From positions 496,001 to 560,000 of the forward strand of contig NZ_JAATJA010000002.1 of the NCBI RefSeq assembly GCF_011927665.1: a DNA stretch of 64,000 nt, read 5' to 3'. The DNA is from Desulfobaculum xiamenense. GTDB lineage: Bacteria > Desulfobacterota > Desulfovibrionia > Desulfovibrionales > Desulfovibrionaceae. The notes beneath the pieces are model-generated. The model was given only the letters and a program-made list of their open reading frames with translations. It did no database searches and was not told where the DNA came from. Shown here one piece after another: positions 1 to 64,000 of the stretch; position 1 is the stretch's first letter, and each line of letters starts with the position of its first letter. The translations under genes and the position numbers were made by a program.

Positions 1-302
1 CGACCTACGAGACCTTCGGCATCGTGGCGGCGCAGGCCATGGCCTGCGGGCGGGCCGTGGTGGCCTCGGCGGACCCGGCACTGTCGGAGGTGGTGGAGCA
101 CGGGCGGACCGGGCTGCTGGTTCCCGTGGGCGATCATGAGGCGTTTGCCGATGCCGTGTGCGATCTGCTGGCCGACGACGCACGGCGTCGGACCATGGGC
201 GAGGCCGGATACCGCCGCGCCTGCGCTGAATATTCGTGGGATGCGGTGGCCGATGGCTACGAGCGCGTGCTGTGCGCCGCCTCGGGGGAGGACTGCCCAT
301 GA
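1..302 (+). CDS. GT4-family glycosyltransferase, C-terminal end (partial)
   Basis: The reading frame is already open at base 3, so the gene begins upstream of the window; about 99 C-terminal residues are visible. They match the end of the nucleotide-sugar-binding Rossmann domain of GT4 enzymes: ETFGIVAAQAMACG is the E-x7-E-type loop that binds the sugar donor, followed by the usual G-x-P/A-V-V, E-V-V and G-TGLLVP elements. It presumably adds a sugar to the polysaccharide built by the following genes. Its TGA overlaps the next start (ATGA), which indicates translational coupling. Acceptor and donor cannot be told from this fragment. Confidence 0.85.
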   Translation, partial: TYETFGIVAAQAMACGRAVVASADPALSEVVEHGRTGLLVPVGDHEAFADAVCDLLADDARRRTMGEAGYRRACAEYSWDAVADGYERVLCAASGEDCP

Positions 303-2665
303 TGGCGCGAAGCCCCATGTGTGTGACTGCGCGGCCTTGCCCCGCCTATATCTTCGGCCATGCGCAGTTCATTGGCGGTGGCGAGGAGAGCGGGGTGGCC
401 CTGGTGCGCGGGCTGGACCGCGCGCGCTTCGATCCCTTGGCCGTGGTGCCCGGTCCCGGTGCCGTGGCCGGGCGTCTGCGCGATGCCGGGGTGCGTACCG
501 TGGAGGCGGCCATGCCCTCGCCGTTGCGCCACCCGCTGCGCTTCATGCGGTCCGTTGTCCGGCTGGCGCGAACCCTGCGCGACGCCGGAGCGGACATCCT
601 GCATGCCTCGACCTCGCGCAGTGCGCTGTATGCCGCGCTGGCCGGGCGCATGCTCAACTGTCCCGTCGTGTGGCACGTGCGGGAATCCAAGACCGATTTC
701 GCCCCCTACGATTTGCTGCTCGCCCTCGGTGCGAACCGCGTGGTCTGCGTGTCCGCCGCCGTGCGCGACATGCGCTTCTCGCGCTTCGGTCCGTTGGTCC
801 GCGACAGGCTGACCGTCATCCGCAATGGCGTTGATGCCGCATTTTTCGACAACACGCCAAAACTGCGCCGCGCTGGGCGCGAGCGCCTTGGTGCGGGGCC
901 GGATGAGGTGCTGTTCGGCATGCTTGGCAGCTACGTGCCGCGCAAGGGGCACGCCTTTCTGCTACGTTCGCTGGCGCGGGCCGTGGGTGGGGCCTTGCCG
1001 CCCGTGCGGCTGGTGCTGGCCGGGAACATGATCGACGCGGCCGTGCTGCGCGAGGTGAGACGGCTCGCCGCCGTGCCGGAGCTTCACGGGCGGGTGGACG
1101 TGTTCGGGCCGCACGACGATCCACGCGCGCTGTTGGCCGCCCTCGACGTCTTCGTCCTTCCCTCGACAGGCGAGGGGTTGAGCCGTGCGCTCATGGAGGC
1201 GATGAGCATGGGCCTGCCCGTGGCCGCCACGGATATTCCCGAGACGCGCGAGGGCGCGCCGCCGCCCGTGCATGCCCTTGTGGCTCCCCTAGGCGACGAG
1301 GAGGCCATGGCCCGCATTCTGCGGCGGCTGGCCGAGGACGGGCCGCTTCGCGAGCGCATGGGCCGCGCCAACCGCGAACGTGCGGTGACCCGCTTTGCCA
1401 TTGGCGACCATGTGCGGCGCGTGCAGGGGCTGTACGAGGGATTGTCCGTGATGTGCGGGATGGCGTGCGACGGCATGGGACCGCGCAGGACGCCGCGCGT
1501 GCGGCGGCTAGCGCGTGGGGGCGGCCGTGGGCTTCGTTGGGCGGTGGGCGCGGCGCTTGGCCTGCTGCCGCGCCTTGCGCTTCGGTCCCCATGCGCCGGA
1601 CGTGGGGAGGTGCTGGCGGTGGCCCCTGCGGACGCGGCGGACATGGCACAGGCGCTGCCCGGATTGGCCATGCTCGCCCGCAGCGTTTCGGGCGGCGTGG
1701 ATGTGCTTGCCCATGGCGCGTCGGCGGAACTTGCGCGGCTTGTGCCGGGGTGTCGTGTGGTGCATGGGTTCGTGCGCGGCGTGTCCGGCGTGTTCTGTGC
1801 GGCGCGGGCCGTGCGGGCCGCGGGCTATGGCGTGGTGTGCGATTTTTCGACGGACGGGGCGCTTGGGCCGCCCGTAGCCGCGCGGCTTGGGGGAGCGCCC
1901 TGCGTCGGCCTTGCGGGGGGCGGGCGCGAGCGCGAGCCGTTTTTGTCCGTGGCCGTGTCCGCCCTGCCGGGGCCAAATCCCGGAGCCTGCGCCTTCACGG
2001 GCCTTGCGCGGGCCGTGTGCGCATTCATGGGGGCGCGGGTTGTGCCGGACCGCTCGGGCGCGGCCTTTGATGCGATTGGCGGTGAGGACGATGACGGTGC
2101 GGAGGCGGTGGATGGTGCTGCCGTATCGTCCGCCGTCGCGCCGCTGGTGGTGGTCGCCGCCGGTGGACACAGCGTTGCCGACCGTTGGCCTGCCGCATCG
2201 TGGGCTGATCTGGCGGCCATGCTCGGCGAGGCCGGGCACGAGGTGATCGTCGTCATGAGCGGGACGGACGGCGGGCTTGCGCGGTGTTTTCGCGAACGCG
2301 GAACCGGCGGCTATGCCGTCATGCCCGATGTGGACGCGCGGACCGTGCGCGGACTGTGCCGCCGCGCGGCGCTGTTCGTGGGCGGCGATTCATGGGAAAT
2401 GGCGCTGGCGGACGTCTGTGGCGTGCCGACGGTCCGCGTGCTCGGTCCGCTGCCACGCTGGCGGCGCGAGCCTGCGGGGCGCACCGAGGCCCTTCGCGAG
2501 GAGGACCTCGAATGTCTGGGTTGCGGCGGTCCGGACTGCCGTATCGGCACCCACGAGTGCATGCGTCGCATTACCCCGGACATGGTCCTTGCCGCCGCGC
2601 TACGCGTGCTGGCGGCCGATTCCGCAGGCAGGGCGGCCGAGTGCCGCGTGCAGGACGAGCCATGA
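299..2665 (+). CDS. Bifunctional GT4-GT9 glycosyltransferase fusion
   Basis: 788 residues. Residues about 15-385 form a GT4 glycosyltransferase (GGGEESG near the N terminus; VLPSTGEGLSRALMEAMSMG as the donor-binding loop). Residues about 430-785 form a second, unrelated domain that looks like GT9 (ADP-heptose:LPS heptosyltransferase family): a GDSWEMALADVCGVPTV loop and a Cys-rich CLGCGGPDC...ECM..I tail typical of heptosyltransferase C termini. The two domains are joined by a basic, Ala/Arg-rich linker with no stop or frame change. Heptosyltransferase-like and GT4 enzymes usually come from separate genes, so this is probably a two-step sugar-transfer enzyme. The ATG at 299 was chosen because it forms ATGA with the upstream stop. 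Substrates are unknown. Confidence 0.8.
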   Translation: MMARSPMCVTARPCPAYIFGHAQFIGGGEESGVALVRGLDRARFDPLAVVPGPGAVAGRLRDAGVRTVEAAMPSPLRHPLRFMRSVVRLARTLRDAGADILHASTSRSALYAALAGRMLNCPVVWHVRESKTDFAPYDLLLALGANRVVCVSAAVRDMRFSRFGPLVRDRLTVIRNGVDAAFFDNTPKLRRAGRERLGAGPDEVLFGMLGSYVPRKGHAFLLRSLARAVGGALPPVRLVLAGNMIDAAVLREVRRLAAVPELHGRVDVFGPHDDPRALLAALDVFVLPSTGEGLSRALMEAMSMGLPVAATDIPETREGAPPPVHALVAPLGDEEAMARILRRLAEDGPLRERMGRANRERAVTRFAIGDHVRRVQGLYEGLSVMCGMACDGMGPRRTPRVRRLARGGGRGLRWAVGAALGLLPRLALRSPCAGRGEVLAVAPADAADMAQALPGLAMLARSVSGGVDVLAHGASAELARLVPGCRVVHGFVRGVSGVFCAARAVRAAGYGVVCDFSTDGALGPPVAARLGGAPCVGLAGGGREREPFLSVAVSALPGPNPGACAFTGLARAVCAFMGARVVPDRSGAAFDAIGGEDDDGAEAVDGAAVSSAVAPLVVVAAGGHSVADRWPAASWADLAAMLGEAGHEVIVVMSGTDGGLARCFRERGTGGYAVMPDVDARTVRGLCRRAALFVGGDSWEMALADVCGVPTVRVLGPLPRWRREPAGRTEALREEDLECLGCGGPDCRIGTHECMRRITPDMVLAAALRVLAADSAGRAAECRVQDEP

Positions 2666-3750
2666 GCGCGCGAAGCGTTCTCGTTGACGGGCGGGAGTTC
2701 GCTCCGGGGCGTGGCACGGGCATTTCGCGCGTTCTGGAGGGGCTGGTGGACGCGCTGGCCCGCAGCGGCCGGATTGGCGACATCACGCTGGCCGTGCGTC
2801 TGGGCTGCGCACCGGCGGCGCTTGCCGCGCTTCCCGGCGTGGCGATGCGCGAACTCCCCCGTTCCCGTTTCGCCGCCGAGGCCGCCCTTGCCCTGTGGGG
2901 GCGGGGCGTCGCCTGCCTGCTGTCGCCCTACGCCAAACTGCCGCCGCTGCTTCGCGGCCCGCTGGCCGTCAACATCGTGCACGATGTGCTGAACATTACC
3001 CATGCGGACTACGCCGGGAGTTCCCATGCGCGCTACGCGCGTCTGCGCCTGATCCACGGCCTGCGCCGGGCGGACATGACGTGGTACGATTCGCGCTGGA
3101 GCCTTGAGAGCACGCGGGAGCTTGTCGGATTCGCCGGGCGCGACCCACGTGTGCGACATCTGGGGCTTGGCGGAGGTTTTTCGCCCGATTCGGAACCGGA
3201 CGACGAGAGTCTTCTTGCCGGGCTGGGCCTGGAGCGGGGGTATGTGCTGGCCATCGGCAACGGGCGTCCGCACAAGAACCTCGGCGTGGTGCTCGATGCC
3301 TCGGCACAGTTTGGGCGTCCGCTGGTGGTGGCGGGCTGTCCAGAGGTGTTGGCCGCGCGCTGGCGCGCCGCGCATCCCACATCCCGCGCCACGTGGCTTG
3401 GGGCCGTGCCGTCCGGTGCGCTGTCCGCGCTGCTGCGCGGGGCGTTTTGCCTCGTCCAGCCGTCACTGGCGGAGGGCTACGGTTTTCCGCCGCTGGAGGC
3501 CATGGCCAGCGGGACGCCCGCCGTGGTCAGCGATATTCCGGTCCTTCGCGAGACGTCCGGCCCCGCCGCGCTTTTTGCGGACCCTCGCGATCCCGCGCAG
3601 TGGGCGCGCGCTGTGGCGTCCCTTGAGGCCCGTGCCGAGCGCGAGGCGCGCCGGGCCGCTGGATTGGCGCGGGCGCGGGAGCTTTCCGGCGCGGCGGGCT
3701 GGGCAGGGCACGTGGCGGACCTCTCCGGCCTGCTCGACGCACGTGGGTGA
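2662..3750 (+). CDS. GT4-family glycosyltransferase
   Basis: 362 residues. The N terminus (RGTGISRVLEGLVDAL) resembles the G-G/T-I-x-R loop of WbaZ/mannosyltransferase-type GT4 enzymes. The C-terminal half has AIGNGRPHKNLGVVLDA (a common IG...PHKN motif), VQPSLAEGYGFPPLEAMASG (the E-x7-E donor loop) and a terminal helical region. By family it would transfer a sugar, often mannose or rhamnose, from a nucleotide donor to a lipid-linked glycan on the cytoplasmic face. The start overlaps the upstream stop as ATGA, so it is co-translated with the GT4-GT9 fusion. The gmd gene immediately downstream makes a GDP-deoxyhexose donor plausible, but this is inference. Confidence 0.85.
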   Translation: MSARSVLVDGREFAPGRGTGISRVLEGLVDALARSGRIGDITLAVRLGCAPAALAALPGVAMRELPRSRFAAEAALALWGRGVACLLSPYAKLPPLLRGPLAVNIVHDVLNITHADYAGSSHARYARLRLIHGLRRADMTWYDSRWSLESTRELVGFAGRDPRVRHLGLGGGFSPDSEPDDESLLAGLGLERGYVLAIGNGRPHKNLGVVLDASAQFGRPLVVAGCPEVLAARWRAAHPTSRATWLGAVPSGALSALLRGAFCLVQPSLAEGYGFPPLEAMASGTPAVVSDIPVLRETSGPAALFADPRDPAQWARAVASLEARAEREARRAAGLARARELSGAAGWAGHVADLSGLLDARG

Positions 3751-3816
3751 GCGCCCCCCTTTGCTCGACAGGCCGCGCAAGCTGCCGTATGTTGTGACAA
3801 TGGAGGGATTTTCGCC

Positions 3817-4827
3817 GTGAAGAAGGCCATCATCACCGGAATCACCGGGCAGGACGGCAGCTATCTGGCGGAGCTGCTGCTGGAGCGCGGATACGAGGTC
3901 CATGGCGTGGTCCGGCGCGTGGCGCTGGAGTACCCGCGCAGCCGCATGCGACGCATCCTCCACATTCTCGACCGCGTCACTCTGCACAGCGCGTCCCTCG
4001 AAAGTTACGCCAGCCTGTTCAACATCATCGCGGACCTGCGGCCCGACGAGTGCTACCACCTCGCGGCGCAGAGCTTCGTGTCCTATTCCTTTGAGGACGA
4101 GTTCTCCACCATCCAGACCAATCTCAATGGCACGCATTACGTGCTTTCCGCACTCAAGCGCCTCGCGCCGCAGTGTCGGTTCTATTTCGCCGGGTCCAGC
4201 GAAGTGTTCGGCAATGTTCCGGTTTCGCCGCAGAACGAGGACACGCCTTTCCATCCGCGCTCGCCCTACGGCATCTCTAAGATGGCCGGGGTGGAGCTGA
4301 CCCGGAACTACCGCGAGGCCTATGGCATGTTCGCGGTGTCGGGCATTTTGTTCAATCACGAGTCCCCGCGCCGGGGGGCGGAGTTCGTCACCCGCAAGAT
4401 CAGCATCGCCGCCGCGCGCATCAGCCTTGGCCTTGAGCGCGAGATTCGCCTCGGCAACCTCGACGCCCGGCGGGACTGGGGGCATGCGCGCGACTACGTG
4501 CGGGCCATGTGGCTCATGCTCCAGCAGGACGAGCCGCGCGACTACGTCATCGCCACCGGGCGCACCCGCAGCGTGCGCGATTTCCTCGATGCCGCCTTCA
4601 CCCGCGCCGGACTCGACTATCGCGAGCACCTCGTGGTGGATGAGACGTTTTATCGCCCGGCCGAGGTCCACGAACTGTGCGGCGATGCCGCCCGCGCCCG
4701 CGACGGTCTCGGCTGGTCGCCGACCGTCGGCTTCCGGGAACTGGTGCATGAGATGGTGGATTCGGACATCGCGCTGTTTTCCGGACGCGGCGGTCTCGCT
4801 CCCGGAGAGTGGGAGGTGGGTTCGTGA
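3817..4827 (+). CDS. gmd: GDP-mannose 4,6-dehydratase
   Basis: 336 residues, the usual length for the family. It converts GDP-D-mannose to GDP-4-keto-6-deoxy-D-mannose, the branch point for GDP-fucose, GDP-rhamnose and GDP-perosamine. Visible signatures: the N-terminal NAD(P)-binding loop TGITGQDGSYLAELLLERGYEV, the AAQSFV segment, SSEVFG, the catalytic Y-x3-K as YGISK, FNHESPRRGAEFVTRKI and RDWGHARDYV. The start is a GTG at 3817 preceded by GGAGGG with good spacing; a nearby ATG at 3800 is out of frame. No GDP-fucose synthetase, reductase or aminotransferase to finish the sugar is seen in the window. The stop overlaps the next gene's GTG. Confidence 0.95.
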   Translation: MKKAIITGITGQDGSYLAELLLERGYEVHGVVRRVALEYPRSRMRRILHILDRVTLHSASLESYASLFNIIADLRPDECYHLAAQSFVSYSFEDEFSTIQTNLNGTHYVLSALKRLAPQCRFYFAGSSEVFGNVPVSPQNEDTPFHPRSPYGISKMAGVELTRNYREAYGMFAVSGILFNHESPRRGAEFVTRKISIAAARISLGLEREIRLGNLDARRDWGHARDYVRAMWLMLQQDEPRDYVIATGRTRSVRDFLDAAFTRAGLDYREHLVVDETFYRPAEVHELCGDAARARDGLGWSPTVGFRELVHEMVDSDIALFSGRGGLAPGEWEVGS

Positions 4828-6050
4828 GGATTCTCGTCTTCGCGGATGTGTGGTTTCCGGACACCACCGGCGGGGCCGGGCGCATGGCCACACAGTCCAG
4901 CATCGAACTGGCGCGCATGGGACACGAGGTGCACGCCGTGACGCGAAACGCGGGGAGCACGCTGCCCGCGCAGGAGACGCTGGACTCCGGTGTGGTGGTG
5001 CATCGCTTTGCCTGCCCCGGCTCCGGGGCGGGGTTGGCGCGGCGCATGGCGGCGGAGCTTGGCGGAAGCCTGCGGACCGTGGCCGGGCTGTCGCCTCGGG
5101 ATTTCGATGTGGCGGTCATCCACCAGAGCCTGCCCGCCTTCGCGCCGTGGCTCGCGGGGATGCTCCGGGGTGTGCCGAGCGTGTACTACTTCCATTCGCC
5201 GTGGCACGAGGAATACCTCATCCGTGCGGCGGCTCGCGGTGGCGTGGACCTCGCGGACCGCGTGGTGGCGTGGCTCATGCGGGCCATGGAGCGCGCGCTG
5301 GTGCGGCGTTCTTGCCGTGTGGTCGTGCTGTCGGACTACATGCGGGGGCGGCTCGTCGAGGCCCATCGGCCCGATCAGGACCGGGTGGTGGGGATTCCCG
5401 GCGGGGTGGACATGTCCCGCTTCCGGCTACCGGAAGGCGGACGTGACGGCGCGCGGGAGCGCCTGCGGCTGCCCGGCGGGCGCACGCTGTTTCTCACCGT
5501 GCGCAACCTCGCGCCGCGCATGGGCCTTGAGACCTTTGTGGAGGCTTTCGCGGGGAGTGCGCTTCTGCGTGAGCGGGCCATGGGCGTCATCGGCGGGCGG
5601 GGGCTTCTGGAGGAAAGCCTGTGGGCGCTGGTGCGCGACGGCGGGCTGGAGGACTGCATCCGCTTCTGGGGCTTTGTGGACGAGGAGCAGTTGCCGGACC
5701 TCTACGGTGCGGCGGACTGGTTCGTTCTGCCCACGAGGCTTCTGGAGGGCTTCGGATTGGTCATTCCCGAGGCGTGGGCCTGCGGCACCCCCGTGCTCGG
5801 TACGCCGCAGGGGGCCATACCGGACATCCTTTCCGCCGTGGACCCCAATCACGTGTTCGACGGACTCGACGCGCAGGCCCTGCGGCGGAAGATGGAGGAC
5901 GTGGTGCGCCGTCCGCAGGAATACCGGCACGATCCGCAGGCGCTTCGCGAGCACGCCGCCGGGCGTTTCGCGTGGTCCATGGTGGCCGGGGCCTTCGAGG
6001 AGGTCGTGCGTGGGGCGGTCGAGGGCGGACCTTTGCGGAGCGGAGGCTAG
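4824..6050 (+). CDS. GT4-family glycosyltransferase
   Basis: 408 residues. The N terminus MRILVFADVWFPDTTGGAGR is the typical GT4 acceptor-side beta strand and Gly-rich loop. Further on come YYFHSPWHEEY, a conserved IPGGVDMSRF, TVRNLAPRMGLETFVEAF and the donor loop PTRLLEGFGLVIPEAWACGTPV. The gene starts at GTG 4824, overlapping the gmd stop (GTGA) with a GGGAGGTGG ribosome site just upstream. It is one of a run of GT4 genes that presumably assemble one repeating unit in turn. The substrate cannot be assigned. Confidence 0.87.
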   Translation: MRILVFADVWFPDTTGGAGRMATQSSIELARMGHEVHAVTRNAGSTLPAQETLDSGVVVHRFACPGSGAGLARRMAAELGGSLRTVAGLSPRDFDVAVIHQSLPAFAPWLAGMLRGVPSVYYFHSPWHEEYLIRAAARGGVDLADRVVAWLMRAMERALVRRSCRVVVLSDYMRGRLVEAHRPDQDRVVGIPGGVDMSRFRLPEGGRDGARERLRLPGGRTLFLTVRNLAPRMGLETFVEAFAGSALLRERAMGVIGGRGLLEESLWALVRDGGLEDCIRFWGFVDEEQLPDLYGAADWFVLPTRLLEGFGLVIPEAWACGTPVLGTPQGAIPDILSAVDPNHVFDGLDAQALRRKMEDVVRRPQEYRHDPQALREHAAGRFAWSMVAGAFEEVVRGAVEGGPLRSGG

Positions 6051-6052
6051 CC

Positions 6053-7219
6053 GTGGACAGGATACGCGTGCTGCATGTGCATACGCTGCCCGTGATCAGC
6101 GGTTCGGGCATCAATACCTTCCTGACCATGAGCGGGCTGGACAGGACCCGTTACGCTCCGGAAATGGCGTGCGCTCCGGGCGGCGGCCTGAACGACATGG
6201 TGCGTGCGGCGGGCATGCCCGTGCGCGTCATCCGGCATTTCGTGCAGCCGGTGGCTCCGGTGTCCGATCTGCGCGCCCTGTTCGAGCTGGTGGGCGTGAT
6301 CCGGAGCGGCGGCTACGACATCGTGCATACGCACAATTCCAAGGCCGGGTTCATCGGACGGCTGGCGGCGTTCATCGCGGGGACACCTATCGTGGTGCAC
6401 ACGGTGCACGGCTTCGCCTTTCACGAGAGCGAAAGCGCCCCCCGGCGTGTGCTGTTTTGCGCGCTGGAGAGGCTGGCCGCCAACTGGTGCCATCACATGA
6501 TCTTCATTTCGCGGCCGCTGGTGGAGTGGGCACGGCGTGAGGGCGTGCTGCGGCCCGGCATGGCCCACAGCGTGATCTACAGCGGCATCCGGCTTAATTT
6601 GTTCCGGCCGGTGTCGCGGCGTCGGCGTCGGGAATTGCGCCGTGAGATGGGCCTTGCGCCGGATGCGCCGGTGATCGGCATGGTGTCCAAGCTGTGGCCC
6701 GGAAAGGGGCACGACGTGCTGCTTAGGGCCTTTGCCGCCCTGCGTCAGCGCATGCCGCGAGCGCGGCTCCTCATCGTGGGCGAGGGGGCGGAGCGCGCGA
6801 ACCTCGAACGCCTCGCCCGCAGCCTCGGCCTTGGCGGGGCGGTGGTCTTCGCGGGCTTCATGGCCGACGTGCGTCCCGCCATTGGCGCGTGCGATGCTAC
6901 GGTGTTGCCGTCGCTCTTTGAGGGCATGGGGCGGGTGCTGCTCGAATCCATGGCCATGGGCGTGCCGGTCATCGCCTCGGAGGTCGGGGGCATTCCGGAT
7001 CTTGTGCGGCATCGGGAGAACGGGCTGCTGGTGCCGCCGGGCAACGTGCGGGAACTGGCGCTGGCCATGCATCACCTTCTGCACGATACGCAGCAGGCCC
7101 GAGAGCTTGGCCGGGCCGGGCGGCGAACCGTGACCGAGTGCTACGGTGCGGACGCCATGGTTGGCGCCATCGACGGCGTGTATCGGGGACTTTTGGCGGC
7201 GCGCAGGGCGCATGACTGA
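6053..7219 (+). CDS. GT4-family glycosyltransferase (EpsD/PelF-like type)
   Basis: 388 residues. HTHNSKAGFIGRLAA and VHTVHGFAFHE are the acceptor-domain motifs common in GT4 enzymes of exopolysaccharide loci. The C-terminal half has VSKLWPGKGHDVLLRAF, IVGEGAERANLE and the donor loop LPSLFEGMGRVLLESMAMGVPV with GLLVPPGN. The start is taken as GTG 6053, which follows the previous stop by two bases and has CGGAGGC upstream; longer upstream reading in this frame lies inside the preceding gene. It is the last glycosyltransferase before the initiating transferase, so the two may be co-transcribed. Confidence 0.87.
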   Translation: MDRIRVLHVHTLPVISGSGINTFLTMSGLDRTRYAPEMACAPGGGLNDMVRAAGMPVRVIRHFVQPVAPVSDLRALFELVGVIRSGGYDIVHTHNSKAGFIGRLAAFIAGTPIVVHTVHGFAFHESESAPRRVLFCALERLAANWCHHMIFISRPLVEWARREGVLRPGMAHSVIYSGIRLNLFRPVSRRRRRELRREMGLAPDAPVIGMVSKLWPGKGHDVLLRAFAALRQRMPRARLLIVGEGAERANLERLARSLGLGGAVVFAGFMADVRPAIGACDATVLPSLFEGMGRVLLESMAMGVPVIASEVGGIPDLVRHRENGLLVPPGNVRELALAMHHLLHDTQQARELGRAGRRTVTECYGADAMVGAIDGVYRGLLAARRAHD

Positions 7220-7308
7220 ACGGGGATTCCTCGTGATCGGCTGATGCGGCATGCCCGAGGGCGTGGCGCGGTGGGCAACTGGGCCGTGTGGGAGCGGAGT
7301 GGAAAGCG

Positions 7309-8541
7309 ATGTGGACGACACTCTGGCGGATATTCCTGTGGGGCGTGCTGGTGCTGCTGACGCTGCCTGCCGTGAAGGGATTCTACTTCCGTGCGGGCAT
7401 GCGCTGGCAGTTCATCCTGCTTTACGCCTTCGTGGCGGCGTATGCCTTCACGCCCGTGTGCCGCCGCCTCGCCCTTGCCCTCAACGTGCTCGACCGGCCG
7501 GGCTGGCGCAAGATGCACGAGCGCCCCACGCCGCTCTTCGGTGGGGTGGCGGTGTTCGCCGCGTTCCTGCTGTCCCTCGTGCTCAACGGGGTGTTCCTGC
7601 CGGGGATGTGGTGCCTGACGCTGGCTGGCGCGCTCATCTTCGTGGTGGGGCTGTGGGACGACGTGCGTTCCCTTTCGCCGCTGACGCGCCTGCTGGTGCA
7701 GGTGGCTGCGGCGCTGTTCGTGATCCTCTTCGGCGGCATCCAGATCAAACTCGTGACCGGTGTCGCATGGGCGTGCTTGATCAACGTCCCGCTCACCGTG
7801 CTGTGGCTGGTGGGGCTGACCAACGCCATGAACTTCTTCGATGGCATCGACGGACTCGCCGCCGGAATGTCCGTCATCATCGCGGTGTTCCTCGGCGTCA
7901 TCGCTTTCAAGAGCGAACAGCCCGCGCTGGGATGGATGGCCGTGGCGCTGGCCGGGGCGTGCCTCGGCTTCTTGCCGTTCAACTTCATTCCCGGTCAGTC
8001 GGCGCGGCTGTTCCTCGGCGATGCGGGGAGCACCTTCCTCGGGTTCACGCTGGCTGGTGTGGCGGTGTTCGGCGAGTGGTCGGTGACCAGTCATTTCGTG
8101 TCGCTCACCGCGCCTGTGCTCATCTTCGGCGTGCTCATCTTCGACATGCTCTACATCACCCTTTCGCGCATCAAGAACCGCAAGGTGGGCCGGATATTCG
8201 AGCCGCTGGCCACGGCCAGTCAGGACCACCTGCATCACCGCCTCATGTTCATGGGCTTTGCGCGAAAGGAGGCGGCGTTCGCCATTTTCACCATGTCTGT
8301 GTGTCTTGGGGTGAGCGCGCTCATCATCATGGACGGGCGGCCGCTGGACGCCGTGCTCGGGCTGTTTCAGGCCGTGTTGCTGTTTACGGTCATCGTGGCG
8401 CTCATGTTCAAGGGGCGGCGGCGCGAGGGCGTGTCCGGCGGTGGGAACGGCGGCAACGGGGGCAGCCCATCCTCTGCCTCGCGGGAGGAAGAATCTTCCG
8501 CCGTCGGCAGGTGGAGAAAATCGCTGAAAGCGCGACGATGA
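7309..8541 (+). CDS. WecA/MraY-family undecaprenyl-phosphate sugar-1-phosphate transferase
   Basis: 410 residues with about ten hydrophobic segments. Family signatures are clear: RKMHERPTPLFGGVAVF after the second segment, LWDD, NAMNFFDGIDGLAAG (catalytic aspartates), FLGDAGSTFLGF and DHLHHRL near the end. The family loads a sugar-1-phosphate on undecaprenyl phosphate, the first membrane step of O-antigen or exopolysaccharide synthesis. ATG 7309 is preferred because GGGAGCGGAG lies about 8 bases upstream; a GTG at 7288 is also possible. The C terminus ends in an unusual Gly/Asn/Ser-rich tail. The sugar is not predictable (GlcNAc or GalNAc in characterised members). Confidence 0.9.
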   Translation: MWTTLWRIFLWGVLVLLTLPAVKGFYFRAGMRWQFILLYAFVAAYAFTPVCRRLALALNVLDRPGWRKMHERPTPLFGGVAVFAAFLLSLVLNGVFLPGMWCLTLAGALIFVVGLWDDVRSLSPLTRLLVQVAAALFVILFGGIQIKLVTGVAWACLINVPLTVLWLVGLTNAMNFFDGIDGLAAGMSVIIAVFLGVIAFKSEQPALGWMAVALAGACLGFLPFNFIPGQSARLFLGDAGSTFLGFTLAGVAVFGEWSVTSHFVSLTAPVLIFGVLIFDMLYITLSRIKNRKVGRIFEPLATASQDHLHHRLMFMGFARKEAAFAIFTMSVCLGVSALIIMDGRPLDAVLGLFQAVLLFTVIVALMFKGRRREGVSGGGNGGNGGSPSSASREEESSAVGRWRKSLKARR

Positions 8542-8684
8542 TGAGATTTTCCGTGATCCCGGTCTGTTGAAAACAAAGTCAGTGTCTGTGGAAAACGTGG
8601 TGCTTCGTGGCCTGCTCCTTGCAATCTCCGCCGTGGGGCGGCGTGCCCCGCATGATCGACTCTGCCGGAAAAGAGGATGGCGCG

Positions 8685-9560
8685 ATGAGTTGTCTTTCCC
8701 ATTTCGGACTTCGCGAACGCCCCTTCGAGGGCAACACGAACGTCCGTTTCTTCTACGTGAGTCAGGGGCATGGCGAGGCGCTGGCCCGGCTGCGCTACCT
8801 CGTGCGCGACCGGAACATGGGCATAGGCGTGCTGACGGGCGAGATCGGCAGCGGCAAGACCATCACTCGCAACGTGCTGGAAAAAATGCTGGATACCGCC
8901 GCGTTCCGGGTGATAAGTTTGGAAAGCTCGAATCTCCCCTTCGTGCATTTGCTGGCGGAGTTCATCCGGCAGTTGGAGGGGCATCCGCCGGACCTGACCG
9001 GGCTGACCAAGTACGAGCTGCTGTTTCGTTTCCGCAAGCTCGTGCTCGACAGGGTACACCTCAAGGGCAGACATCTGGCCGTGTTCCTCGACGAGGTGCA
9101 GCAGATGCATCCGCGTACCCTCGACGAATTGAAGAACCTGACCAACCTGTCCGGCGGCGGCGAGAACCTGTTGACCATGATTCTCGTCGGGCAGCCAGAA
9201 TTTCGCGACGTGCTCAACGCCATGCCGCAGTTGGATCAGCGGGTGAGCCTGCGCTTTCATCTCAATTTTCTCGCGGGAGACGAGGTGGGGCGTTACATCG
9301 AGCACCGGCTGCGCATGGCCGGGCGGCGTAGCGCGGACCCCGTGTTCGAGCCGGAGGCCATGGACCTCGTGTACCGCGAGTCGCAGGGCATTCCGCGCCT
9401 CGTCAACAGGATATGCAAGCTGTCGCTGGATCAGGCCTATTCCCTGCAAGCCGGGGCGGTGAGCGGGGACGTGGTGGCGGGCATCATCGACGACCTGCAT
9501 CTCCAGAAGGGCGATTGCCGCGAAGTGTCGCGTCGGAAGTGGCATTCCTCGGTGCAGTAG
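8685..9560 (+). CDS. ExeA-like AAA ATPase of exopolysaccharide/exosortase loci
   Basis: 291 residues. The N terminus LSHFGLRERPF is the standard opening of ExeA-type ATPases, followed by GILTGEIGSGKT-like Walker A (GVLTGEIGSGKT), Walker B LAVFLDEVQQM, a NLLTMILVGQPEF sensor stretch and RVSLRFHLNFL. These ATPases (the putative secretion ATPase of PEP-CTERM/exosortase loci) sit in polysaccharide export clusters and are thought to act with the export machinery; the exact role is unknown. ATG 8685 is chosen over upstream codons because the conserved N terminus starts there and AAGAGGA precedes it. No exosortase gene is seen here. Confidence 0.87.
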   Translation: MSCLSHFGLRERPFEGNTNVRFFYVSQGHGEALARLRYLVRDRNMGIGVLTGEIGSGKTITRNVLEKMLDTAAFRVISLESSNLPFVHLLAEFIRQLEGHPPDLTGLTKYELLFRFRKLVLDRVHLKGRHLAVFLDEVQQMHPRTLDELKNLTNLSGGGENLLTMILVGQPEFRDVLNAMPQLDQRVSLRFHLNFLAGDEVGRYIEHRLRMAGRRSADPVFEPEAMDLVYRESQGIPRLVNRICKLSLDQAYSLQAGAVSGDVVAGIIDDLHLQKGDCREVSRRKWHSSVQ

Positions 9561-9580
9561 ACGGGCGAACCGGAGGGACG

Positions 9581-10612
9581 ATGGCCGCGGGATTCAGCAT
9601 CTTCGACCTTGAACGGCGCAAGTGGGAACTGGCGCGGGCACAGCGCGAGCGCAAATCCGCGACGGACGCGCCCGAGGGGGACGACGCAGAGCGTACGGCC
9701 ACGCGGGAGCATCCGCAGGAGGTGGCGGAACTGCATGCCGTCCTGCTGGCCGAGGCCGCGCGCATTCGCGACGCCGTGCGTTCGGGCGGCGGGGCCGAGG
9801 CGCGGCCGGCGCTACGGGCCTTCGTGCGCATTGTGGACGAAGGACTGGTGGTGCCGGTCTTCGAGCACGCATCCCTCGACGAGGAACATCGCGACGCCGC
9901 GGCGGCCGCCGTGTACGTGGCCCTCGGCTCCATGCGCATTGGGCTGGGGCTGGGCTACGGACGCCGCCGTCTGGCGTGGCTGGGCCTCGGCGGACTGTTC
10001 GCCAACGTGGGGCTGTGCCGCTTTCCCCGGCGCCTGGAGACCATCGCCCCGGACGCGCTTTCCCCGCAGGACCGCGCCAAGATGCGCACTCATCCGCAGA
10101 TCGGCGCGCAGATCGTGGAGGAGATGGGCGAGGACTACCGCCCCCTGCGCGACGTGGTGCTCCAGATTCACGAGCGGGTGGACGGCACGGGCTATCCCAA
10201 CGGCATCCACGGTAAGGACATTTCCGAGTTCGCGTCGGTCATCGGGCTGGTGGAACATGTGGTGGCCCTGCGCGGCGAGCGGCGCACCGGCAACCGCTTC
10301 ATCCATACTCCGGTCATCAAGCGCGTGGTGGACGAGGAGCGCCGCAGCTTTCCGCGCCGGGTGCTCAAGGAATTTCTGGACCAGATATCGCTGTTTCCGG
10401 TCAACACGTACGTGCGTCTGAACAACGACTCCGTGGGGCGGGTGCTTGCCACCTACAAGGAGCGGCCCATGCGCCCCACCCTCGAACTGCTCTGGGACGG
10501 CAGGGGCAAGAAGAAGGAAACCCCAAAGCTGGTGCATCTGGAGAATTTTCCCCTCCTGCACATCGTCGAGGCCCTCGACGACGGCGACGCGCATCGGCAC
10601 CGTTCCGGCTGA
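9581..10612 (+). CDS. Degenerate HD-GYP domain protein in the polysaccharide operon
   Basis: 343 residues. An N-terminal Arg/Glu-rich region is followed by an HD-GYP-like fold. Where active members read HDIGKxxxP this protein reads FANVGLCRFP, so the HD metal ligands are gone. The later HPQIGAQIVEEM and IHERVDGTGYPNG segments are recognisable, with only one His of the usual HH pair. The C terminus keeps the FPVNTYVRLNNDSVGRV segment seen after HD-GYP domains. It is therefore unlikely to hydrolyse cyclic di-GMP and may act as a binding or scaffold protein (inference). It lies between the ATPase and the export lipoprotein with short gaps and a CGGAGGG ribosome site, so it is probably part of the operon. 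Confidence 0.75.
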   Translation: MAAGFSIFDLERRKWELARAQRERKSATDAPEGDDAERTATREHPQEVAELHAVLLAEAARIRDAVRSGGGAEARPALRAFVRIVDEGLVVPVFEHASLDEEHRDAAAAAVYVALGSMRIGLGLGYGRRRLAWLGLGGLFANVGLCRFPRRLETIAPDALSPQDRAKMRTHPQIGAQIVEEMGEDYRPLRDVVLQIHERVDGTGYPNGIHGKDISEFASVIGLVEHVVALRGERRTGNRFIHTPVIKRVVDEERRSFPRRVLKEFLDQISLFPVNTYVRLNNDSVGRVLATYKERPMRPTLELLWDGRGKKKETPKLVHLENFPLLHIVEALDDGDAHRHRSG

Positions 10613-10626
10613 ACCTCGGAAGGGAC

Positions 10627-11775
10627 ATGCATATCCGCAGCATTCTGATCCGCCGCATATCGCTTGGCCTTCTTCTGTGTTGCCTCGTGGGAGGTTGCGC
10701 GGGCACCACCGCCGTGCGCGGCGTTCCGGTGGCCGATGCCCCGTCCGTGCAGCGCCAGCGCGTGGAACTGCGCGAGCGCACCGATCAGGAGCGCGCCGAG
10801 CTGGAGCGCATGAGCGCCGTGGACGAGAACTCCGTGTTCAAGACCATCGACGGCGTGGACGAGTACCGCATCGGTCCCCTCGACGTGCTGGAGATCGCTT
10901 CGCGTAGCGGTGAAGAGGTGAAGACCTCCACCGTGCAGGTCAACAACCGGGGCCGCATATCCTATTCCTTCGTGGATGACCTCGACGTCTCTGGGTTGAC
11001 GGCCAGCGAGACGGATGATCTGCTCACGGAGCGCCTTCGGGCCTATCTGCGCCACCCGCGCATCGACGTGCGCGTGGTCGGCTTCAACAGCAAGTACGTG
11101 TCGCTCATGGGCGAGGTGGCCTCGCTACGCAGCACGGGCGAAGGCTCGCGCCTGCCGAGCGGGCGCAGGAGTCTTCAGGGGCGCACCACGCTGCTGGAGG
11201 TGCTCTCCGACGCCTCGGGCTACACCGAGAAGGCAGACCTCAGGCGCGTGCGCCTTGTCCGGGGTGGCCGGTCCTACGAGATCAACATGTTCGACGTGGT
11301 GGAGGACGGGCGCGGTTGGCTGAACGTGGTCCTCGAACACGGCGACGTCATCGATGTGCCGGACCTGCCCGACGTGGGGCGCAGGGTGTACGTGATGGGG
11401 CAGGTCGGCTCGCAGGGCATCTATGACCTCGAAAACGCCGACAACCTGTTGGCCGCGCTGTCCGCGGCGGGCATGTTCGGCCCCGTGGCGCGCGAGGAGA
11501 ACACGCTCGTCATCCGCCCCGATGGCGGCGACGGCAAGGCTCTCATCCTCATGGCCGACGTGCGGCGTCTTCTGGAGGAGGGCGACCTGTCACAGAACAT
11601 TCCGCTGCGCGAGGGCGACCTCGTCTACGTCCCTCGCGAGATCATCGGGGATGTCTCGGAATGGATCAGCAATCATGCCACGTTCCTGGACTGGGTGTTC
11701 TACCCCCGCAGGGTTCAGGACGCCTACTTCTACGGCGAATACCTGAAGTTCGACAGTCGTTCCAAGGCCGAGTGA
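10627..11775 (+). CDS. Wza-like outer-membrane polysaccharide export lipoprotein
   Basis: 382 residues. An N-terminal basic stretch and hydrophobic core end in LVGGC, a lipobox with the lipid-accepting Cys at residue 24. EYRIGPLDVLEI opens the polysaccharide-export (Poly_export) domain, and the SLBB-type segments follow (VYVMGQVGSQGIYDL, then ALSAAGMF). Family members form the outer-membrane channel for capsule or exopolysaccharide. The protein ends in a region (FYPRRVQDAYFYGEYLKF) without an obvious C-terminal amphipathic Wza helix. Its neighbour is the Wzz/kinase partner, which normally contacts it in the periplasm. A GGAAGGGA ribosome site precedes ATG 10627. Confidence 0.9.
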   Translation: MHIRSILIRRISLGLLLCCLVGGCAGTTAVRGVPVADAPSVQRQRVELRERTDQERAELERMSAVDENSVFKTIDGVDEYRIGPLDVLEIASRSGEEVKTSTVQVNNRGRISYSFVDDLDVSGLTASETDDLLTERLRAYLRHPRIDVRVVGFNSKYVSLMGEVASLRSTGEGSRLPSGRRSLQGRTTLLEVLSDASGYTEKADLRRVRLVRGGRSYEINMFDVVEDGRGWLNVVLEHGDVIDVPDLPDVGRRVYVMGQVGSQGIYDLENADNLLAALSAAGMFGPVAREENTLVIRPDGGDGKALILMADVRRLLEEGDLSQNIPLREGDLVYVPREIIGDVSEWISNHATFLDWVFYPRRVQDAYFYGEYLKFDSRSKAE

Positions 11776-11790
11776 TCGCACGGGGGCAGC

Positions 11791-13929
11791 GTGGAGCAGT
11801 ACGACGTCAACATCCGCGAGTACTGGCGCATCTTCAAGAAGCGCAAGTGGATCGTTTTGGCCGCCACGGTGCTGCTTGGCGCGTCCAGTGCGGCCTTCGC
11901 GGTGTTCATGGGCCCCTCGCCCCGGTACACCTCGGTGTGCAGCGTGCAGTTCAACCGCGAAATCCCCGTACGCGGTCTCTACGAGCAGACCATCACCTGG
12001 AGCGAGGAGACGGACATCCAGTCCCAGATGTCGCTCATGCGTAGCTACGGCGTGATGCAGAAGGTGGCTGAAAGCCTCGGGCGCATTCCGTCCGGCCTGT
12101 CGGACGCCGAACTGCGCGAGACGCCGGACGTGGCCCGCGTCGTGGACGCTTTGCGGGCCAAGGTGATCATCACCCGCGACGCCCAGACCAGCATCATTGA
12201 CATTTCCGTCACCGATTCCAGCCCCGTCTTCGCCCAGCGCATGGCCGACACGGTGGCCCGGACCTACCGCGAGATGTACGCCGCCGAGCAGGAGCGCCGC
12301 ACCAGCGCCGCCCTGCGCTACCTTGAAGACGAGCTTGCCCGTACCCGCGAGGACCTGCGCACCGCCGAGGAGGAGTTCAACACCTTCACCCGCGTGAACC
12401 AGTTGGTGTCCGTGGATTTGCAGGGGGAGGCGCTCCTTGCGCGGGGGAAGGAGATCGACGCCGCCGTGCGCGGCAACGAGACGGCTGTGGCGGAACTTGG
12501 GACGCTTCTGGACAGGCTGGGCGCGTTTGTCGCGAAGCCCGCAGGTTTCGGCAGCGATCTCTATTCCACGCAGGCGGAGCCGCAGTACGAGAAGACCCGA
12601 ACCGAGTTGGTGGACTTGCTGGTGCAGCGTGAGTCGCTGCTTGAGGAATTCACCACCAGCCATCCGCAGGTGGTGGCCCTGAACCGCCGCGTGGTGGAGA
12701 CGGCGCGCAAGATGGTGGTCATCGTCCGCTCGCAGTTGGAGCGGCTTGCGCGGCAGCGCGAGACCCTCGGTGACGAGCGGCGCGACGTGGAGGCCAGAAT
12801 CAACGAGCTCATGGAGCGCAAGCTGACCTACAACCGTCTGCGGCGGCAGGTGGAGTCCTTCGGGGCCAAGGTGGTCATGCTGGAGGAGAAGAACCGGGAG
12901 GCGGCCCTGCGGCAGGCCGAGCGCCCGGAAGAGGTGACCATCGTCAAGCCCGCTTTCTTGCCCAGTTCGCCTGTCAATCCGCCGCGCGTGGTGCCCATCA
13001 CGTCCGTTGGCGTGTTTATCGGGTTGATCATCGGCATGATCGCGGCACTGCTCATGGAGGCCTTCGACACCTCACTCGGAGCCATAAGCGACGTGGAGGA
13101 CACGCTGGGGGCCAAGGTGCTCGGCGTCATCCCCGACGAGGGCGTGCGCGAGATGCGCGAACTGCTCAAGGATTCCGGCGATGGGCGAAAGTCCCGCATG
13201 CGCGGGAGCATGCATCTTGTGGCGCACTTCGTGCCCAAGTCCATGGTGGCCGAAAGTTTTCGGGCGCTGCGCATCAACGTGCAGCTCTTCTGCAAGGAGA
13301 AAGGCTTGCGGACGCTGGCCATCACCAGTGCCACCCCGCAGGAGGGAAAGACCGTTGTTTCGGCCAACCTCGCCGTGAGCATGGCGCAGGCCGGAAAGCG
13401 CGTGCTGATGGTCGGCGCGGACCTGCGCAAGCCCATGGTGTCCGAGGCCTTCGGCGTGGACATCCATCCCGGCCTTACGGACATCCTGCTCGGCAACTAC
13501 GCGTGGCGCGACGCCATAAAGACCGTCACAGACCTCATGATCGGCGAGATGAGCATCGACGAGGTCATGCTCACGCCGGGGCTGGACAATCTGCACCTCG
13601 TCACGGCGGGGACCATGTACTCCAATCCATCGGAACTCATCGAATCGAAGCTCTTGAGCGAGTTCGTGGAGGAGGTCCGCTCCGAATACGACATCGTCAT
13701 CTTCGACACCGCGCCGGTGCTGTCCACGGCGGATCTCTCCGTGCTCGGGCCGCTGGTGGACGGGGTGCTTCTCGTGTACCGGGTGGGCTCCATCTCCAAG
13801 GAACTGCTCAAGCGCTCCACGGTGGAGCTTTCGCGCGTGCGCTCCAATCTCATCGGCGTGGTCCTCAACGGCATGCGCGAGGGCGAGACGCCGGACTTTC
13901 AGGATTTCCGGGCATTCAAGTACTACTAG
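11791..13929 (+). CDS. Fused polysaccharide co-polymerase (Wzz) / BY-kinase-like ATPase
   Basis: 712 residues. Residues about 1-430 are a Wzz domain: a cytoplasmic N terminus, a membrane segment at about 24-45, a long coiled-coil periplasmic part, then a Pro-rich segment and a second membrane helix (VGVFIGLIIGMIAALLMEAF). The C-terminal third is a BY-kinase-type ATPase with Walker A PQEGKTVVSANLA and Walker B YDIVIFDTAPVLS. The A-prime motif reads VLMVGADLRKP; the first Asp of the usual D-x-D-x-R is Gly. Only two terminal tyrosines (FKYY) represent the usual Tyr cluster. Autokinase activity is therefore uncertain. The family controls chain length and export with the Wza-like lipoprotein. GTG start behind GGGGGC. 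Confidence 0.88.
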   Translation: MEQYDVNIREYWRIFKKRKWIVLAATVLLGASSAAFAVFMGPSPRYTSVCSVQFNREIPVRGLYEQTITWSEETDIQSQMSLMRSYGVMQKVAESLGRIPSGLSDAELRETPDVARVVDALRAKVIITRDAQTSIIDISVTDSSPVFAQRMADTVARTYREMYAAEQERRTSAALRYLEDELARTREDLRTAEEEFNTFTRVNQLVSVDLQGEALLARGKEIDAAVRGNETAVAELGTLLDRLGAFVAKPAGFGSDLYSTQAEPQYEKTRTELVDLLVQRESLLEEFTTSHPQVVALNRRVVETARKMVVIVRSQLERLARQRETLGDERRDVEARINELMERKLTYNRLRRQVESFGAKVVMLEEKNREAALRQAERPEEVTIVKPAFLPSSPVNPPRVVPITSVGVFIGLIIGMIAALLMEAFDTSLGAISDVEDTLGAKVLGVIPDEGVREMRELLKDSGDGRKSRMRGSMHLVAHFVPKSMVAESFRALRINVQLFCKEKGLRTLAITSATPQEGKTVVSANLAVSMAQAGKRVLMVGADLRKPMVSEAFGVDIHPGLTDILLGNYAWRDAIKTVTDLMIGEMSIDEVMLTPGLDNLHLVTAGTMYSNPSELIESKLLSEFVEEVRSEYDIVIFDTAPVLSTADLSVLGPLVDGVLLVYRVGSISKELLKRSTVELSRVRSNLIGVVLNGMREGETPDFQDFRAFKYY

Positions 13930-13965
13930 GCGCTTGGTGGCGGGCGCGGAGACGGGGGAGGGCGG

Positions 13966-15423
13966 ATGGTGCGCAGGCGAGTTCCCGGTGTGGGGCCGAA
14001 CCCCCTGCAAATGGCGCTACCCCTCGTCATGCTACTCGGCCTGTGTCTGGCCTTCGGCTGGCTTCTGCCGCACCTGTCCCCCACCAAGGCGCTGGCCTTC
14101 CTGAGCGCCATCATCATGTTCATGGTCTGCCTGTTCAGCACGCAGGCGGCACTTTACATCATCATCTTTTCCATGCTGCTCGGGCCGGAGTTCGTGGTCG
14201 GCTCCACGGGCGGGGCGTCGCTTGGGCGCGGCGTTACGCTGCGCGTCAACGACTTCGTGCTGGTGGTCGTGGCGTTCTCATGGTTGGCCAAGATGGCCAT
14301 GAACAAGCGGTTGGGGCTGTTCCTGCACACGCCGCTCAATGGGCCTATCGCGGCCTATACCCTGGCCTGCGTGGTGTCGTCCGGCATCGGGGCCGTTATG
14401 GGGCGCGTGGATCTGAAGACCTCGTTTTTCTACGTCGTGAAGTACTTCGAGTACATGTTCGTGTATTTCATGGTGGTCAACCACTTGCGCAGCAGGCGGC
14501 AGCTCAGGGGCTTCGTGCTGGCCTTTATCGCGACGTGCGTCATCGCCGCCATCGTGGGCGTGCTCCAGATTCCGGGGGGCGGGCGTATCACCGCGCCCTT
14601 CGAGGGTGACAAGGGCGAGCCGAATACCTTCGGCGGCTACCTGATGTTCATGATTTCCATCTGTGGCGGGCTTGCATGGCATCTGCGGGACTATCGGCAA
14701 CGCGTCGCGCTGGTGGCGAGCGCGGGGCTGTTTCTGGTGCCGCTTCTGTATACGGGGTCGCGCGGGTCGTATCTGGGGCTGGCCGTGGCCATGGCCGTCT
14801 TCGTGCTGTTCACGCCGCGCAGGGTTGTGACCGGGCTGATTATGAGCGCCATCATCTCCGCGTTGCTCCTCGGTGCGCCGGAGATCGCCAAGCGCCGCAT
14901 CGAGCACACTTTTACGCAGGGGGCAACGCGAACCGACGTGGAGGAGGTGATGGGCGTGCGCCTCGACACCTCGTCCTCGGCGCGGCTGCGCAGTTGGATG
15001 CAGGTTTCGAAGGACTGGCTCATCCATCCCATGCTCGGCTACGGCGTGACGGGGTACAAATTCCTCGACGGGCAGTATTTCCGCATCATCATCGAAACGG
15101 GGCTGGTGGGGCTGTCCCTGTTCGTCTTCCTCATGCTGCGCACCGCCGCAGTGCTGCGTGCAGTCTACCGCCGCGCGCGCGACGACCTCGAACGCGGTTG
15201 GACCATGGGCGTGCTCATCGGCTTCGCCGGTCTGCTGGCCCACGGCCTGAGTGCCAACACGTTCATCATCGGCCGCATTATGGAGCCGTTTTGGTTCTCG
15301 GTGGGGATGATCGTCATGATTCCGCGCCTGACGGATGCGGGAGACGAAGGAGAAGTCGCGTCAGTGGCGGATGGGGATGCCGTCGTCTCCCACGGTGAGG
15401 GGGAGGACGGCGCGAGCGTATGA
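13966..15423 (+). CDS. O-antigen ligase/polymerase family (Wzy_C) membrane protein
   Basis: 485 residues, about eleven to twelve hydrophobic segments. The PPLLYTGSRGSYLGL-like region (VPLLYTGSRGSYLGLAVA) and a large loop with RLRSWMQVSKDWLIHPMLGYG..., ending at the conserved H-G-x-S (AHGLSANTF), are typical of the Wzy_C/WaaL family. Members either polymerise lipid-linked repeat units or ligate glycan to lipid A core; sequence alone does not separate the two. It is the last gene of the polysaccharide operon and precedes a strong hairpin. The acidic hydrophilic C-terminal tail (about 40 residues) is probably cytoplasmic. Confidence 0.88.
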   Translation: MVRRRVPGVGPNPLQMALPLVMLLGLCLAFGWLLPHLSPTKALAFLSAIIMFMVCLFSTQAALYIIIFSMLLGPEFVVGSTGGASLGRGVTLRVNDFVLVVVAFSWLAKMAMNKRLGLFLHTPLNGPIAAYTLACVVSSGIGAVMGRVDLKTSFFYVVKYFEYMFVYFMVVNHLRSRRQLRGFVLAFIATCVIAAIVGVLQIPGGGRITAPFEGDKGEPNTFGGYLMFMISICGGLAWHLRDYRQRVALVASAGLFLVPLLYTGSRGSYLGLAVAMAVFVLFTPRRVVTGLIMSAIISALLLGAPEIAKRRIEHTFTQGATRTDVEEVMGVRLDTSSSARLRSWMQVSKDWLIHPMLGYGVTGYKFLDGQYFRIIIETGLVGLSLFVFLMLRTAAVLRAVYRRARDDLERGWTMGVLIGFAGLLAHGLSANTFIIGRIMEPFWFSVGMIVMIPRLTDAGDEGEVASVADGDAVVSHGEGEDGASV

Positions 15424-15465
15424 GACGCGAAAGGGGCGCGGCGTGTGCCGCGCCCCTTTCGCGTC
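15424..15465. terminator. Hairpin terminator, 19-bp perfect stem
   Basis: A perfect 19-bp inverted repeat (GACGCGAAAGGGGCGCGGC and its complement) around a 4-base loop. It starts directly after the stop of the Wzy_C-family gene and lies 14 bases before the end of the convergent His-rich gene, so it can serve both strands. There is no long T run on either side. Confidence 0.75.
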
Positions 15466-15479
15466 ATGTGGGCAGCGCC

Positions 15480-15794
15480 CTAGTGGTCGTGATTGTGGTC
15501 ATCCCCATGGTGGTGATGGGCATGCTCGTGGTCATGATCATGGCCGTGATCGTGCTCGTGGGTGTGGTCATGCACGTGGTCATGGTCGTGATGGTGGGTA
15601 TGTTCGTGCTCATGGCAATGGCAATGCTCGTGGGAGTGGGCGTCGCCGTCGTGCACGTGCTCGTGAGTGTGGCAATGCTCGTGCTCGTGCGCATGGTCAT
15701 GATCGTGGTCGTGATCGTGGGAATGCGCGTGGTCCTTGATGAACTGCTGATACTTGCCTGTTTTCTGCGGGCCGCAGCCGCAATTTTTGCACAT
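15480..15794 (-). CDS. Histidine-rich metal-binding protein with HypB-like N terminus
   Basis: 104 residues, of which 42 are histidine, alternating mostly with Asp and Glu. It begins MCKNCGCGPQ, which resembles the MCxxCGCG opening of the nickel GTPase chaperone HypB, but no GTPase domain follows: after a 20-residue head the rest is a His/Asp/Glu/Cys repeat. A start at ATG 15794 is preferred because AAGGAGAG lies just upstream and the Cys motif starts there. It is probably a nickel- or zinc-storing or scavenging protein in the cytoplasm; no signal peptide is seen. The opposite-strand frame reads as a hydrophobic artefact of the CAC/CAT codons. Confidence 0.72.
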   Translation of the reverse strand: MCKNCGCGPQKTGKYQQFIKDHAHSHDHDHDHDHAHEHEHCHTHEHVHDGDAHSHEHCHCHEHEHTHHHDHDHVHDHTHEHDHGHDHDHEHAHHHHGDDHNHDH

Positions 15795-15988
15795 ATCGCT
15801 CTCCTTGGTCGTTGAAGTGCAATGGAGCAAGACCATGTCTTTGTGGATGTCTTGATGGGTACAGGATTCCGCGATTCGTGTCACGGCCTTGTTTCGTCAG
15901 GGTGAGGGGAGAGTGGTTTCGGCGGCGCGGCTGTGGCATGATGGAGGGTGTGGTGTCCTGCAAACCGCTTTGACCGGAGGATGGTGTA

Positions 15989-16909
15989 ATGGCAGATGCC
16001 GCGCGGCGCATCGCGCCCGGTGAACTTCGGCAGTGGATGGACGAGGGGCGGGAATTTTTGTGCGTGGACGTACTGCTGCCCGCCGTGCACGAAGCGCGGC
16101 GGCTGCCCGGAGCGCTTGGGGCCTGCGTGTACGAGGTGGAATTCGCCGCGCGGATGCAGTCCCTCGCACCGGACGTCGCGACGACCATAGTGCTCTACGG
16201 CGAGGACGAGAATACCCAAGGGGCGGACATGGCCGCGGGGAAGCTGGCGCACCTCGGGTATGGCGACGTGTGGGTGCTGGCCGGAGGAGCGCGGGGCTGG
16301 GTGGAGCGCGGGCTGCCCGTGGAGGGGACGGGGCGCATGCCCGCTCCCGAGGGCTTCGTGCTCGTCGAGGGCGTGTATGCGGCCGTCGCGGACCAGTGCC
16401 ATTTGGAATGGACGGGGCGCAACGCGCGGGGGCGGCACACGGGCACGCTACGCGTGGCGCGCGGCAGGCTCGACGTGTCCGGCGGGACCATGCGCGGGGA
16501 GGTGCTGGTGGCGCTGTCGTCCCTCGTCGATACGGATCTCGCCGACGACTCCCTGCGGGCGATGCTCGTCGCGCATCTGCTGTCCGACGATTTTTTCTTT
16601 GCGGAGCGGTATCCGGAGGCGCGCTTCGTGCTTGAGGCCGCAGTGCCCGTGCATGGGGCTACGCCGGGGCAGGCGAGTCACGATCTGCGCGGGCAGTTGG
16701 AGCTTCGTGGAGTTCGCCACCCGTTGGCCGTTCGCGCCACACTGTCCAACCTGTCCAATGGCGGCATCGGCGTGAGCGCGCATCTGGAGTTCGACCGTAC
16801 GCAGTGGGGCGTGGCGTATGGCTCCGGGCGGTTCTTCCGGCATCTCGGGCATCATCTCGTCTACGACATGATTGGGGTGGAACTGCGGCTTGTGTTCGGC
16901 CTCGGCTAG
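15989..16909 (+). CDS. Rhodanese-like / YceI-like fusion protein
   Basis: 306 residues. Residues about 5-110 look like a rhodanese domain (FLCVDVLLPAVHEARRLPGA, then GYGDVWVLAGGARGWVERGLPV), but the loop that normally carries the catalytic Cys reads IVLYGEDENTQG, so sulfur transfer is unlikely. Residues about 125-305 resemble YceI, a lipocalin-like isoprenoid-binding fold (SLVDTDLADDSLRAMLVAHLLSDDFFFAERYPEARFVLE; SHDLRGQLELRGVRHPLAV). No signal peptide is seen, unlike classical periplasmic YceI. ATG 15989 follows CCGGAGGA. A role in envelope or redox stress is only a guess. Confidence 0.75.
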   Translation: MADAARRIAPGELRQWMDEGREFLCVDVLLPAVHEARRLPGALGACVYEVEFAARMQSLAPDVATTIVLYGEDENTQGADMAAGKLAHLGYGDVWVLAGGARGWVERGLPVEGTGRMPAPEGFVLVEGVYAAVADQCHLEWTGRNARGRHTGTLRVARGRLDVSGGTMRGEVLVALSSLVDTDLADDSLRAMLVAHLLSDDFFFAERYPEARFVLEAAVPVHGATPGQASHDLRGQLELRGVRHPLAVRATLSNLSNGGIGVSAHLEFDRTQWGVAYGSGRFFRHLGHHLVYDMIGVELRLVFGLG

Positions 16910-16927
16910 AGGGCACGGAGGGCGAAA

Positions 16928-18130
16928 ATGGGGGGACATATGCGGCGGCCACTGGTGACGGCCATCGTCTCGACCTTCGACGCGGAGCGCCTGTTCGCTG
17001 GCTGCATGGAGAATCTTCTGCGGCAGAGCCTCTACGCGCGGGGGCTTCTGGAGATCGTGGTGGTCGACAGCGGATCGCGGCAGGGCGAGAGCGCGCTGGC
17101 CGCCGCCTACGCGCGCGAGCATCCGGGTATCGTCTGCCTGCGCACACAGCGCGAGACGCTCTATGCGGCGTGGAACCGCGCCGTGGGCGTTGCCTTGGGG
17201 CGCTACATTGCTAACGCCAACACCGACGACCGCCACCATCCGGACACGATGCGCGTCATGGCCGAATGGCTCGACGCCTCGGGAGCGGGGCTGGCCTATG
17301 CCGATACCCTCATCACGCCCGCCGTCAACGAGACGCACATGGACACGCGCTCCGACGTGGTATGGGCCATGCCCGGGTATTCGCTGCGTCAGGCCGTTGT
17401 CGACTGCATTTTCGGCCCGGTGACCATGTGGCGTGCCGATGCGCATGATGCGATCGGCATGTTTCCGGAGGAAATGCGCATCGCGGGCGACTATGCGTTT
17501 TTCCTACACGTGGCGTGGAAGATGGGGGCCGTCCACGTTCCTCTGCCGCTTGGGCTGTGCCATCAATCAATGGACAATCTGTCTTCCGACGTGGTAGGGG
17601 CGGTTCGCGAAAATTATGCGTTCCTTCCCGCTTTGCGTCGATGCATTCCCCTTGCGGACATGTATCCGTTTCTTGATGGGAACGCCTCGGACGCAGCCCG
17701 GTGCATAGCGCTTGTGGATTACGCGAACCTGCTGCTGTTCGCTCCGGGAGGGCACGCGGACCCGGCGCACGCCCTCGACCTCTACGCCGAGGTCGACGCG
17801 TTGTGTCCGGGGCGCTTCGACGTGCGCTTCAACGCCGCAGTGGCCATGGTCAAGGCGGGTGAGCGCGAGCGGGCCATGGACGCGTTGCGGGGCATCGACG
17901 TTCGGGACGACGAGGAACGGACGCTGGTGGCGCACAACGTTCGCCTGCTCCAGCGTGGCGAGCCGCTGTGGAAGCTGGCGACGGTGAGTGTTTCGCATCC
18001 GCTCACGGATGCACTTGCGCCGCTGGTGCCCCGGGAACGACGCAGGATGTCGCGCGCGCAGTATATCGCGCTGCGGCCGGGTGGCGCGGCGTACCTCGCA
18101 GGCGACGCATCGGCGGACGCGACGAGGTAG
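16928..18130 (+). CDS. GT2-family glycosyltransferase with C-terminal extension
   Basis: 400 residues. The GT-A nucleotide-binding fold is clear in the first 240: VTAIVSTFDAERLFAGCMENLL, EIVVVDSGS, AAWNRAVGVALGRYIANANTDDRHHPD (the D-x-D-like donor/metal motif is TDD) and RIAGDYAFFLHVAW. The C-terminal 130 residues are helical and look TPR-like (LDLYAEVDALCPGRFDVRFNAAVAMVKAGERERAMDALRGI). A ribosome site (CACGGAGGGCG) precedes ATG 16928 and the gap to the rhodanese-YceI gene is 18 bases, so the two are probably co-transcribed. The substrate is unknown. Confidence 0.85.
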   Translation: MGGHMRRPLVTAIVSTFDAERLFAGCMENLLRQSLYARGLLEIVVVDSGSRQGESALAAAYAREHPGIVCLRTQRETLYAAWNRAVGVALGRYIANANTDDRHHPDTMRVMAEWLDASGAGLAYADTLITPAVNETHMDTRSDVVWAMPGYSLRQAVVDCIFGPVTMWRADAHDAIGMFPEEMRIAGDYAFFLHVAWKMGAVHVPLPLGLCHQSMDNLSSDVVGAVRENYAFLPALRRCIPLADMYPFLDGNASDAARCIALVDYANLLLFAPGGHADPAHALDLYAEVDALCPGRFDVRFNAAVAMVKAGERERAMDALRGIDVRDDEERTLVAHNVRLLQRGEPLWKLATVSVSHPLTDALAPLVPRERRRMSRAQYIALRPGGAAYLAGDASADATR

Positions 18131-18149
18131 GCCCCGAACCTGTCGGGGC
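18131..18149 (+). terminator. Short hairpin after the GT2 gene
   Basis: A 7-bp G/C-rich inverted repeat (GCCCCGA / TCGGGGC) starts right after the stop codon in the gap between convergent genes. No T run follows, so a termination role is tentative. Confidence 0.3.
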
Positions 18150-18248
18150 AAAGAAGCCGGAGGGCGACAAGATTCGAGCGCCTTGCCCGAGGCGTGTCAG
18201 GTGTCCGCTTCGGCACCTATGTGGAAGAGCCTGGGGGGGGCGAAAAGC

Positions 18249-19034
18249 CTACGCGCGCTTGCGGGCGATCCATGCCCTTGTACGGTACTCGACCTCCAGC
18301 TCGTTCATCCCGTCAAGGCGTTGCTCAACGAATGCGAGGAATTCCTCGAATTTCTCTTCACCTAGCTGGGAGCGAACATCGTTCACGGAGCGCCATGCGC
18401 CAATATAGGCGTCCACGCTGCGCATCTCCTTGTGGAAGGATTCCATGTAGAGCACGTCCCTGAAGAGGCCGCACTGCGTGAGCGATGCGAATAGCCCGTC
18501 CGTGAAAGTGGAATTGCCCGAGGAGCGGCGCTTGATGGCGGGGTTCAGCTCGTAGATCTTGTGTTCGATTTCGTCGAAGATGCTACCAGCCTTGATTTCG
18601 CGGGGATTCCAGAGCGCGAGGAAGATTCCGCCGGGGCGCAGGACGCGGTCGAATTCCTTGACTGCACTGTCGAAATCCGCCCAGTGGAAGGACGAGGCCA
18701 TGGAGAGGATATCGCAGGAGTCCGTTTCCAGACCGGTGTTTTCCGCATTTCCCTTGCACCATTGAATGGGGAGCGCGGAGGAGTCTGCAACGCCCATTCG
18801 CCGCATCTCGTCGTTGGGTTCCACCGCGCGGATGGAGGCGGGGCCCTTCTGGGCCATCATTCTGGTCCAGATGCCGGTTCCGGCGCCGACATCGACGACG
18901 TCGATTTCTCGGGCAGGTCTGTTCTGAAGTCCGAAGACCGTGTCCACGATGATGTCAGCGTATCTGGGGCGGAATGCGGAATAGTTCTGCGCAAGGGCTG
19001 TAAAGTCGCCGGGTTTCATGGAGCGTTCAGACAT
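18249..19034 (-). CDS. Class I SAM-dependent methyltransferase
   Basis: 261 residues. Motif I is VVDVGAGTGIWT, followed by AVEPNDEMRRMG (the acidic residue after beta 2), DILSMASSFHWADFDSAVKEF and LRPGGIFLALWNPRE, the usual Methyltransf_11 layout. The start is placed at ATG 19034 because the family fold begins shortly after (MKPGDFTALAQNYSAFRPRYAD); upstream codons in the frame lie in AT-richer intergenic DNA. The substrate is not recognisable. It may act on a small molecule or lipid (inference). It is convergent with the GT2 gene and divergent from the next HD-GYP gene. Confidence 0.85.
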   Translation of the reverse strand: MSERSMKPGDFTALAQNYSAFRPRYADIIVDTVFGLQNRPAREIDVVDVGAGTGIWTRMMAQKGPASIRAVEPNDEMRRMGVADSSALPIQWCKGNAENTGLETDSCDILSMASSFHWADFDSAVKEFDRVLRPGGIFLALWNPREIKAGSIFDEIEHKIYELNPAIKRRSSGNSTFTDGLFASLTQCGLFRDVLYMESFHKEMRSVDAYIGAWRSVNDVRSQLGEEKFEEFLAFVEQRLDGMNELEVEYRTRAWIARKRA

Positions 19035-19438
19035 GGCTACCTCTGTGTGCTTCGGATGTGTTGCGAGAGGATGGAGAACGGTGGGTGATTTGTCAATTGT
19101 CCTGTTCGCGGATGATGTGTTGCGCATCTCGTGATGTCTCGTCCGAGGCCATGCGACGGAGCTCATCGTGACGCATGCGCCGTGTGGCATTTCTTACTGT
19201 GGTCTTGTCGGTTGTGCATGATGTTTGGTCGTTGGCGTCGCGGAATCGATGCGTGGACAGCATATATTCTTGTGTGGTAGTGGCTCTGGCCCATGTGAGT
19301 ATGCGGTGCCGTTTGTATGACAGCGAATGAGTCGTTGTGCCATTCGGCAGGAGTACGTCGCAGTTTTGGTCTCGTTGCGTGAGCGCTTGGCGGCGTTTGT
19401 GCCTGGTGGCATGCGTACCTCAACACAGACCAATCGAG
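19035..19438. other. Intergenic region between divergent genes
   Basis: About 400 bases with lower G+C than the flanks. TTGACA reads on the - strand at 19091-19096 and could be a -35 element for the methyltransferase, but no convincing -10 box is seen. A TATATT lies at about 19262. I see no gene, repeat or RNA fold here. Confidence 0.4.
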
Positions 19439-20632
19439 ATGATACGAAAGATTCCCGTTACCGAGCTTCGTCCTGGCATGTTCGTGGTGGATACCGGGCT
19501 GTCGTGGATGGACTATCCCTATCTGTTCGCGGATGAGGGGATCATCGAGTCGTCGGAACAGGTGCTGCGCATCGCCGAGGACTATACTGAGGCCTTCATC
19601 GACACCGAGCGCGGAACCTATGCCACGTTGGACATCGGCGACGGCGGCATGGCCGAGGCGGTGACCTCGGAGGCGGGCGCATCTCCGGCACGCGTGCCGC
19701 TGGCGATGGAGATCGCGCATGCGCGCAAGTTCTACGATGAGTCCCTGACCTTTGCGCGTTCGTTCATGAACGCCGTGGGCGAGGGCGGCGGCATCGACTA
19801 CGAGCGCTCCGAAACCTTCGTCGAGGGCGTCATCGACTCCGTGAGCCGTAATCCCGACGCGTTGGTCAGTATGACCAAGCTTCGGGCCTTCGACGAATAC
19901 ACCTACACCCACTGCATCAACGTGGCCGTGCTGAGCACCGCCTTCGCCGAATTCCGAGGCCTGTCGCGGGCGGATCTCATGGACGTCGGACTGGCCGGGC
20001 TGTACCACGACATCGGCAAGACGCTCATCCCCCCGCGTGTGCTGAACAAGCCCGGACGCTTGACCGAGAGCGAGTTCAACATCATCCGCAAGCATCCCGA
20101 ACGCGGGCTGCTGATGCTGCGAAGCGGCAGGCCGCTGCCGGAGCGGGTGCTTCGTGGCGTGGCGGAGCATCATGAGAAATACAATGGAAGTGGCTATCCA
20201 GCCAGACGAAGAGACGAAGCGATTCATCCCTTCGCGCGCATCATTTCGCTTGCCGACGTGTACGACGCACTGACCAGCCGCCGGGTGTACAAGAACGGCC
20301 TGTCGCCGCACAACGCGTTGCGCATCATGTATGGCATGCGCGGGCAGGATTTCCACCCCGGCAGCGTGGAGCGCTTCATCAAGTTCATAGGCATCTACCC
20401 GGTGGGGGCGCTGGTGCGCCTCGACAACGGGATGCATGCCGTGGTCTGCGGCTCCAACAGCGCGTCACCGCTTCTGCCCGAGGTCATCGTGGCCTTCGAC
20501 CGCGACATGCGTCCCGTCGAACGCATGCGCGTGGACATGGCGGCGCAGGCTGCAGGGGCCGTCCCTGTGGCCATCGAGGCTTGCCTCGAACCCGCCGACT
20601 ACGGCATTCGCACCGAGGAGTACCTCGGCTGA
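19439..20632 (+). CDS. HD-GYP domain cyclic-di-GMP phosphodiesterase (DUF3391-type)
   Basis: 397 residues. The N terminus [22 protein letters not shown] is the short DUF3391-like domain found before some HD-GYP domains. The catalytic part is intact: [48 protein letters not shown], and the trailing [17 protein letters not shown] proteins hydrolyse cyclic di-GMP to GMP. The start at ATG 19439 is chosen from the conserved N terminus; the ribosome site is weak. No sensor or membrane domain is seen, so it is probably cytosolic. Confidence 0.88.
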
Positions 20633-20685
20633 CGCACGCCGCGCGGCGCTTTGCAAACCCGGTGGAGTCGCATATAACCCGACTC

Positions 20686-22095
20686 ATGCAGCACAACGTC
20701 TCCATACGCGATACCGTGGCCGCCATCGCCACGCCTCCCGGTTCCGGTGGTGTCGGCATCGTCCGGTTGAGCGGTCCGCAGAGCCGGGCCGTCGGCCATC
20801 GCCTGTTCCGGTCCTCGCGTCCTACCTTCGAGGATTTTCGGCCCTACATGCTTCATCACGGCTGGGCGCTCGACGAGCGCGGCGAGCCTCTCGACGAGTG
20901 CCTCGCGGTGTTCATGCCCGGTCCCGGGTCGTACACGGCCGAGGATGTGGTGGAGTTCCAGTGCCACGGCGGCCCCGCCGTGGTTCGCGCCGTGCTCGCG
21001 GCCGTGCTGGCCTGCGGCGTGCGCGCCGCCGGTCCCGGCGAATTCACCTATCGCGCCTTCATCAACGGCCGCCTCGACCTCACGCAGGCCGAGGCCGTGG
21101 CCGAGATGATCGCCGCCCCCACCCGCGCGGGCATGACGCTGGCGCAGACGCGGCTGTCCGGTGCCCTTGGCGAGCGCATCGCCGAGCTTCGCTCCCGGTT
21201 GGAGCATCTGCGCGCCCAACTCTGCGTGGCCGTGGATTTCCCCGAGGACGAGGTGGAATGCCTCGCTCCGGACGAGTTTTCCGTCGGCGTGCGCGAGGTG
21301 GCCGACGCCGTGCGCGCGCTCATCGCGAATTTCGAGCGCGGCCGCTGCTGGCGCGAGGGCGCGCTCACCGTGCTGGCCGGTCAGGTCAACGCTGGCAAGT
21401 CCAGCCTCATGAACGCCCTTCTGGGCCGCGAACGCGCCATCGTGACCGACATCCCCGGCACCACGCGCGACTACCTCGAAGAGGCAGTCAATCTCGACGG
21501 CCTGCCCGTGCGCCTCGTGGATACGGCGGGCATTCGGGAGACCGAGGACGCCGTGGAGCGCGCCGGTCTGGAGCGTAGCCGCGACATGGCCGAGCGGGCC
21601 GATCTCGTTTTGCTGGTGGTGGACCGTACCCGGCCCGTGGCGGCGGAGGACATCGGCCTCGCCCAGCGGCTTGGTCCGCAGCGTGTGCTGGCGGTGCTCA
21701 ATAAGAGCGACCTCGCTGAGGGCCACGCGCATGAGGAGGGCGACGCCACCGGAGCCGGATGGTTCGTGCGGGCCGGTTTCGAGACCGTGCGCGTGTCGGC
21801 CCGGACCGGTGCGGGGCTCGACCGCCTGTGCGACCGCATCCGCGAGCGTGTGGTGGGCAGCGGTGGCGAGCCGGACGCCGGGGAGGTCGTGCCCAACCTG
21901 CGTCAGTCGCAGGCGCTTTCGCAGGCCCTCGACGAACTGTGCGCCCTCGATGCGGACATCGCGGCGGGCATTCCCTATGATTTGCTTGGGGTGCGGCTTG
22001 AGGCGGCGTGCACCATCCTCGGGGAGATCACGGGCGAGATTGCTCCCGCCGACGTGCTTAATTCGATCTTCAGCACCTTCTGCATCGGCAAGTAG
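20686..22095 (+). CDS. mnmE: tRNA modification GTPase MnmE
   Basis: 469 residues. With MnmG it makes the cmnm5 modification on U34 of several tRNAs. The N-terminal formyl-THF-binding domain starts with [22 protein letters not shown] and includes the [23 protein letters not shown] segment. The G domain carries [10 protein letters not shown] (G1), DIPGTTRD (G2), DTAGIRE (G3) and NKSD (G4). The protein ends with the diagnostic FCIGK, whose Cys is catalytically required. In many bacteria mnmE follows jag in the rpmH block; here it is about 11 kb away. The start at ATG 20686 fits the conserved N terminus; the Shine-Dalgarno is poor. Confidence 0.96.
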
Positions 22096-22097
22096 CG

Positions 22098-22113
22098 CGC
22101 CCCTTGCGGGGCG
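22098..22113. terminator. Small bidirectional hairpin
   Basis: A 6-bp G/C stem (CGCCCC / GGGGCG) with a 4-base loop fills the 18-bp gap between the convergent mnmE and adenylate cyclase genes. It has no T run. Confidence 0.4.
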
Positions 22114-25100
22114 TCATCCCGTGGCGATGCGCGGGGCGAGGCATTTTTTCGGCATCCACACGGCAAGGGGCGCATCCGCGTCCATTTCCGCGCCGGAGTT
22201 CGCGCGCACGAAGCCGCGCGGGTCGTCCTTGAGGAGCGCGAGAGCCTTGGGCTTGACGATGCAGAACAGTTCCCCCCAGTTGGTGGCGTAGACGAGGGCC
22301 ACGTCGCCGTAGGTCTTGGCCTCGCGCTCCGTGAGCATGTTCACGGCCACGAGGGCGCGGGTGACGCGCTCTGGGCGCAGCGTCTCCTCCACGGGTGCGT
22401 CGAAGACGTCGGCGCGACCGAACGTGTGGCTCAACGCATCGAGGAGCGAGGCGAGGTCGGGCAGGCTGGCCGGGGCGACGATGTTCTGCCCGGAGAGCTG
22501 CATGCCCGGCGAATGGATGCCATTCCCCGCGAGCCACGCCGCCAGTCGCACCGGATGTCGTTCGCGGTGCATCTCCTCATTGCGCTTGTTCTTCCCCTTC
22601 TGTCCGGCTAGTTCGCCGCTGGCCACCCATTCCGTGGGCTTTCCCGGAGCGTTTTCGCAGGCGATGTGCATGGACGCGAACATGCCGCGCGGCGAGTTCA
22701 TGAACGGGATGTGCATGATCTTGCCGGGGCGCGGCTGGAAGTGTGCGAATATCTTTCTGCCGAGCCGCGTGAGGTCCTCGTCCGTGATGCGTACGCCGTC
22801 CGCCTGCCCGGACATGGCGCGGATGTTTTCGTAGGTCTGGAACATGAAGCGCGCCACCTGCCGGCCAAGCTCCATCTGCCGCGAGAAGCTCTGCACGCCG
22901 TTGACGCTGGCGGGGCGCAGGGACTGCGTGCGCCGCGTCGCGCTGGCGCTTGGCAGTTCCGCCGGGCAGTGCGGGAAGAAGTATTCGATGAAGCTGAACC
23001 CGCGCACGTCGGCGCTGCGGCCCGTGGTCGGCTCCATGCGCGTGAAGCCTGTCCGCTGGTCGAAGGCCATGGCGACTAGCGCTTGCGCCTCGGCCCGGCC
23101 GCCCTCGGCGAAGTGGCGGTTCACCTCACGAAAGAGCACGGCGTAGGGATCGACGCTCCAGAAGTCCCGCAGTCCGGCCGTGACGTTTTCCCGTAAGCGT
23201 TCGCAGATGGTGGGGGCGTCGCGCGAGTCGGTGTAGGCTTCGAGCAGCGCGAATTTCATGATTGACTTGAAGGGGCTTTTCAGGGCCTTCACGATCTGCC
23301 ACAGCGACGCGCCAAAGAATTCCTCCGCCGGGATGCGCGGCAGGTGCCCGATGTCCGCCAGCGCGGCGTCCGGCAGGCCGATGCGCTCCGGCTGCGTTCC
23401 TGCGGCACGGGCGTACGCCTTTTCGTCCGTGCCGGGGCCTGTGGCCCACCATGCCGGTTTTCTGCCCGCCAGACACAGCGCCGTCCTGTAGAATTCCTCC
23501 TTCAGCAGCAGGGCCTGACTCGATCCTGCGCTTTCCTTGTCGCTTAATCCGAAATCGTTGTCGCGCACGCTCGCCATGTCCATGACGAAGAAGTGCAGTT
23601 CCAGAGCGTGCCGCTCCTCGGCGAAGCGCTCGATCGCCGCGAGCTTGTCGCGAAAGGCTTGGCGTGTCGCCTTGTCGGCTGCGGATTCGTCCGCGCACAG
23701 CCACATGTCGATGTCGGAGCGCGCCGTCTGGGCGATGCTGCCCACGCTGCCGATGGTGTACAGGCCCTCGACGCGGATGGGGACCGCCCCCGCCTCGGGA
23801 TCGGGCGTGCGGCGGATGCCGGTCAGCCGTTCCAGCGACAGCAGGCAGTGCCGGGTGGGTACGAAGCCGTCGATGCGGCAGCCCGGAGCCGGAGCGCCGT
23901 CCGCTGGCATGGCCGGGGCCTCCACAAGCGCGGGCAGCGCGGCGAGCATGTCGGCCGCTTCGGGGCCGAGCTTGGCCGCGCACCAGTCCAGCCGCCTGTG
24001 GTTGGCGCGAAGCCAGTGGCCCATGTGGCGGCGCATGTCGCGTATGGCGGCAAAGCGTTCGAGGGCGGTGAGTTGCGCGGCGGGCTTGGCCGTTGCCGTG
24101 GGTTTTGCCCCGATGGGGGCGCGGATGATGGCGTCCTCGGTTCTGTCCCGCGCGGCGCGCAGTTCCGCATCGTCCGCTGTGGTGGCCGTGAACCATGCGT
24201 TGGCGAAGGAGCAGGCGCGCACGGGCGTGTTGACGAAGGTGCACCCCCGCGCGATGCAGCCGTCAAACAGGCAGTCCGTGAGTTCGATGCCGGAGAAGGC
24301 CGCGCGGTCGAGGGTGGCGCGCGAAAGGTCCGTGCCTGCGAATTCGGAACTGCGGATGCTGACGCCGCTTAGCATGGCTCCGAACAGCGTGCTTGCGCTT
24401 ACGGTGGTGTCCTCCACGGCGCAGCCGTCGAGGCGGGCTCCGTCGAGCAGGCATCCGGTCAGGGTGCATGCGCTGATGGTGCCGCCGGAGAGCGTCGCTC
24501 CGGACAGGCGGCAGTCGCGCAGGGTGCAGCCCGAGAGCGCGGCGGTCCGGAAGGCGCAGGCCGTGAAGTCCGTGCGCTCGAAGGTGCAGCGGTCGAAGCG
24601 GACGTTGACGAACTGCGATGCGCTGAAGGTGCAGTCGCGAAAGGTCGCGTTGTCGAAGACTGTTGCGGTGAAGGTCGTGTGTGTGGCCGAGCTTTCGGTG
24701 AAGGTGCCCCCGGTCGATGTGCCCCCGTCCGCGAGGGCGACGAGGCCTTGCGCTGCGGACGAGTGCTCCGTGGCTTGCTTCGCGCCGAATCGTTCGGTGA
24801 CCTTGTGCAGCAGCGAGGTGGCGGGCTGCGCCGTGTGCGCCTCGTCCTGTGGCGCGTCTGGAACCTGTGGGGGCTGGGCCTCGAAGGGCGCGGGCTGCGG
24901 CACATCGTCGATGGTGATGCCTGTGGCGGCGAAGGCTTCCGGATCGATGCGGGCTGCCAGCGCGCAGAGCAGAACGAGGGCCTGCGGACGTGTCGTGTCC
25001 GGCAGAGCCTTCAGGACCGCCTTGATGGTCGTCCACGGGCAGGACAGCGCAAGGGCGGCGGCCTCGTGGGCGAGTGCGGCGTCCGCCTGCCATAGCGAGG

Positions 25101-25935
25101 CCAGCGCGGCAGGAAGGGTGGGCGCGTTCATGGTGCGCAGGGCGCGTGCGGCGGCGATGCGCACCCCCGGATTCTGGTGACGCAGGAAGAGTTCCGCCGC
25201 CTTGCGGGTGACGTCGTCCGCCGCCGGGGTGCCGCCCATGGCCGAGAGGATGTGCGGAATGGTCTCCGGGGTGGCCCCCTTGAGGATGCGCGCCAGCCGC
25301 GAGCTGATGATCGGCGATTCGAGGTGCCCGGCGGTGCGGGCCATGTAGCGGCGCTGCTCCTGATCGAGGTCCATGTTGAGCAGTTCCTGCGCCCACAGGC
25401 CGAAGCGTCCGCGCAGAAGCTCGTTTTGGATGGGGTAGGCCGCGCTGTCGCCGCGCGCGGTGAGTTGCGCCAGAAACATGAGCACGGCCTCGGGGTCGTC
25501 GTTTTCGATCTCGCGCAGGCGGTCGAGGGTGGCGGTCAACTCGCGCGGGGGGATGGCTCTGCGCGTCGCGAGGATGCGGTTCATGAGCGCGAGGTGGCGA
25601 TTGGGGGGCAGCTTGGCGCGAGCGGCCTCGGCCACGCGTTCGGGAAGGCGCGGGTCGCACAGGAGCATGGCGGCGCGCAGCTCTCCTGCCGGGCCGAGCA
25701 TGGCGAGCGCCGAGAAGACGCGGTCCGTGATGGTCGGCTCCGAGGCCACGAGGGCGAGGCTCGACAGGATGCAGGCCGCCACCGACGCCGCGCGGGCGAT
25801 GTCCTGATTGTCGCGGTCCGCCGTGCGGAAGTGCCCGGCGGCCTGCTCCGCCACGGTCTGCACGGCGGCCGGTTTGGCGAGCGCAGCGAAGAGTTCGTCG
25901 GTGAAGCGGGTGAGCAGAAGGGCCGTAGCGTCCAT
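22114..25935 (-). CDS. Class I adenylate cyclase with HEAT-like and pentapeptide-repeat regions
   Basis: 1273 residues. Residues about 1-370 are Ala/Leu-rich helical repeats resembling HEAT/ARM (AAELFLRHQNPGVRIAAARALRTM). Residues about 405-580 are pentapeptide-type repeats (cycles such as GGTISACTLTGCLLDGARLD). Residues about 630-1273 match class I adenylate cyclase (CyaA): a nucleotidyltransferase motif YTIGSVGSIAQTARSDIDMW at about 725 and EEFFGASLWQIVKALKSPFK followed by FALLEAY at about 870. It would make cAMP from ATP. The enterobacterial enzyme is about 850 residues and lacks the repeat regions. ATG 25935 is chosen because upstream codons in this frame run antisense-like through the HD-GYP gene. 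Confidence 0.82.
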   Translation of the reverse strand: MDATALLLTRFTDELFAALAKPAAVQTVAEQAAGHFRTADRDNQDIARAASVAACILSSLALVASEPTITDRVFSALAMLGPAGELRAAMLLCDPRLPERVAEAARAKLPPNRHLALMNRILATRRAIPPRELTATLDRLREIENDDPEAVLMFLAQLTARGDSAAYPIQNELLRGRFGLWAQELLNMDLDQEQRRYMARTAGHLESPIISSRLARILKGATPETIPHILSAMGGTPAADDVTRKAAELFLRHQNPGVRIAAARALRTMNAPTLPAALASLWQADAALAHEAAALALSCPWTTIKAVLKALPDTTRPQALVLLCALAARIDPEAFAATGITIDDVPQPAPFEAQPPQVPDAPQDEAHTAQPATSLLHKVTERFGAKQATEHSSAAQGLVALADGGTSTGGTFTESSATHTTFTATVFDNATFRDCTFSASQFVNVRFDRCTFERTDFTACAFRTAALSGCTLRDCRLSGATLSGGTISACTLTGCLLDGARLDGCAVEDTTVSASTLFGAMLSGVSIRSSEFAGTDLSRATLDRAAFSGIELTDCLFDGCIARGCTFVNTPVRACSFANAWFTATTADDAELRAARDRTEDAIIRAPIGAKPTATAKPAAQLTALERFAAIRDMRRHMGHWLRANHRRLDWCAAKLGPEAADMLAALPALVEAPAMPADGAPAPGCRIDGFVPTRHCLLSLERLTGIRRTPDPEAGAVPIRVEGLYTIGSVGSIAQTARSDIDMWLCADESAADKATRQAFRDKLAAIERFAEERHALELHFFVMDMASVRDNDFGLSDKESAGSSQALLLKEEFYRTALCLAGRKPAWWATGPGTDEKAYARAAGTQPERIGLPDAALADIGHLPRIPAEEFFGASLWQIVKALKSPFKSIMKFALLEAYTDSRDAPTICERLRENVTAGLRDFWSVDPYAVLFREVNRHFAEGGRAEAQALVAMAFDQRTGFTRMEPTTGRSADVRGFSFIEYFFPHCPAELPSASATRRTQSLRPASVNGVQSFSRQMELGRQVARFMFQTYENIRAMSGQADGVRITDEDLTRLGRKIFAHFQPRPGKIMHIPFMNSPRGMFASMHIACENAPGKPTEWVASGELAGQKGKNKRNEEMHRERHPVRLAAWLAGNGIHSPGMQLSGQNIVAPASLPDLASLLDALSHTFGRADVFDAPVEETLRPERVTRALVAVNMLTEREAKTYGDVALVYATNWGELFCIVKPKALALLKDDPRGFVRANSGAEMDADAPLAVWMPKKCLAPRIATG

Positions 25936-25955
25936 GGCGTCTCGTCCCTTGGCCG

Positions 25956-27251
25956 CTAGGACGCGCCCTGTGCGGTTTCCGCGTAGTAGTTGATGTGGGC
26001 GCTCGGGCTCAGGTAGGCGAAGACCTCGCGGGAAAGCTCTTCGGGGCGTAGCGTGCTGGTGATTTCGAGGTCCTTTTCGATGACGAGGTCCACCATGAGC
26101 GCCTCGGCGCGGGGGACCATGGGGTGGTGCATGAGCACCGTTGGCCGCGCGGCGTGGGCGGGTGTGGACGAGATGACCATGCCCTGCTGGCCGTTGGACA
26201 GCTCGACGATGGTCCCCGGCGGATAGACGCCCATGTTGCGGATGAATAGGGACAGGATGCGCTGGTCCAGCGTGTTGCGCTGGCGGGCGTAGAGACTGCG
26301 CAGTGCGTCGTGGGGGGTGAGCGGCGTGGCCTCGCGGTCGTTGATGAGGTGCTCGAAGGCGTTGACCACGGCCACCACGCGGGCCAGCGGCGAGATGGAC
26401 TGGCCGGAGAGGCCTTCCGGATAGCCGGAGCCGTCCATGCTCTCGTGATGCTGGAGGACGACCTTGACCGCTGCGGCCGGAAAATTTGCGAAGTCGTCCA
26501 CGAGGCGCGCGCCGAGTACGGGGTGTTCCTTGCGGTAGCGGGCGATGGCCGCGTTCATGGATGTGCCGCTCTTGCCGCTGACCACGTGCATGGGCATGCG
26601 GCCCTTGCCGATATCGTGGAATAACGCGCCGAGGCCGAGGGCCTGCATGGCCTCGGGACGAAGCCCCAGATCCTTGCCGACCATGAGCGCGAGCACGGTG
26701 ACGTTCAGCGCGTGGTAGTTGCGCGTTTCCTCGCTGGGCTTGGCTCCCATGAGGGTGAGCACGGTGTCGCGCTGGTCGAGGAAGGTGTCCACGAGTGCGC
26801 CCACCACCTGTGCGGCCTCGGCCGCAGCCTCGCCGGAGCGGGCGCTGGCCCGGCGCAGGATGGTCACCACGCTGGACATGGTCTTTTCGTAGCGGCGTTC
26901 GCAGTGCTGGTAGGCGCGGCGGCGCTCGCGGTTGCGCTCCACGGTTTCGCGCCGAAGGCCGAGCAGTTCGGCGGAGACGGGCGTGCGCTCCTGCTCTGCG
27001 GTGGGGGCGTCTGGCGAATCGGCTGGTGGGACCTGTTGTGCGGCGTCTGGCGAGGGGAGCGGCATGCGGTCCGACTTTTCGAGGATGCATACGACCTGCG
27101 TGATGCCTGCCCTGCGGATGGCCTCAATGTCGTCCGTTCCGGCTATCTTGAAGGACTGCCGCTTGGCGAAGCCGGAGCCTATCTTGCGGTCGAGACGCAC
27201 GAACAGCCCCTCCACGAGCTGATCAACGGTCACGACGTATTGGGTCTCCAC
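25956..27251 (-). CDS. HD-GYP domain phosphodiesterase
   Basis: 431 residues. The start is GTG 27251, preceded by GAGGAGGG at good spacing. Residues about 1-60 are a short DUF3391-like domain (VTVDQLVEGLFVRLD), then a Pro-rich linker and a coiled region. The HD-GYP core is intact: LFHDIGKGRMPMHVV, EHPVLGARLV, QHHESMDGSGYPEG, VVNAFEHLIND and the trailing MGVYPPGTIVELSNG. It probably degrades cyclic di-GMP. It lies 20 bases upstream of the adenylate cyclase on the same strand, so the two second-messenger enzymes are probably co-transcribed. Confidence 0.88.
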   Translation of the reverse strand: METQYVVTVDQLVEGLFVRLDRKIGSGFAKRQSFKIAGTDDIEAIRRAGITQVVCILEKSDRMPLPSPDAAQQVPPADSPDAPTAEQERTPVSAELLGLRRETVERNRERRRAYQHCERRYEKTMSSVVTILRRASARSGEAAAEAAQVVGALVDTFLDQRDTVLTLMGAKPSEETRNYHALNVTVLALMVGKDLGLRPEAMQALGLGALFHDIGKGRMPMHVVSGKSGTSMNAAIARYRKEHPVLGARLVDDFANFPAAAVKVVLQHHESMDGSGYPEGLSGQSISPLARVVAVVNAFEHLINDREATPLTPHDALRSLYARQRNTLDQRILSLFIRNMGVYPPGTIVELSNGQQGMVISSTPAHAARPTVLMHHPMVPRAEALMVDLVIEKDLEITSTLRPEELSREVFAYLSPSAHINYYAETAQGAS

Positions 27252-27323
27252 GAATTGCCCTCCTCGATGCCATGCGCCGCGCGAATCAGGATCATCGATT
27301 CTACCGATATTCAATACAATTGA

Positions 27324-27737
27324 CTACGTGCACGCTGGTGTCATGTCAATGCCGTGGGTTTTGTCCTCCGGAGCCTCTTGCGCGCTCATCATGCGCTCGT
27401 AGTGGCCGCCCCAGTTGCCCAGTGCGTCCAGCGCGGGCATGATGCTCGCTCCGAGGTCCGTCAGCGAGTATTCCACGCGCGGGGGAACCTCGGGGTACAC
27501 CACGCGCTGCACCATGCCGTCGGCCTCCAGTTCGCGAAGCTGGCGGGTGAGCATCTTCTGCGTGATGTTCGGCATGCTGCGCCGGAGTTCGCTAAAGCGC
27601 AGCGTGCCGCCGCGGTGCAGGTGGAAGATGATGATGGGCTTCCACTTGCCGCCGATGACCTGAATCGACAGTTCTACGGGGCAATAGTAGCTCTTCGTTC
27701 CGCATTGCCGCAGGGGGCAGGCGGTGTGGTTCTTCAT
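27324..27737 (-). CDS. HxlR-family transcriptional regulator
   Basis: 137 residues. The winged-helix core is typical of HxlR regulators: CPVELSIQVIGGKWKPIIIFHL, then FSELRRSMPNITQKMLTRQLRELEADGMV and the wing PRVEYSLTDLG. An N-terminal Cys pair (CPLRQCG) and the CPVE Cys could sense thiol or quinone stress, as in several redox-responsive members (family knowledge). It is divergent from a nitroreductase and two flavin-reductase-like genes. A palindrome in the divergent gap is a likely operator. The short gap to the HD-GYP gene suggests separate transcripts. Confidence 0.9.
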   Translation of the reverse strand: MKNHTACPLRQCGTKSYYCPVELSIQVIGGKWKPIIIFHLHRGGTLRFSELRRSMPNITQKMLTRQLRELEADGMVQRVVYPEVPPRVEYSLTDLGASIMPALDALGNWGGHYERMMSAQEAPEDKTHGIDMTPACT

Positions 27738-27802
27738 GGGCTTCCTCAGGGATAGTGTCGTGATGGTGGGCGTGGCGGGTTGTCGCTCGCGCTGGGTATG
27801 CG

Positions 27803-27839
27803 GTATCCAAAAGGATACTACATGTCGAAAAAGTACCTT
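27803..27839. promoter_or_regulatory. Candidate HxlR operator region
   Basis: A perfect inverted repeat GTATCC-AAAA-GGATAC lies at 27803-27818. A second imperfect palindrome, AAGTACCTT, lies at 27831-27839. Both sit between the HxlR regulator and the nitroreductase gene. HxlR-type sites are commonly built on such GTA-containing half sites, so this is probably autoregulation plus control of the divergent redox genes. Confidence 0.5.
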
Positions 27840-27921
27840 CTTGCAATCCGGAAACCTTTAGCCGAGAAGATACCGACTGTAAACGTGGCCGCTTGCGCGG
27901 CCCGGAAAGGGAGGATTCGTC

Positions 27922-28431
27922 ATGAATGTTCTGGAAGCCATCGCCACGCGGCGCAGCATCCGCAAGTTCACGGACCAGCCGGTGAGCGCGGACGATCTGC
28001 GCGCCATCCTCGAAGCGGCCATGACCGCCCCCAGCGCGGGCAACGCCCAGCCGTGGCACTTCGTGCTCATCACGGACAGGGAGCGCCTTGACGCCATTCC
28101 CGACTGGCATCCCTATTCGGCCATGTGCCGTCAGGCGCAGGCGGCCATTCTCGTGTGCGCAGAGCCTGCCCTTGAAAAGTATCCGGGATACTGGGTTCAG
28201 GATTGCTCCGCCGCGACCATGAGCATCCTGCTTGCCGCGCATGGGCTGGGCCTTGGCGCGGTGTGGTGCGGCGTGCATCCCGACGAGGCGCGGGCCGAGG
28301 CGGCGCGGGCCGCGTATGGCCTCCCGGCCGGGATCATGCCGTTCGCCCTGGTGCCCATCGGACACCCCGATCAGCCCAGCGGAACGCGCGAGCGCTTCCG
28401 GGAGGAACGCATCCATCGCGGTCAGTGGTAG
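27922..28431 (+). CDS. Nitroreductase family protein
   Basis: 169 residues. NVLEAIATRRSIRKFTDQPV and TAPSAGNAQPWHFVLI are the FMN-binding opening of the nitroreductase superfamily; AAHGLGLGAVWCGVHPDE is the second conserved block. Such proteins are FMN-dependent NAD(P)H oxidoreductases acting on quinones or nitro-compounds. The 169-residue length is in the range of the short nitroreductases of strict anaerobes. GGGAGGATTCGTC precedes ATG 27922. It is divergent from an HxlR regulator and followed by two flavoprotein genes, so a redox-stress response is plausible. Confidence 0.88.
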   Translation: MNVLEAIATRRSIRKFTDQPVSADDLRAILEAAMTAPSAGNAQPWHFVLITDRERLDAIPDWHPYSAMCRQAQAAILVCAEPALEKYPGYWVQDCSAATMSILLAAHGLGLGAVWCGVHPDEARAEAARAAYGLPAGIMPFALVPIGHPDQPSGTRERFREERIHRGQW

Positions 28432-28772
28432 TTTCCTGCGGAAAAATGGTCTGAACCCTTGAAAAATTGATGCGCTGCGAGCAATGTACCGCAACGTCCG
28501 CGCAGGCATGCTGGGGGCTGTCGCATGGCGTCCGGGAGGGCGCTACGCGGTGGTGCTCCGCATCTGGCGCGAGGGGGTGTGGCACTGCATCCATCTGGAA
28601 ATGATGATGCATTGTTCGCGAAGTGTGCTATGGTGTTCGGCAGGTTTGCGGGCGTGACGCCGCCGGTTCGCATGTGGCCGGGGGAACGTCCGCGATGTTC
28701 GGGGGTTGTACGTCCTGCCGAGCTTGTCCGGTTTGACATATCGGGGAGAGACCATTCGAAAGGAGACGCGCC
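28432..28772. other. Intergenic region upstream of the flavin reductase gene
   Basis: 340 bases. A TTGACA reads at 28733-28738 on the + strand but no convincing -10 element follows. Two A-rich stretches at 28440-28470 could belong to the end of the preceding transcript. A short ORF overlapping 28525-28776 lacks a good ribosome site and any recognisable motif. I see nothing further. Confidence 0.35.
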
Positions 28773-29342
28773 ATGAGGGAATCGCTGGGAGCATTGAACG
28801 CGTTGTACCCGTCGCTGACGGTTTTGGCGGGCGCGGTCGTCAACGGCCGCGAGAACTTCATCACCATCGCCCACGTCGGAATTCTGAACCACGGCAAGAC
28901 GCCCTACATTTCGGTGAGCATCGCCAAGGAGCACCACACGACGAAGGGCATCCACGCCCATCGCGCCTTCAGCGTGAACATCCCCGGCGAGAATCTCGTG
29001 GCCGAAACGGATTACTGCGGTCTCGTCTCCGGCAAGACCTCCGACAAGGCCGCGCTGTTCGACATCTTCTACGGCGAGACGGATTTCGCCCCCATGATCC
29101 GCCAGTGCCCGGTGTGCATGGAATGCCGTCTGCACAGCGTCATCGACCTCAATTCCCATGACGTGTTCGTGGGCGAGGTGGTGCGCACCCACGCCAACCC
29201 GGATGTTCTCACCAACGGCAAGGTCGATATCACCAAGCTTAGACCTCTGCTGTTTGACATGGCCTCCAAGAAGTACTGGTCCATCGGCCAGCCCGTCGCC
29301 GACTGCTGGAGCATCGGCAAGACGATCAAGGACAGGACGTAG
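28773..29342 (+). CDS. Flavin reductase-like (FMN-binding split barrel) protein
   Basis: 189 residues. The sequence follows the flavin reductase-like domain: an N-terminal strand with AGAVVNGRENFITIAHVGILNH, then TPYISVSIAKEHHTTKGIHAHRAFSVNIPGENLVAETDYCGLVSG, and a late MECRLHSVIDLNSHDVFVGEVV segment. Members bind FMN and transfer electrons to flavin or iron; some anaerobe homologues are flavoredoxins. GAAAGGAG precedes ATG 28773. The adjacent gene is a diverged paralogue, so the pair probably arose by tandem duplication. Confidence 0.85.
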   Translation: MRESLGALNALYPSLTVLAGAVVNGRENFITIAHVGILNHGKTPYISVSIAKEHHTTKGIHAHRAFSVNIPGENLVAETDYCGLVSGKTSDKAALFDIFYGETDFAPMIRQCPVCMECRLHSVIDLNSHDVFVGEVVRTHANPDVLTNGKVDITKLRPLLFDMASKKYWSIGQPVADCWSIGKTIKDRT

Positions 29343-29382
29343 CGGCGCCGTTGTCGCGCCGCCGCAAAGGAGCATTGGAGAT

Positions 29383-29949
29383 ATGAAGAAGTCCCTCGGA
29401 GCCAAGACCCTGGCCTTCCCCACGCCCGCATGGGCCGTGGCCACCTACGACGCCAACGGCAAGCCCAACGCCATGCTTGCCGCATGGGCCGGTCTGTGCT
29501 GCTCCAAGCCGCCGTGCGTGGCGGTGTCCCTGCGTGCGGCGACGCATTCCCACGGTGCCATCGTGGCCCGCAAGGCCTTCACCGTGAACGTGCCCTCCGC
29601 TGCCTACGTGAAGCAGGCCGACTACCTCGGCATCGCCTCCGGGCGCGACGCGGATAAGTTCAAGACTGCCGGGCTCACCCCTGTGGCCAGCGAATTGGTG
29701 GATGCGCCCTACATCGCGGAGTTTCCCCTCGTGCTCGAATGCCGTCTGCTGCAGACTGTGGAGATCGGTCTGCATACGCAGTTCATTGGCGAGATCGTGG
29801 ACGTGAAGGCCGACGACAACGTGCTGAACGAGCTTGGCGATCTGGACATGGACCGCCTGCGTCCCGTGGTCTTCGGCCCCGGAACCCGCCACTACTACGG
29901 CGTTGGCGAGTTCCTCGGCAAGGCCTTCTCCATCGGGCGCGACCTCTAG
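29383..29949 (+). CDS. Flavin reductase-like (flavoredoxin-type) protein
   Basis: 188 residues. It has the same fold elements as the preceding gene: AWAVATYDANGKPNAMLAAWAGLCCSKPPCVAVSL, HGAIVARKAFTVNVPSAAYVKQADYLGIASGRDADKF and LECRLLQTVEIGLHTQFIGEIVDV. The pattern resembles flavoredoxin of sulfate reducers. The preceding gene reads LVAETDYCGLVSG at the segment corresponding to YVKQADYLGIASG. ATG 29383 has AAAGGAG upstream. It is the last gene before a good terminator. Confidence 0.85.
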   Translation: MKKSLGAKTLAFPTPAWAVATYDANGKPNAMLAAWAGLCCSKPPCVAVSLRAATHSHGAIVARKAFTVNVPSAAYVKQADYLGIASGRDADKFKTAGLTPVASELVDAPYIAEFPLVLECRLLQTVEIGLHTQFIGEIVDVKADDNVLNELGDLDMDRLRPVVFGPGTRHYYGVGEFLGKAFSIGRDL

Positions 29950-29957
29950 CCCATTTT

Positions 29958-29990
29958 CGGCGGCCGGGCATCTGCACCGGCCGCCGTTTT
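29958..29990 (+). terminator. Rho-independent terminator
   Basis: A 10-bp perfect G/C stem (CGGCGGCCGG / CCGGCCGCCG) with a 9-base loop, followed by TTTT, closes the flavoprotein transcript. Confidence 0.8.
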
Positions 29991-30063
29991 CCCTTCCCGT
30001 TCGCGCCATGCGCCGCCACGATCCCCGTTGCCTTTTCCACGGTCCCGGCGTAACCATCCACTC

Positions 30064-31497
30064 ATGAAGAAGTCCACCCTCTCCCTGTTCCGCCGCGCCG
30101 CCGTCGTGCGCGCAGCATGCGTTGTCGCGGTCGTTTTCGGCATGGCCCTCGCCGGTTGTCAGCCGGCGCGTCAGCCCGCGCATCCGGAACCGCCGGTCCG
30201 CGATCTGGTCGATCTGCCCCAGTCTGCATGGGGCTATGTGGACCCCGAGCGCGCTGCCGAACCGCTGCTGGCCCCGGAGGAGGCGTCCCGTCAGGCGGCC
30301 GAACTGCTGCGCCTGTGGTTTTCCCCGTGGCATCGGACCGCACCCGCCGCAAAGGCCGAACATGTGTTCGCCTACCTCGGCACCGATCCCGACCGCCTCT
30401 TCGGAGAGGACACGCGAGCCCTCGGCAGGCCGTGGCTTGCGCGCATGACCGCCAATGCCGACGCCGCCGCGTATCCCAATGCGGGTTATCCGGCCATAGC
30501 TGTGCGGCACAGTTCCCTGCGCGCGTTGCCCACGCTGCGGCCCGCGTTTCGGGATTCCGCCCTTCCCGGCGAGGGGTGGCCCTTCGACATGCTTCAGAAC
30601 AGCGGCGTGTGGGCGCAGACGCCGCTCTACGTGAGTCACGTCTCTCGCGATGGGGCGTGGGTGATGGCCGAGACGCATTTCGCCTCGGGCTGGATGCCTG
30701 CGTCGGATGTGGCTCCGGTGGACGCGCAGGTGATGGCGGCCTTTGAGGAGTGGCCCATGGCCGCCTTCGTGCGCGACCACGTGTCCGTCATCGACACGGC
30801 AGGGGCCTTCCGCTTCGAGGGCAGGGTGGGCATGCTGCTGCCGCTGGTGGGCGAGTGCGAGGACCAGTGCGACGTGCTTCTGGCCGTGCGCGGTGAACTC
30901 GGGCGCGCTGTTCTGGCCACGGCGGAGATTTCCTCCACCGTGGTGGCGAGCTATCCGCAGATTCCCACGCAGGGGGCGTTGGCCCACGTGGCCGACGAGA
31001 TGCTTGGTCAGTCCTACGGCTGGGGCGGCCTGTACGAGGACCGGGACTGCTCGGCCACGCTCATGGACCTGTTTGTGCCCTTCGGCATCCGTCTGCCGCG
31101 CAACTCCTATAGCCAGTCCCGCGCGGGCACCTTCGTCTCCTTCGACGGGCTTGATGCGCAGCAGCGAACGCAGCTCATCGAGCGCGACGGCGTGCCGTGG
31201 ATGACGCTTTTGTGGCGTCGGGGGCACATCATGCTCTATGTCGGTTCGCGGCAGGGGCGACCCGCCATCCTGCATACCATGTGGGGCGTGAAGATCGAGG
31301 ATTCGCAGGGCCGCGAGGCGCGGCGCGTGGTGGGGCGCACGGTGGTGACGTCCCTTGCTCCGGGCGAGGAATTGCCCGAACTGGTGCGCCCTGCCGGCAT
31401 CATGCTCAACGTCCTCGGTGGCATGACCATGCTCCCGCCCAAGGTCGCGCCCAAGCCGCAGGTGGTGGATGGCGTTTCCGCGGAGTTGACGCGATGA
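30064..31497 (+). CDS. Lipoprotein with SH3-like domains and NlpC/P60 peptidase domain
   Basis: 477 residues. The N terminus is a signal with lipobox ALAGC, giving a lipidated Cys near residue 32. The middle contains SH3-like segments (GVWAQTPLYVSHVSRDGAWVMAET, FEGRVGMLLPLV). The C-terminal NlpC/P60 domain carries the catalytic Cys in LYEDRDCSATLMDLFVPFGI, and His in RRGHIMLYVG, then a third residue near ILHTMWG. Family members cleave peptidoglycan gamma-D-glutamyl-diamino acid bonds. It probably acts on the outer-membrane side of the wall. The ORF overlaps the next gene as ATGA. Confidence 0.85.
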   Translation: MKKSTLSLFRRAAVVRAACVVAVVFGMALAGCQPARQPAHPEPPVRDLVDLPQSAWGYVDPERAAEPLLAPEEASRQAAELLRLWFSPWHRTAPAAKAEHVFAYLGTDPDRLFGEDTRALGRPWLARMTANADAAAYPNAGYPAIAVRHSSLRALPTLRPAFRDSALPGEGWPFDMLQNSGVWAQTPLYVSHVSRDGAWVMAETHFASGWMPASDVAPVDAQVMAAFEEWPMAAFVRDHVSVIDTAGAFRFEGRVGMLLPLVGECEDQCDVLLAVRGELGRAVLATAEISSTVVASYPQIPTQGALAHVADEMLGQSYGWGGLYEDRDCSATLMDLFVPFGIRLPRNSYSQSRAGTFVSFDGLDAQQRTQLIERDGVPWMTLLWRRGHIMLYVGSRQGRPAILHTMWGVKIEDSQGREARRVVGRTVVTSLAPGEELPELVRPAGIMLNVLGGMTMLPPKVAPKPQVVDGVSAELTR

Positions 31498-32018
31498 GCG
31501 GGGGACTTCGTGATTTTCCGCTGGCCCTCGCCGCCCCTGACGGCGCGGTTGAGACCATAGGCACCGATCTCGTGGAACTCGCCCTTGATGCGTCGCGCCG
31601 CAGTCCGCGTGGGCGCATCATCCAGCCGCTGCACCGCACACAGGACGACGCCCTGCATCGCATGCTCAACGCCGTGCAGCCCGGCTCCTACGTGCGGCCC
31701 CATCGCCATGTGGATCCGCCCAAGGCCGAGTCCTTCGTGGTGCTACGTGGTGCCATACGCTTCGTGACCTTTTCCGGCGATGGTCAGGTGGACCGTTGCC
31801 TCACCGCCCGGGCCGGGGGCGAGGTGTTCGGCATCGACGTGGTCCCCGGCGTGTACCACTGCTTCTATGCCCTCGAACCGGATACGCTGGTCTTCGAGGT
31901 GAAGCCCGGCCCCTACACCCGCGCCACGGACAAGGACTTCGCATTGTGGGCTCCTGCGGAGGGGACCGACGCGGCACATGGGTATTTCGACGCACTGGTG
32001 CGCCAGACCATGGAATGA
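31494..32018 (+). CDS. WbuC-family cupin fold protein
   Basis: 174 residues. The central cupin core holds RPHRHVDPPKAESFVVLRGAIRFVTF, the metal-binding His/Glu motif, and VPGVYHCFYALEPDTLVFEVKPGPY, the second cupin motif with His. WbuC proteins are usually found in O-antigen or capsule loci and the reaction is not established. Here it lies outside the polysaccharide operon, overlapping the NlpC/P60 gene by ATGA, so a peptidoglycan or envelope role is suggested. A terminator follows. Confidence 0.8.
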   Translation: MSGGLRDFPLALAAPDGAVETIGTDLVELALDASRRSPRGRIIQPLHRTQDDALHRMLNAVQPGSYVRPHRHVDPPKAESFVVLRGAIRFVTFSGDGQVDRCLTARAGGEVFGIDVVPGVYHCFYALEPDTLVFEVKPGPYTRATDKDFALWAPAEGTDAAHGYFDALVRQTME

Positions 32019-32060
32019 CGCGCCGGGAGTGGCGCGGTTTCGATTTTGTGGCTGATACGA

Positions 32061-32098
32061 CACGGCCCCGGCTCGAAGGAGTCGGGGCCGTGCCGTTT
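32061..32098 (+). terminator. Rho-independent terminator
   Basis: A 14-bp stem (CACGGCCCCG...CGGGGCCGTG, with one G-T wobble and a CTC/GAG top) followed by CCGTTTTG, 42 bases after the WbuC stop. On the other strand it lies near the HD-GYP gene end. Confidence 0.75.
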
Positions 32099-32127
32099 TG
32101 TGATCGGGAAACGGGCCTTGGCGCGGC

Positions 32128-33726
32128 TCAGACGGGGAGCGGATTCGCGTCATCGAGCAGGGTTTCCGCCACGGTTCGGAATTCATTTTCCGTTGCGAGG
32201 AAGGCGTCCACGACGTCGGGGTCGAAGTGGCGGCCGCGTTCGGCGATGATGACCTCACGCGCCTTGTCGTGACTCATGGCCTGCTTGTAGACGCGCGGGG
32301 AGGTGAGGGCGTCGTAGACGTCGGCAAGAGCCATGATGCGCCCGGAAAGCGGAATGTGCAGGCCCTGTATGCCGCGCGGATAGCCCGTGCCGTCCCAGCG
32401 CTCGTGGTGCGTCCAGGCGATGTCCTCGGCAGTGCGCAGGAAGGAGTTCATGCCCAGCAGTCTGCATGATTTGCGAAGCGCCTCGCGGCCGAGTTCCGCG
32501 TGGGTTTTCATGATGTCGAATTCCTCGGGCGAAAGTCTGGCGGGCTTGAGGAGGACGGCGTCCGGGATGCCGACCTTGCCGATGTCGTGCAGTGGCGCGG
32601 AGTTGGCAATGCGGTGGATGTGCGTGCGAGTGAGGATGCTCCGGTAACGGGGCGAGCGCGCGAGGGTTTCGGCGAGGATGCGCACGTAGTGGCGCGTGCG
32701 CAGGATGTGGTGCCCGGTGTCGTTGTCGCGGGTTTCAGCCAGCGAGGCCAGCCCGATGATCGTTGCCGCCTGCGTGCGGTCGAGGGAGTCATGCGTGGCG
32801 TTGCGGTCCTGCTGGAGGGCGCAGAACACGAAGAGCGTGGCCGACTTGATGGCGGTGTACACCTGCACGAGCAGGATGCCGGTGTCCGTCGGGTACGGCG
32901 CGAAGACGCCGACGCCGTGCAGGGTGCCGACGATGGCGATGCCCGACGACAGAAGCACGAACAGCGAGATGGACGTCGGCCCGAGGCGCAGGCAGGCCCA
33001 GAAGGAGAGCGGCAGCAGGAAGAACAGCAGCGGATACGTGCTGATGTCGTGCAGGATGAACGTCGTAAACAGGAGCAGGCTGAAGCATATTTCCAGACTG
33101 AACAGCACGATGTCGCCGAGGGTGGGGCGTCTGCTCAGCGTGCGCCGAGGCATTCGCAACACCTCGATGAGCGCCGGGGCGATGGTGAGGATGCTCGTGA
33201 AATCCGTCAGAAACCAGATGAGCGTCCGTTCGAGGGCGTAGAGCGGCGGCTGGTGCTGCGGGATCGCGACGATGAGCATGGACAGCACGGCTGTGCCAAG
33301 GGAAGGGAGCGCCGCGCCGATGCCCATGAACGACAGCGTGTTGCGCACGGTGCCGAGCAGTGTTGCGTTGTCCATGTGCCGCCGCAGGAGCCGAATGGCC
33401 GCGTAGGGCAGAAACGTGTCTGCGATGGGCGCTATGAAGGCGAGGGCCGTCGGCGGGGACTGCATGAGTAGCGCGGCGGCGAGCGATCCGGCAAGGGCCG
33501 AGGGCAGTGCCCGCGAGCCGTAGACCCAGTAGCATCCGAACAGCCAGCCAGCAGACGGCCATAGCGGTGCCACATCTCCCCGCAGTGGCACGGAGAAGAG
33601 GCTCAGGCAGCCGAGGATGAGGCAGCCTCCGCCCGTGACGAGCGAAATGAGCGCCAGTCTGAGCATGTAATGTGGCTTGAATCGGGAGGCCACGAGAGTG
33701 GCGCGCGGCAGGCGGGATGTCGGCAC
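32128..33726 (-). CDS. Membrane HD-GYP protein with MASE1-like sensor domain
   Basis: 532 residues. Residues about 20-300 contain eight or more hydrophobic segments in a MASE1-like arrangement (PLRGDVAPLWPSAGWLFG; a second-half segment LIWFLTDFTSILTIAPALIEV). The C-terminal half is an HD-GYP domain with intact motifs: [58 protein letters not shown] and HFDPDVVDAFL. MASE1 domains are membrane sensor modules; the signal is unknown. It probably hydrolyses cyclic di-GMP in response to an envelope cue. Convergent with the WbuC gene. Confidence 0.88.
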   Translation of the reverse strand: MPTSRLPRATLVASRFKPHYMLRLALISLVTGGGCLILGCLSLFSVPLRGDVAPLWPSAGWLFGCYWVYGSRALPSALAGSLAAALLMQSPPTALAFIAPIADTFLPYAAIRLLRRHMDNATLLGTVRNTLSFMGIGAALPSLGTAVLSMLIVAIPQHQPPLYALERTLIWFLTDFTSILTIAPALIEVLRMPRRTLSRRPTLGDIVLFSLEICFSLLLFTTFILHDISTYPLLFFLLPLSFWACLRLGPTSISLFVLLSSGIAIVGTLHGVGVFAPYPTDTGILLVQVYTAIKSATLFVFCALQQDRNATHDSLDRTQAATIIGLASLAETRDNDTGHHILRTRHYVRILAETLARSPRYRSILTRTHIHRIANSAPLHDIGKVGIPDAVLLKPARLSPEEFDIMKTHAELGREALRKSCRLLGMNSFLRTAEDIAWTHHERWDGTGYPRGIQGLHIPLSGRIMALADVYDALTSPRVYKQAMSHDKAREVIIAERGRHFDPDVVDAFLATENEFRTVAETLLDDANPLPV

Positions 33727-33836
33727 GGCGGCGTTATCCGGTCATTTTCGAATGAAGTCAACCAAATGATTGAGTGTACAATCATTAGCGGTGCCGCGAT
33801 ATGTCGCGGATAGGGCTTCAGTCCCGTAAATGCGAA

Positions 33837-33867
33837 GCGGCCCGACGTTCTGGGAACGTCGGGCCGC
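33837..33867 (-). terminator. Hairpin after jag
   Basis: A perfect 14-bp stem (GCGGCCCGACGTTC / GAACGTCGGGCCGC) with a 3-base loop sits 20 bases beyond the jag stop on the - strand. The T run is weak. Confidence 0.6.
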
Positions 33868-33886
33868 GTTGATATCGTGCGGAAGG

Positions 33887-34981
33887 CTATTCGTCGCCGG
33901 TGGGGCCTTTGGCCGCCCGGTCCCGTTTGGGATAGATGATGACCCTCTTGAGGGGGCCGTCTCCCTTGGAACGGGTCTGGACGGTCTCGTCATCCTGAAG
34001 AGCGAGATGCACGAGCCTACGATGGTACGACGACAGGGGTTTGGTGCTCTGCGTGCGGCCGAGGGAGCGGGCCTTGTCGGCCAGGTGCAGGGCCATCTTG
34101 CGCAGGTTGTCGTCCTGCTTATCGCGGTAGTCGCCTGCGTCGAGGTGCACGCGGACCGGCGTGTCGAAGCGCCGCGCCACGATGCGGTTGGCGATGTACT
34201 GCATGGCTGCGATGGTCTGTCCTTCGCGGCCGATGATCAGCCCGGAGCTGGCCTCGTCCTCGATGCGGACCTTCACCCGGCCGGATTCGTGACTGACCGT
34301 CAGCCGTGGGTCGCTGGCCAGCGGCCTCAGCAGTTCGGTCATGATTTCGAGGGCCGTGGATTCGAGCTGTTCGGGCGTGGGCGCGGGCAATTGGCTGGCC
34401 ACACGGGGCGTGGGAGCCGGGGCCGCTTCGGTCGCTTGTGCCGGAGCCGGACGTGGGGCGGGTGCCTGCGCGGGGCGTTCGGTGCGGGGTGCGGGTGCGC
34501 CCTGCTCGATGCGCGGGGCCTGCGCGGGGCGCTCGGCGCGGGGCTGGGCCTCGCTGCGCATGGCGCGTGGCGAGGAACTCTGCGGTGTCGGTGCGGCTAC
34601 GGGTGCCTGCTCCGCCGGTTTGGGCGCTGCGGGAGCGGGCGTCTCTTTAGGCGTTGGTACTGGCCTTTCGGCCGGGCGCTGCTCGGTGGCGCGAGGACGC
34701 GCGGATTCGGTCTCCTTCGGAGCGGGAGACTGGGGAGCGCCGAGAGTGGAACGGCGAAGTTCCTTCAGGAATTCGTCGCCGTCGAGAAGCGTGCGTTCGG
34801 TTCCGAGTGTTCTGCGGCGTGCGTTGACGCGCGCGTTCTTTTTCCCGAGGCCGAAGATGCCGCGGGAGCCGCCGTCCATGATCTCGATTTCGAGCTTGTC
34901 GCGCTCCACGCCGAAGTGGCGGCAGGCCTCCTCGATGGCTGCGTCGACGGTCTTACCCTCAAACTCCTTATATTCCGTCAT
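33887..34981 (-). CDS. jag: Jag/KhpB RNA-binding protein
   Basis: 364 residues. The N-terminal Jag_N domain starts EYKEFEGKTVDAAIEEACRHFG and ends IFGLGKKNARV. A long Pro/Ala-rich linker (about residues 75-205) follows, then a KH domain with the GxxG loop in IIGREGQTIAAMQYIANRIV and the R3H domain with R-x3-H as SSYHRRLVHLAL. KhpB forms an RNA-binding complex with KhpA and affects cell-envelope gene expression in other bacteria. The linker is longer than in Firmicute proteins. It sits directly after yidC, the usual order. Confidence 0.92.
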   Translation of the reverse strand: MTEYKEFEGKTVDAAIEEACRHFGVERDKLEIEIMDGGSRGIFGLGKKNARVNARRRTLGTERTLLDGDEFLKELRRSTLGAPQSPAPKETESARPRATEQRPAERPVPTPKETPAPAAPKPAEQAPVAAPTPQSSSPRAMRSEAQPRAERPAQAPRIEQGAPAPRTERPAQAPAPRPAPAQATEAAPAPTPRVASQLPAPTPEQLESTALEIMTELLRPLASDPRLTVSHESGRVKVRIEDEASSGLIIGREGQTIAAMQYIANRIVARRFDTPVRVHLDAGDYRDKQDDNLRKMALHLADKARSLGRTQSTKPLSSYHRRLVHLALQDDETVQTRSKGDGPLKRVIIYPKRDRAAKGPTGDE

Positions 34982-35024
34982 GTGGTCTCCTGGTATGGAC
35001 GAGACCGGCCGTGCAACCCTTTGA

Positions 35025-35053
35025 GTTGGCGGGGCGCGGTGCGCCCCGCCAAC
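35025..35053 (-). other. Intergenic hairpin between yidC and jag
   Basis: A perfect 13-bp inverted repeat (GTTGGCGGGGCGC / GCGCCCCGCCAAC) with a 3-base loop lies in the 90-base gap. No T run follows on the - strand, so it is more likely an mRNA processing or stability element than a full terminator. Confidence 0.5.
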
Positions 35054-35071
35054 GGAGATATCGGGCTACGT

Positions 35072-36676
35072 CTAGGCCTTGCGCAACATCATCCACTGCT
35101 GGGCAATGGACAGGATGTTGTTCACGAGCCAGTAGACGACCAGTCCTGCGGGGAAGTTCAGGAACAGGAACGTGAAGATCACGGGCATGAAGAGCATCAT
35201 CTTGGCCTGGGTCGGATCGCCGGGTGCAGGGGTCATCTTCTGCTGGAGGAACATGGAGGCGCCCATGATCAGCGGAGTGACGTAGAAGGGATCCTTGGCC
35301 GACAGGTCGGCCAGCCAGATGATGTCCGTGAAGGGCACGTGGGTGATGAAGGGCGCGTGGCGCAGTTCGATGGCACCCAGCAGAGCCTGATACAGACCGA
35401 AGAAGACGGGAATCTGGAGCATCATCGGCAGGCAGCCGCCAGCCGGATTCACCTTGTACGTCTTGTACAGGCGCATCATCTCCTCGTTCATCTTCTGGCG
35501 GTCATCCTTGTACTGCTCGCGGACCTTGGCCATGAGCGGCTGAATTTTCTTCATCTGATTCATGGACTTGTAGCTTTTGTGAGAGAGCGGCCAGAACACG
35601 ATCTTGATGAGGATGGTCAGCAGGATGATGGCCACGCCCCAGTTCCCCACGAAGCCGTGGAAGAAGTGCAGGAGCTTGAGCAGCGGCTTGGAGAGCACGT
35701 CAAAGAAGCCGTAGGTCACGAGCTGGGACAGGCCGCCGGGGGCGGCGTCGAGGTACTGCTCCATGACCGGGCCGAAGTAGTAGCTGGTGGCGATCTCGCG
35801 GGCCGCGCCGGGGGCGAGGTCCACGGCCTCCTTGTCGAGCTGGAGGCGGAACAGGTCGCTCTGGAAATTGGTGCGCAGGGTCAGGTCGCCCGGTTCGGGG
35901 GCGACTGCCAGCGTGAAGTAGTTGCTCTGCACCGCGCCCCACTGCACGCCGTCGGTCAGCTTGATGCCCTTGGCGAGGTCGTCGCGGTCGCTCTCGTTGT
36001 CCACGCCGTCGCTGGTGAGGAAGGAGACGCGCGTGGGATTGTAGCGGTCTTCCTTGCCGGTCAGGTCTGCGGAGGCGATGGCGAAGCCGAGGCGTCCGGA
36101 CTGCGGCGTGGTGGAGGTGTTGGTCAGGCTGACCTTCTCGTTGATGAGGTAGTTGTCGGCCTGGAAGGAGAAGGTGCGGTGGATGAGCAGATCGCCCACC
36201 TGACCGGTGAAGGTCAGGCTGCCGTTATTGTCCACGAGCAGGCTCAGGGAGTCGGCTTCGGGAGCGGCCCACTGACCGTCGCGCCAGGTTCCCTGTCCGT
36301 TCCACAGAAGCCCGAGGGTGCCACGGTTGATGGCGGCGTCGGACACGAGGTTCACGGGGCGGGAGCCGGGTTCGATGGTTTCCTTGTAGCGCTTCAGCTC
36401 GAAGGAGGTCAGCACGCCGCCTTCGGAGTTGAATATGGCCTTGTACAGAGGCGTCTCCACGACGACATCGCGTCCGGCGGAGGCCACGAAGGCCGGAGCC
36501 TCGGCGGGCACTGCGGGAGCGGTGGCGTCGGGGGCGGTGAGGGTCTGGGCCTGTTCGGTCTGGGTCTGATTGGTCTGCGCGGGGTTCTGGCCGGGCTGCG
36601 GGCCGAAGAAATAGCTCCAGACCACGAGCACGATCATGGACAGACCAACGGCAAGAATGACTCGCTTGTTATCCAT
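35072..36676 (-). CDS. yidC: Membrane protein insertase YidC
   Basis: 534 residues, the length of Gram-negative YidC. An N-terminal membrane segment ([24 protein letters not shown]) is followed by a Gln/Thr/Ala-rich linker and a large periplasmic beta domain. The C-terminal insertase core reads [91 protein letters not shown] and ends [16 protein letters not shown]. It inserts and folds inner-membrane proteins alone or with Sec. ATG 36676 is favoured; a GTG three codons upstream is possible. The start overlaps yidD by 8 bases. Confidence 0.96.
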
Positions 36677-36944
36677 TGGATGCACCTGCTAAACGATGGC
36701 GTTTGTGTGAGGGCGACTCTGCGGGCTGCCGTTTTGGCGGAACGGGGTCAAGACCGCCTTTGCAGAAGGGATGGCAGCGCAGAATGCGCCAGGCTGCAAG
36801 GAGACCGCCCCGGAGCGCGCCGTGCACGCGCACGGCCTCAAGGGCGTAAGAAGAACATGTGGGCACGAACCTGCAAGTCGGCGGGAAGAGCGGGGAGATA
36901 CAGCGCTGATATGCGCGGATGAGCAGGATAAGAAGCGTGCGCAT
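36669..36944 (-). CDS. yidD: Membrane protein insertion efficiency factor YidD
   Basis: 91 residues. [42 protein letters not shown], then [18 protein letters not shown], is the YidD signature with its conserved cysteines. It is an amphipathic membrane-associated protein that helps YidC-dependent insertion. It overlaps yidC by 8 bases and starts 5 bases after rnpA, so translation is probably coupled through the block. Longer upstream reading in this frame lies inside rnpA and is not conserved. Confidence 0.93.
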
Positions 36945-36948
36945 GATT

Positions 36949-37344
36949 CTATCGTTTCCGGGAGGAACTCCCCGTCGCGGCACATGGTGCCTTTTGGGCG
37001 TTGACCACGAGCGCGAGCAGTTCGTCCCGCACGGTCTGCATGAGCAGAGTCTTCGCGTCAACGTGGCGCTTGGGGACTACGACAAAATCCAGCGCAACGG
37101 AGATTCTCTCCTGATGCAACCGGAAGAACTCGCGCAACAGACGCTTGATGCGATTGCGTCTGACCGCGGACCCCACTTTCCTGCTCACGGCGAAGCCGGC
37201 GCGCCATACTCCTTCCGGAAAACCGGAGGGCAGCGCGAAAAGTAAAAAATGCCGTGAATGGTATCGCCGGCCTCGCTCGTAGCAGGCCAGGAACTCGGGG
37301 CGCCTGGTCAGGCGATGCGTGCGCGGGAAACTTAGACAGCTAAT
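36949..37344 (-). CDS. rnpA: Ribonuclease P protein component (apparent ATT start)
   Basis: About 131 residues if read from ATT 37344. The beginning, (M)[18 protein letters not shown], aligns without a gap to the MVKLAFPRELRL opening of E. coli Rnp[16 protein letters not shown] and [22 protein letters not shown] (the RNR motif) follow. No ATG, GTG or TTG exists in frame between the upstream in-frame TAA inside rpmH and a GTG at 37188, which would delete half of the protein. AAAGGGA lies about 9 bases before the ATT. A CTG at 37311 is the other candidate. RnpA assists RNase P in 5' maturation of tRNA. It overlaps rpmH by 13 bases. Confidence 0.85.
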
Positions 37345-37466
37345 CTTTTGCGTCCCTTTGCGCGCCTGCGGCGCAGCACTGCACGGCCGTTCGCGCTGCG
37401 GGAACGGACCAGGAAACCGTGGGTTCTCTTACGCCGGGTCTTGCTCGGCTGGTATGTTCTTTTCAT
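37332..37466 (-). CDS. rpmH: 50S ribosomal protein L34
   Basis: 44 residues: [20 protein letters not shown] followed by a basic tail ending KGRKRLAV, the standard L34 sequence. AAGGAGAAA precedes ATG 37466. It is the first gene of the rpmH-rnpA-yidD-yidC-jag transcript and overlaps rnpA. Confidence 0.97.
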
Positions 37467-37498
37467 GATGATTTCTCCTTGGCAAAGCTAAACGATAG

Positions 37499-37527
37499 TA
37501 GGTACCCCCATGCCCCGCGAAAGTCAA
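37499..37527 (-). promoter_or_regulatory. Sigma-70-type promoter for rpmH
   Basis: On the - strand, -35 TTGACT (37522-37527) and -10 TACCTA (37499-37504) are separated by exactly 17 bases. Transcription would start about 25 bases upstream of the rpmH ATG. Confidence 0.6.
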
Positions 37528-37686
37528 GCCGCACGGCTTTCCGCGCGGGTGGGACCCTGCGTGTGCGGCGCGCGTTTCGCGACGCCTTGGCGCAGTGTGG
37601 TACCGATCTCGTCTTCTGGGGCAAGGGGCGCTATGTGCCTGAACGCGGAAGCGATGTCAAGCGAATGCATATCGCCAGCTTTACAT

Positions 37687-38583
37687 CTAGGATTCGAGAA
37701 GGGATAGCGCCATGCGCGGAAGCGTGTTGGCCTGCGCCAGCATGGCTACTGCGGCGTTGGAAAGTATCTGGCTGCGGACGAAGGCGGTCATTTCCAGCGC
37801 CACGTCCACGTCGGAGATGCGCGATTCGGCGGCCTGAAGGTTTTCGGCCATGATGGCGAGATTGGTCACGGCGTAGAGGCGGTTTTCCAGCGCGCCGAGG
37901 TTGGCGCGGATGCGGTCCTTCGAGATGATGGCCGTGGTGAGCGCTGAGAGCGCGTTTTGCGCGGCGGACTGGGTGGAGATGCTCCGGCCCTGCGCGGAGG
38001 TGGCCGCGCCGGTGCCCATGCCCAGCGCGGAAGCGGTGATGTTGCCTATGCTGATGTAGTAGTAGTCCTCGGCGCAGTCGTTGGCCGTGCCGAAGTGGAC
38101 CTTGAGCGGCCCGGTGGAGACGAGGGCGCTGCCAGAGTGCAGAGAGTTCTCGCCCGAGAGGTTGCCGTTGAGCAGGTGGATGCCGTTGAAGTCCGTGGCG
38201 TTGGCGATGCGCGAAATCTCGCTGGCCATGGCCTGATATTCGGAATCGATGATGAGCCGCTGGTCCGAGTTGTAGGTGCCGGATGCCGCCTGCTCGGCCA
38301 GTTCCTTCATGCGGGTGAGCTTTTCGTCGATGATCTGGGCCGCGCCGTCGGCGGTCTGAATAAGGGATATGGCGTCGTTGACGTTGCGGATGCCCTGATT
38401 CATGCTCGCGATGTCGGCACGCATCAGTTCGCGGATGGCGAGGCCCGCGGCGTCGTCCGCCGCGGTGGCGATGCGCAGCCCCGAGGACAGCTTGCGCACC
38501 GATCCCGCAAGGGACGTGAACGCAACGGACATGTTGCGTGCGGCGTTGGTCGCCATGAGGTTGTGCTGAATGATCAGTGACAC
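37687..38583 (-). CDS. Flagellin
   Basis: 298 residues. The N terminus SLIIQHNLMATNAARN and LAGSVRKLSSGLRIATAADDAAGLAI are the D0/D1 helices of bacterial flagellin; the C terminus NLQAAESRISDVDVALEMTAF...ILSNAAVAMLAQANTLPRMALSLLES is the matching C-terminal D0/D1 pair. The middle domain is short, so outer D2/D3 domains are mostly absent. It polymerises into the flagellar filament. GTG 38583 is chosen because the conserved N terminus starts there and GGGAGGTG precedes it; the upstream frame is not conserved. A FliA-type promoter lies upstream. Confidence 0.93.
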   Translation of the reverse strand: MSLIIQHNLMATNAARNMSVAFTSLAGSVRKLSSGLRIATAADDAAGLAIRELMRADIASMNQGIRNVNDAISLIQTADGAAQIIDEKLTRMKELAEQAASGTYNSDQRLIIDSEYQAMASEISRIANATDFNGIHLLNGNLSGENSLHSGSALVSTGPLKVHFGTANDCAEDYYYISIGNITASALGMGTGAATSAQGRSISTQSAAQNALSALTTAIISKDRIRANLGALENRLYAVTNLAIMAENLQAAESRISDVDVALEMTAFVRSQILSNAAVAMLAQANTLPRMALSLLES

Positions 38584-38641
38584 GGGCACCTCCCGGTGTC
38601 GGTCGAACACGTCGTCCGGCCGATGTCGCGAACTGGTGGTC

Positions 38642-38668
38642 TTATCGGCAAAATCGGGGTGTGCCTTG
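38642..38668 (-). promoter_or_regulatory. FliA (sigma-28)-type flagellin promoter
   Basis: GCCGATAA, a perfect sigma-28 -10 element, reads on the - strand at 38642-38649, with a weaker -35 (CAAGGCAC) 11 bases upstream. It lies about 60 bases before the flagellin GTG. Confidence 0.7.
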
Positions 38669-38786
38669 AGGTCCGCCGCCGGGGTTTGCGGCGCGAAACC
38701 TTGACCGGACGGGGCTTCTGGGGCACTTCTTCCTTGCATGGGTGACGGTTGCGTCATCAGATGAATATTTCACGAAGGAGAGACGA

Positions 38787-39446
38787 ATGGACAATCCAGT
38801 GCAGGCATTCAGGAGCGGACGTCTGGAACAGGTGGCCAAGGCTCTGGAGCGCAACGGCTTTGCGGCTACCGTCGTGCCCGACGAGAACGCCGCCCGCGAG
38901 CTGGTGCTCGGCTCCATCATTCCCGAGCTTGTCGCGCAGGGCGCGAAGGTCGCGGCCTTTGGCGGTTCCGTGACGGTCGTCCACTCCGGCGTGTACGAGG
39001 CCGTGAAGGCGCACCCGGATCTCGAAGTTCTCGACACCTACGACCGGACCGACCCCGCCCATACCCTCGAACTGCGGCGGCAGGCGCTTTTGTCCGACAT
39101 TTTCATCACCGGCACCAACGCCGTCACCGAGGATGGCAAGCTGGTGAATCTCGACGGCACCGGCAACCGCGTGGCCGCGCTGGCCTACGGGCCGCGAAAC
39201 GTCATCGTGCTTGTCGGCGGCAACAAGGTCGTGGCCGACGTGGACTCCGGCATGCGCCGCATCCGCGAGTACGCCGCGCCGGTCAACGCCATCCGCCTCG
39301 ACCGCAAGACCCCGTGCACCAAGACCCTGCACTGCGAGGACTGTTCCAGCCCGGACCGCATCTGCAATTCGTGGCTGGTGACGGCCAAGTCCGCACCGAA
39401 GAAGCGCATTCGCGTCGTGCTCATCGACGCGGAGGCCGGATTCTAG
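38787..39446 (+). CDS. LUD (LutC/DUF162-type) domain protein
   Basis: 219 residues. The LUD-domain pattern is visible: IIPELVAQGAKVAAFGGSVTVVHSGVYEAV, LLSDIFITGTNAVTEDGKLVNLDGTGNRVAALAYGPRNVIVLVG and IREYAAPVNAIRLDRKTPC. The C terminus has four Cys in CTKTLHCEDCSSPDRIC that could bind a metal. LUD proteins include LutC/LutB of lactate oxidation and stand-alone members of unknown role. In anaerobes this single-domain type is often called lactate utilization protein, but the reaction is not shown here. AAGGAGAGACGA precedes ATG 38787. Confidence 0.85.
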   Translation: MDNPVQAFRSGRLEQVAKALERNGFAATVVPDENAARELVLGSIIPELVAQGAKVAAFGGSVTVVHSGVYEAVKAHPDLEVLDTYDRTDPAHTLELRRQALLSDIFITGTNAVTEDGKLVNLDGTGNRVAALAYGPRNVIVLVGGNKVVADVDSGMRRIREYAAPVNAIRLDRKTPCTKTLHCEDCSSPDRICNSWLVTAKSAPKKRIRVVLIDAEAGF

Positions 39447-40085
39447 GTGGCGGTCGGCATGCCCTTCGCAACCCCGCCGTGGGACGCGGCGATTTTCGAT
39501 GCCCTGCACTTCGGCACGCGAAACGCGGTGTTCGACGTGCTTATGCCGCTGGTGTCGTCACCGGCTTTTCTGTGGCTGACCGTGGGCCTTGCCGTGGCCG
39601 CCGGTTTGCGCAACCGGACGTGGAGCCGCCGGGCCGTGGTGTTCGTCGCCCTTGTGGCGTCCCTCGCCCTTGCCGACGCGGGCACCAACGTGGTTAAGAA
39701 GCAGGTGGGGCGGCTGCGGCCGCTCAACGCGCTGCCCATGGTCCATTATCACGAGGACGGCGAGTGGCGGCAGCGCCCAGCGGATTTCGTGCCAGTGAAG
39801 CCGCGCGGCAATTCCTATCCCTCGGCCCATGCGGCCAACTCCATGGCCGTGGCCTGCGTGGCGCTGTTCTTCTGGCCCCGCGCGGTGCGCTTCGCGTGGA
39901 CTTTGCCGTTTCTGGTGGGGTTCTCGCGGGTGTATCTGGCCAAGCACTATCCCACGGACGTGGCCATGGGCTGGCTGTTCGGCGTGGCTGTGGCCTGTTG
40001 CGTGTGTGCCGCGCTCACCGCGCTTCGTGTGCCATCGCTTGATGGGGCGTCCCGGCCGGACGCCTCGCCGCCCGTGCGGACCTGA
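39447..40085 (+). CDS. PAP2-family membrane phosphatase
   Basis: 212 residues with several hydrophobic segments. The three phosphatase motifs are present: KKQVGRLRP (K-x6-RP), SYPSAHAANSMA (PSGH variant with Ala) and SRVYLAKHYPTDVAMG (SR-x5-H-x3-D). Members dephosphorylate lipid phosphates such as undecaprenyl diphosphate or phosphatidic acid. The first codon is GTG 39447, directly after the LUD stop; an in-frame ATG at 39459 is an alternative. A good terminator follows. Confidence 0.88.
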   Translation: MAVGMPFATPPWDAAIFDALHFGTRNAVFDVLMPLVSSPAFLWLTVGLAVAAGLRNRTWSRRAVVFVALVASLALADAGTNVVKKQVGRLRPLNALPMVHYHEDGEWRQRPADFVPVKPRGNSYPSAHAANSMAVACVALFFWPRAVRFAWTLPFLVGFSRVYLAKHYPTDVAMGWLFGVAVACCVCAALTALRVPSLDGASRPDASPPVRT

Positions 40086-40110
40086 TTCGCATTCCAGAGC
40101 CTGAAAATGA

Positions 40111-40156
40111 TTCGGCCCGCCCTCGCACTGTCGCGAAGGCGGGCCGAAATGTTTTT
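40111..40156 (+). terminator. Rho-independent terminator
   Basis: A 16-bp stem (TTCGGCCCGCCCTCGC with one wobble against GCGAAGGCGGGCCGAA), then ATGTTTTT. Confidence 0.85.
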
Positions 40157-40172
40157 CGTGCCGGGAGCTGGG

Positions 40173-40847
40173 TCACTCGTCGTTGTTCATGACGCTGGCT
40201 CCACGGCGGGAGCGGTACAGCCGGAAGCCGATCCACGTGGAGGCCACGAAGAGCACCACGCTTAAGGTGATGCGCAGGGCCGGGTCCACGTTGAAGCCGC
40301 TACCGAGCAGGGCGAAGATGAGCGTCTGCGGAATGAAGCCCAGCGCGGAACCCGCGAGGTAGGGCGTGGCGCGTACGCCGCTCACACCGGCCAGCAGGTT
40401 GGTGAGCAGATTGCTGCCCACGGGCATGAAGCGGATGACGAGGGTGGTGCTGAAGGTGTTTCCGCGCAGGAATTCGTCCACCTTGCGGATGCGATGGCCG
40501 AAGCGGCGCGCCACGAAGGAGCGCCCGAACAGCCGTGCGTAGAAGAAGGCCATGGCGCAGCCGATGGCGGTGCCGAGCGTGCCGAGGGCCGTTCCGGTTA
40601 CGAATCCGAAGGCGTAGCCGCCGAGGAAGCTCACCACCTGTCGCGGCAGGCCCACTGCGGTGAACAGCGCCGCCGCGAGGGTGAACATGCCAAGCCCCGC
40701 CGCGCCGTGTCCGCGAATGTGCGTGTCGATCCAGCGCTCGTCCATGGTTCCGCCGAGGTCCATGGCGTTGAGCAGCGCGCCAGCCGCGACGAGCACGGCC
40801 AGCATGACGAATCCTTTGAAATAGGCGCGGGCCTGTTTGCGATCCAA
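40173..40847 (-). CDS. VTT (DedA/TVP38-type) membrane protein
   Basis: 224 residues, five or six hydrophobic segments. GLPRQVVSFLGGYAFGFVTGTALGTLGTAIGCAMAFFYARLFG and FMPVGSNLLTNLLAGVSGVR...GSALGFIPQTLIFALLGSGF are the VTT-domain hairpin motifs. VTT proteins are lipid scramblases or undecaprenyl-phosphate/phospholipid transporters (family knowledge). No ATG is near the conserved N terminus; TTG 40847 with GGGAG upstream is the most likely start. It forms a small cluster with a LAB_N-like protein and a GT2 enzyme. Confidence 0.8.
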   Translation of the reverse strand: MDRKQARAYFKGFVMLAVLVAAGALLNAMDLGGTMDERWIDTHIRGHGAAGLGMFTLAAALFTAVGLPRQVVSFLGGYAFGFVTGTALGTLGTAIGCAMAFFYARLFGRSFVARRFGHRIRKVDEFLRGNTFSTTLVIRFMPVGSNLLTNLLAGVSGVRATPYLAGSALGFIPQTLIFALLGSGFNVDPALRITLSVVLFVASTWIGFRLYRSRRGASVMNNDE

Positions 40848-40878
40848 GTGCAGCTCCCGAAAATTGGGGACGGTGATA

Positions 40879-41130
40879 TCAGCTCCGTCGTCCCGGCTGG
40901 GCGGGGCGGCGCAGATACAAAAGGAGAGAGGCGCACGCCGCGAGGCATTGCCCCGTGGCGAGCACGATGTCGTGCCGATGCCATGCCGCCGCAAGGCAGC
41001 AGAGCATGCCGATCACGGCCGCGAAGATGGCCGGTGGCCTCGGTCGGTCGTGCAGGATGACCTGTGCGGCGAACCATCCCTGAAGGGTGAGGCCTGCGGC
41101 GAGCGCCCACCAGGAATGGTCCGTCGGCAT
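40879..41130 (-). CDS. Small LAB_N-domain-like membrane protein
   Basis: 83 residues with three hydrophobic segments. The pattern resembles the lipid-A-disaccharide synthase N-terminal domain (LAB_N): WWALAAGLTLQGWFAAQVILHDRP..., a middle helix and HDIVLATGQCLAACASLLLYLRR. Such domains often stand alone beside polyprenyl-phosphate glycosyltransferases. The start is ATG 41130, 6 bases after the GT2 stop. It may take part in lipid or aminoarabinose-like modification. It is small, so the assignment is by pattern only. Confidence 0.7.
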   Translation of the reverse strand: MPTDHSWWALAAGLTLQGWFAAQVILHDRPRPPAIFAAVIGMLCCLAAAWHRHDIVLATGQCLAACASLLLYLRRPAQPGRRS

Positions 41131-41135
41131 GACGG

Positions 41136-41861
41136 CTAGTTGTGTTCCTTGATGCGGTAATTGGCGAAGCGCTTCTGCATCCAGCACACGGCGAAGAGGT
41201 CGTAGGACGAGGCCACCAGCCGGTCCCACGTGCCGTACTTGCTTTCGCCGTGGCGGCGCGGGCGGTGGTTCACGGGAATCTCCACGACCTTCGCGCCCTG
41301 CATCTTCATGAGGGTGGGCAGGAAGCGGTGCATGCCGGTGAACATGGGCAGCCTGCGGGCCATGTCCGTGCGCATGAGCTTGAGCGAGCAGCCCGTGTCG
41401 CGCACGGTCTCGCGGGTCAGGCGGTTGCGCACGCCGTTGGCGATGATGGAGCTGACGCGCTTGACCAGCGTGTCGCGCCGGGTGGCGCGCCAACCGATGA
41501 CCATGTCCGCGTCGTTGGCCGTGATGGTCTCCACGAGCTTGGCGATGTCCGCCGGGTCGTTCTGGAGGTCTGCATCCATGGTGATGATGACCTCGCCGGT
41601 GGCGGCGGCGAACCCGGCTCCGAAGGCTGCGGACTGGCCGCAGTTCTTCTCGAACGCGAGATAGCGGACGTGGGAATCGTTTTGGGCGAGGTTTTTCATG
41701 ACGGCGAGGGACGTGTCGGTGCTCGCGTCATCGACGAAGATGGTTTCCCACTCCAGGCTCAGAGGCTCGACGGCCTTTCTGATTTCCTCAAACAGTATGG
41801 GCAGGTTCTGTTCCTCGTTGAAAACGGGGATGACCAGTGATACGCTTTTGATATCGATCAT
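41136..41861 (-). CDS. DPM1-type polyprenyl-phosphate glycosyltransferase (GT2)
   Basis: 241 residues. VSLVIPVFNEEQNLPILFEEI, ETIFVDDASTD, GQSAAFGAGFAAATGEVIITMDADLQNDP (D-x-D) and VNHRPRRHGESKYG define the dolichyl/undecaprenyl-phosphate mannosyl- or glycosyltransferase subfamily (ArnC/DPM1). It has no C-terminal membrane helices, so it is probably peripheral. It transfers a sugar from a nucleotide donor to polyprenyl phosphate. ATG 41861 is used; a TTG at 41912 would add 17 residues. It is divergent from the tRNA pair. Confidence 0.87.
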   Translation of the reverse strand: MIDIKSVSLVIPVFNEEQNLPILFEEIRKAVEPLSLEWETIFVDDASTDTSLAVMKNLAQNDSHVRYLAFEKNCGQSAAFGAGFAAATGEVIITMDADLQNDPADIAKLVETITANDADMVIGWRATRRDTLVKRVSSIIANGVRNRLTRETVRDTGCSLKLMRTDMARRLPMFTGMHRFLPTLMKMQGAKVVEIPVNHRPRRHGESKYGTWDRLVASSYDLFAVCWMQKRFANYRIKEHN

Positions 41862-41905
41862 GACCGGACTGGGATAGTCAATTTGGAAAAAGTTGTAAAT
41901 AGTGT

Positions 41906-41935
41906 TTGACAATCGTCAGACCACAGGTGTAGACA
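41906..41935 (+). promoter_or_regulatory. Promoter of the first tRNA-fMet gene
   Basis: -35 TTGACA (41906-41911), 18-base spacer, -10 TAGACA (41930-41935). The same TAGACA box, with TTGCCA at -35, precedes the second copy. Confidence 0.6.
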
Positions 41936-41953
41936 CTCGTTTCTCGACAGCGT

Positions 41954-42030
<77 letters not shown>

Positions 42031-42040
42031 ACGATCATCC

Positions 42041-42070
42041 GAGCCTCGGGCTTTGGCCCGAGGCTCTTCT
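42041..42070 (+). terminator. Terminator after tRNA-fMet copy 1
   Basis: A 10-bp stem (GAGCCTCGGG / CCCGAGGCTC) with a 6-base loop, then TTCT. It separates the two tRNA transcripts. Confidence 0.75.
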
Positions 42071-42144
42071 CATCACAACGGATGCATCCTGTCGAGAATG
42101 ATTTTCCCCGGATCGACGAAATCGGAAAATGTCCGAAAAAGTCC

Positions 42145-42173
42145 TTGCCAAGGGAAGATCGAAAGCGTAGACA
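42145..42173 (+). promoter_or_regulatory. Promoter of the second tRNA-fMet gene
   Basis: -35 TTGCCA (42145-42150), 17-base spacer, -10 TAGACA (42168-42173), 17 bases before the tRNA. Confidence 0.55.
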
Positions 42174-42190
42174 CGCTTTCGCAACAGCGT

Positions 42191-42267
<77 letters not shown>

Positions 42268-42276
42268 AAGATTATC

Positions 42277-42314
42277 AAAGGGTCTAGCACTTAGTGCTAG
42301 ACCCTTTTGTTTTT
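42277..42314 (+). terminator. Strong terminator after tRNA-fMet copy 2
   Basis: A perfect 14-bp stem (AAAGGGTCTAGCAC / GTGCTAGACCCTTT) with a 3-base loop, then TGTTTTT. Confidence 0.9.
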
Positions 42315-42726
42315 GGGCCGTTAGTCAAGCCTGCAATAGATCCTAATTGTATGAGCTTCTCTGCAGGGATAGTTGAGCTGGACAGGGAGAATTTTTGAAT
42401 ATTGTTTGCGGTCAGGTGGGCTCTAGAATAAACCTATTGGGATCTTACACACTAGCCAACCTAGGATGTGGTGCTGGATGCGTATCATAGATAGCGCTAT
42501 GAGTATCCATGTGGTCGAGGTTCTGCGGGCGGTTAAGTGTTGGTGCTGGGCCTTGTGCGAAAAGTTGCTGATCGTTGAGGGCGCGTTTTGACCCAGGTGG
42601 GATTCGTATGTGATTTGCAAGTTAGATAGAACCACGGGTTTGTGGATCACACAGCATTTCCTTGGGCGAGTCGGGAGTGGCGATATCTTAATTGGTGAGA
42701 ATGGCGAAAAAGAGGAGGAAAGCAAA
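42315..42726. other. AT-rich region downstream of the tRNA-fMet pair
   Basis: About 410 bases of much lower G+C than the rest of the window. I see no ORF with a good ribosome site, no duplicated tRNA end and no integrase. A - strand ORF at 42423-42725 starts inside AT-rich DNA and has no recognisable motif. The base change suggests acquired or decayed DNA at a tRNA locus. Confidence 0.5.
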
Positions 42727-42969
42727 ATGGTAAAATATGATAAGCAAGAAATTATGAAGACAATTTATGAACTTCAAGCGGATTCTGATGGAGGGGTTTT
42801 TGTTGATGAGATATTGCAAGCAATGGGATTGTCAGATTGGGAGCTTGGACCGTTTTCAGAGTTTTGCGCCGAGATGTCTAGGGAGGCGTACTTGGTCGCA
42901 ATTGACGGTGGTGTTCGTTATAGTTTGACTAGGGAAGGGAAAGCGCAAGTAGAGATGCTAATTATGTAA
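42727..42969 (+). CDS. Small AT-rich ORF, winged-helix-like hypothetical protein
   Basis: 80 residues. The codon use is far more AT-rich than the neighbours, so the gene is probably acquired. The ATG at 42727 has AGAGGAGG upstream. The sequence reads KQEIMKTIYELQADSDGGVFVDEILQAMGLSD, then a second helix pair and RYSLTREGKAQVEMLIM. The alternation of helices with a RYSLTREG turn resembles a winged-helix DNA-binding domain, but no family is recognised. It has no downstream partner in the region. It could be a small regulator or an orphan of a lost island. Confidence 0.6.
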   Translation: MVKYDKQEIMKTIYELQADSDGGVFVDEILQAMGLSDWELGPFSEFCAEMSREAYLVAIDGGVRYSLTREGKAQVEMLIM

Positions 42970-43558
42970 TATTATGCATATTCCATAGCGCTTAAGTGAG
43001 ATTACTGAAAGCATATAATTGTCGATGCATATGTGATCAAAAGTGGATATACAGGCATGCTCATGATTCCATAATTGAATTCTGAGATTGAAGTGTGCTT
43101 CGTAACTCAATTCATTTTGTTACTATCAATGAATTGCTATCCTTGTTTTCGTTCCGTTGGGTGTGCCGAGATTTAGGTGGCCGCTCAGGTAGACAATAGG
43201 GTGGAAGGCTTCTTGCCTTTTTGTGTTTGGTTGAATTATACCGCGTGCGTCTCGGCCATCCTGAAGCGATTTTGCAATGATTGACCGCGTCGCCGCTAGC
43301 CATTCTCTTTGTCGCGCTAGTTTTTCGAGTTGTGCGGTAAAGTTTTCTGCCGCGGGTGGGAGAACCCATAGTTTTAATAGTTTGTTGGGAGAAGAAGGCC
43401 CTGTCAGTGGATCTGGGGACAACTCCCCGATCCCTCATAAGTTCCCCCCCCCGCCCGTCTGCCCCATCCGGAAAGGTGCGCGCGCACCCGTTGCCTTCCG
43501 GGCCGGGTTCGGGCAATGTGCGCGGCGTGCAGAGTGATTTGATCATCAGGAGGACGAT
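42970..43558. other. AT-rich to GC-rich transition with no clear gene
   Basis: The first 170 bases are very AT-rich, then G+C rises. A - strand ORF at 43126-43422 (about 98 codons) has no recognisable motif and no neighbour to support it; I do not call it as a gene. A run of nine C residues lies at about 43443-43451. No tRNA end repeat, IS end or terminator was seen. Confidence 0.4.
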
Positions 43559-44419
43559 GTGCAGATAGAGGTGCTTTTCAGCCAGTGGGACCAGTATGAG
43601 CTTCTGGATTCCGGCGAGGGTCGCAAGCTCGAACGCTTTGGCGAGGTGATTCTCGTTCGCGGGGAGCCGCGCGCGTGGTGGAAGCCGAGCCTGCCCGAGC
43701 GCGAATGGAACCGCGCCGTGGCCATCCATGACGAGCGTAACTGGACCTTCAAGCCCGGTGCTCCGCGTGAGTGGCTGCTGCCTTGCAACGGCAACACGCT
43801 GCTGGCTCGCTTCACCGAGACCTCCAAGCATGTCGGCGTGTTTCCCGAGCAGTGGCCCCACTGGATGCGCCTTGCCAAGCACGGCGAACCCGTGCGCGAC
43901 CGCAAGCCCCGCCTGCTGAACCTCTTCGGCTACACCGGCGCGGCCACGCTGGCCGCCGTGCGTGCGGGATTCGAGACCACCCACGTGGACGCCTCCAAGC
44001 CCGCCATCGCGTGGGGCCGCCGCAATCAGGAGCTTTCCGGCCTGAAGGACGAGAACATCCGCTTCCTGCTCGACGACGCTATCAAGTTCGTCAAGCGCGA
44101 GGTGCGCCGTGGCAACCGCTACGAGGCGGTGCTCCTCGATCCCCCGGCTTTCGGGCGCGGTCCGAACAAGGAATTGTGGAAGGTGGACGCGCAGGTGGCC
44201 GATCTGCTCGCCGACTGCGGACAGCTCTTGTCCGATGATGCGCGGCTCGTCATCCTGACCATGTACAATACCAACGCCTCGGCGCTCATGCTGCGCAATC
44301 TGCTGATCGACGCCATGCCCCATGCGGGCGGGAGCATCGAGATCGGCGAGCTGGCGTTGGCTCATTCCAGCGGCGACAAGGTCCTTCCGCGCTCCCTGTG
44401 GGGCGTGTGGCAGGCCTAG
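43559..44419 (+). CDS. Class I SAM-dependent methyltransferase (RlmK/RlmI-like C-terminal type)
   Basis: 286 residues. LLNLFGYTGAATLAAVRAGFETTHVDASKPAIAWGRRNQELSGL is the SAM-binding motif of the RlmI/RlmK/YwbD group, and AVLLDPPAFGRGPNKELWKVD is the D-P-P-x-F catalytic motif. It lacks the PUA domain of RlmI. The predicted target is a nucleic acid, probably rRNA (inference from the motif). The start is GTG 43559 with CAGGAGGA upstream; the ATG just before is out of frame. It is followed by a strong terminator. Confidence 0.85.
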   Translation: MQIEVLFSQWDQYELLDSGEGRKLERFGEVILVRGEPRAWWKPSLPEREWNRAVAIHDERNWTFKPGAPREWLLPCNGNTLLARFTETSKHVGVFPEQWPHWMRLAKHGEPVRDRKPRLLNLFGYTGAATLAAVRAGFETTHVDASKPAIAWGRRNQELSGLKDENIRFLLDDAIKFVKREVRRGNRYEAVLLDPPAFGRGPNKELWKVDAQVADLLADCGQLLSDDARLVILTMYNTNASALMLRNLLIDAMPHAGGSIEIGELALAHSSGDKVLPRSLWGVWQA

Positions 44420-44448
44420 CGTTTCGCATTCGCATTTTTCGAATGATC

Positions 44449-44482
44449 GAAGGCCCACCGGCGCGTGTCGGTGGGCCTTCTT
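44449..44482 (+). terminator. Rho-independent terminator
   Basis: A 12-bp stem (GAAGGCCCACCG / CGGTGGGCCTTC) with an 8-base loop, then TTGC; it lies between the methyltransferase and the convergent msrB end. Confidence 0.7.
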
Positions 44483-44497
44483 GCGTGTGTGGGGCGG

Positions 44498-45091
44498 TTA
44501 GCGATTGAAGATGTGCAGGTAGCGGGCGTAGCCTTCGCGCTCCATGTCCTCGCGCGGGATGAAGCGCAGGGCGGCGGAGTTCATGCAGTAGCGCAGGCCG
44601 GTGGTGGGCGGTCCGTCGTCGAAGACGTGGCCGAGGTGGTTGTCGCCGTGGCGGCTTCGGACTTCGGTGCGCACGGAGAACAGCTTGCGGTCCTCACGCG
44701 TGACGATGTTCGCAGGCTCCAGCGGGCGGTCGAAGCTCGGCCAGCCCGTGCCGGAGTCGTACTTGTTCGTGGAGCTGAACAGCGGTTCGCCGGAAAGGAC
44801 GTCCACGTAGATGCCGTCGCGCTTTTCGTTCCAGTAGGTGTTGTGGAAGGGGCGTTCCGTTCCTTCCTCCTGTGTCACTTCGAATTCGAGGGGGGAGAGG
44901 AGCGAGCGAAGGGCCTTGGCGTCGGGCTTCTCGTAGCTGGTCCATGGGCCGTCGCTGGCCGTGGTGTTCGTGGTCATGGCCGTCACCGCCTTGTCGGTTG
45001 TCTGGTCCGGCGCGGTGCCCGCGTCCCGCGTCCACGCGCTGGTGAGCGGCAGGGCGAGCAGAAGCGCCATGGCATAGGCAAGAGGCTTCAT
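44498..45091 (-). CDS. msrB: Peptide-methionine (R)-S-oxide reductase MsrB, exported
   Basis: 197 residues. The MsrB core is intact: [72 protein letters not shown], with the catalytic Cys in RYCMNSAAL. The zinc-site CxxC pairs of many MsrBs are absent. An N-terminal signal peptide ([18 protein letters not shown]) points to the periplasm. It reduces methionine-R-sulfoxide, probably in periplasmic proteins. No MsrA is seen in the window. ATG 45091 is chosen because the signal peptide starts there. Confidence 0.93.
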
Positions 45092-45191
45092 GGTCAACCT
45101 TCCGTGTTGCGGTTGGTGCTTCATAAAAAATGATGCCGCGCGCCGAAAAGTCAACGCCGGGCGCGAGGGGTGGGCGCGCGTGAGCATGCGA

Positions 45192-45226
45192 AAGGGGCCG
45201 TAGGACGGTGTGTCCTGCGGCCCCTT
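45192..45226. terminator. Hairpin between msrB and the SIMPL gene
   Basis: A 15-bp stem (AAGGGGCCGTAGGAC paired with GTCCTGCGGCCCCTT, one G-T wobble) around a 5-base loop, in the gap upstream of msrB and after the SIMPL stop on the - strand. There is no long T run. Confidence 0.65.
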
Positions 45227-45252
45227 GGCGTTTCGGATGGCGGCGGTGTTCG

Positions 45253-45966
45253 CTAGTCTTCGAGGAAGTAGTCCACGGTGGTGACCACGCGGACGTTCTT
45301 GATTTCCGGAGTGTTGGCGTCGCGGTTGGTGATGGTGAACAGGCCCTGCGTGGCGCGGCGGATGGAGCCGACCTTGCTTTGCGAGTCCTTGGCGAACTGG
45401 CTGGCGGCGTCGCGGGCGTTCTGAGTGGCGTCGGCGATCATCTTGGGCTTTATGGCGTTGAGTCCGGTGAAGCTGAATTCCGGCTGGCTGCCGTAGTCCT
45501 GCGCCAGCGCGACGCCAGCGGTGACGAGCTGGCCGGATTCGGCCATGGCCTTCTTGACCTCGGCCACCTTGGGGGTGTGCACGGTGAGCGTGGCGCGGGC
45601 CGAATAGCGGGCCAGCGGCGGCCTGTCGGACACGTAGCCCTGTGCCTGATAGTCGGTGATCTGCGGGACGCTGCGGCCGATTTCCTCGGCGGTGAAGCCG
45701 CGCTTGGCGAGGAAGGCGGTGACGGTGGCGTCGGCGGCGTCCAGCTCTTCCTGCAACTTGGGCAGGGAATTGGCGCTAGCGGTGAACACGATGGGCCAGA
45801 TGGCGAGGTCCGCCTGCACTTCGCATTCGGCGAGGCCCTTGACCGTGACGTAGCGCTCGGCGGCCTTGAGGCGCACCAGTCCGTCCGAGAGGAAATATCC
45901 GGCCATGGCGAGGCCGATGGCGATGGTCGCGCCGAGGATGAGCGCGGCGCTGCGGGAGTGGTTCAT
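45253..45966 (-). CDS. SIMPL (DUF541) domain protein
   Basis: 237 residues. One N-terminal membrane segment ([21 protein letters not shown]) precedes a SIMPL domain: [50 protein letters not shown], and a late [22 protein letters not shown] stretch. SIMPL proteins are envelope proteins of unknown function; the best known is linked to oxidative stress and IRAK signalling in animals. It is probably anchored in the inner membrane and faces the periplasm. It lies upstream of msrB on the same strand, with a hairpin between them. Confidence 0.88.
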
Positions 45967-46080
45967 GGTTGTCCTTCTCTTGAATGATGGTTGCCGAAAT
46001 TTTGGTCAGTCTAATCCCGTGTGGAGCCGAGGTAAAGATGGCCGGTGACGGCGCGTGCCGCAAGGCCTTGCGCGGGCGGC

Positions 46081-47193
46081 TCACACCCGCCACGGTCCGG
46101 CTGGCGGCTCGGGAAAGACGATGTAGCGGCGTCCGGCGAAGTTGAGGGCGAGGCCCATGAGGTCCGCCGTGATCTTGGAGCAGGTTGGCGACGCACCGGC
46201 GGCAACGAGCGTCTGCATGATCGTGAGGTCGAACAGGCCCACCGCTGCGACGACGCCCGCATAGACCGCCAACTCTCCTGCCGCGCCCCAGCGTACGCCG
46301 TGGCGGAAGAGCAGGGTGATGCACAAGAGGTAGTTGGCCGCTGCGGCGACGACGAAAGCCCCGACCACCGAGGCGGTCAGCCCGGCCCCGGCGCTGGAGA
46401 GTAGCCAGAAGACGACGAGGTTCGCCAGCGCGCAGGCTCCGCCGATGAACAGGTACACGAGGAACTGGATGGGCACCGGGGCCTTGTGGGCGCTGTAGCG
46501 CAGGATGCAGTACAACGCGCGAAGCCCGTCCTTCCAGTTGATCTTCTTGCCCTCAAGGGTGGTGCGGCCGTGGTAGGCGACGGCCATCTCGTACACGCGA
46601 AGGCGCATCTGTGCCACCTTGGCCGTGACCTCCGGCTCGAAACCGAAGCGTTCCTCGCGCAGGTCGATGGACTGGATGACTTCGCGCCGGAAGAGTTTGT
46701 AGCAGGTTTCCATGTCCGTGAGGTCGAGGTCTGTGAACAGGTTGGAGAGGAAGGTCAGCCCCTTGTTCATGAGGCTGTGCCAGAAGTGGAGCACCCGCCG
46801 CGCATGGGGCTTCAGGTAACGCGATCCGAAGACCACGTCTGCTTCGTCGTCCACCAGCGGCTTCACCAGCCGTCGCAGGTCCTGCGGGTCGTATTCGAGG
46901 TCCGCGTCCTGAATGGCCACGAAGTCCCCGGTGGCGTTGGCGAAGCCGGTGCGAAGCGCCGCGCCCTTGCCCATGTTGCGCTCGTGGGCGAGCACGCGGA
47001 TGGCCGGCTCCTTGGCGGCCAGTTCCCGCGCCACGGTGAGGCTGGCGTCCGTGGAGCGGTCGTCCACGATGAGAATTTCGAGGGAGAGCATGTCGTCGCG
47101 GATGGCCAGCAGGCGCTCCATGCAATGGGCGAGGGTCTTTTCCTCGTTGTAGCAGGGGACGACGACGGACAGGGTGAAGGCGTGGTCGAACAT
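46081..47193 (-). CDS. GT2-GtrA fusion: polyprenyl-phosphate glycosyltransferase with GtrA-like membrane domain
   Basis: 370 residues. The first 240 are a GT2 enzyme: LSVVVPCYNEEKTLAHCMERLL, EILIVDDRSTD, GKGAALRTGFANATGDFVAIQDADLEYDP (D-x-D) and the FGSRYLKPHARR region. The last 120 contain four membrane segments matching GtrA (VQFLVYLFIGGACALANLVVFWLL-like; SKITADLMGLALNFAGRRYIVF). The pair would make a lipid-linked sugar and help move it across the membrane. The next gene upstream on the same strand is a polytopic glycosyltransferase that could use it. Confidence 0.88.
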   Translation of the reverse strand: MFDHAFTLSVVVPCYNEEKTLAHCMERLLAIRDDMLSLEILIVDDRSTDASLTVARELAAKEPAIRVLAHERNMGKGAALRTGFANATGDFVAIQDADLEYDPQDLRRLVKPLVDDEADVVFGSRYLKPHARRVLHFWHSLMNKGLTFLSNLFTDLDLTDMETCYKLFRREVIQSIDLREERFGFEPEVTAKVAQMRLRVYEMAVAYHGRTTLEGKKINWKDGLRALYCILRYSAHKAPVPIQFLVYLFIGGACALANLVVFWLLSSAGAGLTASVVGAFVVAAAANYLLCITLLFRHGVRWGAAGELAVYAGVVAAVGLFDLTIMQTLVAAGASPTCSKITADLMGLALNFAGRRYIVFPEPPAGPWRV

Positions 47194-47205
47194 GTCGGCT
47201 CCGTG

Positions 47206-48615
47206 TCAGCGTGAGGGGGTTGGACTGTGGGCGGTATCGTCGGTGGGGTCGCCGTCTGGGCGCTTTCGCCGCGCGGCCACGCGTTCCGCAATGCGCGACA
47301 GACCCGCTCCGGCGACCATGGCCACCAGCGGAACGACGGGCGCGCGGAAGCGGTCCACGCTCATGGGCCCGGCGGACAGCGCAAGCAGGCATGCGGCCAG
47401 CGCGAGGGGCAAGACGATTTCTGCACGGGGCAGGCGTAAGCGCCCAGCCGTGGCCGTGTGCGGAGTGCGGCATTCTGTGGCAAATCCGTATAGCAGAAGC
47501 CCCCATAGCGCGGCGAGGTAGGCGCTACCTGCGGCGAGGCTCGCCACGAGGAGGCGCTCCTCGCGCAGGACGTGGGCGATGAAGTCCCCGAGGGGCATGC
47601 TGACGAACTTGTAGATGATGCCGCTGCCGCCGTGGCGCTGGCCCAGAAGCTCCGGGATGTGGCCCGTGGACGATTGCAGCAACAGCGGCAGCGCCCCGCG
47701 TAGGCCCACGCGCAGCGCGGCGGCGGGGTGCTCGGCGAGGATGCGCAGCCCCTCGCGGCGCATGAAGACGTGGCGCTCGCGCGGGGGGAGGGCTGCGGCG
47801 AGGGCCTGATGTTCGTGGCGAACCGTCTGCCAGTCCCGTCCGTCATGCACGGCCAAGACGGCGGAGGCGATGTATTCGTAGAGGGCGTAGTCCGCCGCGG
47901 TGGAGAAGCTCGGCATGTCGGCGAGGCGGGCGTTGCGCTCGGTCCATGCCCCGGTGGCGATAATGTGCGCGACGAGCATGAGCGCCACGAGGGCGGTGCG
48001 AAGCGGCAGGGCCCGGCGCAGCAGCGTCACAATGGCGCAGGCGGCGGCCACCCATGGCAGGTAGAGGGCGATAGGGCGGATGAAGGTCGCGACGGTGAGC
48101 ATGGAGAAGCCCGCGCACAGGGCGGCGGCGCGCACGCGTCCCGCTCGCAGGCCGAGGAGCATGCACCATGTGGCGCAGGCCACGGCGAGGGTGAAGGGAA
48201 TTTCGGTCATGATGCGGCACGCGTTGATGAGCAGTGTGGGATTGAAGAGCACGAGGAAGAGGGCTGCGGCGGGAGCGTGTGGGCGATCCGGGAATGCGAG
48301 GGCCGTCATGCGCGAGGCCACGATGCCCGTGAGGCCCAGTAGCAGGAACTGCATGGCCGGGACGAGCAGCAATCCCGCGTCCCCGCCCAGAGCGTACAGC
48401 GGCAGAAGCAGCAGCGGATAGCCCGGCGTGCGGAAGGTTTCCGGCCCGTCGTCGGTGGCGAAGCGCCCTTCGGCGAGCATGGTCGGCAGCGGAGCGACGT
48501 AGCTGTGCGTGTCCGGCGTGATGGGGAAGGATGGATTCACAGCGGAAATAACGTGCAGGAATGCGAACGTTGCGAAGATGAAGAGCGCGAGTGCGACGCG
48601 ATGCGGTGTCGTCAT
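47206..48615 (-). CDS. Polytopic membrane glycosyltransferase (GT-C, PMT/ArnT-like)
   Basis: 469 residues with about eleven hydrophobic segments. The first periplasmic loop contains NPSFPITPDTHSYVAPLPTML and ETFRTPGYPLLLLPL, the D-x-x-Y and T-P-G-Y-P motifs of GT-C lipid-linked-sugar transferases. The rest is hydrophobic with weak further motifs. It would transfer a sugar from polyprenyl phosphate to an acceptor on the periplasmic side. ATG 48615 is used, with AGGAG upstream. It lies 12 bases before the GT2-GtrA gene, so the two probably form a donor and transferase pair. Confidence 0.8.
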   Translation of the reverse strand: MTTPHRVALALFIFATFAFLHVISAVNPSFPITPDTHSYVAPLPTMLAEGRFATDDGPETFRTPGYPLLLLPLYALGGDAGLLLVPAMQFLLLGLTGIVASRMTALAFPDRPHAPAAALFLVLFNPTLLINACRIMTEIPFTLAVACATWCMLLGLRAGRVRAAALCAGFSMLTVATFIRPIALYLPWVAAACAIVTLLRRALPLRTALVALMLVAHIIATGAWTERNARLADMPSFSTAADYALYEYIASAVLAVHDGRDWQTVRHEHQALAAALPPRERHVFMRREGLRILAEHPAAALRVGLRGALPLLLQSSTGHIPELLGQRHGGSGIIYKFVSMPLGDFIAHVLREERLLVASLAAGSAYLAALWGLLLYGFATECRTPHTATAGRLRLPRAEIVLPLALAACLLALSAGPMSVDRFRAPVVPLVAMVAGAGLSRIAERVAARRKRPDGDPTDDTAHSPTPSR

Positions 48616-48885
48616 GTGGCTCCTGATGCTCGGTTGTGGGAGTGGGATGGGCCAGTGTAGACCACGGGCGGAATCAGTGCAATGGGGCGAGAGAAAATTG
48701 ACGTGTGCGAACGGGCGGTTGCATGCGGAAATGCTGGCGCGTCCGATGCGTCGTGCCAGCGCGAGCGGCGCGACGTGGCCGCTGGCGCGTGCATTGGCCC
48801 ATGGCGCGGCAACTAGGCCTTGCCTTTGTGCGCGGTTTGAGAAATCATCAGCGCAATTCGAATTCAGGCCACAAGGAGACAGGAC

Positions 48886-49266
48886 GTGCCCAGCGAGAAG
48901 AGTCTTGAACTGATCAGGAAGTACGTGGATAAATATCTCGGGAAGACCGGCACCTTCACCCATCCGGAACCGGAGGTGACCGAGGCCGTTGTGCAGGGCC
49001 TCGCCGCGCACGTGGACACCCTCGGCAAGCCGCTGTGTCCCTGCCGCTTCTATCCGGACAAGCAGGAGGAGATCACGCGGCGCACATGGATCTGCCCCTG
49101 CGACGACATGCAGCAGTACAAGTACTGTCACTGCATGCTGTTCGTCTCCGAAGGCGGCCTGCCCATCACCGAATACCTGCCCGAGGATCACGACGGCCGC
49201 CAGAGCTACGGCGATGTCGCCGATCCGTCCCCGGACAAGGCTCCGCGCTGCAAGCGGGGCAAGTGA
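48886..49266 (+). CDS. Ferredoxin:thioredoxin reductase catalytic subunit
   Basis: 126 residues. The signature spacing is exact: CPC, 16 residues, CPC, 8 residues, CHC (CPCRFYP..., ICPCDDMQQYKYCHCML). The cysteines hold the 4Fe-4S cluster and the redox-active disulfide that passes electrons from ferredoxin to thioredoxin. The variable subunit of the plant and cyanobacterial enzyme is not visible. Stand-alone FTR-beta-type proteins occur in anaerobes. The start is GTG 48886 with AAGGAGAC upstream. A strong terminator follows. Confidence 0.9.
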   Translation: MPSEKSLELIRKYVDKYLGKTGTFTHPEPEVTEAVVQGLAAHVDTLGKPLCPCRFYPDKQEEITRRTWICPCDDMQQYKYCHCMLFVSEGGLPITEYLPEDHDGRQSYGDVADPSPDKAPRCKRGK

Positions 49267-49282
49267 TTTCACCAGACGCAAC

Positions 49283-49316
49283 AAAGCCTCCCGGTCGCGA
49301 GACCGGGAGGCTTTTT
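49283..49316 (+). terminator. Rho-independent terminator
   Basis: A 14-bp stem (AAAGCCTCCCGGTC / GACCGGGAGGCTTT) with a 4-base loop, then TTTCG, after the FTR gene. Confidence 0.88.
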
Positions 49317-49356
49317 CGTGTTGGTGACGCTGTGAGGGGTCGCCGCTTGCGTCGGG

Positions 49357-50661
49357 CTATTCGGCCATGGCCAGCGCTTTGCCCTCGCGCACGCGGCGCA
49401 TGGTGCGCACCGCGCACATCCGTCCGCACATGGTGCATGAGTCCTCGACCTCGGGGGCTGATGCCTCGCGGTAGCTGCGCGGGCGTACCGGGTCGATGGC
49501 CAGCTTGAACATGCGGCACCAGTCGAGGTCGGCCCGTGCGCGGGACATGGCGTCGTCGCGCTCACGCGCGCCGGGCAGGCCCTTGGCAATGTCCGCCGCG
49601 TGGGCGGCGATCTGCGTGGCGATGATGCCTTCCTTCATGTCGTCGAGGTCGGGCAGGCGCAGGTGCTCCGCCGGGGTGACGTAGCACAGGAAGTCCGCGC
49701 CAGCCGCTGCGGCCACGGCTCCGCCGATGGCGGCGGTGATGTGGTCGTAACCGGGGGCGATGTCCGTGACCAGCGGGCCGAGCACGTAGAACGGCGCGCC
49801 GTGGCACAGGCGCTTTTCCATCATCACGTTGCCGGGAATCTCGCCAAGGGACATGTGTCCCGGCCCCTCGATCATGACCTGCACGTTGTGCGCCCACGCC
49901 CGCTTGGTCAGTTCGCCAAGGGTGATAAGTTCCTCCACCTGACAGGCGTCGGTGGCGTCATGCAGGCAGCCGGGGCGGCAGCCGTCGCCGAGGCTCAAGG
50001 TCACGTCGTGGCGCTCGCAGATGTCGAGCAGCCTGTCGAAGTGCTCGTAGAAGGGGTTTTCGCGTCCGTTCTGCTTCATCCACGCGTAGAGCAGCGACCC
50101 GCCGCGCGAGACGATGCTCGTGATGCGCTCCGTGCGGTCGAGGCGTTCGGCGGCGGCGCGGGTGAGCCCGGCGTGGATGGTCAGGAAGTCCACGCCGTCC
50201 TCCACGTGGCGTTCCACCACGCGGAAGAACTCGTCCACGCTGATGTCGGCCAGTTCCTTATCATAGAAGCCCACGGCGTCGTAGATGGGCACGGTGCCGA
50301 TCATCGCCGGGGACATCTGCACCAGCCGGGTGCGGAATTCCTGCGTCTTGCCGAAGCAGGAGAGGTCCATGATCGACTCCGCGCCAAGCTTCAGCGCGTG
50401 GCGGACCTTGTCCAGTTCCCGGTCCACGTCGTTGGCGTCCTTGGAGATTCCGAGGTTGACGTTGACCTTGGTGCGCAGGCCCTGTCCGACGCCCTCGGGG
50501 TCGATGGCGGCGTGATTGCGGTTGCAGGGGATGGCCACGGTGCCCGCAGCCACGCGGTCGGCGAGGTCCTCGACGCGTACGCGCTCCTTGCGGGCCACGG
50601 TTTCCATCTGCGGGGTCACGATGCCCTTGCGGGCGGCGTCCATCTGGGTGGTGTAGCTCAT
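49357..50661 (-). CDS. thiC: Phosphomethylpyrimidine synthase ThiC (short form)
   Basis: 434 residues, the short form. It converts aminoimidazole ribotide to the HMP phosphate precursor of thiamine using a radical-SAM 4Fe-4S cluster. Signatures: [65 protein letters not shown] and the C-terminal cluster motif [12 protein letters not shown]. It is the last gene of the thi operon. The start overlaps the thiE stop (ATGA). Confidence 0.95.
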
Positions 50662-51320
50662 GAGTGCTCCTTCGCCTCCGCCATGGCGCGGCGGATGGCG
50701 TCTATTTTCGCGCCGATGTCCTCGGCCTGCGTGATTTCTGTGACCATGGCCACGCAACGCGCGCCACGGCGCACGATGTCGGCCACGTTGTGTTCCTTGA
50801 TGCCGCCTATGGCCACGAAGGGAATCTCCACGTTGGCGGCGACCCATTCCAGATACGTAAAGCCCACCGGCTCGCAGACGTCCTCCTTGGTGAAGGTGCG
50901 AAACACCGGGCCGACGCCGATGTAGTCCGCTCCGCAGGCCACGGCGGCGCGCGCCTGCTCCGGCGAGTGGGTGGACAGGCCGATGGCCATATCTTCGCCC
51001 ACGAGCCTGCGCACGGACTCCACGGGCAGGTCGTCCTGCCCCACATGCACGCCGTCCGCATTGACGAGCATGGCGATGTGCACGTCGTCGTTGACGATGA
51101 AGGCCGCCCCGGCCTGGCGGGTCATTTCCCGAATGGCGAGGCATTCCTTGTATTTCTCGCGGGCGGATTTGGTCTTTTCGCGGTACTGGACGAGGGTGAC
51201 CCCGGCGTCCAGCATGGCGCGGACCACTTCGATGCAGGACCGCCCGCGCGAGAAGCGCTGTGCCGTGAGGCAATAGAGGTCCGTGTCGAGGATGGTGCGC
51301 CGGGTGATGGGTCTGGTCAT
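50658..51320 (-). CDS. thiE: Thiamine-phosphate synthase ThiE
   Basis: 220 residues. It joins HMP diphosphate and the thiazole phosphate to give thiamine phosphate. Signatures: [26 protein letters not shown]-like ([14 protein letters not shown]), [42 protein letters not shown] and [13 protein letters not shown]. It overlaps thiC and thiF by ATGA. No thiD is seen in the window, so HMP kinase must be encoded elsewhere. Confidence 0.96.
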
Positions 51321-51931
51321 GCGCGGTGCTCCTTCAGGAAGTGGGCGAGTACGATCTCGGCCTGCATGGCCGCTGCCATGCCCACGCCGGGGGAGAGCGG
51401 CGGCAGCTCGTCGCACGAGGACCGCATGTCGCCCACGATGAACATGGTGGCTGCGAAGCGCGTGACGTCCATGCGCCGCGCCGCATTGCAGCCCGCTATG
51501 CCGCTGGCCCCGACGTAGAGGCCGATCTTCGGGCCGATGGTCGTGGCGAGCATGGCCTTGGCACGTGCGTCGTCGAGGCATTCGACCACCGCATCGCAGC
51601 CCGCGAGGATGCGCGGCGCGCTCGATTCGTCGAGGCGTTCGCGATGGAGGTCGAGGTGGAGGTCCGGGCGGATGGCGCGCAGGTTGTCGGCCAGCGCGTC
51701 CACCTTGGGCATACCGGTCTGGCTGGCGAAGAAGAACTGCCGGTTGAGGTTGGAGGCGTCCACGCTGTCGAAGTCGCACAGCGTCAGGTGCGTGAAGCCG
51801 CTGCGCACGAGGTGCATGGCGCAGTTGGAGCCAAGGCCGCCCGCACCCGCGATGCCCACGCGGACGCGGCCCAGCGCGGCCAGCGCGTTTGCGCCGATGT
51901 GCCGGGCTAAGCCCTGCGTCACGGCGTTCAT
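51317..51931 (-). CDS. thiF: Sulfur carrier protein ThiS adenylyltransferase ThiF
   Basis: 204 residues, the shorter ThiF type. It adenylates the C terminus of ThiS. The nucleotide-binding loop is [18 protein letters not shown], followed by [20 protein letters not shown] (the N-x2-R-Q motif) and [16 protein letters not shown]. The zinc-binding Cys pairs of the long type are not seen. It overlaps thiE and thiH by ATGA in the same operon. Confidence 0.93.
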
Positions 51932-53064
51932 GGGCGGTTCCCCGCGACGTGCGCGTTCGGCTCCCAGTCTTTGTACACGGGCTGATACCCGCGCGAGCGC
52001 AGCATGGTCGAGAACTCCGCCAGGCCGCGATGGTCCGAGATTTCGAACTGCACGGTGTCGGCGTTGTCGTCCGATGCGTGGCCGCCCACGGCCGTGGAGA
52101 CCCCGGCGCTCATGCGCGTGACGCCAAGGGGCACGATGTTGTCGCGGAAGGCCGGAGCCTCTCGGGTGGAGATGGTGATGCCAGCGAAGGGCAGGAAGAT
52201 GCGCTGGGCCAGTAGAATCTGCACGAGGTTCGCGTCCGTGACGGCGGTGGCGGGCTGGAAGTGCCCGGCGTGCGGCCGCATGCGCGGAAGCGATATGGCC
52301 ACGTCCGTATTCGGGTAGTGCCGCTGGAGGTAATCGGCGTGCAGGCCGGTCAGGAAGGCTTCGCGCCGCCAGTCCGGGGACAGGCCCAGAAGCGCCCCCA
52401 CGTTCACTACGCGCATTCCGGCCCGGCATCCGCGTTCCGGTGCGCCGAGACGGAAGGCGTAGTCCCGCTTCGGCCCGGCGGGGTGCAGGCGCTCGTAGAG
52501 CACGGGATCGTAGGTCTCCTGGAACATGGTCAGCCCATCGATGCCCGCCGCCGCAAGCCGGGCGTATTCAGCCTCGGTCATGGCGAAGACTTCCATGGTC
52601 ACGGAGGGGAACATCCCGCGCAGGATTTTTGTGCAGCGCTCCAGATAGTCCACGCCCGCCAGAGCCGGGGCGTCGCCCGTCAGGATGAGGAGCTGGCGCT
52701 GGCCCGAGGCGGCGATGGTCTCGCCCTCGGCGCGGACCTCGTCCATGGTCAGCCGCTTGCGGGCCACGCCGGTGCCCGCGTTGAAGCCGCAGTATACACA
52801 GCGGTTAGTGCAGTGGTTCGAGAGGTAGAGCGGGGTGAATATCTGCATGGTCCGCCCGAAGTGGCGCACCGTCAGCTCGTGGGCGCGCTGCGCCATTTCT
52901 TCCAGCAGTCCTTGCGCCGCAGGAGAAAGCAGCGTGAGGAAATCGTCGGCCGACGGCATGCTGCGGGCCATGGCGCGGCGGACGTCGTCCGGCGTGACGC
53001 GTGCGAAGAACGACGCGAGGTCGCGGTCCATGGTTGTGGCGCACAGCTCCGGGAAGCCCGTCAT
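51928..53064 (-). CDS. thiH: 2-iminoacetate synthase ThiH
   Basis: 378 residues. It is a radical-SAM enzyme that splits tyrosine to give dehydroglycine for the thiazole ring. The cluster motif is [13 protein letters not shown] (C-x3-C-x2-C). [39 protein letters not shown] and [11 protein letters not shown] follow, and [20 protein letters not shown] is near the end. Anaerobes commonly use ThiH in place of the oxygen-dependent ThiO. It overlaps thiF and thiG by 4 bases. Confidence 0.96.
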
Positions 53065-53837
53065 GGCCGGGCCTCCAGAAATCCTGTCAGCGGCGAGGAT
53101 GCGCTGGCCGTGGTCCGTGTGGCTCCGGCTCCGGCGAGGAAGGCCTCGCGGCCCGCGCGCACGGCATCGCCAAAGGCTCGTGCCATGCGCACCGGGTCCG
53201 CGCTGGAGGCGATGCCCGTGTTGACCAGACAGGCCGCCGCGCCCATCTCCATGGCCTCGCAGGCCTGCGACGGCCTGCCCAGACCGGCGTCCACGATGAC
53301 CGGCAGGCGCTGGTCGTCGATGAGGATGGCGATCATCTCCTTGGTGCGCAGACCCCGGTTGGTGCCGATGGGCGCACCGAGCGGCATCACCGCTGCCGCC
53401 CCCGCGTCGGCGAGGGTCCGCGCCACGTAGAGGTCCGGGTTCATGTAGGGCAGGACCACAAAGCCTTCCTTGGCGAGGATTTCCGTGACGCGTGCCGTCT
53501 CGTAGCCGTCGGGCAGCAGGTGGCGGCTGTCTGAGATGACCTCGATCTTGATCCAGTCTCCGCATCCGGCGGCGCGGGCGAGGCGAGCGATGCGCACGGC
53601 CTCCTCGGCGGTGCGCGCGCCGGAGGTGTTGGGCAGAAGCCGCATGCCCGAGGGGATGTGGTCCATGACGTTGCCTGTTGGCGCGCCGAGATCCACCCGG
53701 CGCAGGGCCACGGTGATGACCTGTGCGCCCGAGGCCTCGGCCACGGCGGGGATCAGCGCGTCGTCGCCGTATTTGCCCGTGCCGATGAACAGACGGCTGT
53801 CGAGTTGCACTCCGCCGATTTCCAAACGATCGTCCAT
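53061..53837 (-). CDS. thiG: Thiazole synthase ThiG
   Basis: 258 residues. It builds the thiazole phosphate ring from DXP, dehydroglycine and ThiS thiocarboxylate. Signatures: [63 protein letters not shown] (with the Schiff-base Lys), [14 protein letters not shown] and [35 protein letters not shown] 53837 is chosen since the conserved start follows it; it is 2 bases from the thiS stop. Confidence 0.96.
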
Positions 53838-53839
53838 GC

Positions 53840-54040
53840 TCAGCCTCCCCCCACGAAGCGCAGGACTTCCAGATGGTCGCCCTGCGTCAGTGTCGTTTGC
53901 GTGCATGTCTCGCGGGGCAGGATGTCCCCGTTGTGCTCCACGACCACGGTCAGGGGATCAAGTCCCAGTTGGTCGAGCAGCTCCTGCACGGTGGCGTTGT
54001 CCGGAATGGTCCGGGCCTCGCCGTTGAGTACGATGTCCAT
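53840..54040 (-). CDS. thiS: Sulfur carrier protein ThiS
   Basis: 66 residues with the ubiquitin-like fold: [22 protein letters not shown], then [13 protein letters not shown] and the required C-terminal di-glycine (FVGGG). ThiF adenylates this end and a sulfur donor turns it into a thiocarboxylate used by ThiG. GGAGGAACGCC precedes ATG 54040. It is the first gene after the second riboswitch terminator. Confidence 0.95.
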
Positions 54041-54191
54041 GGCGTTCCTCCGGGCGGACCGCTCGGCCCCGAGGGGGCGCTCTCCCTTCGGGCTTTTCCG
54101 TTGGCGTCGCGGTTCGCGTCGTTGTCTCGGTCGCGCTGGGAACCGTTGAGAGGCTGTATGCGCAACGACAGTGAGAGCAGTCTTTGCGTAC

Positions 54192-54229
54192 GAAAAAACG
54201 ACAGGCCTCCCCGGGGGAAGGCCTGTCGT
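54192..54229 (-). terminator. Terminator of TPP riboswitch unit 2
   Basis: On the - strand an 11-bp stem (ACGACAGGCCT / AGGCCTGTCGT, extended by G/C pairs) is followed by TTTTTT. It lies between riboswitch 2 and thiS and is the likely expression platform. Confidence 0.85.
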
Positions 54230-54250
54230 TTCGTGTGGTGACATTGGCCG

Positions 54251-54345
54251 ACGCTTCCCTCCGGCGGTATGAACCGCATCAGGTTCCAAGGGTCGGGAGC
54301 GAGCTCCCCTCTCAGCCTGTGTGGACAGGCCCCCCTAGCGTCTGG
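54251..54345 (-). promoter_or_regulatory. TPP riboswitch 2 (proximal to thiS)
   Basis: Reading on the - strand it has the THI-box core: CTGAGAGG, ACCCTTGGAACCTGATGCGG, then ATACCGCCGGAGGGAAGC. The P1 ends GACGC and GCGTC can pair. It senses thiamine pyrophosphate and is followed by an intrinsic terminator. Confidence 0.93.
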
Positions 54346-54411
54346 TGCCGATCCGCGAGGGACCGGCGCGCAGTCGAGAATATGGTGTTTCAATGAGCCG
54401 GCGCAGGGACG

Positions 54412-54440
54412 AAAAAAGGCCCGCCGGAAGGCGGGCCTCG
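54412..54440 (-). terminator. Terminator of TPP riboswitch unit 1
   Basis: A 9-bp stem (AGGCCCGCC / GGCGGGCCT) followed by TTTTTT on the - strand, directly after riboswitch 1. Confidence 0.85.
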
Positions 54441-54458
54441 AATGCGTGTGTCGATGTC

Positions 54459-54553
54459 CGGCTTCCCTACGGCAGTATCAACTGCGTCAGGTTCGAAGGG
54501 TCGGGACGCGGTCCCATCTCAGCCGCCTTGCGCGGCCCCCCTAGCACTCCGGG
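54459..54553 (-). promoter_or_regulatory. TPP riboswitch 1 (distal)
   Basis: The - strand reads CTGAGATGG, ACCCTTCGAACCTGACGCAG, then ATACTGCCGTAGGGAAGC, a full THI-box core. It lies upstream of a second complete TPP riboswitch on the same RNA, about 110 bases apart. Confidence 0.93.
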
Positions 54554-54555
54554 AA

Positions 54556-54584
54556 CGCTAGGCGAAAACGATGGCGCTGTAAAG
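54556..54584 (-). promoter_or_regulatory. Promoter of the thi operon
   Basis: -35 TTTACA (54579-54584) and -10 TAGCGT (54556-54561) with a 17-base spacer on the - strand, just before riboswitch 1. The transcript would begin a few bases before the aptamer. Confidence 0.55.
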
Positions 54585-54684
54585 TCCCCTGTGCATGGAG
54601 TTTCGTGGTGCGGATGCGGGCGCTTGCGTCTGGGGGCGTCTTGTACTGCGCTGGGTGTGGCTTCGGACGGTTTGCCATTGCATG

Positions 54685-54720
54685 AAAAAAGCCCCCCGTC
54701 GCGTCGGGCGACGGGGGGCG
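54685..54720 (-). terminator. Rho-independent terminator of the symporter gene
   Basis: A strong stem (CGCCCCCCGTCGC...GCGACGGGGGGC) followed by TTTTTT on the - strand, 26 bases after the symporter stop. Confidence 0.88.
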
Positions 54721-54745
54721 TGCAATCGTTGGTATGTGCCGATGC

Positions 54746-55987
54746 CTAGGCGTTGGCCGTGGCGGGTTCCGCGTCCTCGAGCTGGTCGAGGGGGGTGCGG
54801 CACATCTCGCGGTCCAGCTCGCCTTCGAGGGCGGCCACGACCACGCCGGAGGTGTTGTCGCCCACGACGTTGGTCACGGTGCGGAACATGTCCAGCACGC
54901 GGTCGATGCCCGCCATGATGGCGATGCCTTCCAGCGGCAGGCCCACGGATTCGAGGACGAGGGTCAGCATGACCAGTCCGCTGCCGGGGATGCCCGCCGT
55001 GCCCACGGAGGCCAGCACTGCGGTGAGCACCACGGTGGCCTGCTGCATGAGCGAGAGATGCATGCCGAAGGCGTCGGCAACGAAGATGGCGCCCACGGCC
55101 TGATAGAGGGCGGTGCCGTCCATGTTGATGGTCAGGGCCAGCGGCAGGGTGAAGCCGGAGATCTTCTCGGGCACGCCGAGCTGGCGCTGAGCGCGCATGG
55201 AGAAGGGAAAGGCCGCGGCGGAACTGCACGTGGAGATGGCCACCAGTGCGGGCTCAAGGGCTTTCTTCATGAAGTCCAGCGGCGAAATGCGGGCCACGAG
55301 GGCCACGATGGCGCTGTAGGAGAACAGAATGTGGAGGGCGCTGGTGATGGCCACGGCGAGGATGACCTTGAGCATGGGCAGCAGGATGTCCGCGCCGTAC
55401 TTGCCCGCGGTCCACGCGATGAGGGCGAAGACGCCCACAGGGGCCATGTTGATGACGATGTCGGTCAGCTTGAGCATGACCTCGGCCAGCGATTCGAAGA
55501 AGCGGCGGATGGGCTCGCCCTTCTCGCCGGTGAGGGAGAGGGCTGCGCCGAAGAGCAGCGCGAAGACGATGACCTGCAAGGCCCGGCCTTCGGCCAGAGC
55601 GTCGATGGGGTTGGTGGGCACCATGTTCACCAGCATCTGGGCCACGGTGACCGGCTCGTGACGGGTGACGGCTTCCACCTTGCCGAGGGTGAGCCCGAGA
55701 CCGGGATGCATGACGTTGGCCACAAGCAGGCCGAGGCCCACGGCGATGGCGGTGGTCACCATGAAGTAGATGAGGGTCTTCATGCCGACCCGGCCCACCT
55801 TGCGGATGTCTCCCGCACTGGCCACGCCGTTGATGAGCGTGGCGAGAATGAGCGGCATCACGATGAGTTTGAGACACCGGATGAAGATGTCGCCGATGGG
55901 TTTGAGAACCGTCGCGTTTTCGCCAAAAACGAGACCGGCTCCGAGGCCCAGTGCAAGGCCGATGACAATCTTGTGGTAGAGTTTCAT
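54746..55987 (-). CDS. Dicarboxylate/amino acid:cation symporter (GltP/DctA family)
   Basis: 413 residues. The family core is clear: KPIGDIFIRCLKLIVMPLILATLINGVAS, MVPTNPIDALAEGRALQVIVFALLFG, ISTCSSAAAFPFSMRAQRQLGVPEKISGFTLPLALTINMDGTALYQAVGAIFVADAFG (the conserved NMDGT motif) and SVGTAGIPGSGLVMLTLVLESVGLP. It imports C4-dicarboxylates or acidic amino acids with Na+ or H+. The exact substrate is not predictable. A - strand terminator follows. Confidence 0.92.
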   Translation of the reverse strand: MKLYHKIVIGLALGLGAGLVFGENATVLKPIGDIFIRCLKLIVMPLILATLINGVASAGDIRKVGRVGMKTLIYFMVTTAIAVGLGLLVANVMHPGLGLTLGKVEAVTRHEPVTVAQMLVNMVPTNPIDALAEGRALQVIVFALLFGAALSLTGEKGEPIRRFFESLAEVMLKLTDIVINMAPVGVFALIAWTAGKYGADILLPMLKVILAVAITSALHILFSYSAIVALVARISPLDFMKKALEPALVAISTCSSAAAFPFSMRAQRQLGVPEKISGFTLPLALTINMDGTALYQAVGAIFVADAFGMHLSLMQQATVVLTAVLASVGTAGIPGSGLVMLTLVLESVGLPLEGIAIMAGIDRVLDMFRTVTNVVGDNTSGVVVAALEGELDREMCRTPLDQLEDAEPATANA

Positions 55988-56051
55988 GCTGTAAGGCTCC
56001 TCCCTCGGATTCTTTTCCCGCAGGATGCAGCGGTTCCCTGCGGGGGGAGTC

Positions 56052-56080
56052 TAGTGACAATGTATTGCCTGTTTTGTCAA
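56052..56080 (-). promoter_or_regulatory. Possible promoter of the symporter gene
   Basis: -35 TTGACA (56075-56080) and a poor -10 TCACTA (56052-56057) with a 17-base spacer on the - strand, about 65 bases before the symporter ATG. Confidence 0.4.
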
Positions 56081-56272
56081 GCCCGGCGCGGATCGCGCGA
56101 AGGATGCCCCGCTGGCGATGTGTCCGGAATGACGTGGCTTCCGTTTTCGTGATTTTCTGAATGCAAGGCATTGTTGACAGCGCACCCGTTCTCCGAGACA
56201 ACCGAAGGCTTCGGCGGGTCCGCGACGGGTGTTGCGGACGAAATCCCTTTCCCCATGGCTTGCGGAAGGCAC

Positions 56273-58069
56273 ATGATACAGAAGTCCAGCACGTTTCGCG
56301 TTCTGCGCGTCCATCTCGATACCGGCGTTGCCGAGGCGACGCTCTTCGATGGACGGCGCGAGCACCTCGGGGGCAGCGGCCTTGCCGCGGCCCTGTTCGG
56401 TGCGTACGGCGCGGCTGGACTTCCCGCCGGGCACCCCGAACAGCCGGTGATCTTCGCCATCGGCCCGCTGACGGGGCTCTTTCCCCTCATGAGCAAGGTG
56501 GTCTGCGGTTTCATGTCGCCCTATCACGGGCAGTACACGGAATCGCACGCCGGGGGGCGGCTGGGCATGGCCCTTGCCCGCTCCGGCTGGGACGCGCTGG
56601 TCTTCACCGGCGTGGCCCCGGGAACCTCCGTCGCCTGCGTGGACTGTGGCGGTGTGGCCCTGTGGCCCGCGCCCGAGTTGCGCGGGCGAGACGTCTTCTC
56701 CACCCTCGACGCCATGCACGAACGCCTCGGCGATCGCGCCGCCCGCGCCTCAATGTGCTGCATCGGTCCCGCCGCCGAGAACGGCTGCACCTACGGTTGC
56801 GTCACCGTTGATACCCATCGCCATTTCGGCCGCCTCGGCGCGGGAACCGCGCTGGCGTCCAAGGGCCTCAAGGCCTTTGCCGTGCTTGGCGACGGGCGCA
56901 TCGAGCGTCCGAAGAGCGCGTCCTATAGGGCGCTCGTCGCGGAACTCGCCAAGGCGGCGGCGACCTCCCCGCTCATGGGCAAGTACCGCAATCCAGGTAC
57001 GGCGGGCATCGTGGAGTCCATCAATGCCCTTGGCGCGTTGCCGTGGCGCAACCTCGAGGACAGCGCGGATACCGGGGCGGAGCGCATTACCGGCGAGGCG
57101 CTCATGAAGACCGTCTTCGTGGGCAAGGCCGCCTGCTCCGGATGCACGGCCGCCTGCATCCATCTCGCCCGCGTGGAACGTCCGTTCTGCGCCGCCCCCG
57201 CCGATCCGGACCGCATCAGCTACGACTACGAGCATATCTTCGCCCTCGGCTCCATGCTTGGCGTGACGGACCCGCACGATGTGATGGGGCTCATCCTCTG
57301 CGTGGAGCGGCAGGGGCTGGACATCATGAGCTGCGGCGTGTCGCTGGCGTGGGCCACCGAGGCCAGCGAGCGCGGGCTGGTGGGGCTTCGCGAGACGCTG
57401 GTGCCCCTGTCCTTCGGCGATGCGCCGTCCTACGCGCGGGCTATCGGCTTTCTCGGGTCGTGCGCCACGCCATTCTATGCGGCCCTTGGCCGGGGCGCGG
57501 CCCATGCCGCTGGCGAGTACGGCGGCAAGGAGTTCGCCTGCGTGCTGGGGCAGGAGATGTCCGGCTACGCCACGGGCGAGGTCTTCTTTGCCGCGCAGGC
57601 CCTCAATTTTCGCCATTCACACCTGGACAACCTCTGCTACTGCTACGACTACGAGCACTTCGAGCGCGACCCGCAGGCCGCCGTCAGGGTGCTTATCGAC
57701 GACGAACGCCGCCGCACGCTGGTCAACTGTATGGTGGGCTGCATGTTCGGGCGCAAGATCTACACCACCGACGTCTTCGCCACCTGCCTCGGCGAGGTGG
57801 GCCTTGGCGATATCGCGCAGGATCTGCGTGGCGCGGCTACCCGCGTGCAGCGCCTGCGCTGGCGCACCCGCGCCGCCACGGGCTACGACCCCCGCACGGT
57901 GCGCATCCCCAAGCGTTTCGGCAAGGTGGTTACCGCGCGCGGCCCCGTGGACCCCGTGTACATGGAGGCCGTGCGCAGTGCCTATGCCTCCGCCATCCTC
58001 GAATTGTGCGCCCCCGAGGCGGCTTCCGGCGACATCGCCGCGAAGACCCTCGGTGGCGTCTCCCGCTAG
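56273..58069 (+). CDS. Aldehyde:ferredoxin oxidoreductase family protein
   Basis: 598 residues, the usual AOR length. N-terminal domain: FRVLRVHLDTG, LGGSGLAAALF, VCGFMSPYHGQYTESHAGGRLGMALARSGWDALVFTG. Later: CCIGPAAENGCTYGCVTVDTHRHFGRLGAGTALASKGLKAFAV and the cluster cysteines in KAACSGCTAACIHLARVER with NCMVGCMFG near the C terminus. AOR enzymes hold a tungsten or molybdenum bis-pyranopterin and one 4Fe-4S cluster and oxidise aldehydes with ferredoxin. Whether the metal is W or Mo is not visible. The start is ATG 56273 with GGAAGG upstream; ATG 56255 is possible. Confidence 0.92.
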   Translation: MIQKSSTFRVLRVHLDTGVAEATLFDGRREHLGGSGLAAALFGAYGAAGLPAGHPEQPVIFAIGPLTGLFPLMSKVVCGFMSPYHGQYTESHAGGRLGMALARSGWDALVFTGVAPGTSVACVDCGGVALWPAPELRGRDVFSTLDAMHERLGDRAARASMCCIGPAAENGCTYGCVTVDTHRHFGRLGAGTALASKGLKAFAVLGDGRIERPKSASYRALVAELAKAAATSPLMGKYRNPGTAGIVESINALGALPWRNLEDSADTGAERITGEALMKTVFVGKAACSGCTAACIHLARVERPFCAAPADPDRISYDYEHIFALGSMLGVTDPHDVMGLILCVERQGLDIMSCGVSLAWATEASERGLVGLRETLVPLSFGDAPSYARAIGFLGSCATPFYAALGRGAAHAAGEYGGKEFACVLGQEMSGYATGEVFFAAQALNFRHSHLDNLCYCYDYEHFERDPQAAVRVLIDDERRRTLVNCMVGCMFGRKIYTTDVFATCLGEVGLGDIAQDLRGAATRVQRLRWRTRAATGYDPRTVRIPKRFGKVVTARGPVDPVYMEAVRSAYASAILELCAPEAASGDIAAKTLGGVSR

Positions 58070-58186
58070 CCCCTTCTTCAAGTTTTTGCCTGTCGCCTCG
58101 GCGTGAGGCCTTTTGCGCGTAACTGTTGTCGGCGTTGCGCGATATTTGCTATCCTTGGCGCGAGAACCCTTCGTGGAGAGTGCCCC

Positions 58187-60928
58187 ATGCGTCATGGATG
58201 CCAACGTTTCGGATGGACCGGCAATCCGCGTTTCGACGCAAGCGCCTGCTGGCGCATCGCATTTGCGCGGTGCGCGGTGCTGCTGTGCGCGTGTGTGGTC
58301 GTCGCGCTCGCCGCATGCCCGGCGCTGGCGCGGGAGAAGGTCCGTCTGCAACTCAAGTGGCATCACCAGTTCCAGTTTGCGGGGTACTACGCCGCCGTGG
58401 AGAAGGGGTTCTACGCCGATGAGGGGTTTGACGTGGAACTTGTTGAGGGTGGGCCGGACATCGACCCCGTGGCCGAGGTGGTGGCCGGGCGGGCGGAGTA
58501 TGGCGTCGGCACCGCGCAGATCGTCCTTGATTTCATCCATGGCGCGCAGATCGTGCTTCTTGCCGCCATCCAGCAGCATTCCCCCTTCGTGATCATGGTC
58601 CGTAGCGACTCGGGCATCAGCCGCCCCCGCGAACTCGTGGGGCGGCGTTTCATGTATAGGCATTCCATGAGCAAGGCGCTTCTGCTCATGCTGCTGCATG
58701 ATGGCGTCGAGGAGGGGCAGGTGCTGCTCGATCGCGGCGATGACCGCGTGGAGGCGCTGGTGGAGGGGCGCGTGGATGCCGTGGCGGCCTACATGAGCAA
58801 CGAGCCGTTCCTCGTGCGCGAGCGGGGAGTGCCCGTGGTGCTTATCCAGCCGCGAAGCTACGGCGTGGACTTCTACGGCGACTGCCTGTTCGCCTCCCGT
58901 GCGGAGACGCGTGCACACGCCGATAGGGCGCGGCGATTCAGGCGGGCCACGCTACGCGGATGGAACTACGCCCTCGACAACGTCGAGGAGATGATCGGTG
59001 TGGTGCACGACCACTACGACGGGTCACGCAGCCGTGCGCACCTGCGTTACGAGGCGGAATGCCTGCGTGGGCTCATTCTGCCGGCCCTTGTGGAGATGGG
59101 CGACCTGTGTCCGCAACGCCTGCGGCACATCGCCGATGCCTTCGCCGAGGCCGGGCTTGCGCCGCAAGGATGTTCCCTCGACGGATTGGTGATTCGCGAG
59201 GGGTTGCATTCGCCCCTGCGTGATCTGAACAGGGTGCTTCTGGTGGCCTTTTCGGTCGCGGTGGTCGGACTGGCCGCCGCGCTCGGAATGTACGTGTTCA
59301 GCGTCCGGCTCAAGCGGGGCATCGCCGAACGCACGCAGGAACTGGAGGAGACCAACGAGCTTCTGCTTGGTGAGATAGGGGACCGCGCCGCCGCTGAGGA
59401 GGCCTTGCGCCGCAGCGAGGCCAAGTTCCGGGCGCTCTTCGACCAGACCTACCAGTTCTGCGCGCTACTCTCGCCGGAGGGAACGGTGCAGATGGTGAAC
59501 CGCACGGCGCTGGAGTTCATCGGCGTCGAGGCGCGGGACATCGAGGGCCATCCCTTCTGGGACACGCCGTGGTGGAACCAGTCGCCTCTGGCGCAGGAGC
59601 GGGTTCGCGAGGGGCTGCTTCTGGCCGCGCGGGGGAGCGTGGTCTGCGACGAGGCCGAGCACGTGACCGCGCAGGGCGAGGCGCGGGTTATCGATTTCTC
59701 CATCAAGCCCGTGTCTGATGCGGACGGGCACGTCGTGTACATCCTGGCCGAGGGACGTGACATCACCGATCGCAAGCGCGCGGCCGAGGAGACGCGACGT
59801 CTGCGGGCCGTGCTCCAGAACGTCATGGATTCGCTCCCCTCGGTGCTGGTGTCGGTGGACAGGCAGGGGCGGCTGGCCCTGTGGAACCGCAACGCGGCGG
59901 AGGTGGCGGGGCTGACGGAGGGACATTTGGGCATGCCGCTGGAGCAGGCCTTTGCGCTCATGGCCGAGCGTATGGATAGGGTTCACGCCGTGGCTGCTGG
60001 GGGCGAGGCGTTCGTGGAGGTGGCCGTGGCGACGAACGGCGGGGAGCGGCATGTTGACGTGGCCGTGTATCCGCTGGGAGCCGACAAGGGGGCCGTGGTG
60101 CGCATCGAGGATGTCACCGATCGGGTGCGCATCCAGCAGCGGATGATCCAGACCGAGAAGATGATGAGCGTTGGCGGGCTGGCCGCAGGCATGGCCCATG
60201 AGATCAACAATCCGTTGGGCATCATCCTCCAGAGCGGCCAGAATTTGCGCAGGCGTTTCTCCGAGGATCTGCCGATCAACCGCGAGGTGGCCGCGCGGCA
60301 TGGCGTGGACCTCGTTGGCGTTGCGGCCTACATGCAAGAGCGCGGGATTGTGCGCTATCTCGACGCCATCGCCGAGGCCGGGCAACGAGCCGCGCGTATC
60401 GTCAGTTCCATGCTCGATTTCACCCGGACTCCGGAGCGCGGACGAGGTTCGTTTCGCATGAACGAGCTGCTCGATTCCGCTTTGGCGCTGGCGGCTGGCG
60501 ATTCTGGCCTGCGCACGAAGTGCGGCTTCGACGCAATTGCCATCCAGCGGCAGTACGATCCCGATCTGCCGGAGGTGCCATGCTCGCGCGGGCAGATTGA
60601 GCAGGTGTTCCTCAATGTGATCCGCAACGCGGCGGAGGCGCTGTCGCGAGGCAAAAAGGGGGACGAGCCGGTCATTACCGTGTCCACGGCGGCCCGCAGC
60701 GGCTTCGTGCGCGTTACCGTGGCGGACAACGGGCCGGGCATGGACGCGCAGACCGTGCGGCGGGTGTTCGAACCGTTTTTCACCACCAAGCCGCCCGGAG
60801 AGGGCACGGGGCTTGGGCTGTCCGTGGCCTACTTCATCGTCACGGCGACCCATGGCGGGCGCTTTCGAGTGGAGTCCGAACCGGGGCGCGGAACGGCCTT
60901 CATCGTGGAACTGCCGCGAGAGGGCTAG
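58187..60928 (+). CDS. Sensor histidine kinase with THI5/NMT1-like periplasmic domain
   Basis: 913 residues. An N-terminal signal segment is followed by a SsuA/THI5-like periplasmic binding domain at about 48-310 (KVRLQLKWHHQFQFAGYYAAVEKGFYADEGFDVELVEGG). A membrane helix at about 345-370, two PAS domains (about 415-535 and 545-650), then HisKA with H-box AAGMAHEINNPLGIIL and HATPase with NVIRNAAEAL, DNGPGM, FEPFFTTK and GTGLGLS. THI5-like domains bind pyrimidine or other small ligands in transport and sensing proteins. The ligand is unknown. It ends convergently with an HD-GYP response regulator, sharing CTAG at the stops. Confidence 0.9.
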   Translation: MRHGCQRFGWTGNPRFDASACWRIAFARCAVLLCACVVVALAACPALAREKVRLQLKWHHQFQFAGYYAAVEKGFYADEGFDVELVEGGPDIDPVAEVVAGRAEYGVGTAQIVLDFIHGAQIVLLAAIQQHSPFVIMVRSDSGISRPRELVGRRFMYRHSMSKALLLMLLHDGVEEGQVLLDRGDDRVEALVEGRVDAVAAYMSNEPFLVRERGVPVVLIQPRSYGVDFYGDCLFASRAETRAHADRARRFRRATLRGWNYALDNVEEMIGVVHDHYDGSRSRAHLRYEAECLRGLILPALVEMGDLCPQRLRHIADAFAEAGLAPQGCSLDGLVIREGLHSPLRDLNRVLLVAFSVAVVGLAAALGMYVFSVRLKRGIAERTQELEETNELLLGEIGDRAAAEEALRRSEAKFRALFDQTYQFCALLSPEGTVQMVNRTALEFIGVEARDIEGHPFWDTPWWNQSPLAQERVREGLLLAARGSVVCDEAEHVTAQGEARVIDFSIKPVSDADGHVVYILAEGRDITDRKRAAEETRRLRAVLQNVMDSLPSVLVSVDRQGRLALWNRNAAEVAGLTEGHLGMPLEQAFALMAERMDRVHAVAAGGEAFVEVAVATNGGERHVDVAVYPLGADKGAVVRIEDVTDRVRIQQRMIQTEKMMSVGGLAAGMAHEINNPLGIILQSGQNLRRRFSEDLPINREVAARHGVDLVGVAAYMQERGIVRYLDAIAEAGQRAARIVSSMLDFTRTPERGRGSFRMNELLDSALALAAGDSGLRTKCGFDAIAIQRQYDPDLPEVPCSRGQIEQVFLNVIRNAAEALSRGKKGDEPVITVSTAARSGFVRVTVADNGPGMDAQTVRRVFEPFFTTKPPGEGTGLGLSVAYFIVTATHGGRFRVESEPGRGTAFIVELPREG

Positions 60929-62082
60929 CTGTTGGAGTTGTTGGATGCGGAGGGCTTGAGGAAGACGGCTTCGTCGGAATCGTCGGGGTAGGCTTCGCGC
61001 ACGGCGAGCAGGTCGTCGCGCAGGCTCATGAAGACCTCGACCAACTGCGGATCGAACATGCTGCCCTTGTGCTCGGCGAAGTAGTCCGTGATGCGGGACA
61101 TGCTCCACGGTTCCTTGTACACGCGCTTGGAGAGCAGGGCGTCGAACACGTCGGCCATGGCGCCGATGCGTCCGTAGAGGTGGATGCCCTCGCCGACGAG
61201 GCCTTGCGGATAGCCGGAGCCGTTCCAGCGCTCGTGGTGCTGGTAGGCCATGATGGCTGCCGCGCGCATGATGCGCTTTGGCGAGACGCTCAAGATTGTG
61301 TAGCCGATGTTGGTGTGGGTCTTGATGACCTCATATTCCTCGGGCGTGAGGCGGCCGGGCTTGAGCAGGATGGAGTCCGGGATGCCGATCTTTCCCACGT
61401 CGTGCATGGGGGCGATCATGCGCACCATGCGCGCTTCCTCATCGTCCAGTCCGCATCCCTTGGCCAGCAGGTAGGTGAATTCCGCCATGCGGCGAACGTG
61501 GTTGGCCGTCTCCTTGGAGCGCGTTTCCACCACGCCGCCGAGCAGGAAGATGAATTCCTTCTGGGTTTCGAGGATTTCCTGTCGCTGCTGGGCCAGTTCC
61601 TTTTCCGCGCGGATGCGTTCGAGCATCTCGGTCTTGAGCTGTGCTGTGCGGCGCTGCACCTCGCGTTCGAGGTGCTCGTGGTAGAGACGGTTCTCCCTGC
61701 GCAGGCGGGCGCGTTCTAGCGCCTTGTCCATGGAGTGGGCCAGGACGGCCATGTCCTCGATGGGCTTGGTCACATAGTCCCATGCGCCGCGCCTGAGCGC
61801 CTCGATGGAGTCCTCCAGCACGCCCGTGCCCGATACGACGAGAATGGGAACCTCCGGCGCCTCCTTGGTGACATGGGAGAGCACTTCCAGCCCGTCCATC
61901 TCGGGCATGCGCAGGTCGACGAGGATGATGTCCGGCGGGTCGGCGCGGAAGACCTCGAGTCCGGTACGGCCGTTGTTGGCCTGAAGCACCCGGTACCCGC
62001 TGTCTTCGAGGTAGTCGCCGATGCTCTGGCGAATCATATCCTCGTCGTCGATGCACAAAACTGTGGGGGTCTCGTCGTTCAT
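60925..62082 (-). CDS. Response regulator with HD-GYP output (RpfG-like)
   Basis: 385 residues. Residues about 1-125 are a receiver domain (TVLCIDDEDMIRQSIGDYLE; phospho-Asp in DIILVDLRMPEMDG; VSGTG; the Lys in DYVTKPIEDMAVL). A coiled coil follows, then an intact HD-GYP: MHDVGKIGIPDSILLKPGRL, KTHTNIG, QHHERWNGSGYPQG and GAMADVFDALLSKRVYK. Phosphorylation would control cyclic di-GMP hydrolysis. It is convergent with the THI5-like sensor kinase with overlapping stops, so the two are probable partners (inference). Confidence 0.92.
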   Translation of the reverse strand: MNDETPTVLCIDDEDMIRQSIGDYLEDSGYRVLQANNGRTGLEVFRADPPDIILVDLRMPEMDGLEVLSHVTKEAPEVPILVVSGTGVLEDSIEALRRGAWDYVTKPIEDMAVLAHSMDKALERARLRRENRLYHEHLEREVQRRTAQLKTEMLERIRAEKELAQQRQEILETQKEFIFLLGGVVETRSKETANHVRRMAEFTYLLAKGCGLDDEEARMVRMIAPMHDVGKIGIPDSILLKPGRLTPEEYEVIKTHTNIGYTILSVSPKRIMRAAAIMAYQHHERWNGSGYPQGLVGEGIHLYGRIGAMADVFDALLSKRVYKEPWSMSRITDYFAEHKGSMFDPQLVEVFMSLRDDLLAVREAYPDDSDEAVFLKPSASNNSNS

Positions 62083-62313
62083 GTTCGGCTCGGATGTTCG
62101 CGTTCGGGACGTGGGTGTGCCGTGCGCCTTGGCGGACGTAATGCGCGTCGCGGTTCTGGATTCATACAACATATGTATCCGCTTTGCCGTGCCGGGGCAA
62201 CTGTGGGGGGGCGCTTTCGGGCACGGACATCGCAATGGAAGGTGAAAATCGCACAAATGCGGGACGTTCGGACTTTACCCAGGCAGGTGGAGGGCGTATA
62301 TCCCTTGGCCGTC

Positions 62314-62502
62314 ATGAGTATTCTCGTCAAGCGCCACTGCCCGAACTGTGGCGAACATACCTACCAGCGTTTTCATTCCTGCCTGAAGGAGCGTTTCGTC
62401 AGCCGGTCGCACTGGGTGTGCGAGAAGTGCCGGGCCAGAGTCTTCGAGGACGGAACCTGTGAGCCGCCCCGGACCGAGGCCGTGTCGCCCTATTCCTGGT
62501 AG
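62314..62502 (+). CDS. Small zinc-ribbon protein
   Basis: 62 residues. Two CxxC pairs (HCPNCGEH and VCEKCRARV) suggest a zinc ribbon, with an additional Cys in FHSCLKER and CEPP. The ATG 62314 start lacks a good ribosome site; a TTG at 62305 with GGAGGG upstream is an alternative. No family is recognised. It could bind nucleic acid or be a small accessory protein. It is divergent from the response regulator and upstream of the Na/Pi transporter gene on the same strand. Confidence 0.65.
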   Translation: MSILVKRHCPNCGEHTYQRFHSCLKERFVSRSHWVCEKCRARVFEDGTCEPPRTEAVSPYSW

Positions 62503-62589
62503 CGGCGCATTCGCGTTTTTCTTTTCCCCCGCCTGACGTATACTTTCGGCACGTCCCCCCTCATACCCATCGAGCATAAGGGAGAACGC

Positions 62590-64000
62590 ATGCAGAGTTC
62601 TAGTGTCGTCCAACTGGCCGGAGGCCTCGGTCTGCTTCTGCTCGGCATGAAGCTCATGACCGATGGCTTGCGCCTCGCGGCGGGTGGCATGCTGCGCCGC
62701 ATCCTTTCCGCTTCCACCAAAACCCCGCTGCGAGGGCTTGTGTCCGGCTTCGGCATGACCACTGCCGTGCAGTCGTCATCCGCCGTCACCGTGATGGCCA
62801 TAGGCTTCGTCAACGCGGGCATCATGAGCCTCGCGCATACGGTGTGGGTGGTCTACGGCAGCAATGTCGGCTCCACCACCACGGCGTGGATCGTGGCGTG
62901 GCTCGGCTTCAAGGTGGACATCCAGTCCTTCGCGCTGCCCATGATCGCCGCCGGGTCCGCGCTGTGGATCGCCGGGCGCGCCTCGCGCCGCGCGGCCATG
63001 GGCGAGGCGCTGGCCGGATTCGGTCTCTTTTTCCTCGGCATCGAATTCCTGCAGGGTGCCTTCGGCGACATCGGCGGTGCCATTCGCCTCACCGACATCG
63101 CGCCGTCGGGAATTGGCGGCGACATTGTCTTCGTTGCGCTGGGCTTCGCGCTGACCTGCGTCATGCAGTCCTCCGGGGCGACCATGACCCTTGTGCTCAC
63201 GGCCGTGTCCGGCGGCATGATTCCCCTCGATCAGGCGGCCGCTGCGGTGGTGGGGGCCAATGTCGGCACCACCAGCACTGCGGTGCTCGCGTCCATCGGC
63301 GCGACGCCCGCCGCGCGGCGGGTGGCCGCGCTACACGTCGCCTTCAATCTCATCACCGGCGCGGTGGCCGTGGCGCTGTTGCCCATTCTGGTGGCCACGC
63401 TGGTCGGCATGCGCGACTCGCTGGGGCACGGGGGCAGTCCGACCATGGTGCTGGCCATGTTCCACACCGTGTTCAACGTCCTCGGCATTCTTGTGATGTG
63501 GCCCGTGACGGGGATGCTGGTGCGCTTTCTGGAGCGCCGATTCCGCACGCCCATGGAGGACGAGAGCGTGCCGCGCTACCTTGACCGCAACGTGCTGGCC
63601 ACGCCCGCCGTGGCTGTTGGCGCGCTGACCCGCGAGACCTGCCGTGTGGGCAGCATTGCGCGGCGGCTGGTGCATGTGGCGCTCACGTGCAGCGGTGGGG
63701 CCTGCCGCGAGGTGCACAGCGTGAAGGCGGTGCTTTCCAAGTTGCATTCCGTGGTGGCGGAGTACGCCACGCGGGTGTCCAAGGTCGGCCTGTCGCAGAA
63801 CGCGGCGGAGATCGTGCCGGACATCCTGCGTGTGGCCCGCTACTATTCGCGGGCTGGCGAGCATGCGCAGGATGCCATGGATGTGCTGGCAGAGCTGGAG
63901 CCTTTGCCCGCCGGTGTGGTGAGCGAACTGCGCGACGCCGTCCTTAAGCGCGCGGCCTCTGCGACGCTGGCCGCCGATCCGTCCGACGACCGCTATGAGG
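62590..64000 (+). CDS. Na/Pi cotransporter family protein (partial, runs off the window)
   Basis: 470 codons visible, open at the window end. The two inverted repeats of the family are clear: LVSGFGMTTAVQSSSAVTVMAIGFVNAGIM and FALTCVMQSSGATMTLVLTAVSGGMIP, each with a QSS motif, and GANVGTTSTAVLASIGA. After the membrane part (about residue 320) a cytoplasmic helical region begins, probably PhoU-like. It would import phosphate with sodium, or regulate phosphate. GGGAG precedes ATG 62590. Confidence 0.88.
   Translation, partial: MQSSSVVQLAGGLGLLLLGMKLMTDGLRLAAGGMLRRILSASTKTPLRGLVSGFGMTTAVQSSSAVTVMAIGFVNAGIMSLAHTVWVVYGSNVGSTTTAWIVAWLGFKVDIQSFALPMIAAGSALWIAGRASRRAAMGEALAGFGLFFLGIEFLQGAFGDIGGAIRLTDIAPSGIGGDIVFVALGFALTCVMQSSGATMTLVLTAVSGGMIPLDQAAAAVVGANVGTTSTAVLASIGATPAARRVAALHVAFNLITGAVAVALLPILVATLVGMRDSLGHGGSPTMVLAMFHTVFNVLGILVMWPVTGMLVRFLERRFRTPMEDESVPRYLDRNVLATPAVAVGALTRETCRVGSIARRLVHVALTCSGGACREVHSVKAVLSKLHSVVAEYATRVSKVGLSQNAAEIVPDILRVARYYSRAGEHAQDAMDVLAELEPLPAGVVSELRDAVLKRAASATLAADPSDDRYE

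Follow-up and report, generated by a model that had tools for sequence, protein, structure and literature searches.

Class I adenylate cyclase with N-terminal HEAT-like and pentapeptide repeats and an upstream HD-GYP gene in Desulfobaculum xiamenense

Organization of the cyclase locus

The window analysed here is a 64,000-nucleotide stretch of the D. xiamenense contig NZ_JAATJA010000002.1. It carries the gene of a class I adenylate cyclase, which starts at position 25935 and stops at position 22114 of the minus strand. The features of the locus, with the evidence for each, are as follows.

22114..25935, minus strand: class I adenylate cyclase gene, 1273 residues (translation, Pfam, NCBIfam, full-length relatives)
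24916..25935, minus strand: HEAT-like α-solenoid, residues 1–340 (AlphaFold2 model; HEAT_2 matches in relatives)
24733..24915, minus strand: flexible linker, residues 341–401 (poorly ordered in the model; pLDDT 42–75 in blocks of ten)
24166..24732, minus strand: pentapeptide-repeat four-sided β-helix, residues ~402–590 (Pfam, PDB sequence matches, model, VIA-align)
23446..24012, minus strand: Adenyl_cycl_N nucleotidyltransferase domain, residues 642–830 (Pfam E 6.5e-44; weak Foldseek matches)
23701..23751, minus strand: catalytic motif GSVGSIAQTARSDIDMW, residues 729–745 (alignments; nucleotidyltransferase GS...DxD motif intact)
22117..23445, minus strand: remaining class I catalytic region, residues 831–1273 (aligned against E. 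coli CyaA and against short cyclases of class I)
25936..25955, minus strand: 20-base gap between the HD-GYP stop and the cyclase ATG (sequence)
25956..27251, minus strand: DUF3391/HD-GYP gene, directly upstream of the cyclase gene (Pfam, sequence, conserved linkage, site residues)
27324..27737, minus strand: gene of an HxlR-type regulator, on the upstream side of HD-GYP (Pfam)

A chance reading frame at 22114–25935 is ruled out by full-length homologs, Pfam matches and structure models, which all agree. One longer frame from 27090 (1658 residues) was also rejected; it would cross the HD-GYP gene, and the HD-GYP protein and the cyclase are encoded by separate genes in the linked loci. The HD-GYP gene probably starts at the GTG at 27251, which follows GAGGAGG, and its open frame reaches the TTG at 27314. 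The promoter and terminator scan was uninformative; it gave one weak sigma-70-like site (27326–27298) before this gene, with 0.4 expected. The gene order HxlR, HD-GYP and cyclase was found in only two (L052 and L070) of the 40 other loci compared.

Structure of the N-terminal repeats

From the N- to the C-terminus, the cyclase is composed of a HEAT-like α-solenoid (residues ~1–340), a pentapeptide-repeat β-helix (residues ~402–590) and the catalytic region of a class I adenylate cyclase (residues ~615–1273). Two AlphaFold models, built from alignments of relatives, have mean pLDDT values of 89.4 and 87.2. The first-pass annotation had described a cyclase fused to helical and pentapeptide repeats, with no mention of the strand; the description is correct, and the cyclase domain was found by Pfam.

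In the AlphaFold2 model, residues 1–338 contain 21 helices, with pLDDT of 78–97 in blocks of ten. No Pfam HEAT model scored above its cut-off in a scan of the D. xiamenense cyclase; the HEAT_2 match at residues 223–297 is sub-threshold (E 0.0078, 16.9 bits against a cut-off of 27.7). Among the 38 N-terminal halves scanned, from rows selected by a pentapeptide profile, 7, D. xiamenense included, match HEAT_2 at E ≤0.01, the best at 1.9e-6. Because the α-solenoid is predicted but the Pfam cut-off is not reached, we call this region HEAT-like only.

The β-helix is detected by Pfam as Pentapeptide_4 from residue 412 (E 2.8e-20, above the cut-off). It is modelled as four-sided over residues ~402–587, and its length is nearer 185 than the 175 residues first described; a mixed α/β region follows it in the models. 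VIA-align gave Z of ~20–25 against pentapeptide proteins such as HetL, QnrB1 and MfpA, in comparisons dominated by the pentapeptide part, in which the solenoid and the cyclase parts weigh little. The four-sided β-helix is common to all of them; likeness to the gyrase-type pentapeptide proteins is one of fold only. Different from HetL, QnrB1 and MfpA, the β-helix of the D. xiamenense cyclase is an internal module, with a helical solenoid on one side and an enzyme on the other.

Catalytic region of the cyclase

Both Pfam families of class I cyclases were identified well above their curated cut-off of 27 bits: Adenyl_cycl_N (PF12633) with 150.7 bits, and Adenylate_cycl (PF01295), from residue 860, with 93.6 bits (E 1.5e-26). 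The two Asp residues of the motif, D741 and D743, are kept in 38 and 41 of the 42 Desulfovibrionaceae rows, respectively, D. xiamenense included. Family and motif thus uphold the assignment to class I, and the protein likely makes cAMP, as judged from its sequence. Foldseek matches of the nucleotidyltransferase domain are weak (AAD(9), E 1.8e-4; AadA, E 1.2e-3; rmsd ~11). The best NCBIfam model, NF006981, gave 341.7 bits; the equivalog cut-off of 802 is not reached, and therefore the D. xiamenense cyclase is a homolog, not an equivalog, of the NCBIfam class I models.

The alignment with E. coli CyaA (848 residues) covers CyaA residues 10–560, and CyaA scores 259 bits with the Desulfovibrionaceae profile. 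The two proteins share a homologous catalytic region, including the GS...SDxD, FF..D and EFYRTA motifs. However, E. coli CyaA has no N-terminal repeats, in line with the earlier remark that enterobacterial CyaA lacks both repeat parts, whereas its ~290 C-terminal residues, the E. coli-type extension, have no counterpart in the D. xiamenense protein in this alignment. PDB sequence matching gave no chain convincingly matched to the cyclase part; a structure of this part would therefore be informative.

Distribution of the three-part architecture

Forty-two Desulfovibrionaceae rows were picked by the cyclase domain alone, using a cyclase profile built from 13 linked rows. The pentapeptide part is present in 41 of them; the remaining one is a fragment. 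When closed frames of at least 1100 residues were considered, the pentapeptide part was found in 54/54 named loci, 41 of which also match the D. xiamenense N-terminal profile. Solenoid, pentapeptide repeats and cyclase together are the usual class I cyclase of Desulfovibrionaceae, and a fusion unique to the D. xiamenense protein is ruled out. The first-pass annotation had stated that finding this architecture already common in the family would refute the claim; it is usual in Desulfovibrionaceae, and that part of the claim falls.

Short class I cyclases from elsewhere in the phylum and from Nitrospinota have the catalytic region in common with the long ones (NF006981 is 638 residues in length) but are without repeats; L183 and L191 are examples from Nitrospinota. 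Outside Desulfovibrionaceae, 34 of the 45 above-cut-off matches lie in frames of at most 760 residues. In Desulfobacterales such as Desulfobacter vibrioformis (L205), ~480 N-terminal residues are followed by pentapeptide repeats and then by the cyclase; this N-terminus is only weakly alignable with that of D. xiamenense (hhalign probability 43.7, E 2.4e-4). Among the long cyclases of Desulfovibrionales and Desulfobacterales, an upstream HD-GYP gene is confined to one clade. No description of class I cyclases with pentapeptide repeats, or with HEAT and pentapeptide repeats, was found in the open-licence literature or, by title and among the matches listed, in wider searches.

Linkage of the HD-GYP and cyclase genes

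The HD-GYP gene had been noted 20 bases upstream of the cyclase gene; the gap is as stated, and the pairing proved to be conserved, not accidental. In 199 Desulfovibrionaceae genomes, each of the 29 HD-GYP matches above 340 bits is followed downstream by a cyclase gene of this kind, the 340-bit line having been drawn after the scores were seen (best unlinked match, 324.6 bits). For 26 of these orthologs, a cyclase domain is encoded downstream on the contig in the same orientation; the other three are at contig ends, with the N-terminal part of a cyclase directly downstream. The adjacent pairs measured are on the same strand and 6–285 bases apart. One of the 29 pairs has a glycosyltransferase gene in between. 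Two weaker matches, G041 (286.8 bits) and G040 (256.7 bits, cut by a contig end), are also upstream of a cyclase gene and were added because of this neighbour; since they score below the best unlinked match, score alone does not separate linked from unlinked HD-GYP proteins. G167, whose copy consists of two overlapping pieces on a contig different from that of its cyclase, was kept outside the counts.

For the tree we used 40 loci (L051–L090), chosen to span genera and multi-copy genomes and not random. All 13 HD-GYP-linked cyclases form a single branch (support 100/99), and linkage requires one change on the tree, compared to a shuffled mean of 11.3. Among neighbour families within 4 kb, HD-GYP alone occurs in 13/13 linked loci. 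The second neighbour cluster (9/13) is the opposite strand of the HD-GYP gene, and the others reach 4.

Conservation of the solenoid in the linked clade

Solenoid conservation was compared by pairwise alignments, as a multiple alignment indexed on the D. xiamenense protein would favour its clade. The comparison included 41 of the 42 sequences (the one removed by the length filter is presumably L068, a fragment of 556 residues). It was restricted to pairs whose cyclase identity is 33–50%, which are 67 of the 78 linked and 314 of the 378 unlinked pairs. With cyclase similarity matched (1.59 and 1.60 score per residue), the solenoid scores 0.76 per residue within the linked clade but 0.25 outside it. 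For the pentapeptide part the difference is smaller (0.84 and 0.70). The NT/AC score ratio is 0.485 in the linked clade; two natural subclades without linkage have 0.168 and 0.229, and random 13-row unlinked subsets (n = 2000) do not exceed 0.23. By plain identity the effect is modest, with NT/AC ratios of 0.749 and 0.645 and random subsets of up to 0.705. This clade-specific conservation of the solenoid, far above that of the pentapeptide part, suggests that the repeats may regulate the cyclase, although it could have another cause, because linkage marks a single clade.

Active site of the HD-GYP protein

The HD, H250, HH and GYP residues are all present in the D. xiamenense HD-GYP protein, and 31/31 linked proteins retain both the His ligands and the HD pair, so that a clearly dead enzyme is not supported. 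Three positions of PmGH are changed: D183 to Glu, D305 to Asn and D308 to Glu. The metal-ligand Asp305 is Asn in 21 of the 31 linked proteins, D. xiamenense included, and is kept in 10. It is Asn in 8/22 unlinked relatives too (a selection among the proteins that score next best), and its change is therefore not tied to linkage. The PmGH study reports residual activity for D305A, and an effect like that of metal-ligand loss for alanine at D183 or D308 (PMC4159591). The site is only partly degenerate. With one metal-ligand Asp lost, the protein may bind rather than cleave c-di-GMP; given the residual activity of D305A, it may also be an ordinary phosphodiesterase.

A parallel to the sensor role proposed here is DvhD of the sulfate reducer Desulfovibrio vulgaris, a membrane PAS/HD-GYP protein without HD and HH, which has lost metal ligands and is reported to act as an inactive c-di-GMP receptor, not an enzyme (PMC13090378). 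Different from DvhD, the D. xiamenense protein keeps HD, HH and H250 intact and is changed only at D305, D183 and D308.

Possible coupling of cAMP and c-di-GMP signalling

The D. xiamenense genome has 12 cNMP-binding domain matches, which are possible cAMP receivers; two of the nine cNMP-binding proteins scanned also carry a Crp-type HTH. With 30 GGDEF matches in the genome, c-di-GMP is likely present. The best-known class I cyclases are those of E. coli and related bacteria, with C-terminal control tied to sugar uptake, and E. coli CyaA is under EIIA-Glc control. PTS_EIIA_1 has no match in the D. xiamenense genome, while the E. coli control was detected by the same search. Given the N-terminal repeats and a genome without an EIIA-Glc-type match, the signal for the D. 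xiamenense cyclase is probably different from that of E. coli. In sulfate reducers, a large subfamily of class I cyclases carries N-terminal repeats instead.

Our preferred mechanism, which we regard as evenly poised between right and wrong, is that of a cAMP-making cyclase with its control region at the N-terminus, not the C-terminus. As the other half of a two-gene unit, the upstream DUF3391/HD-GYP protein would dock on the N-terminal α-solenoid and report c-di-GMP to the cyclase by binding, perhaps with slow hydrolysis; the pentapeptide β-helix would serve as rigid spacer or platform from solenoid to catalytic region. In this mechanism we infer cyclase activity and physical docking, as well as the identity of the signal (c-di-GMP) and whether it raises or lowers cAMP synthesis. 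Only tentatively do we extend this to a physical cAMP/c-di-GMP node, in which the docked HD-GYP protein, its metal site weakened, reads c-di-GMP more than it cleaves it and sets cAMP synthesis, with the direction perhaps reversed in one genus of pseudo-enzymes. The combined cAMP and cyclic di-GMP control first suggested is no more than plausible, as this HD-GYP protein has lost one metal-ligand Asp and may bind c-di-GMP without cleaving it. The pairing is a concrete and testable candidate for direct coupling of the two messengers. Direct protein contact between both pathways is reported for Shewanella putrefaciens (PMC8938473); there it is between effectors of the two messengers, whereas a cyclase and an HD-GYP protein are proposed here.

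It is rather unlikely that the genes are co-transcribed with no contact between their products, the HD-GYP protein being an ordinary phosphodiesterase that lowers c-di-GMP as cAMP rises, in a lifestyle switch. Such an arrangement would agree with the intact His ligands and HD pair, with the same-strand spacing and with the activity that PmGH D305A is reported to retain (PMC4159591); however, special conservation of the solenoid would be unexpected without contact, one genus has kept the pair despite loss of the cyclase motif, and alanine at D183 or D308 of PmGH is ligand-like in its effect, though the Glu present here is milder.

That genus is represented by three genomes (G147, G111 and G174), in which the linked cyclase has lost catalytic residues, GAAGS/T and PLD or PFE replacing GS...DxD, and the HD-GYP partner is kept. 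A second cyclase with intact motif is present in G147 (L075) and in G111 (L077). As the pair persists there, cAMP is not its sole possible output. Control could even run in reverse, the cyclase-like protein regulating HD-GYP through ATP or cAMP binding, with cAMP synthesis secondary or, in some lineages, absent; both the lost motif and the second cyclase would fit, yet the full motif in the D. xiamenense cyclase and in most of the 42 rows makes this quite unlikely.

Action of the HD-GYP protein on cAMP or a related nucleotide, as phosphodiesterase or sensor in a synthase/hydrolase pair, is the least probable reading, and no HD-GYP protein is known to us to act as a cAMP phosphodiesterase. In 27/31 linked proteins and 0/22 unlinked relatives, GFP replaces the GYP motif, to which a part in recognising c-di-GMP is ascribed, so the substrate pocket would have changed with linkage; however, D. 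xiamenense retains GYP, and the change may mean little, since alanine mutations of the PmGH GYP motif are reported not to have lowered activity substantially (PMC4159591).

Domain organization and predicted fold of the cyclase

The features of the class I adenylate cyclase in the window are as follows:

ATG 25935 to stop 22114, minus strand: class I adenylate cyclase gene, 1273 residues (translation)
Residues 642–830: Adenyl_cycl_N (Pfam, E 6.5e-44, above cut-off)
From residue 860: Adenylate_cycl (Pfam, E 1.5e-26, above cut-off)
Between residues about 412 and 560: best stretches of three pentapeptide models (Pfam, above cut-off)

HEAT_2 stayed under the Pfam cut-off in this protein. Using AlphaFold2 and alignments of relatives, both halves were modelled confidently (pLDDT 89.4 and 87.2). 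Residues 1–338 fold into 21 helices, followed by a poorly ordered linker at about 340–400; residues about 402–587 form a four-sided β-helix, which is connected through one helix to the catalytic region. Solved pentapeptide proteins resemble this β-helix in structure comparison (Z about 20–25); the nucleotidyltransferases AAD(9) (E 1.8e-4) and AadA (E 1.2e-3) are weak Foldseek matches of the catalytic half, both with rmsd of about 11. Translation, Pfam and the models confirmed the solenoid, pentapeptide and cyclase parts that the first-pass annotation had observed.

The three-part fusion is the norm in the family

PF12633 is present in 90/199 family genomes, and the open frame reaches 1200 aa or more for 96 of the 106 listed matches. 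Eight of the ten shorter frames come from assemblies of at least 190 contigs; the remaining two (loci L088 and L068, in genomes G046 and G053) represent broken or partial copies. We selected 42 family cyclases, from 40 loci and the window, using no criterion but the cyclase region, and searched them with profiles of the pentapeptide and N-terminal parts, both made from the 13 linked rows (cyclases from HD-GYP/cyclase gene pairs). The former matched 41/42 and the latter 40/42; fragment L068 matched neither, and L086 lacked the N-terminal match only. A closed frame of 1100 aa or longer, together with a cyclase match above 300 bits, is present in 54 of 80 named loci; all 54, which include Solidesulfovibrio, Pseudodesulfovibrio, Humidesulfovibrio and Desulfovibrio, contain the pentapeptide part. 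The fusion is the norm at family level; the architecture is already common there, and its novelty at this level, suggested earlier, is not supported.

Outside the family (395 sampled genomes of the phylum), 34/45 above-cut-off cyclase matches are in frames of at most 760 aa and 11/45 are in longer ones. Nine of the long cyclases were fetched, in loci limited to 1.5 kb flanks; two (L105 and L115) carry pentapeptide repeats and the other seven do not. Desulfobacterales have a similar three-part protein, whose N-terminus has diverged. No paper in the open-licence literature searched described a class I cyclase with repeats of the pentapeptide or HEAT type.

Pairing with the HD-GYP gene

The gene 20 bases upstream of the window cyclase encodes DUF3391 and HD-GYP domains (Pfam). 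Its protein has 29 matches above 340 bits in the 199 family genomes; 26 are followed by a cyclase gene of the same orientation on their contig, and in the other three the contig ends within the N-terminal part of the downstream cyclase. Away from cyclase genes, HD-GYP relatives score up to 325 bits (22 examined). A tree was built from 42 cyclase regions; all 13 linked rows group in a single branch (support 100/99), outside of which lies L051 (G000:C2:1145780-1149274), the own genome's second solenoid–pentapeptide class I cyclase, about 31% identical; no HD-GYP neighbour was found in 18 kb around it. Nine named loci are likewise linked, with the genes 18–285 bases apart; they are already in the count and add names, not cases. 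The pairing, which one clade conserves, is the part of the finding that merits testing. In locus L232 (G067), one glycosyltransferase family 2 gene (5732-6565) lies between the two genes, on the same strand.

The window encodes four more HD-GYP-like proteins:

19337-20632: canonical DUF3391 HD-GYP, just 5′ of mnmE
9413-10612: HD pair apparently lacking (NV in the alignment)
60925-62256: HD-GYP-like protein
32128-33726: HD-GYP-like protein

Probable extra constraint on the solenoid in the linked clade

Domain scores per residue were taken from pairwise alignments of linked and unlinked cyclases at matched cyclase similarity. The cyclase score is 1.59 in linked and 1.60 in unlinked pairs and that of the pentapeptide part is 0.84 and 0.70, whereas that of the N-terminal solenoid is 0.76 and 0.25, respectively. 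The solenoid/cyclase score ratio of the linked clade is 0.485, compared to a maximum of 0.23 in 2000 random unlinked subsets and to 0.168 and 0.229 in two natural unlinked subclades. Measured as plain identity, the solenoid/cyclase ratio shows a smaller effect (0.749 linked, 0.645 unlinked, subsets up to 0.705). Because the linked-clade solenoid scores high at matched cyclase similarity, these alignments suggest that an extra constraint acts there in this clade. The obvious candidate for its partner is the HD-GYP protein, but the single clade counts as a single observation.

Residues of the HD-GYP site

The linked HD-GYP set comprises 31 proteins: the 29 matches and weaker cyclase-adjoining ones of G041 and G040, with the split copy of G167 excluded. 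In the numbering of PmGH, an HD-GYP phosphodiesterase (excerpts of PMC4159591), H189, H221, D222, H250, H276 and H277 are intact in 31/31. Asn replaces D305 in 21/31 linked and 8/22 unlinked proteins; GYP has become GFP in 27/31 linked proteins, whereas Phe occurs in 0/22 unlinked ones. The window protein retains GYP and carries D183E, D305N and D308E. According to the same excerpts, the D305A mutant still showed hydrolysis, at a lower level; alanine substitution of D183, D308 or K225 had an effect like that of losing a metal ligand, and mutating GYP made no substantial difference. In D. vulgaris, the HD-GYP protein DvhD serves only as a receptor (excerpts of PMC13090378), a precedent from a sulfate reducer; its site is far more degraded than that of the window protein. 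Based on the residue pattern, the PmGH mutants and the comparison with DvhD, we call the window site drifted, not dead.

Degenerate cyclases that keep the pair

In three genomes of one genus (G147, G111 and G174), the linked cyclase has lost GS and the first Asp, with GAAGS or GAAGT followed by PLD or PFE in their place; the HD-GYP gene is still present. These cyclases (L076, L078 and L229) are predicted pseudo-cyclases. Since the pair persists despite the lost catalytic residues, it seems useful beyond cAMP synthesis in this genus. G147 and G111 each possess a second cyclase with intact motif, and G174 likewise has a second copy. G022, the fourth genome of the genus, has one cyclase, which is unlinked, and no HD-GYP match at the threshold used. 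Separately, one unlinked paralog in G041 (L065:8620-12594) has lost DxD, with I and R in place of the two Asp residues; that genome has four class I cyclase matches.

Comparison with E. coli CyaA

The catalytic region of the window cyclase is alignable with residues 10–560 of E. coli CyaA, and both share the GS...SDxD, FF..D and EFYRTA motifs. The CyaA C-terminus past residue 560 is absent from the window cyclase, its own-genome paralog and three other aligned relatives, and the window cyclase scores well under the equivalog cut-offs of the NCBIfam class I models. E. coli CyaA is controlled by EIIA-Glc; a profile search of the own genome for PTS_EIIA_1 gave no match, whereas E. coli, the positive control, did match. 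In excerpts of an older census, class 1 cyclases are described as cytoplasmic enzymes with a relatively narrow distribution (PMC1183210).

The own genome has 12 cNMP-binding, 4 class III cyclase and 30 GGDEF matches; Crp-type HTH was found in 2/9 cNMP-binding proteins scanned. L250:1-1857 (G000:C3 near 236489) encodes one SulP-type sulfate permease with STAS and a C-terminal cyclic-nucleotide-binding domain. L252:583-1782 (G000:C1 near 1663058) encodes a 399-aa protein with a cyclic-nucleotide-binding domain (10–94) and a FliG C-terminal domain (311–394), possibly a flagellar-motor protein responsive to cyclic nucleotide.
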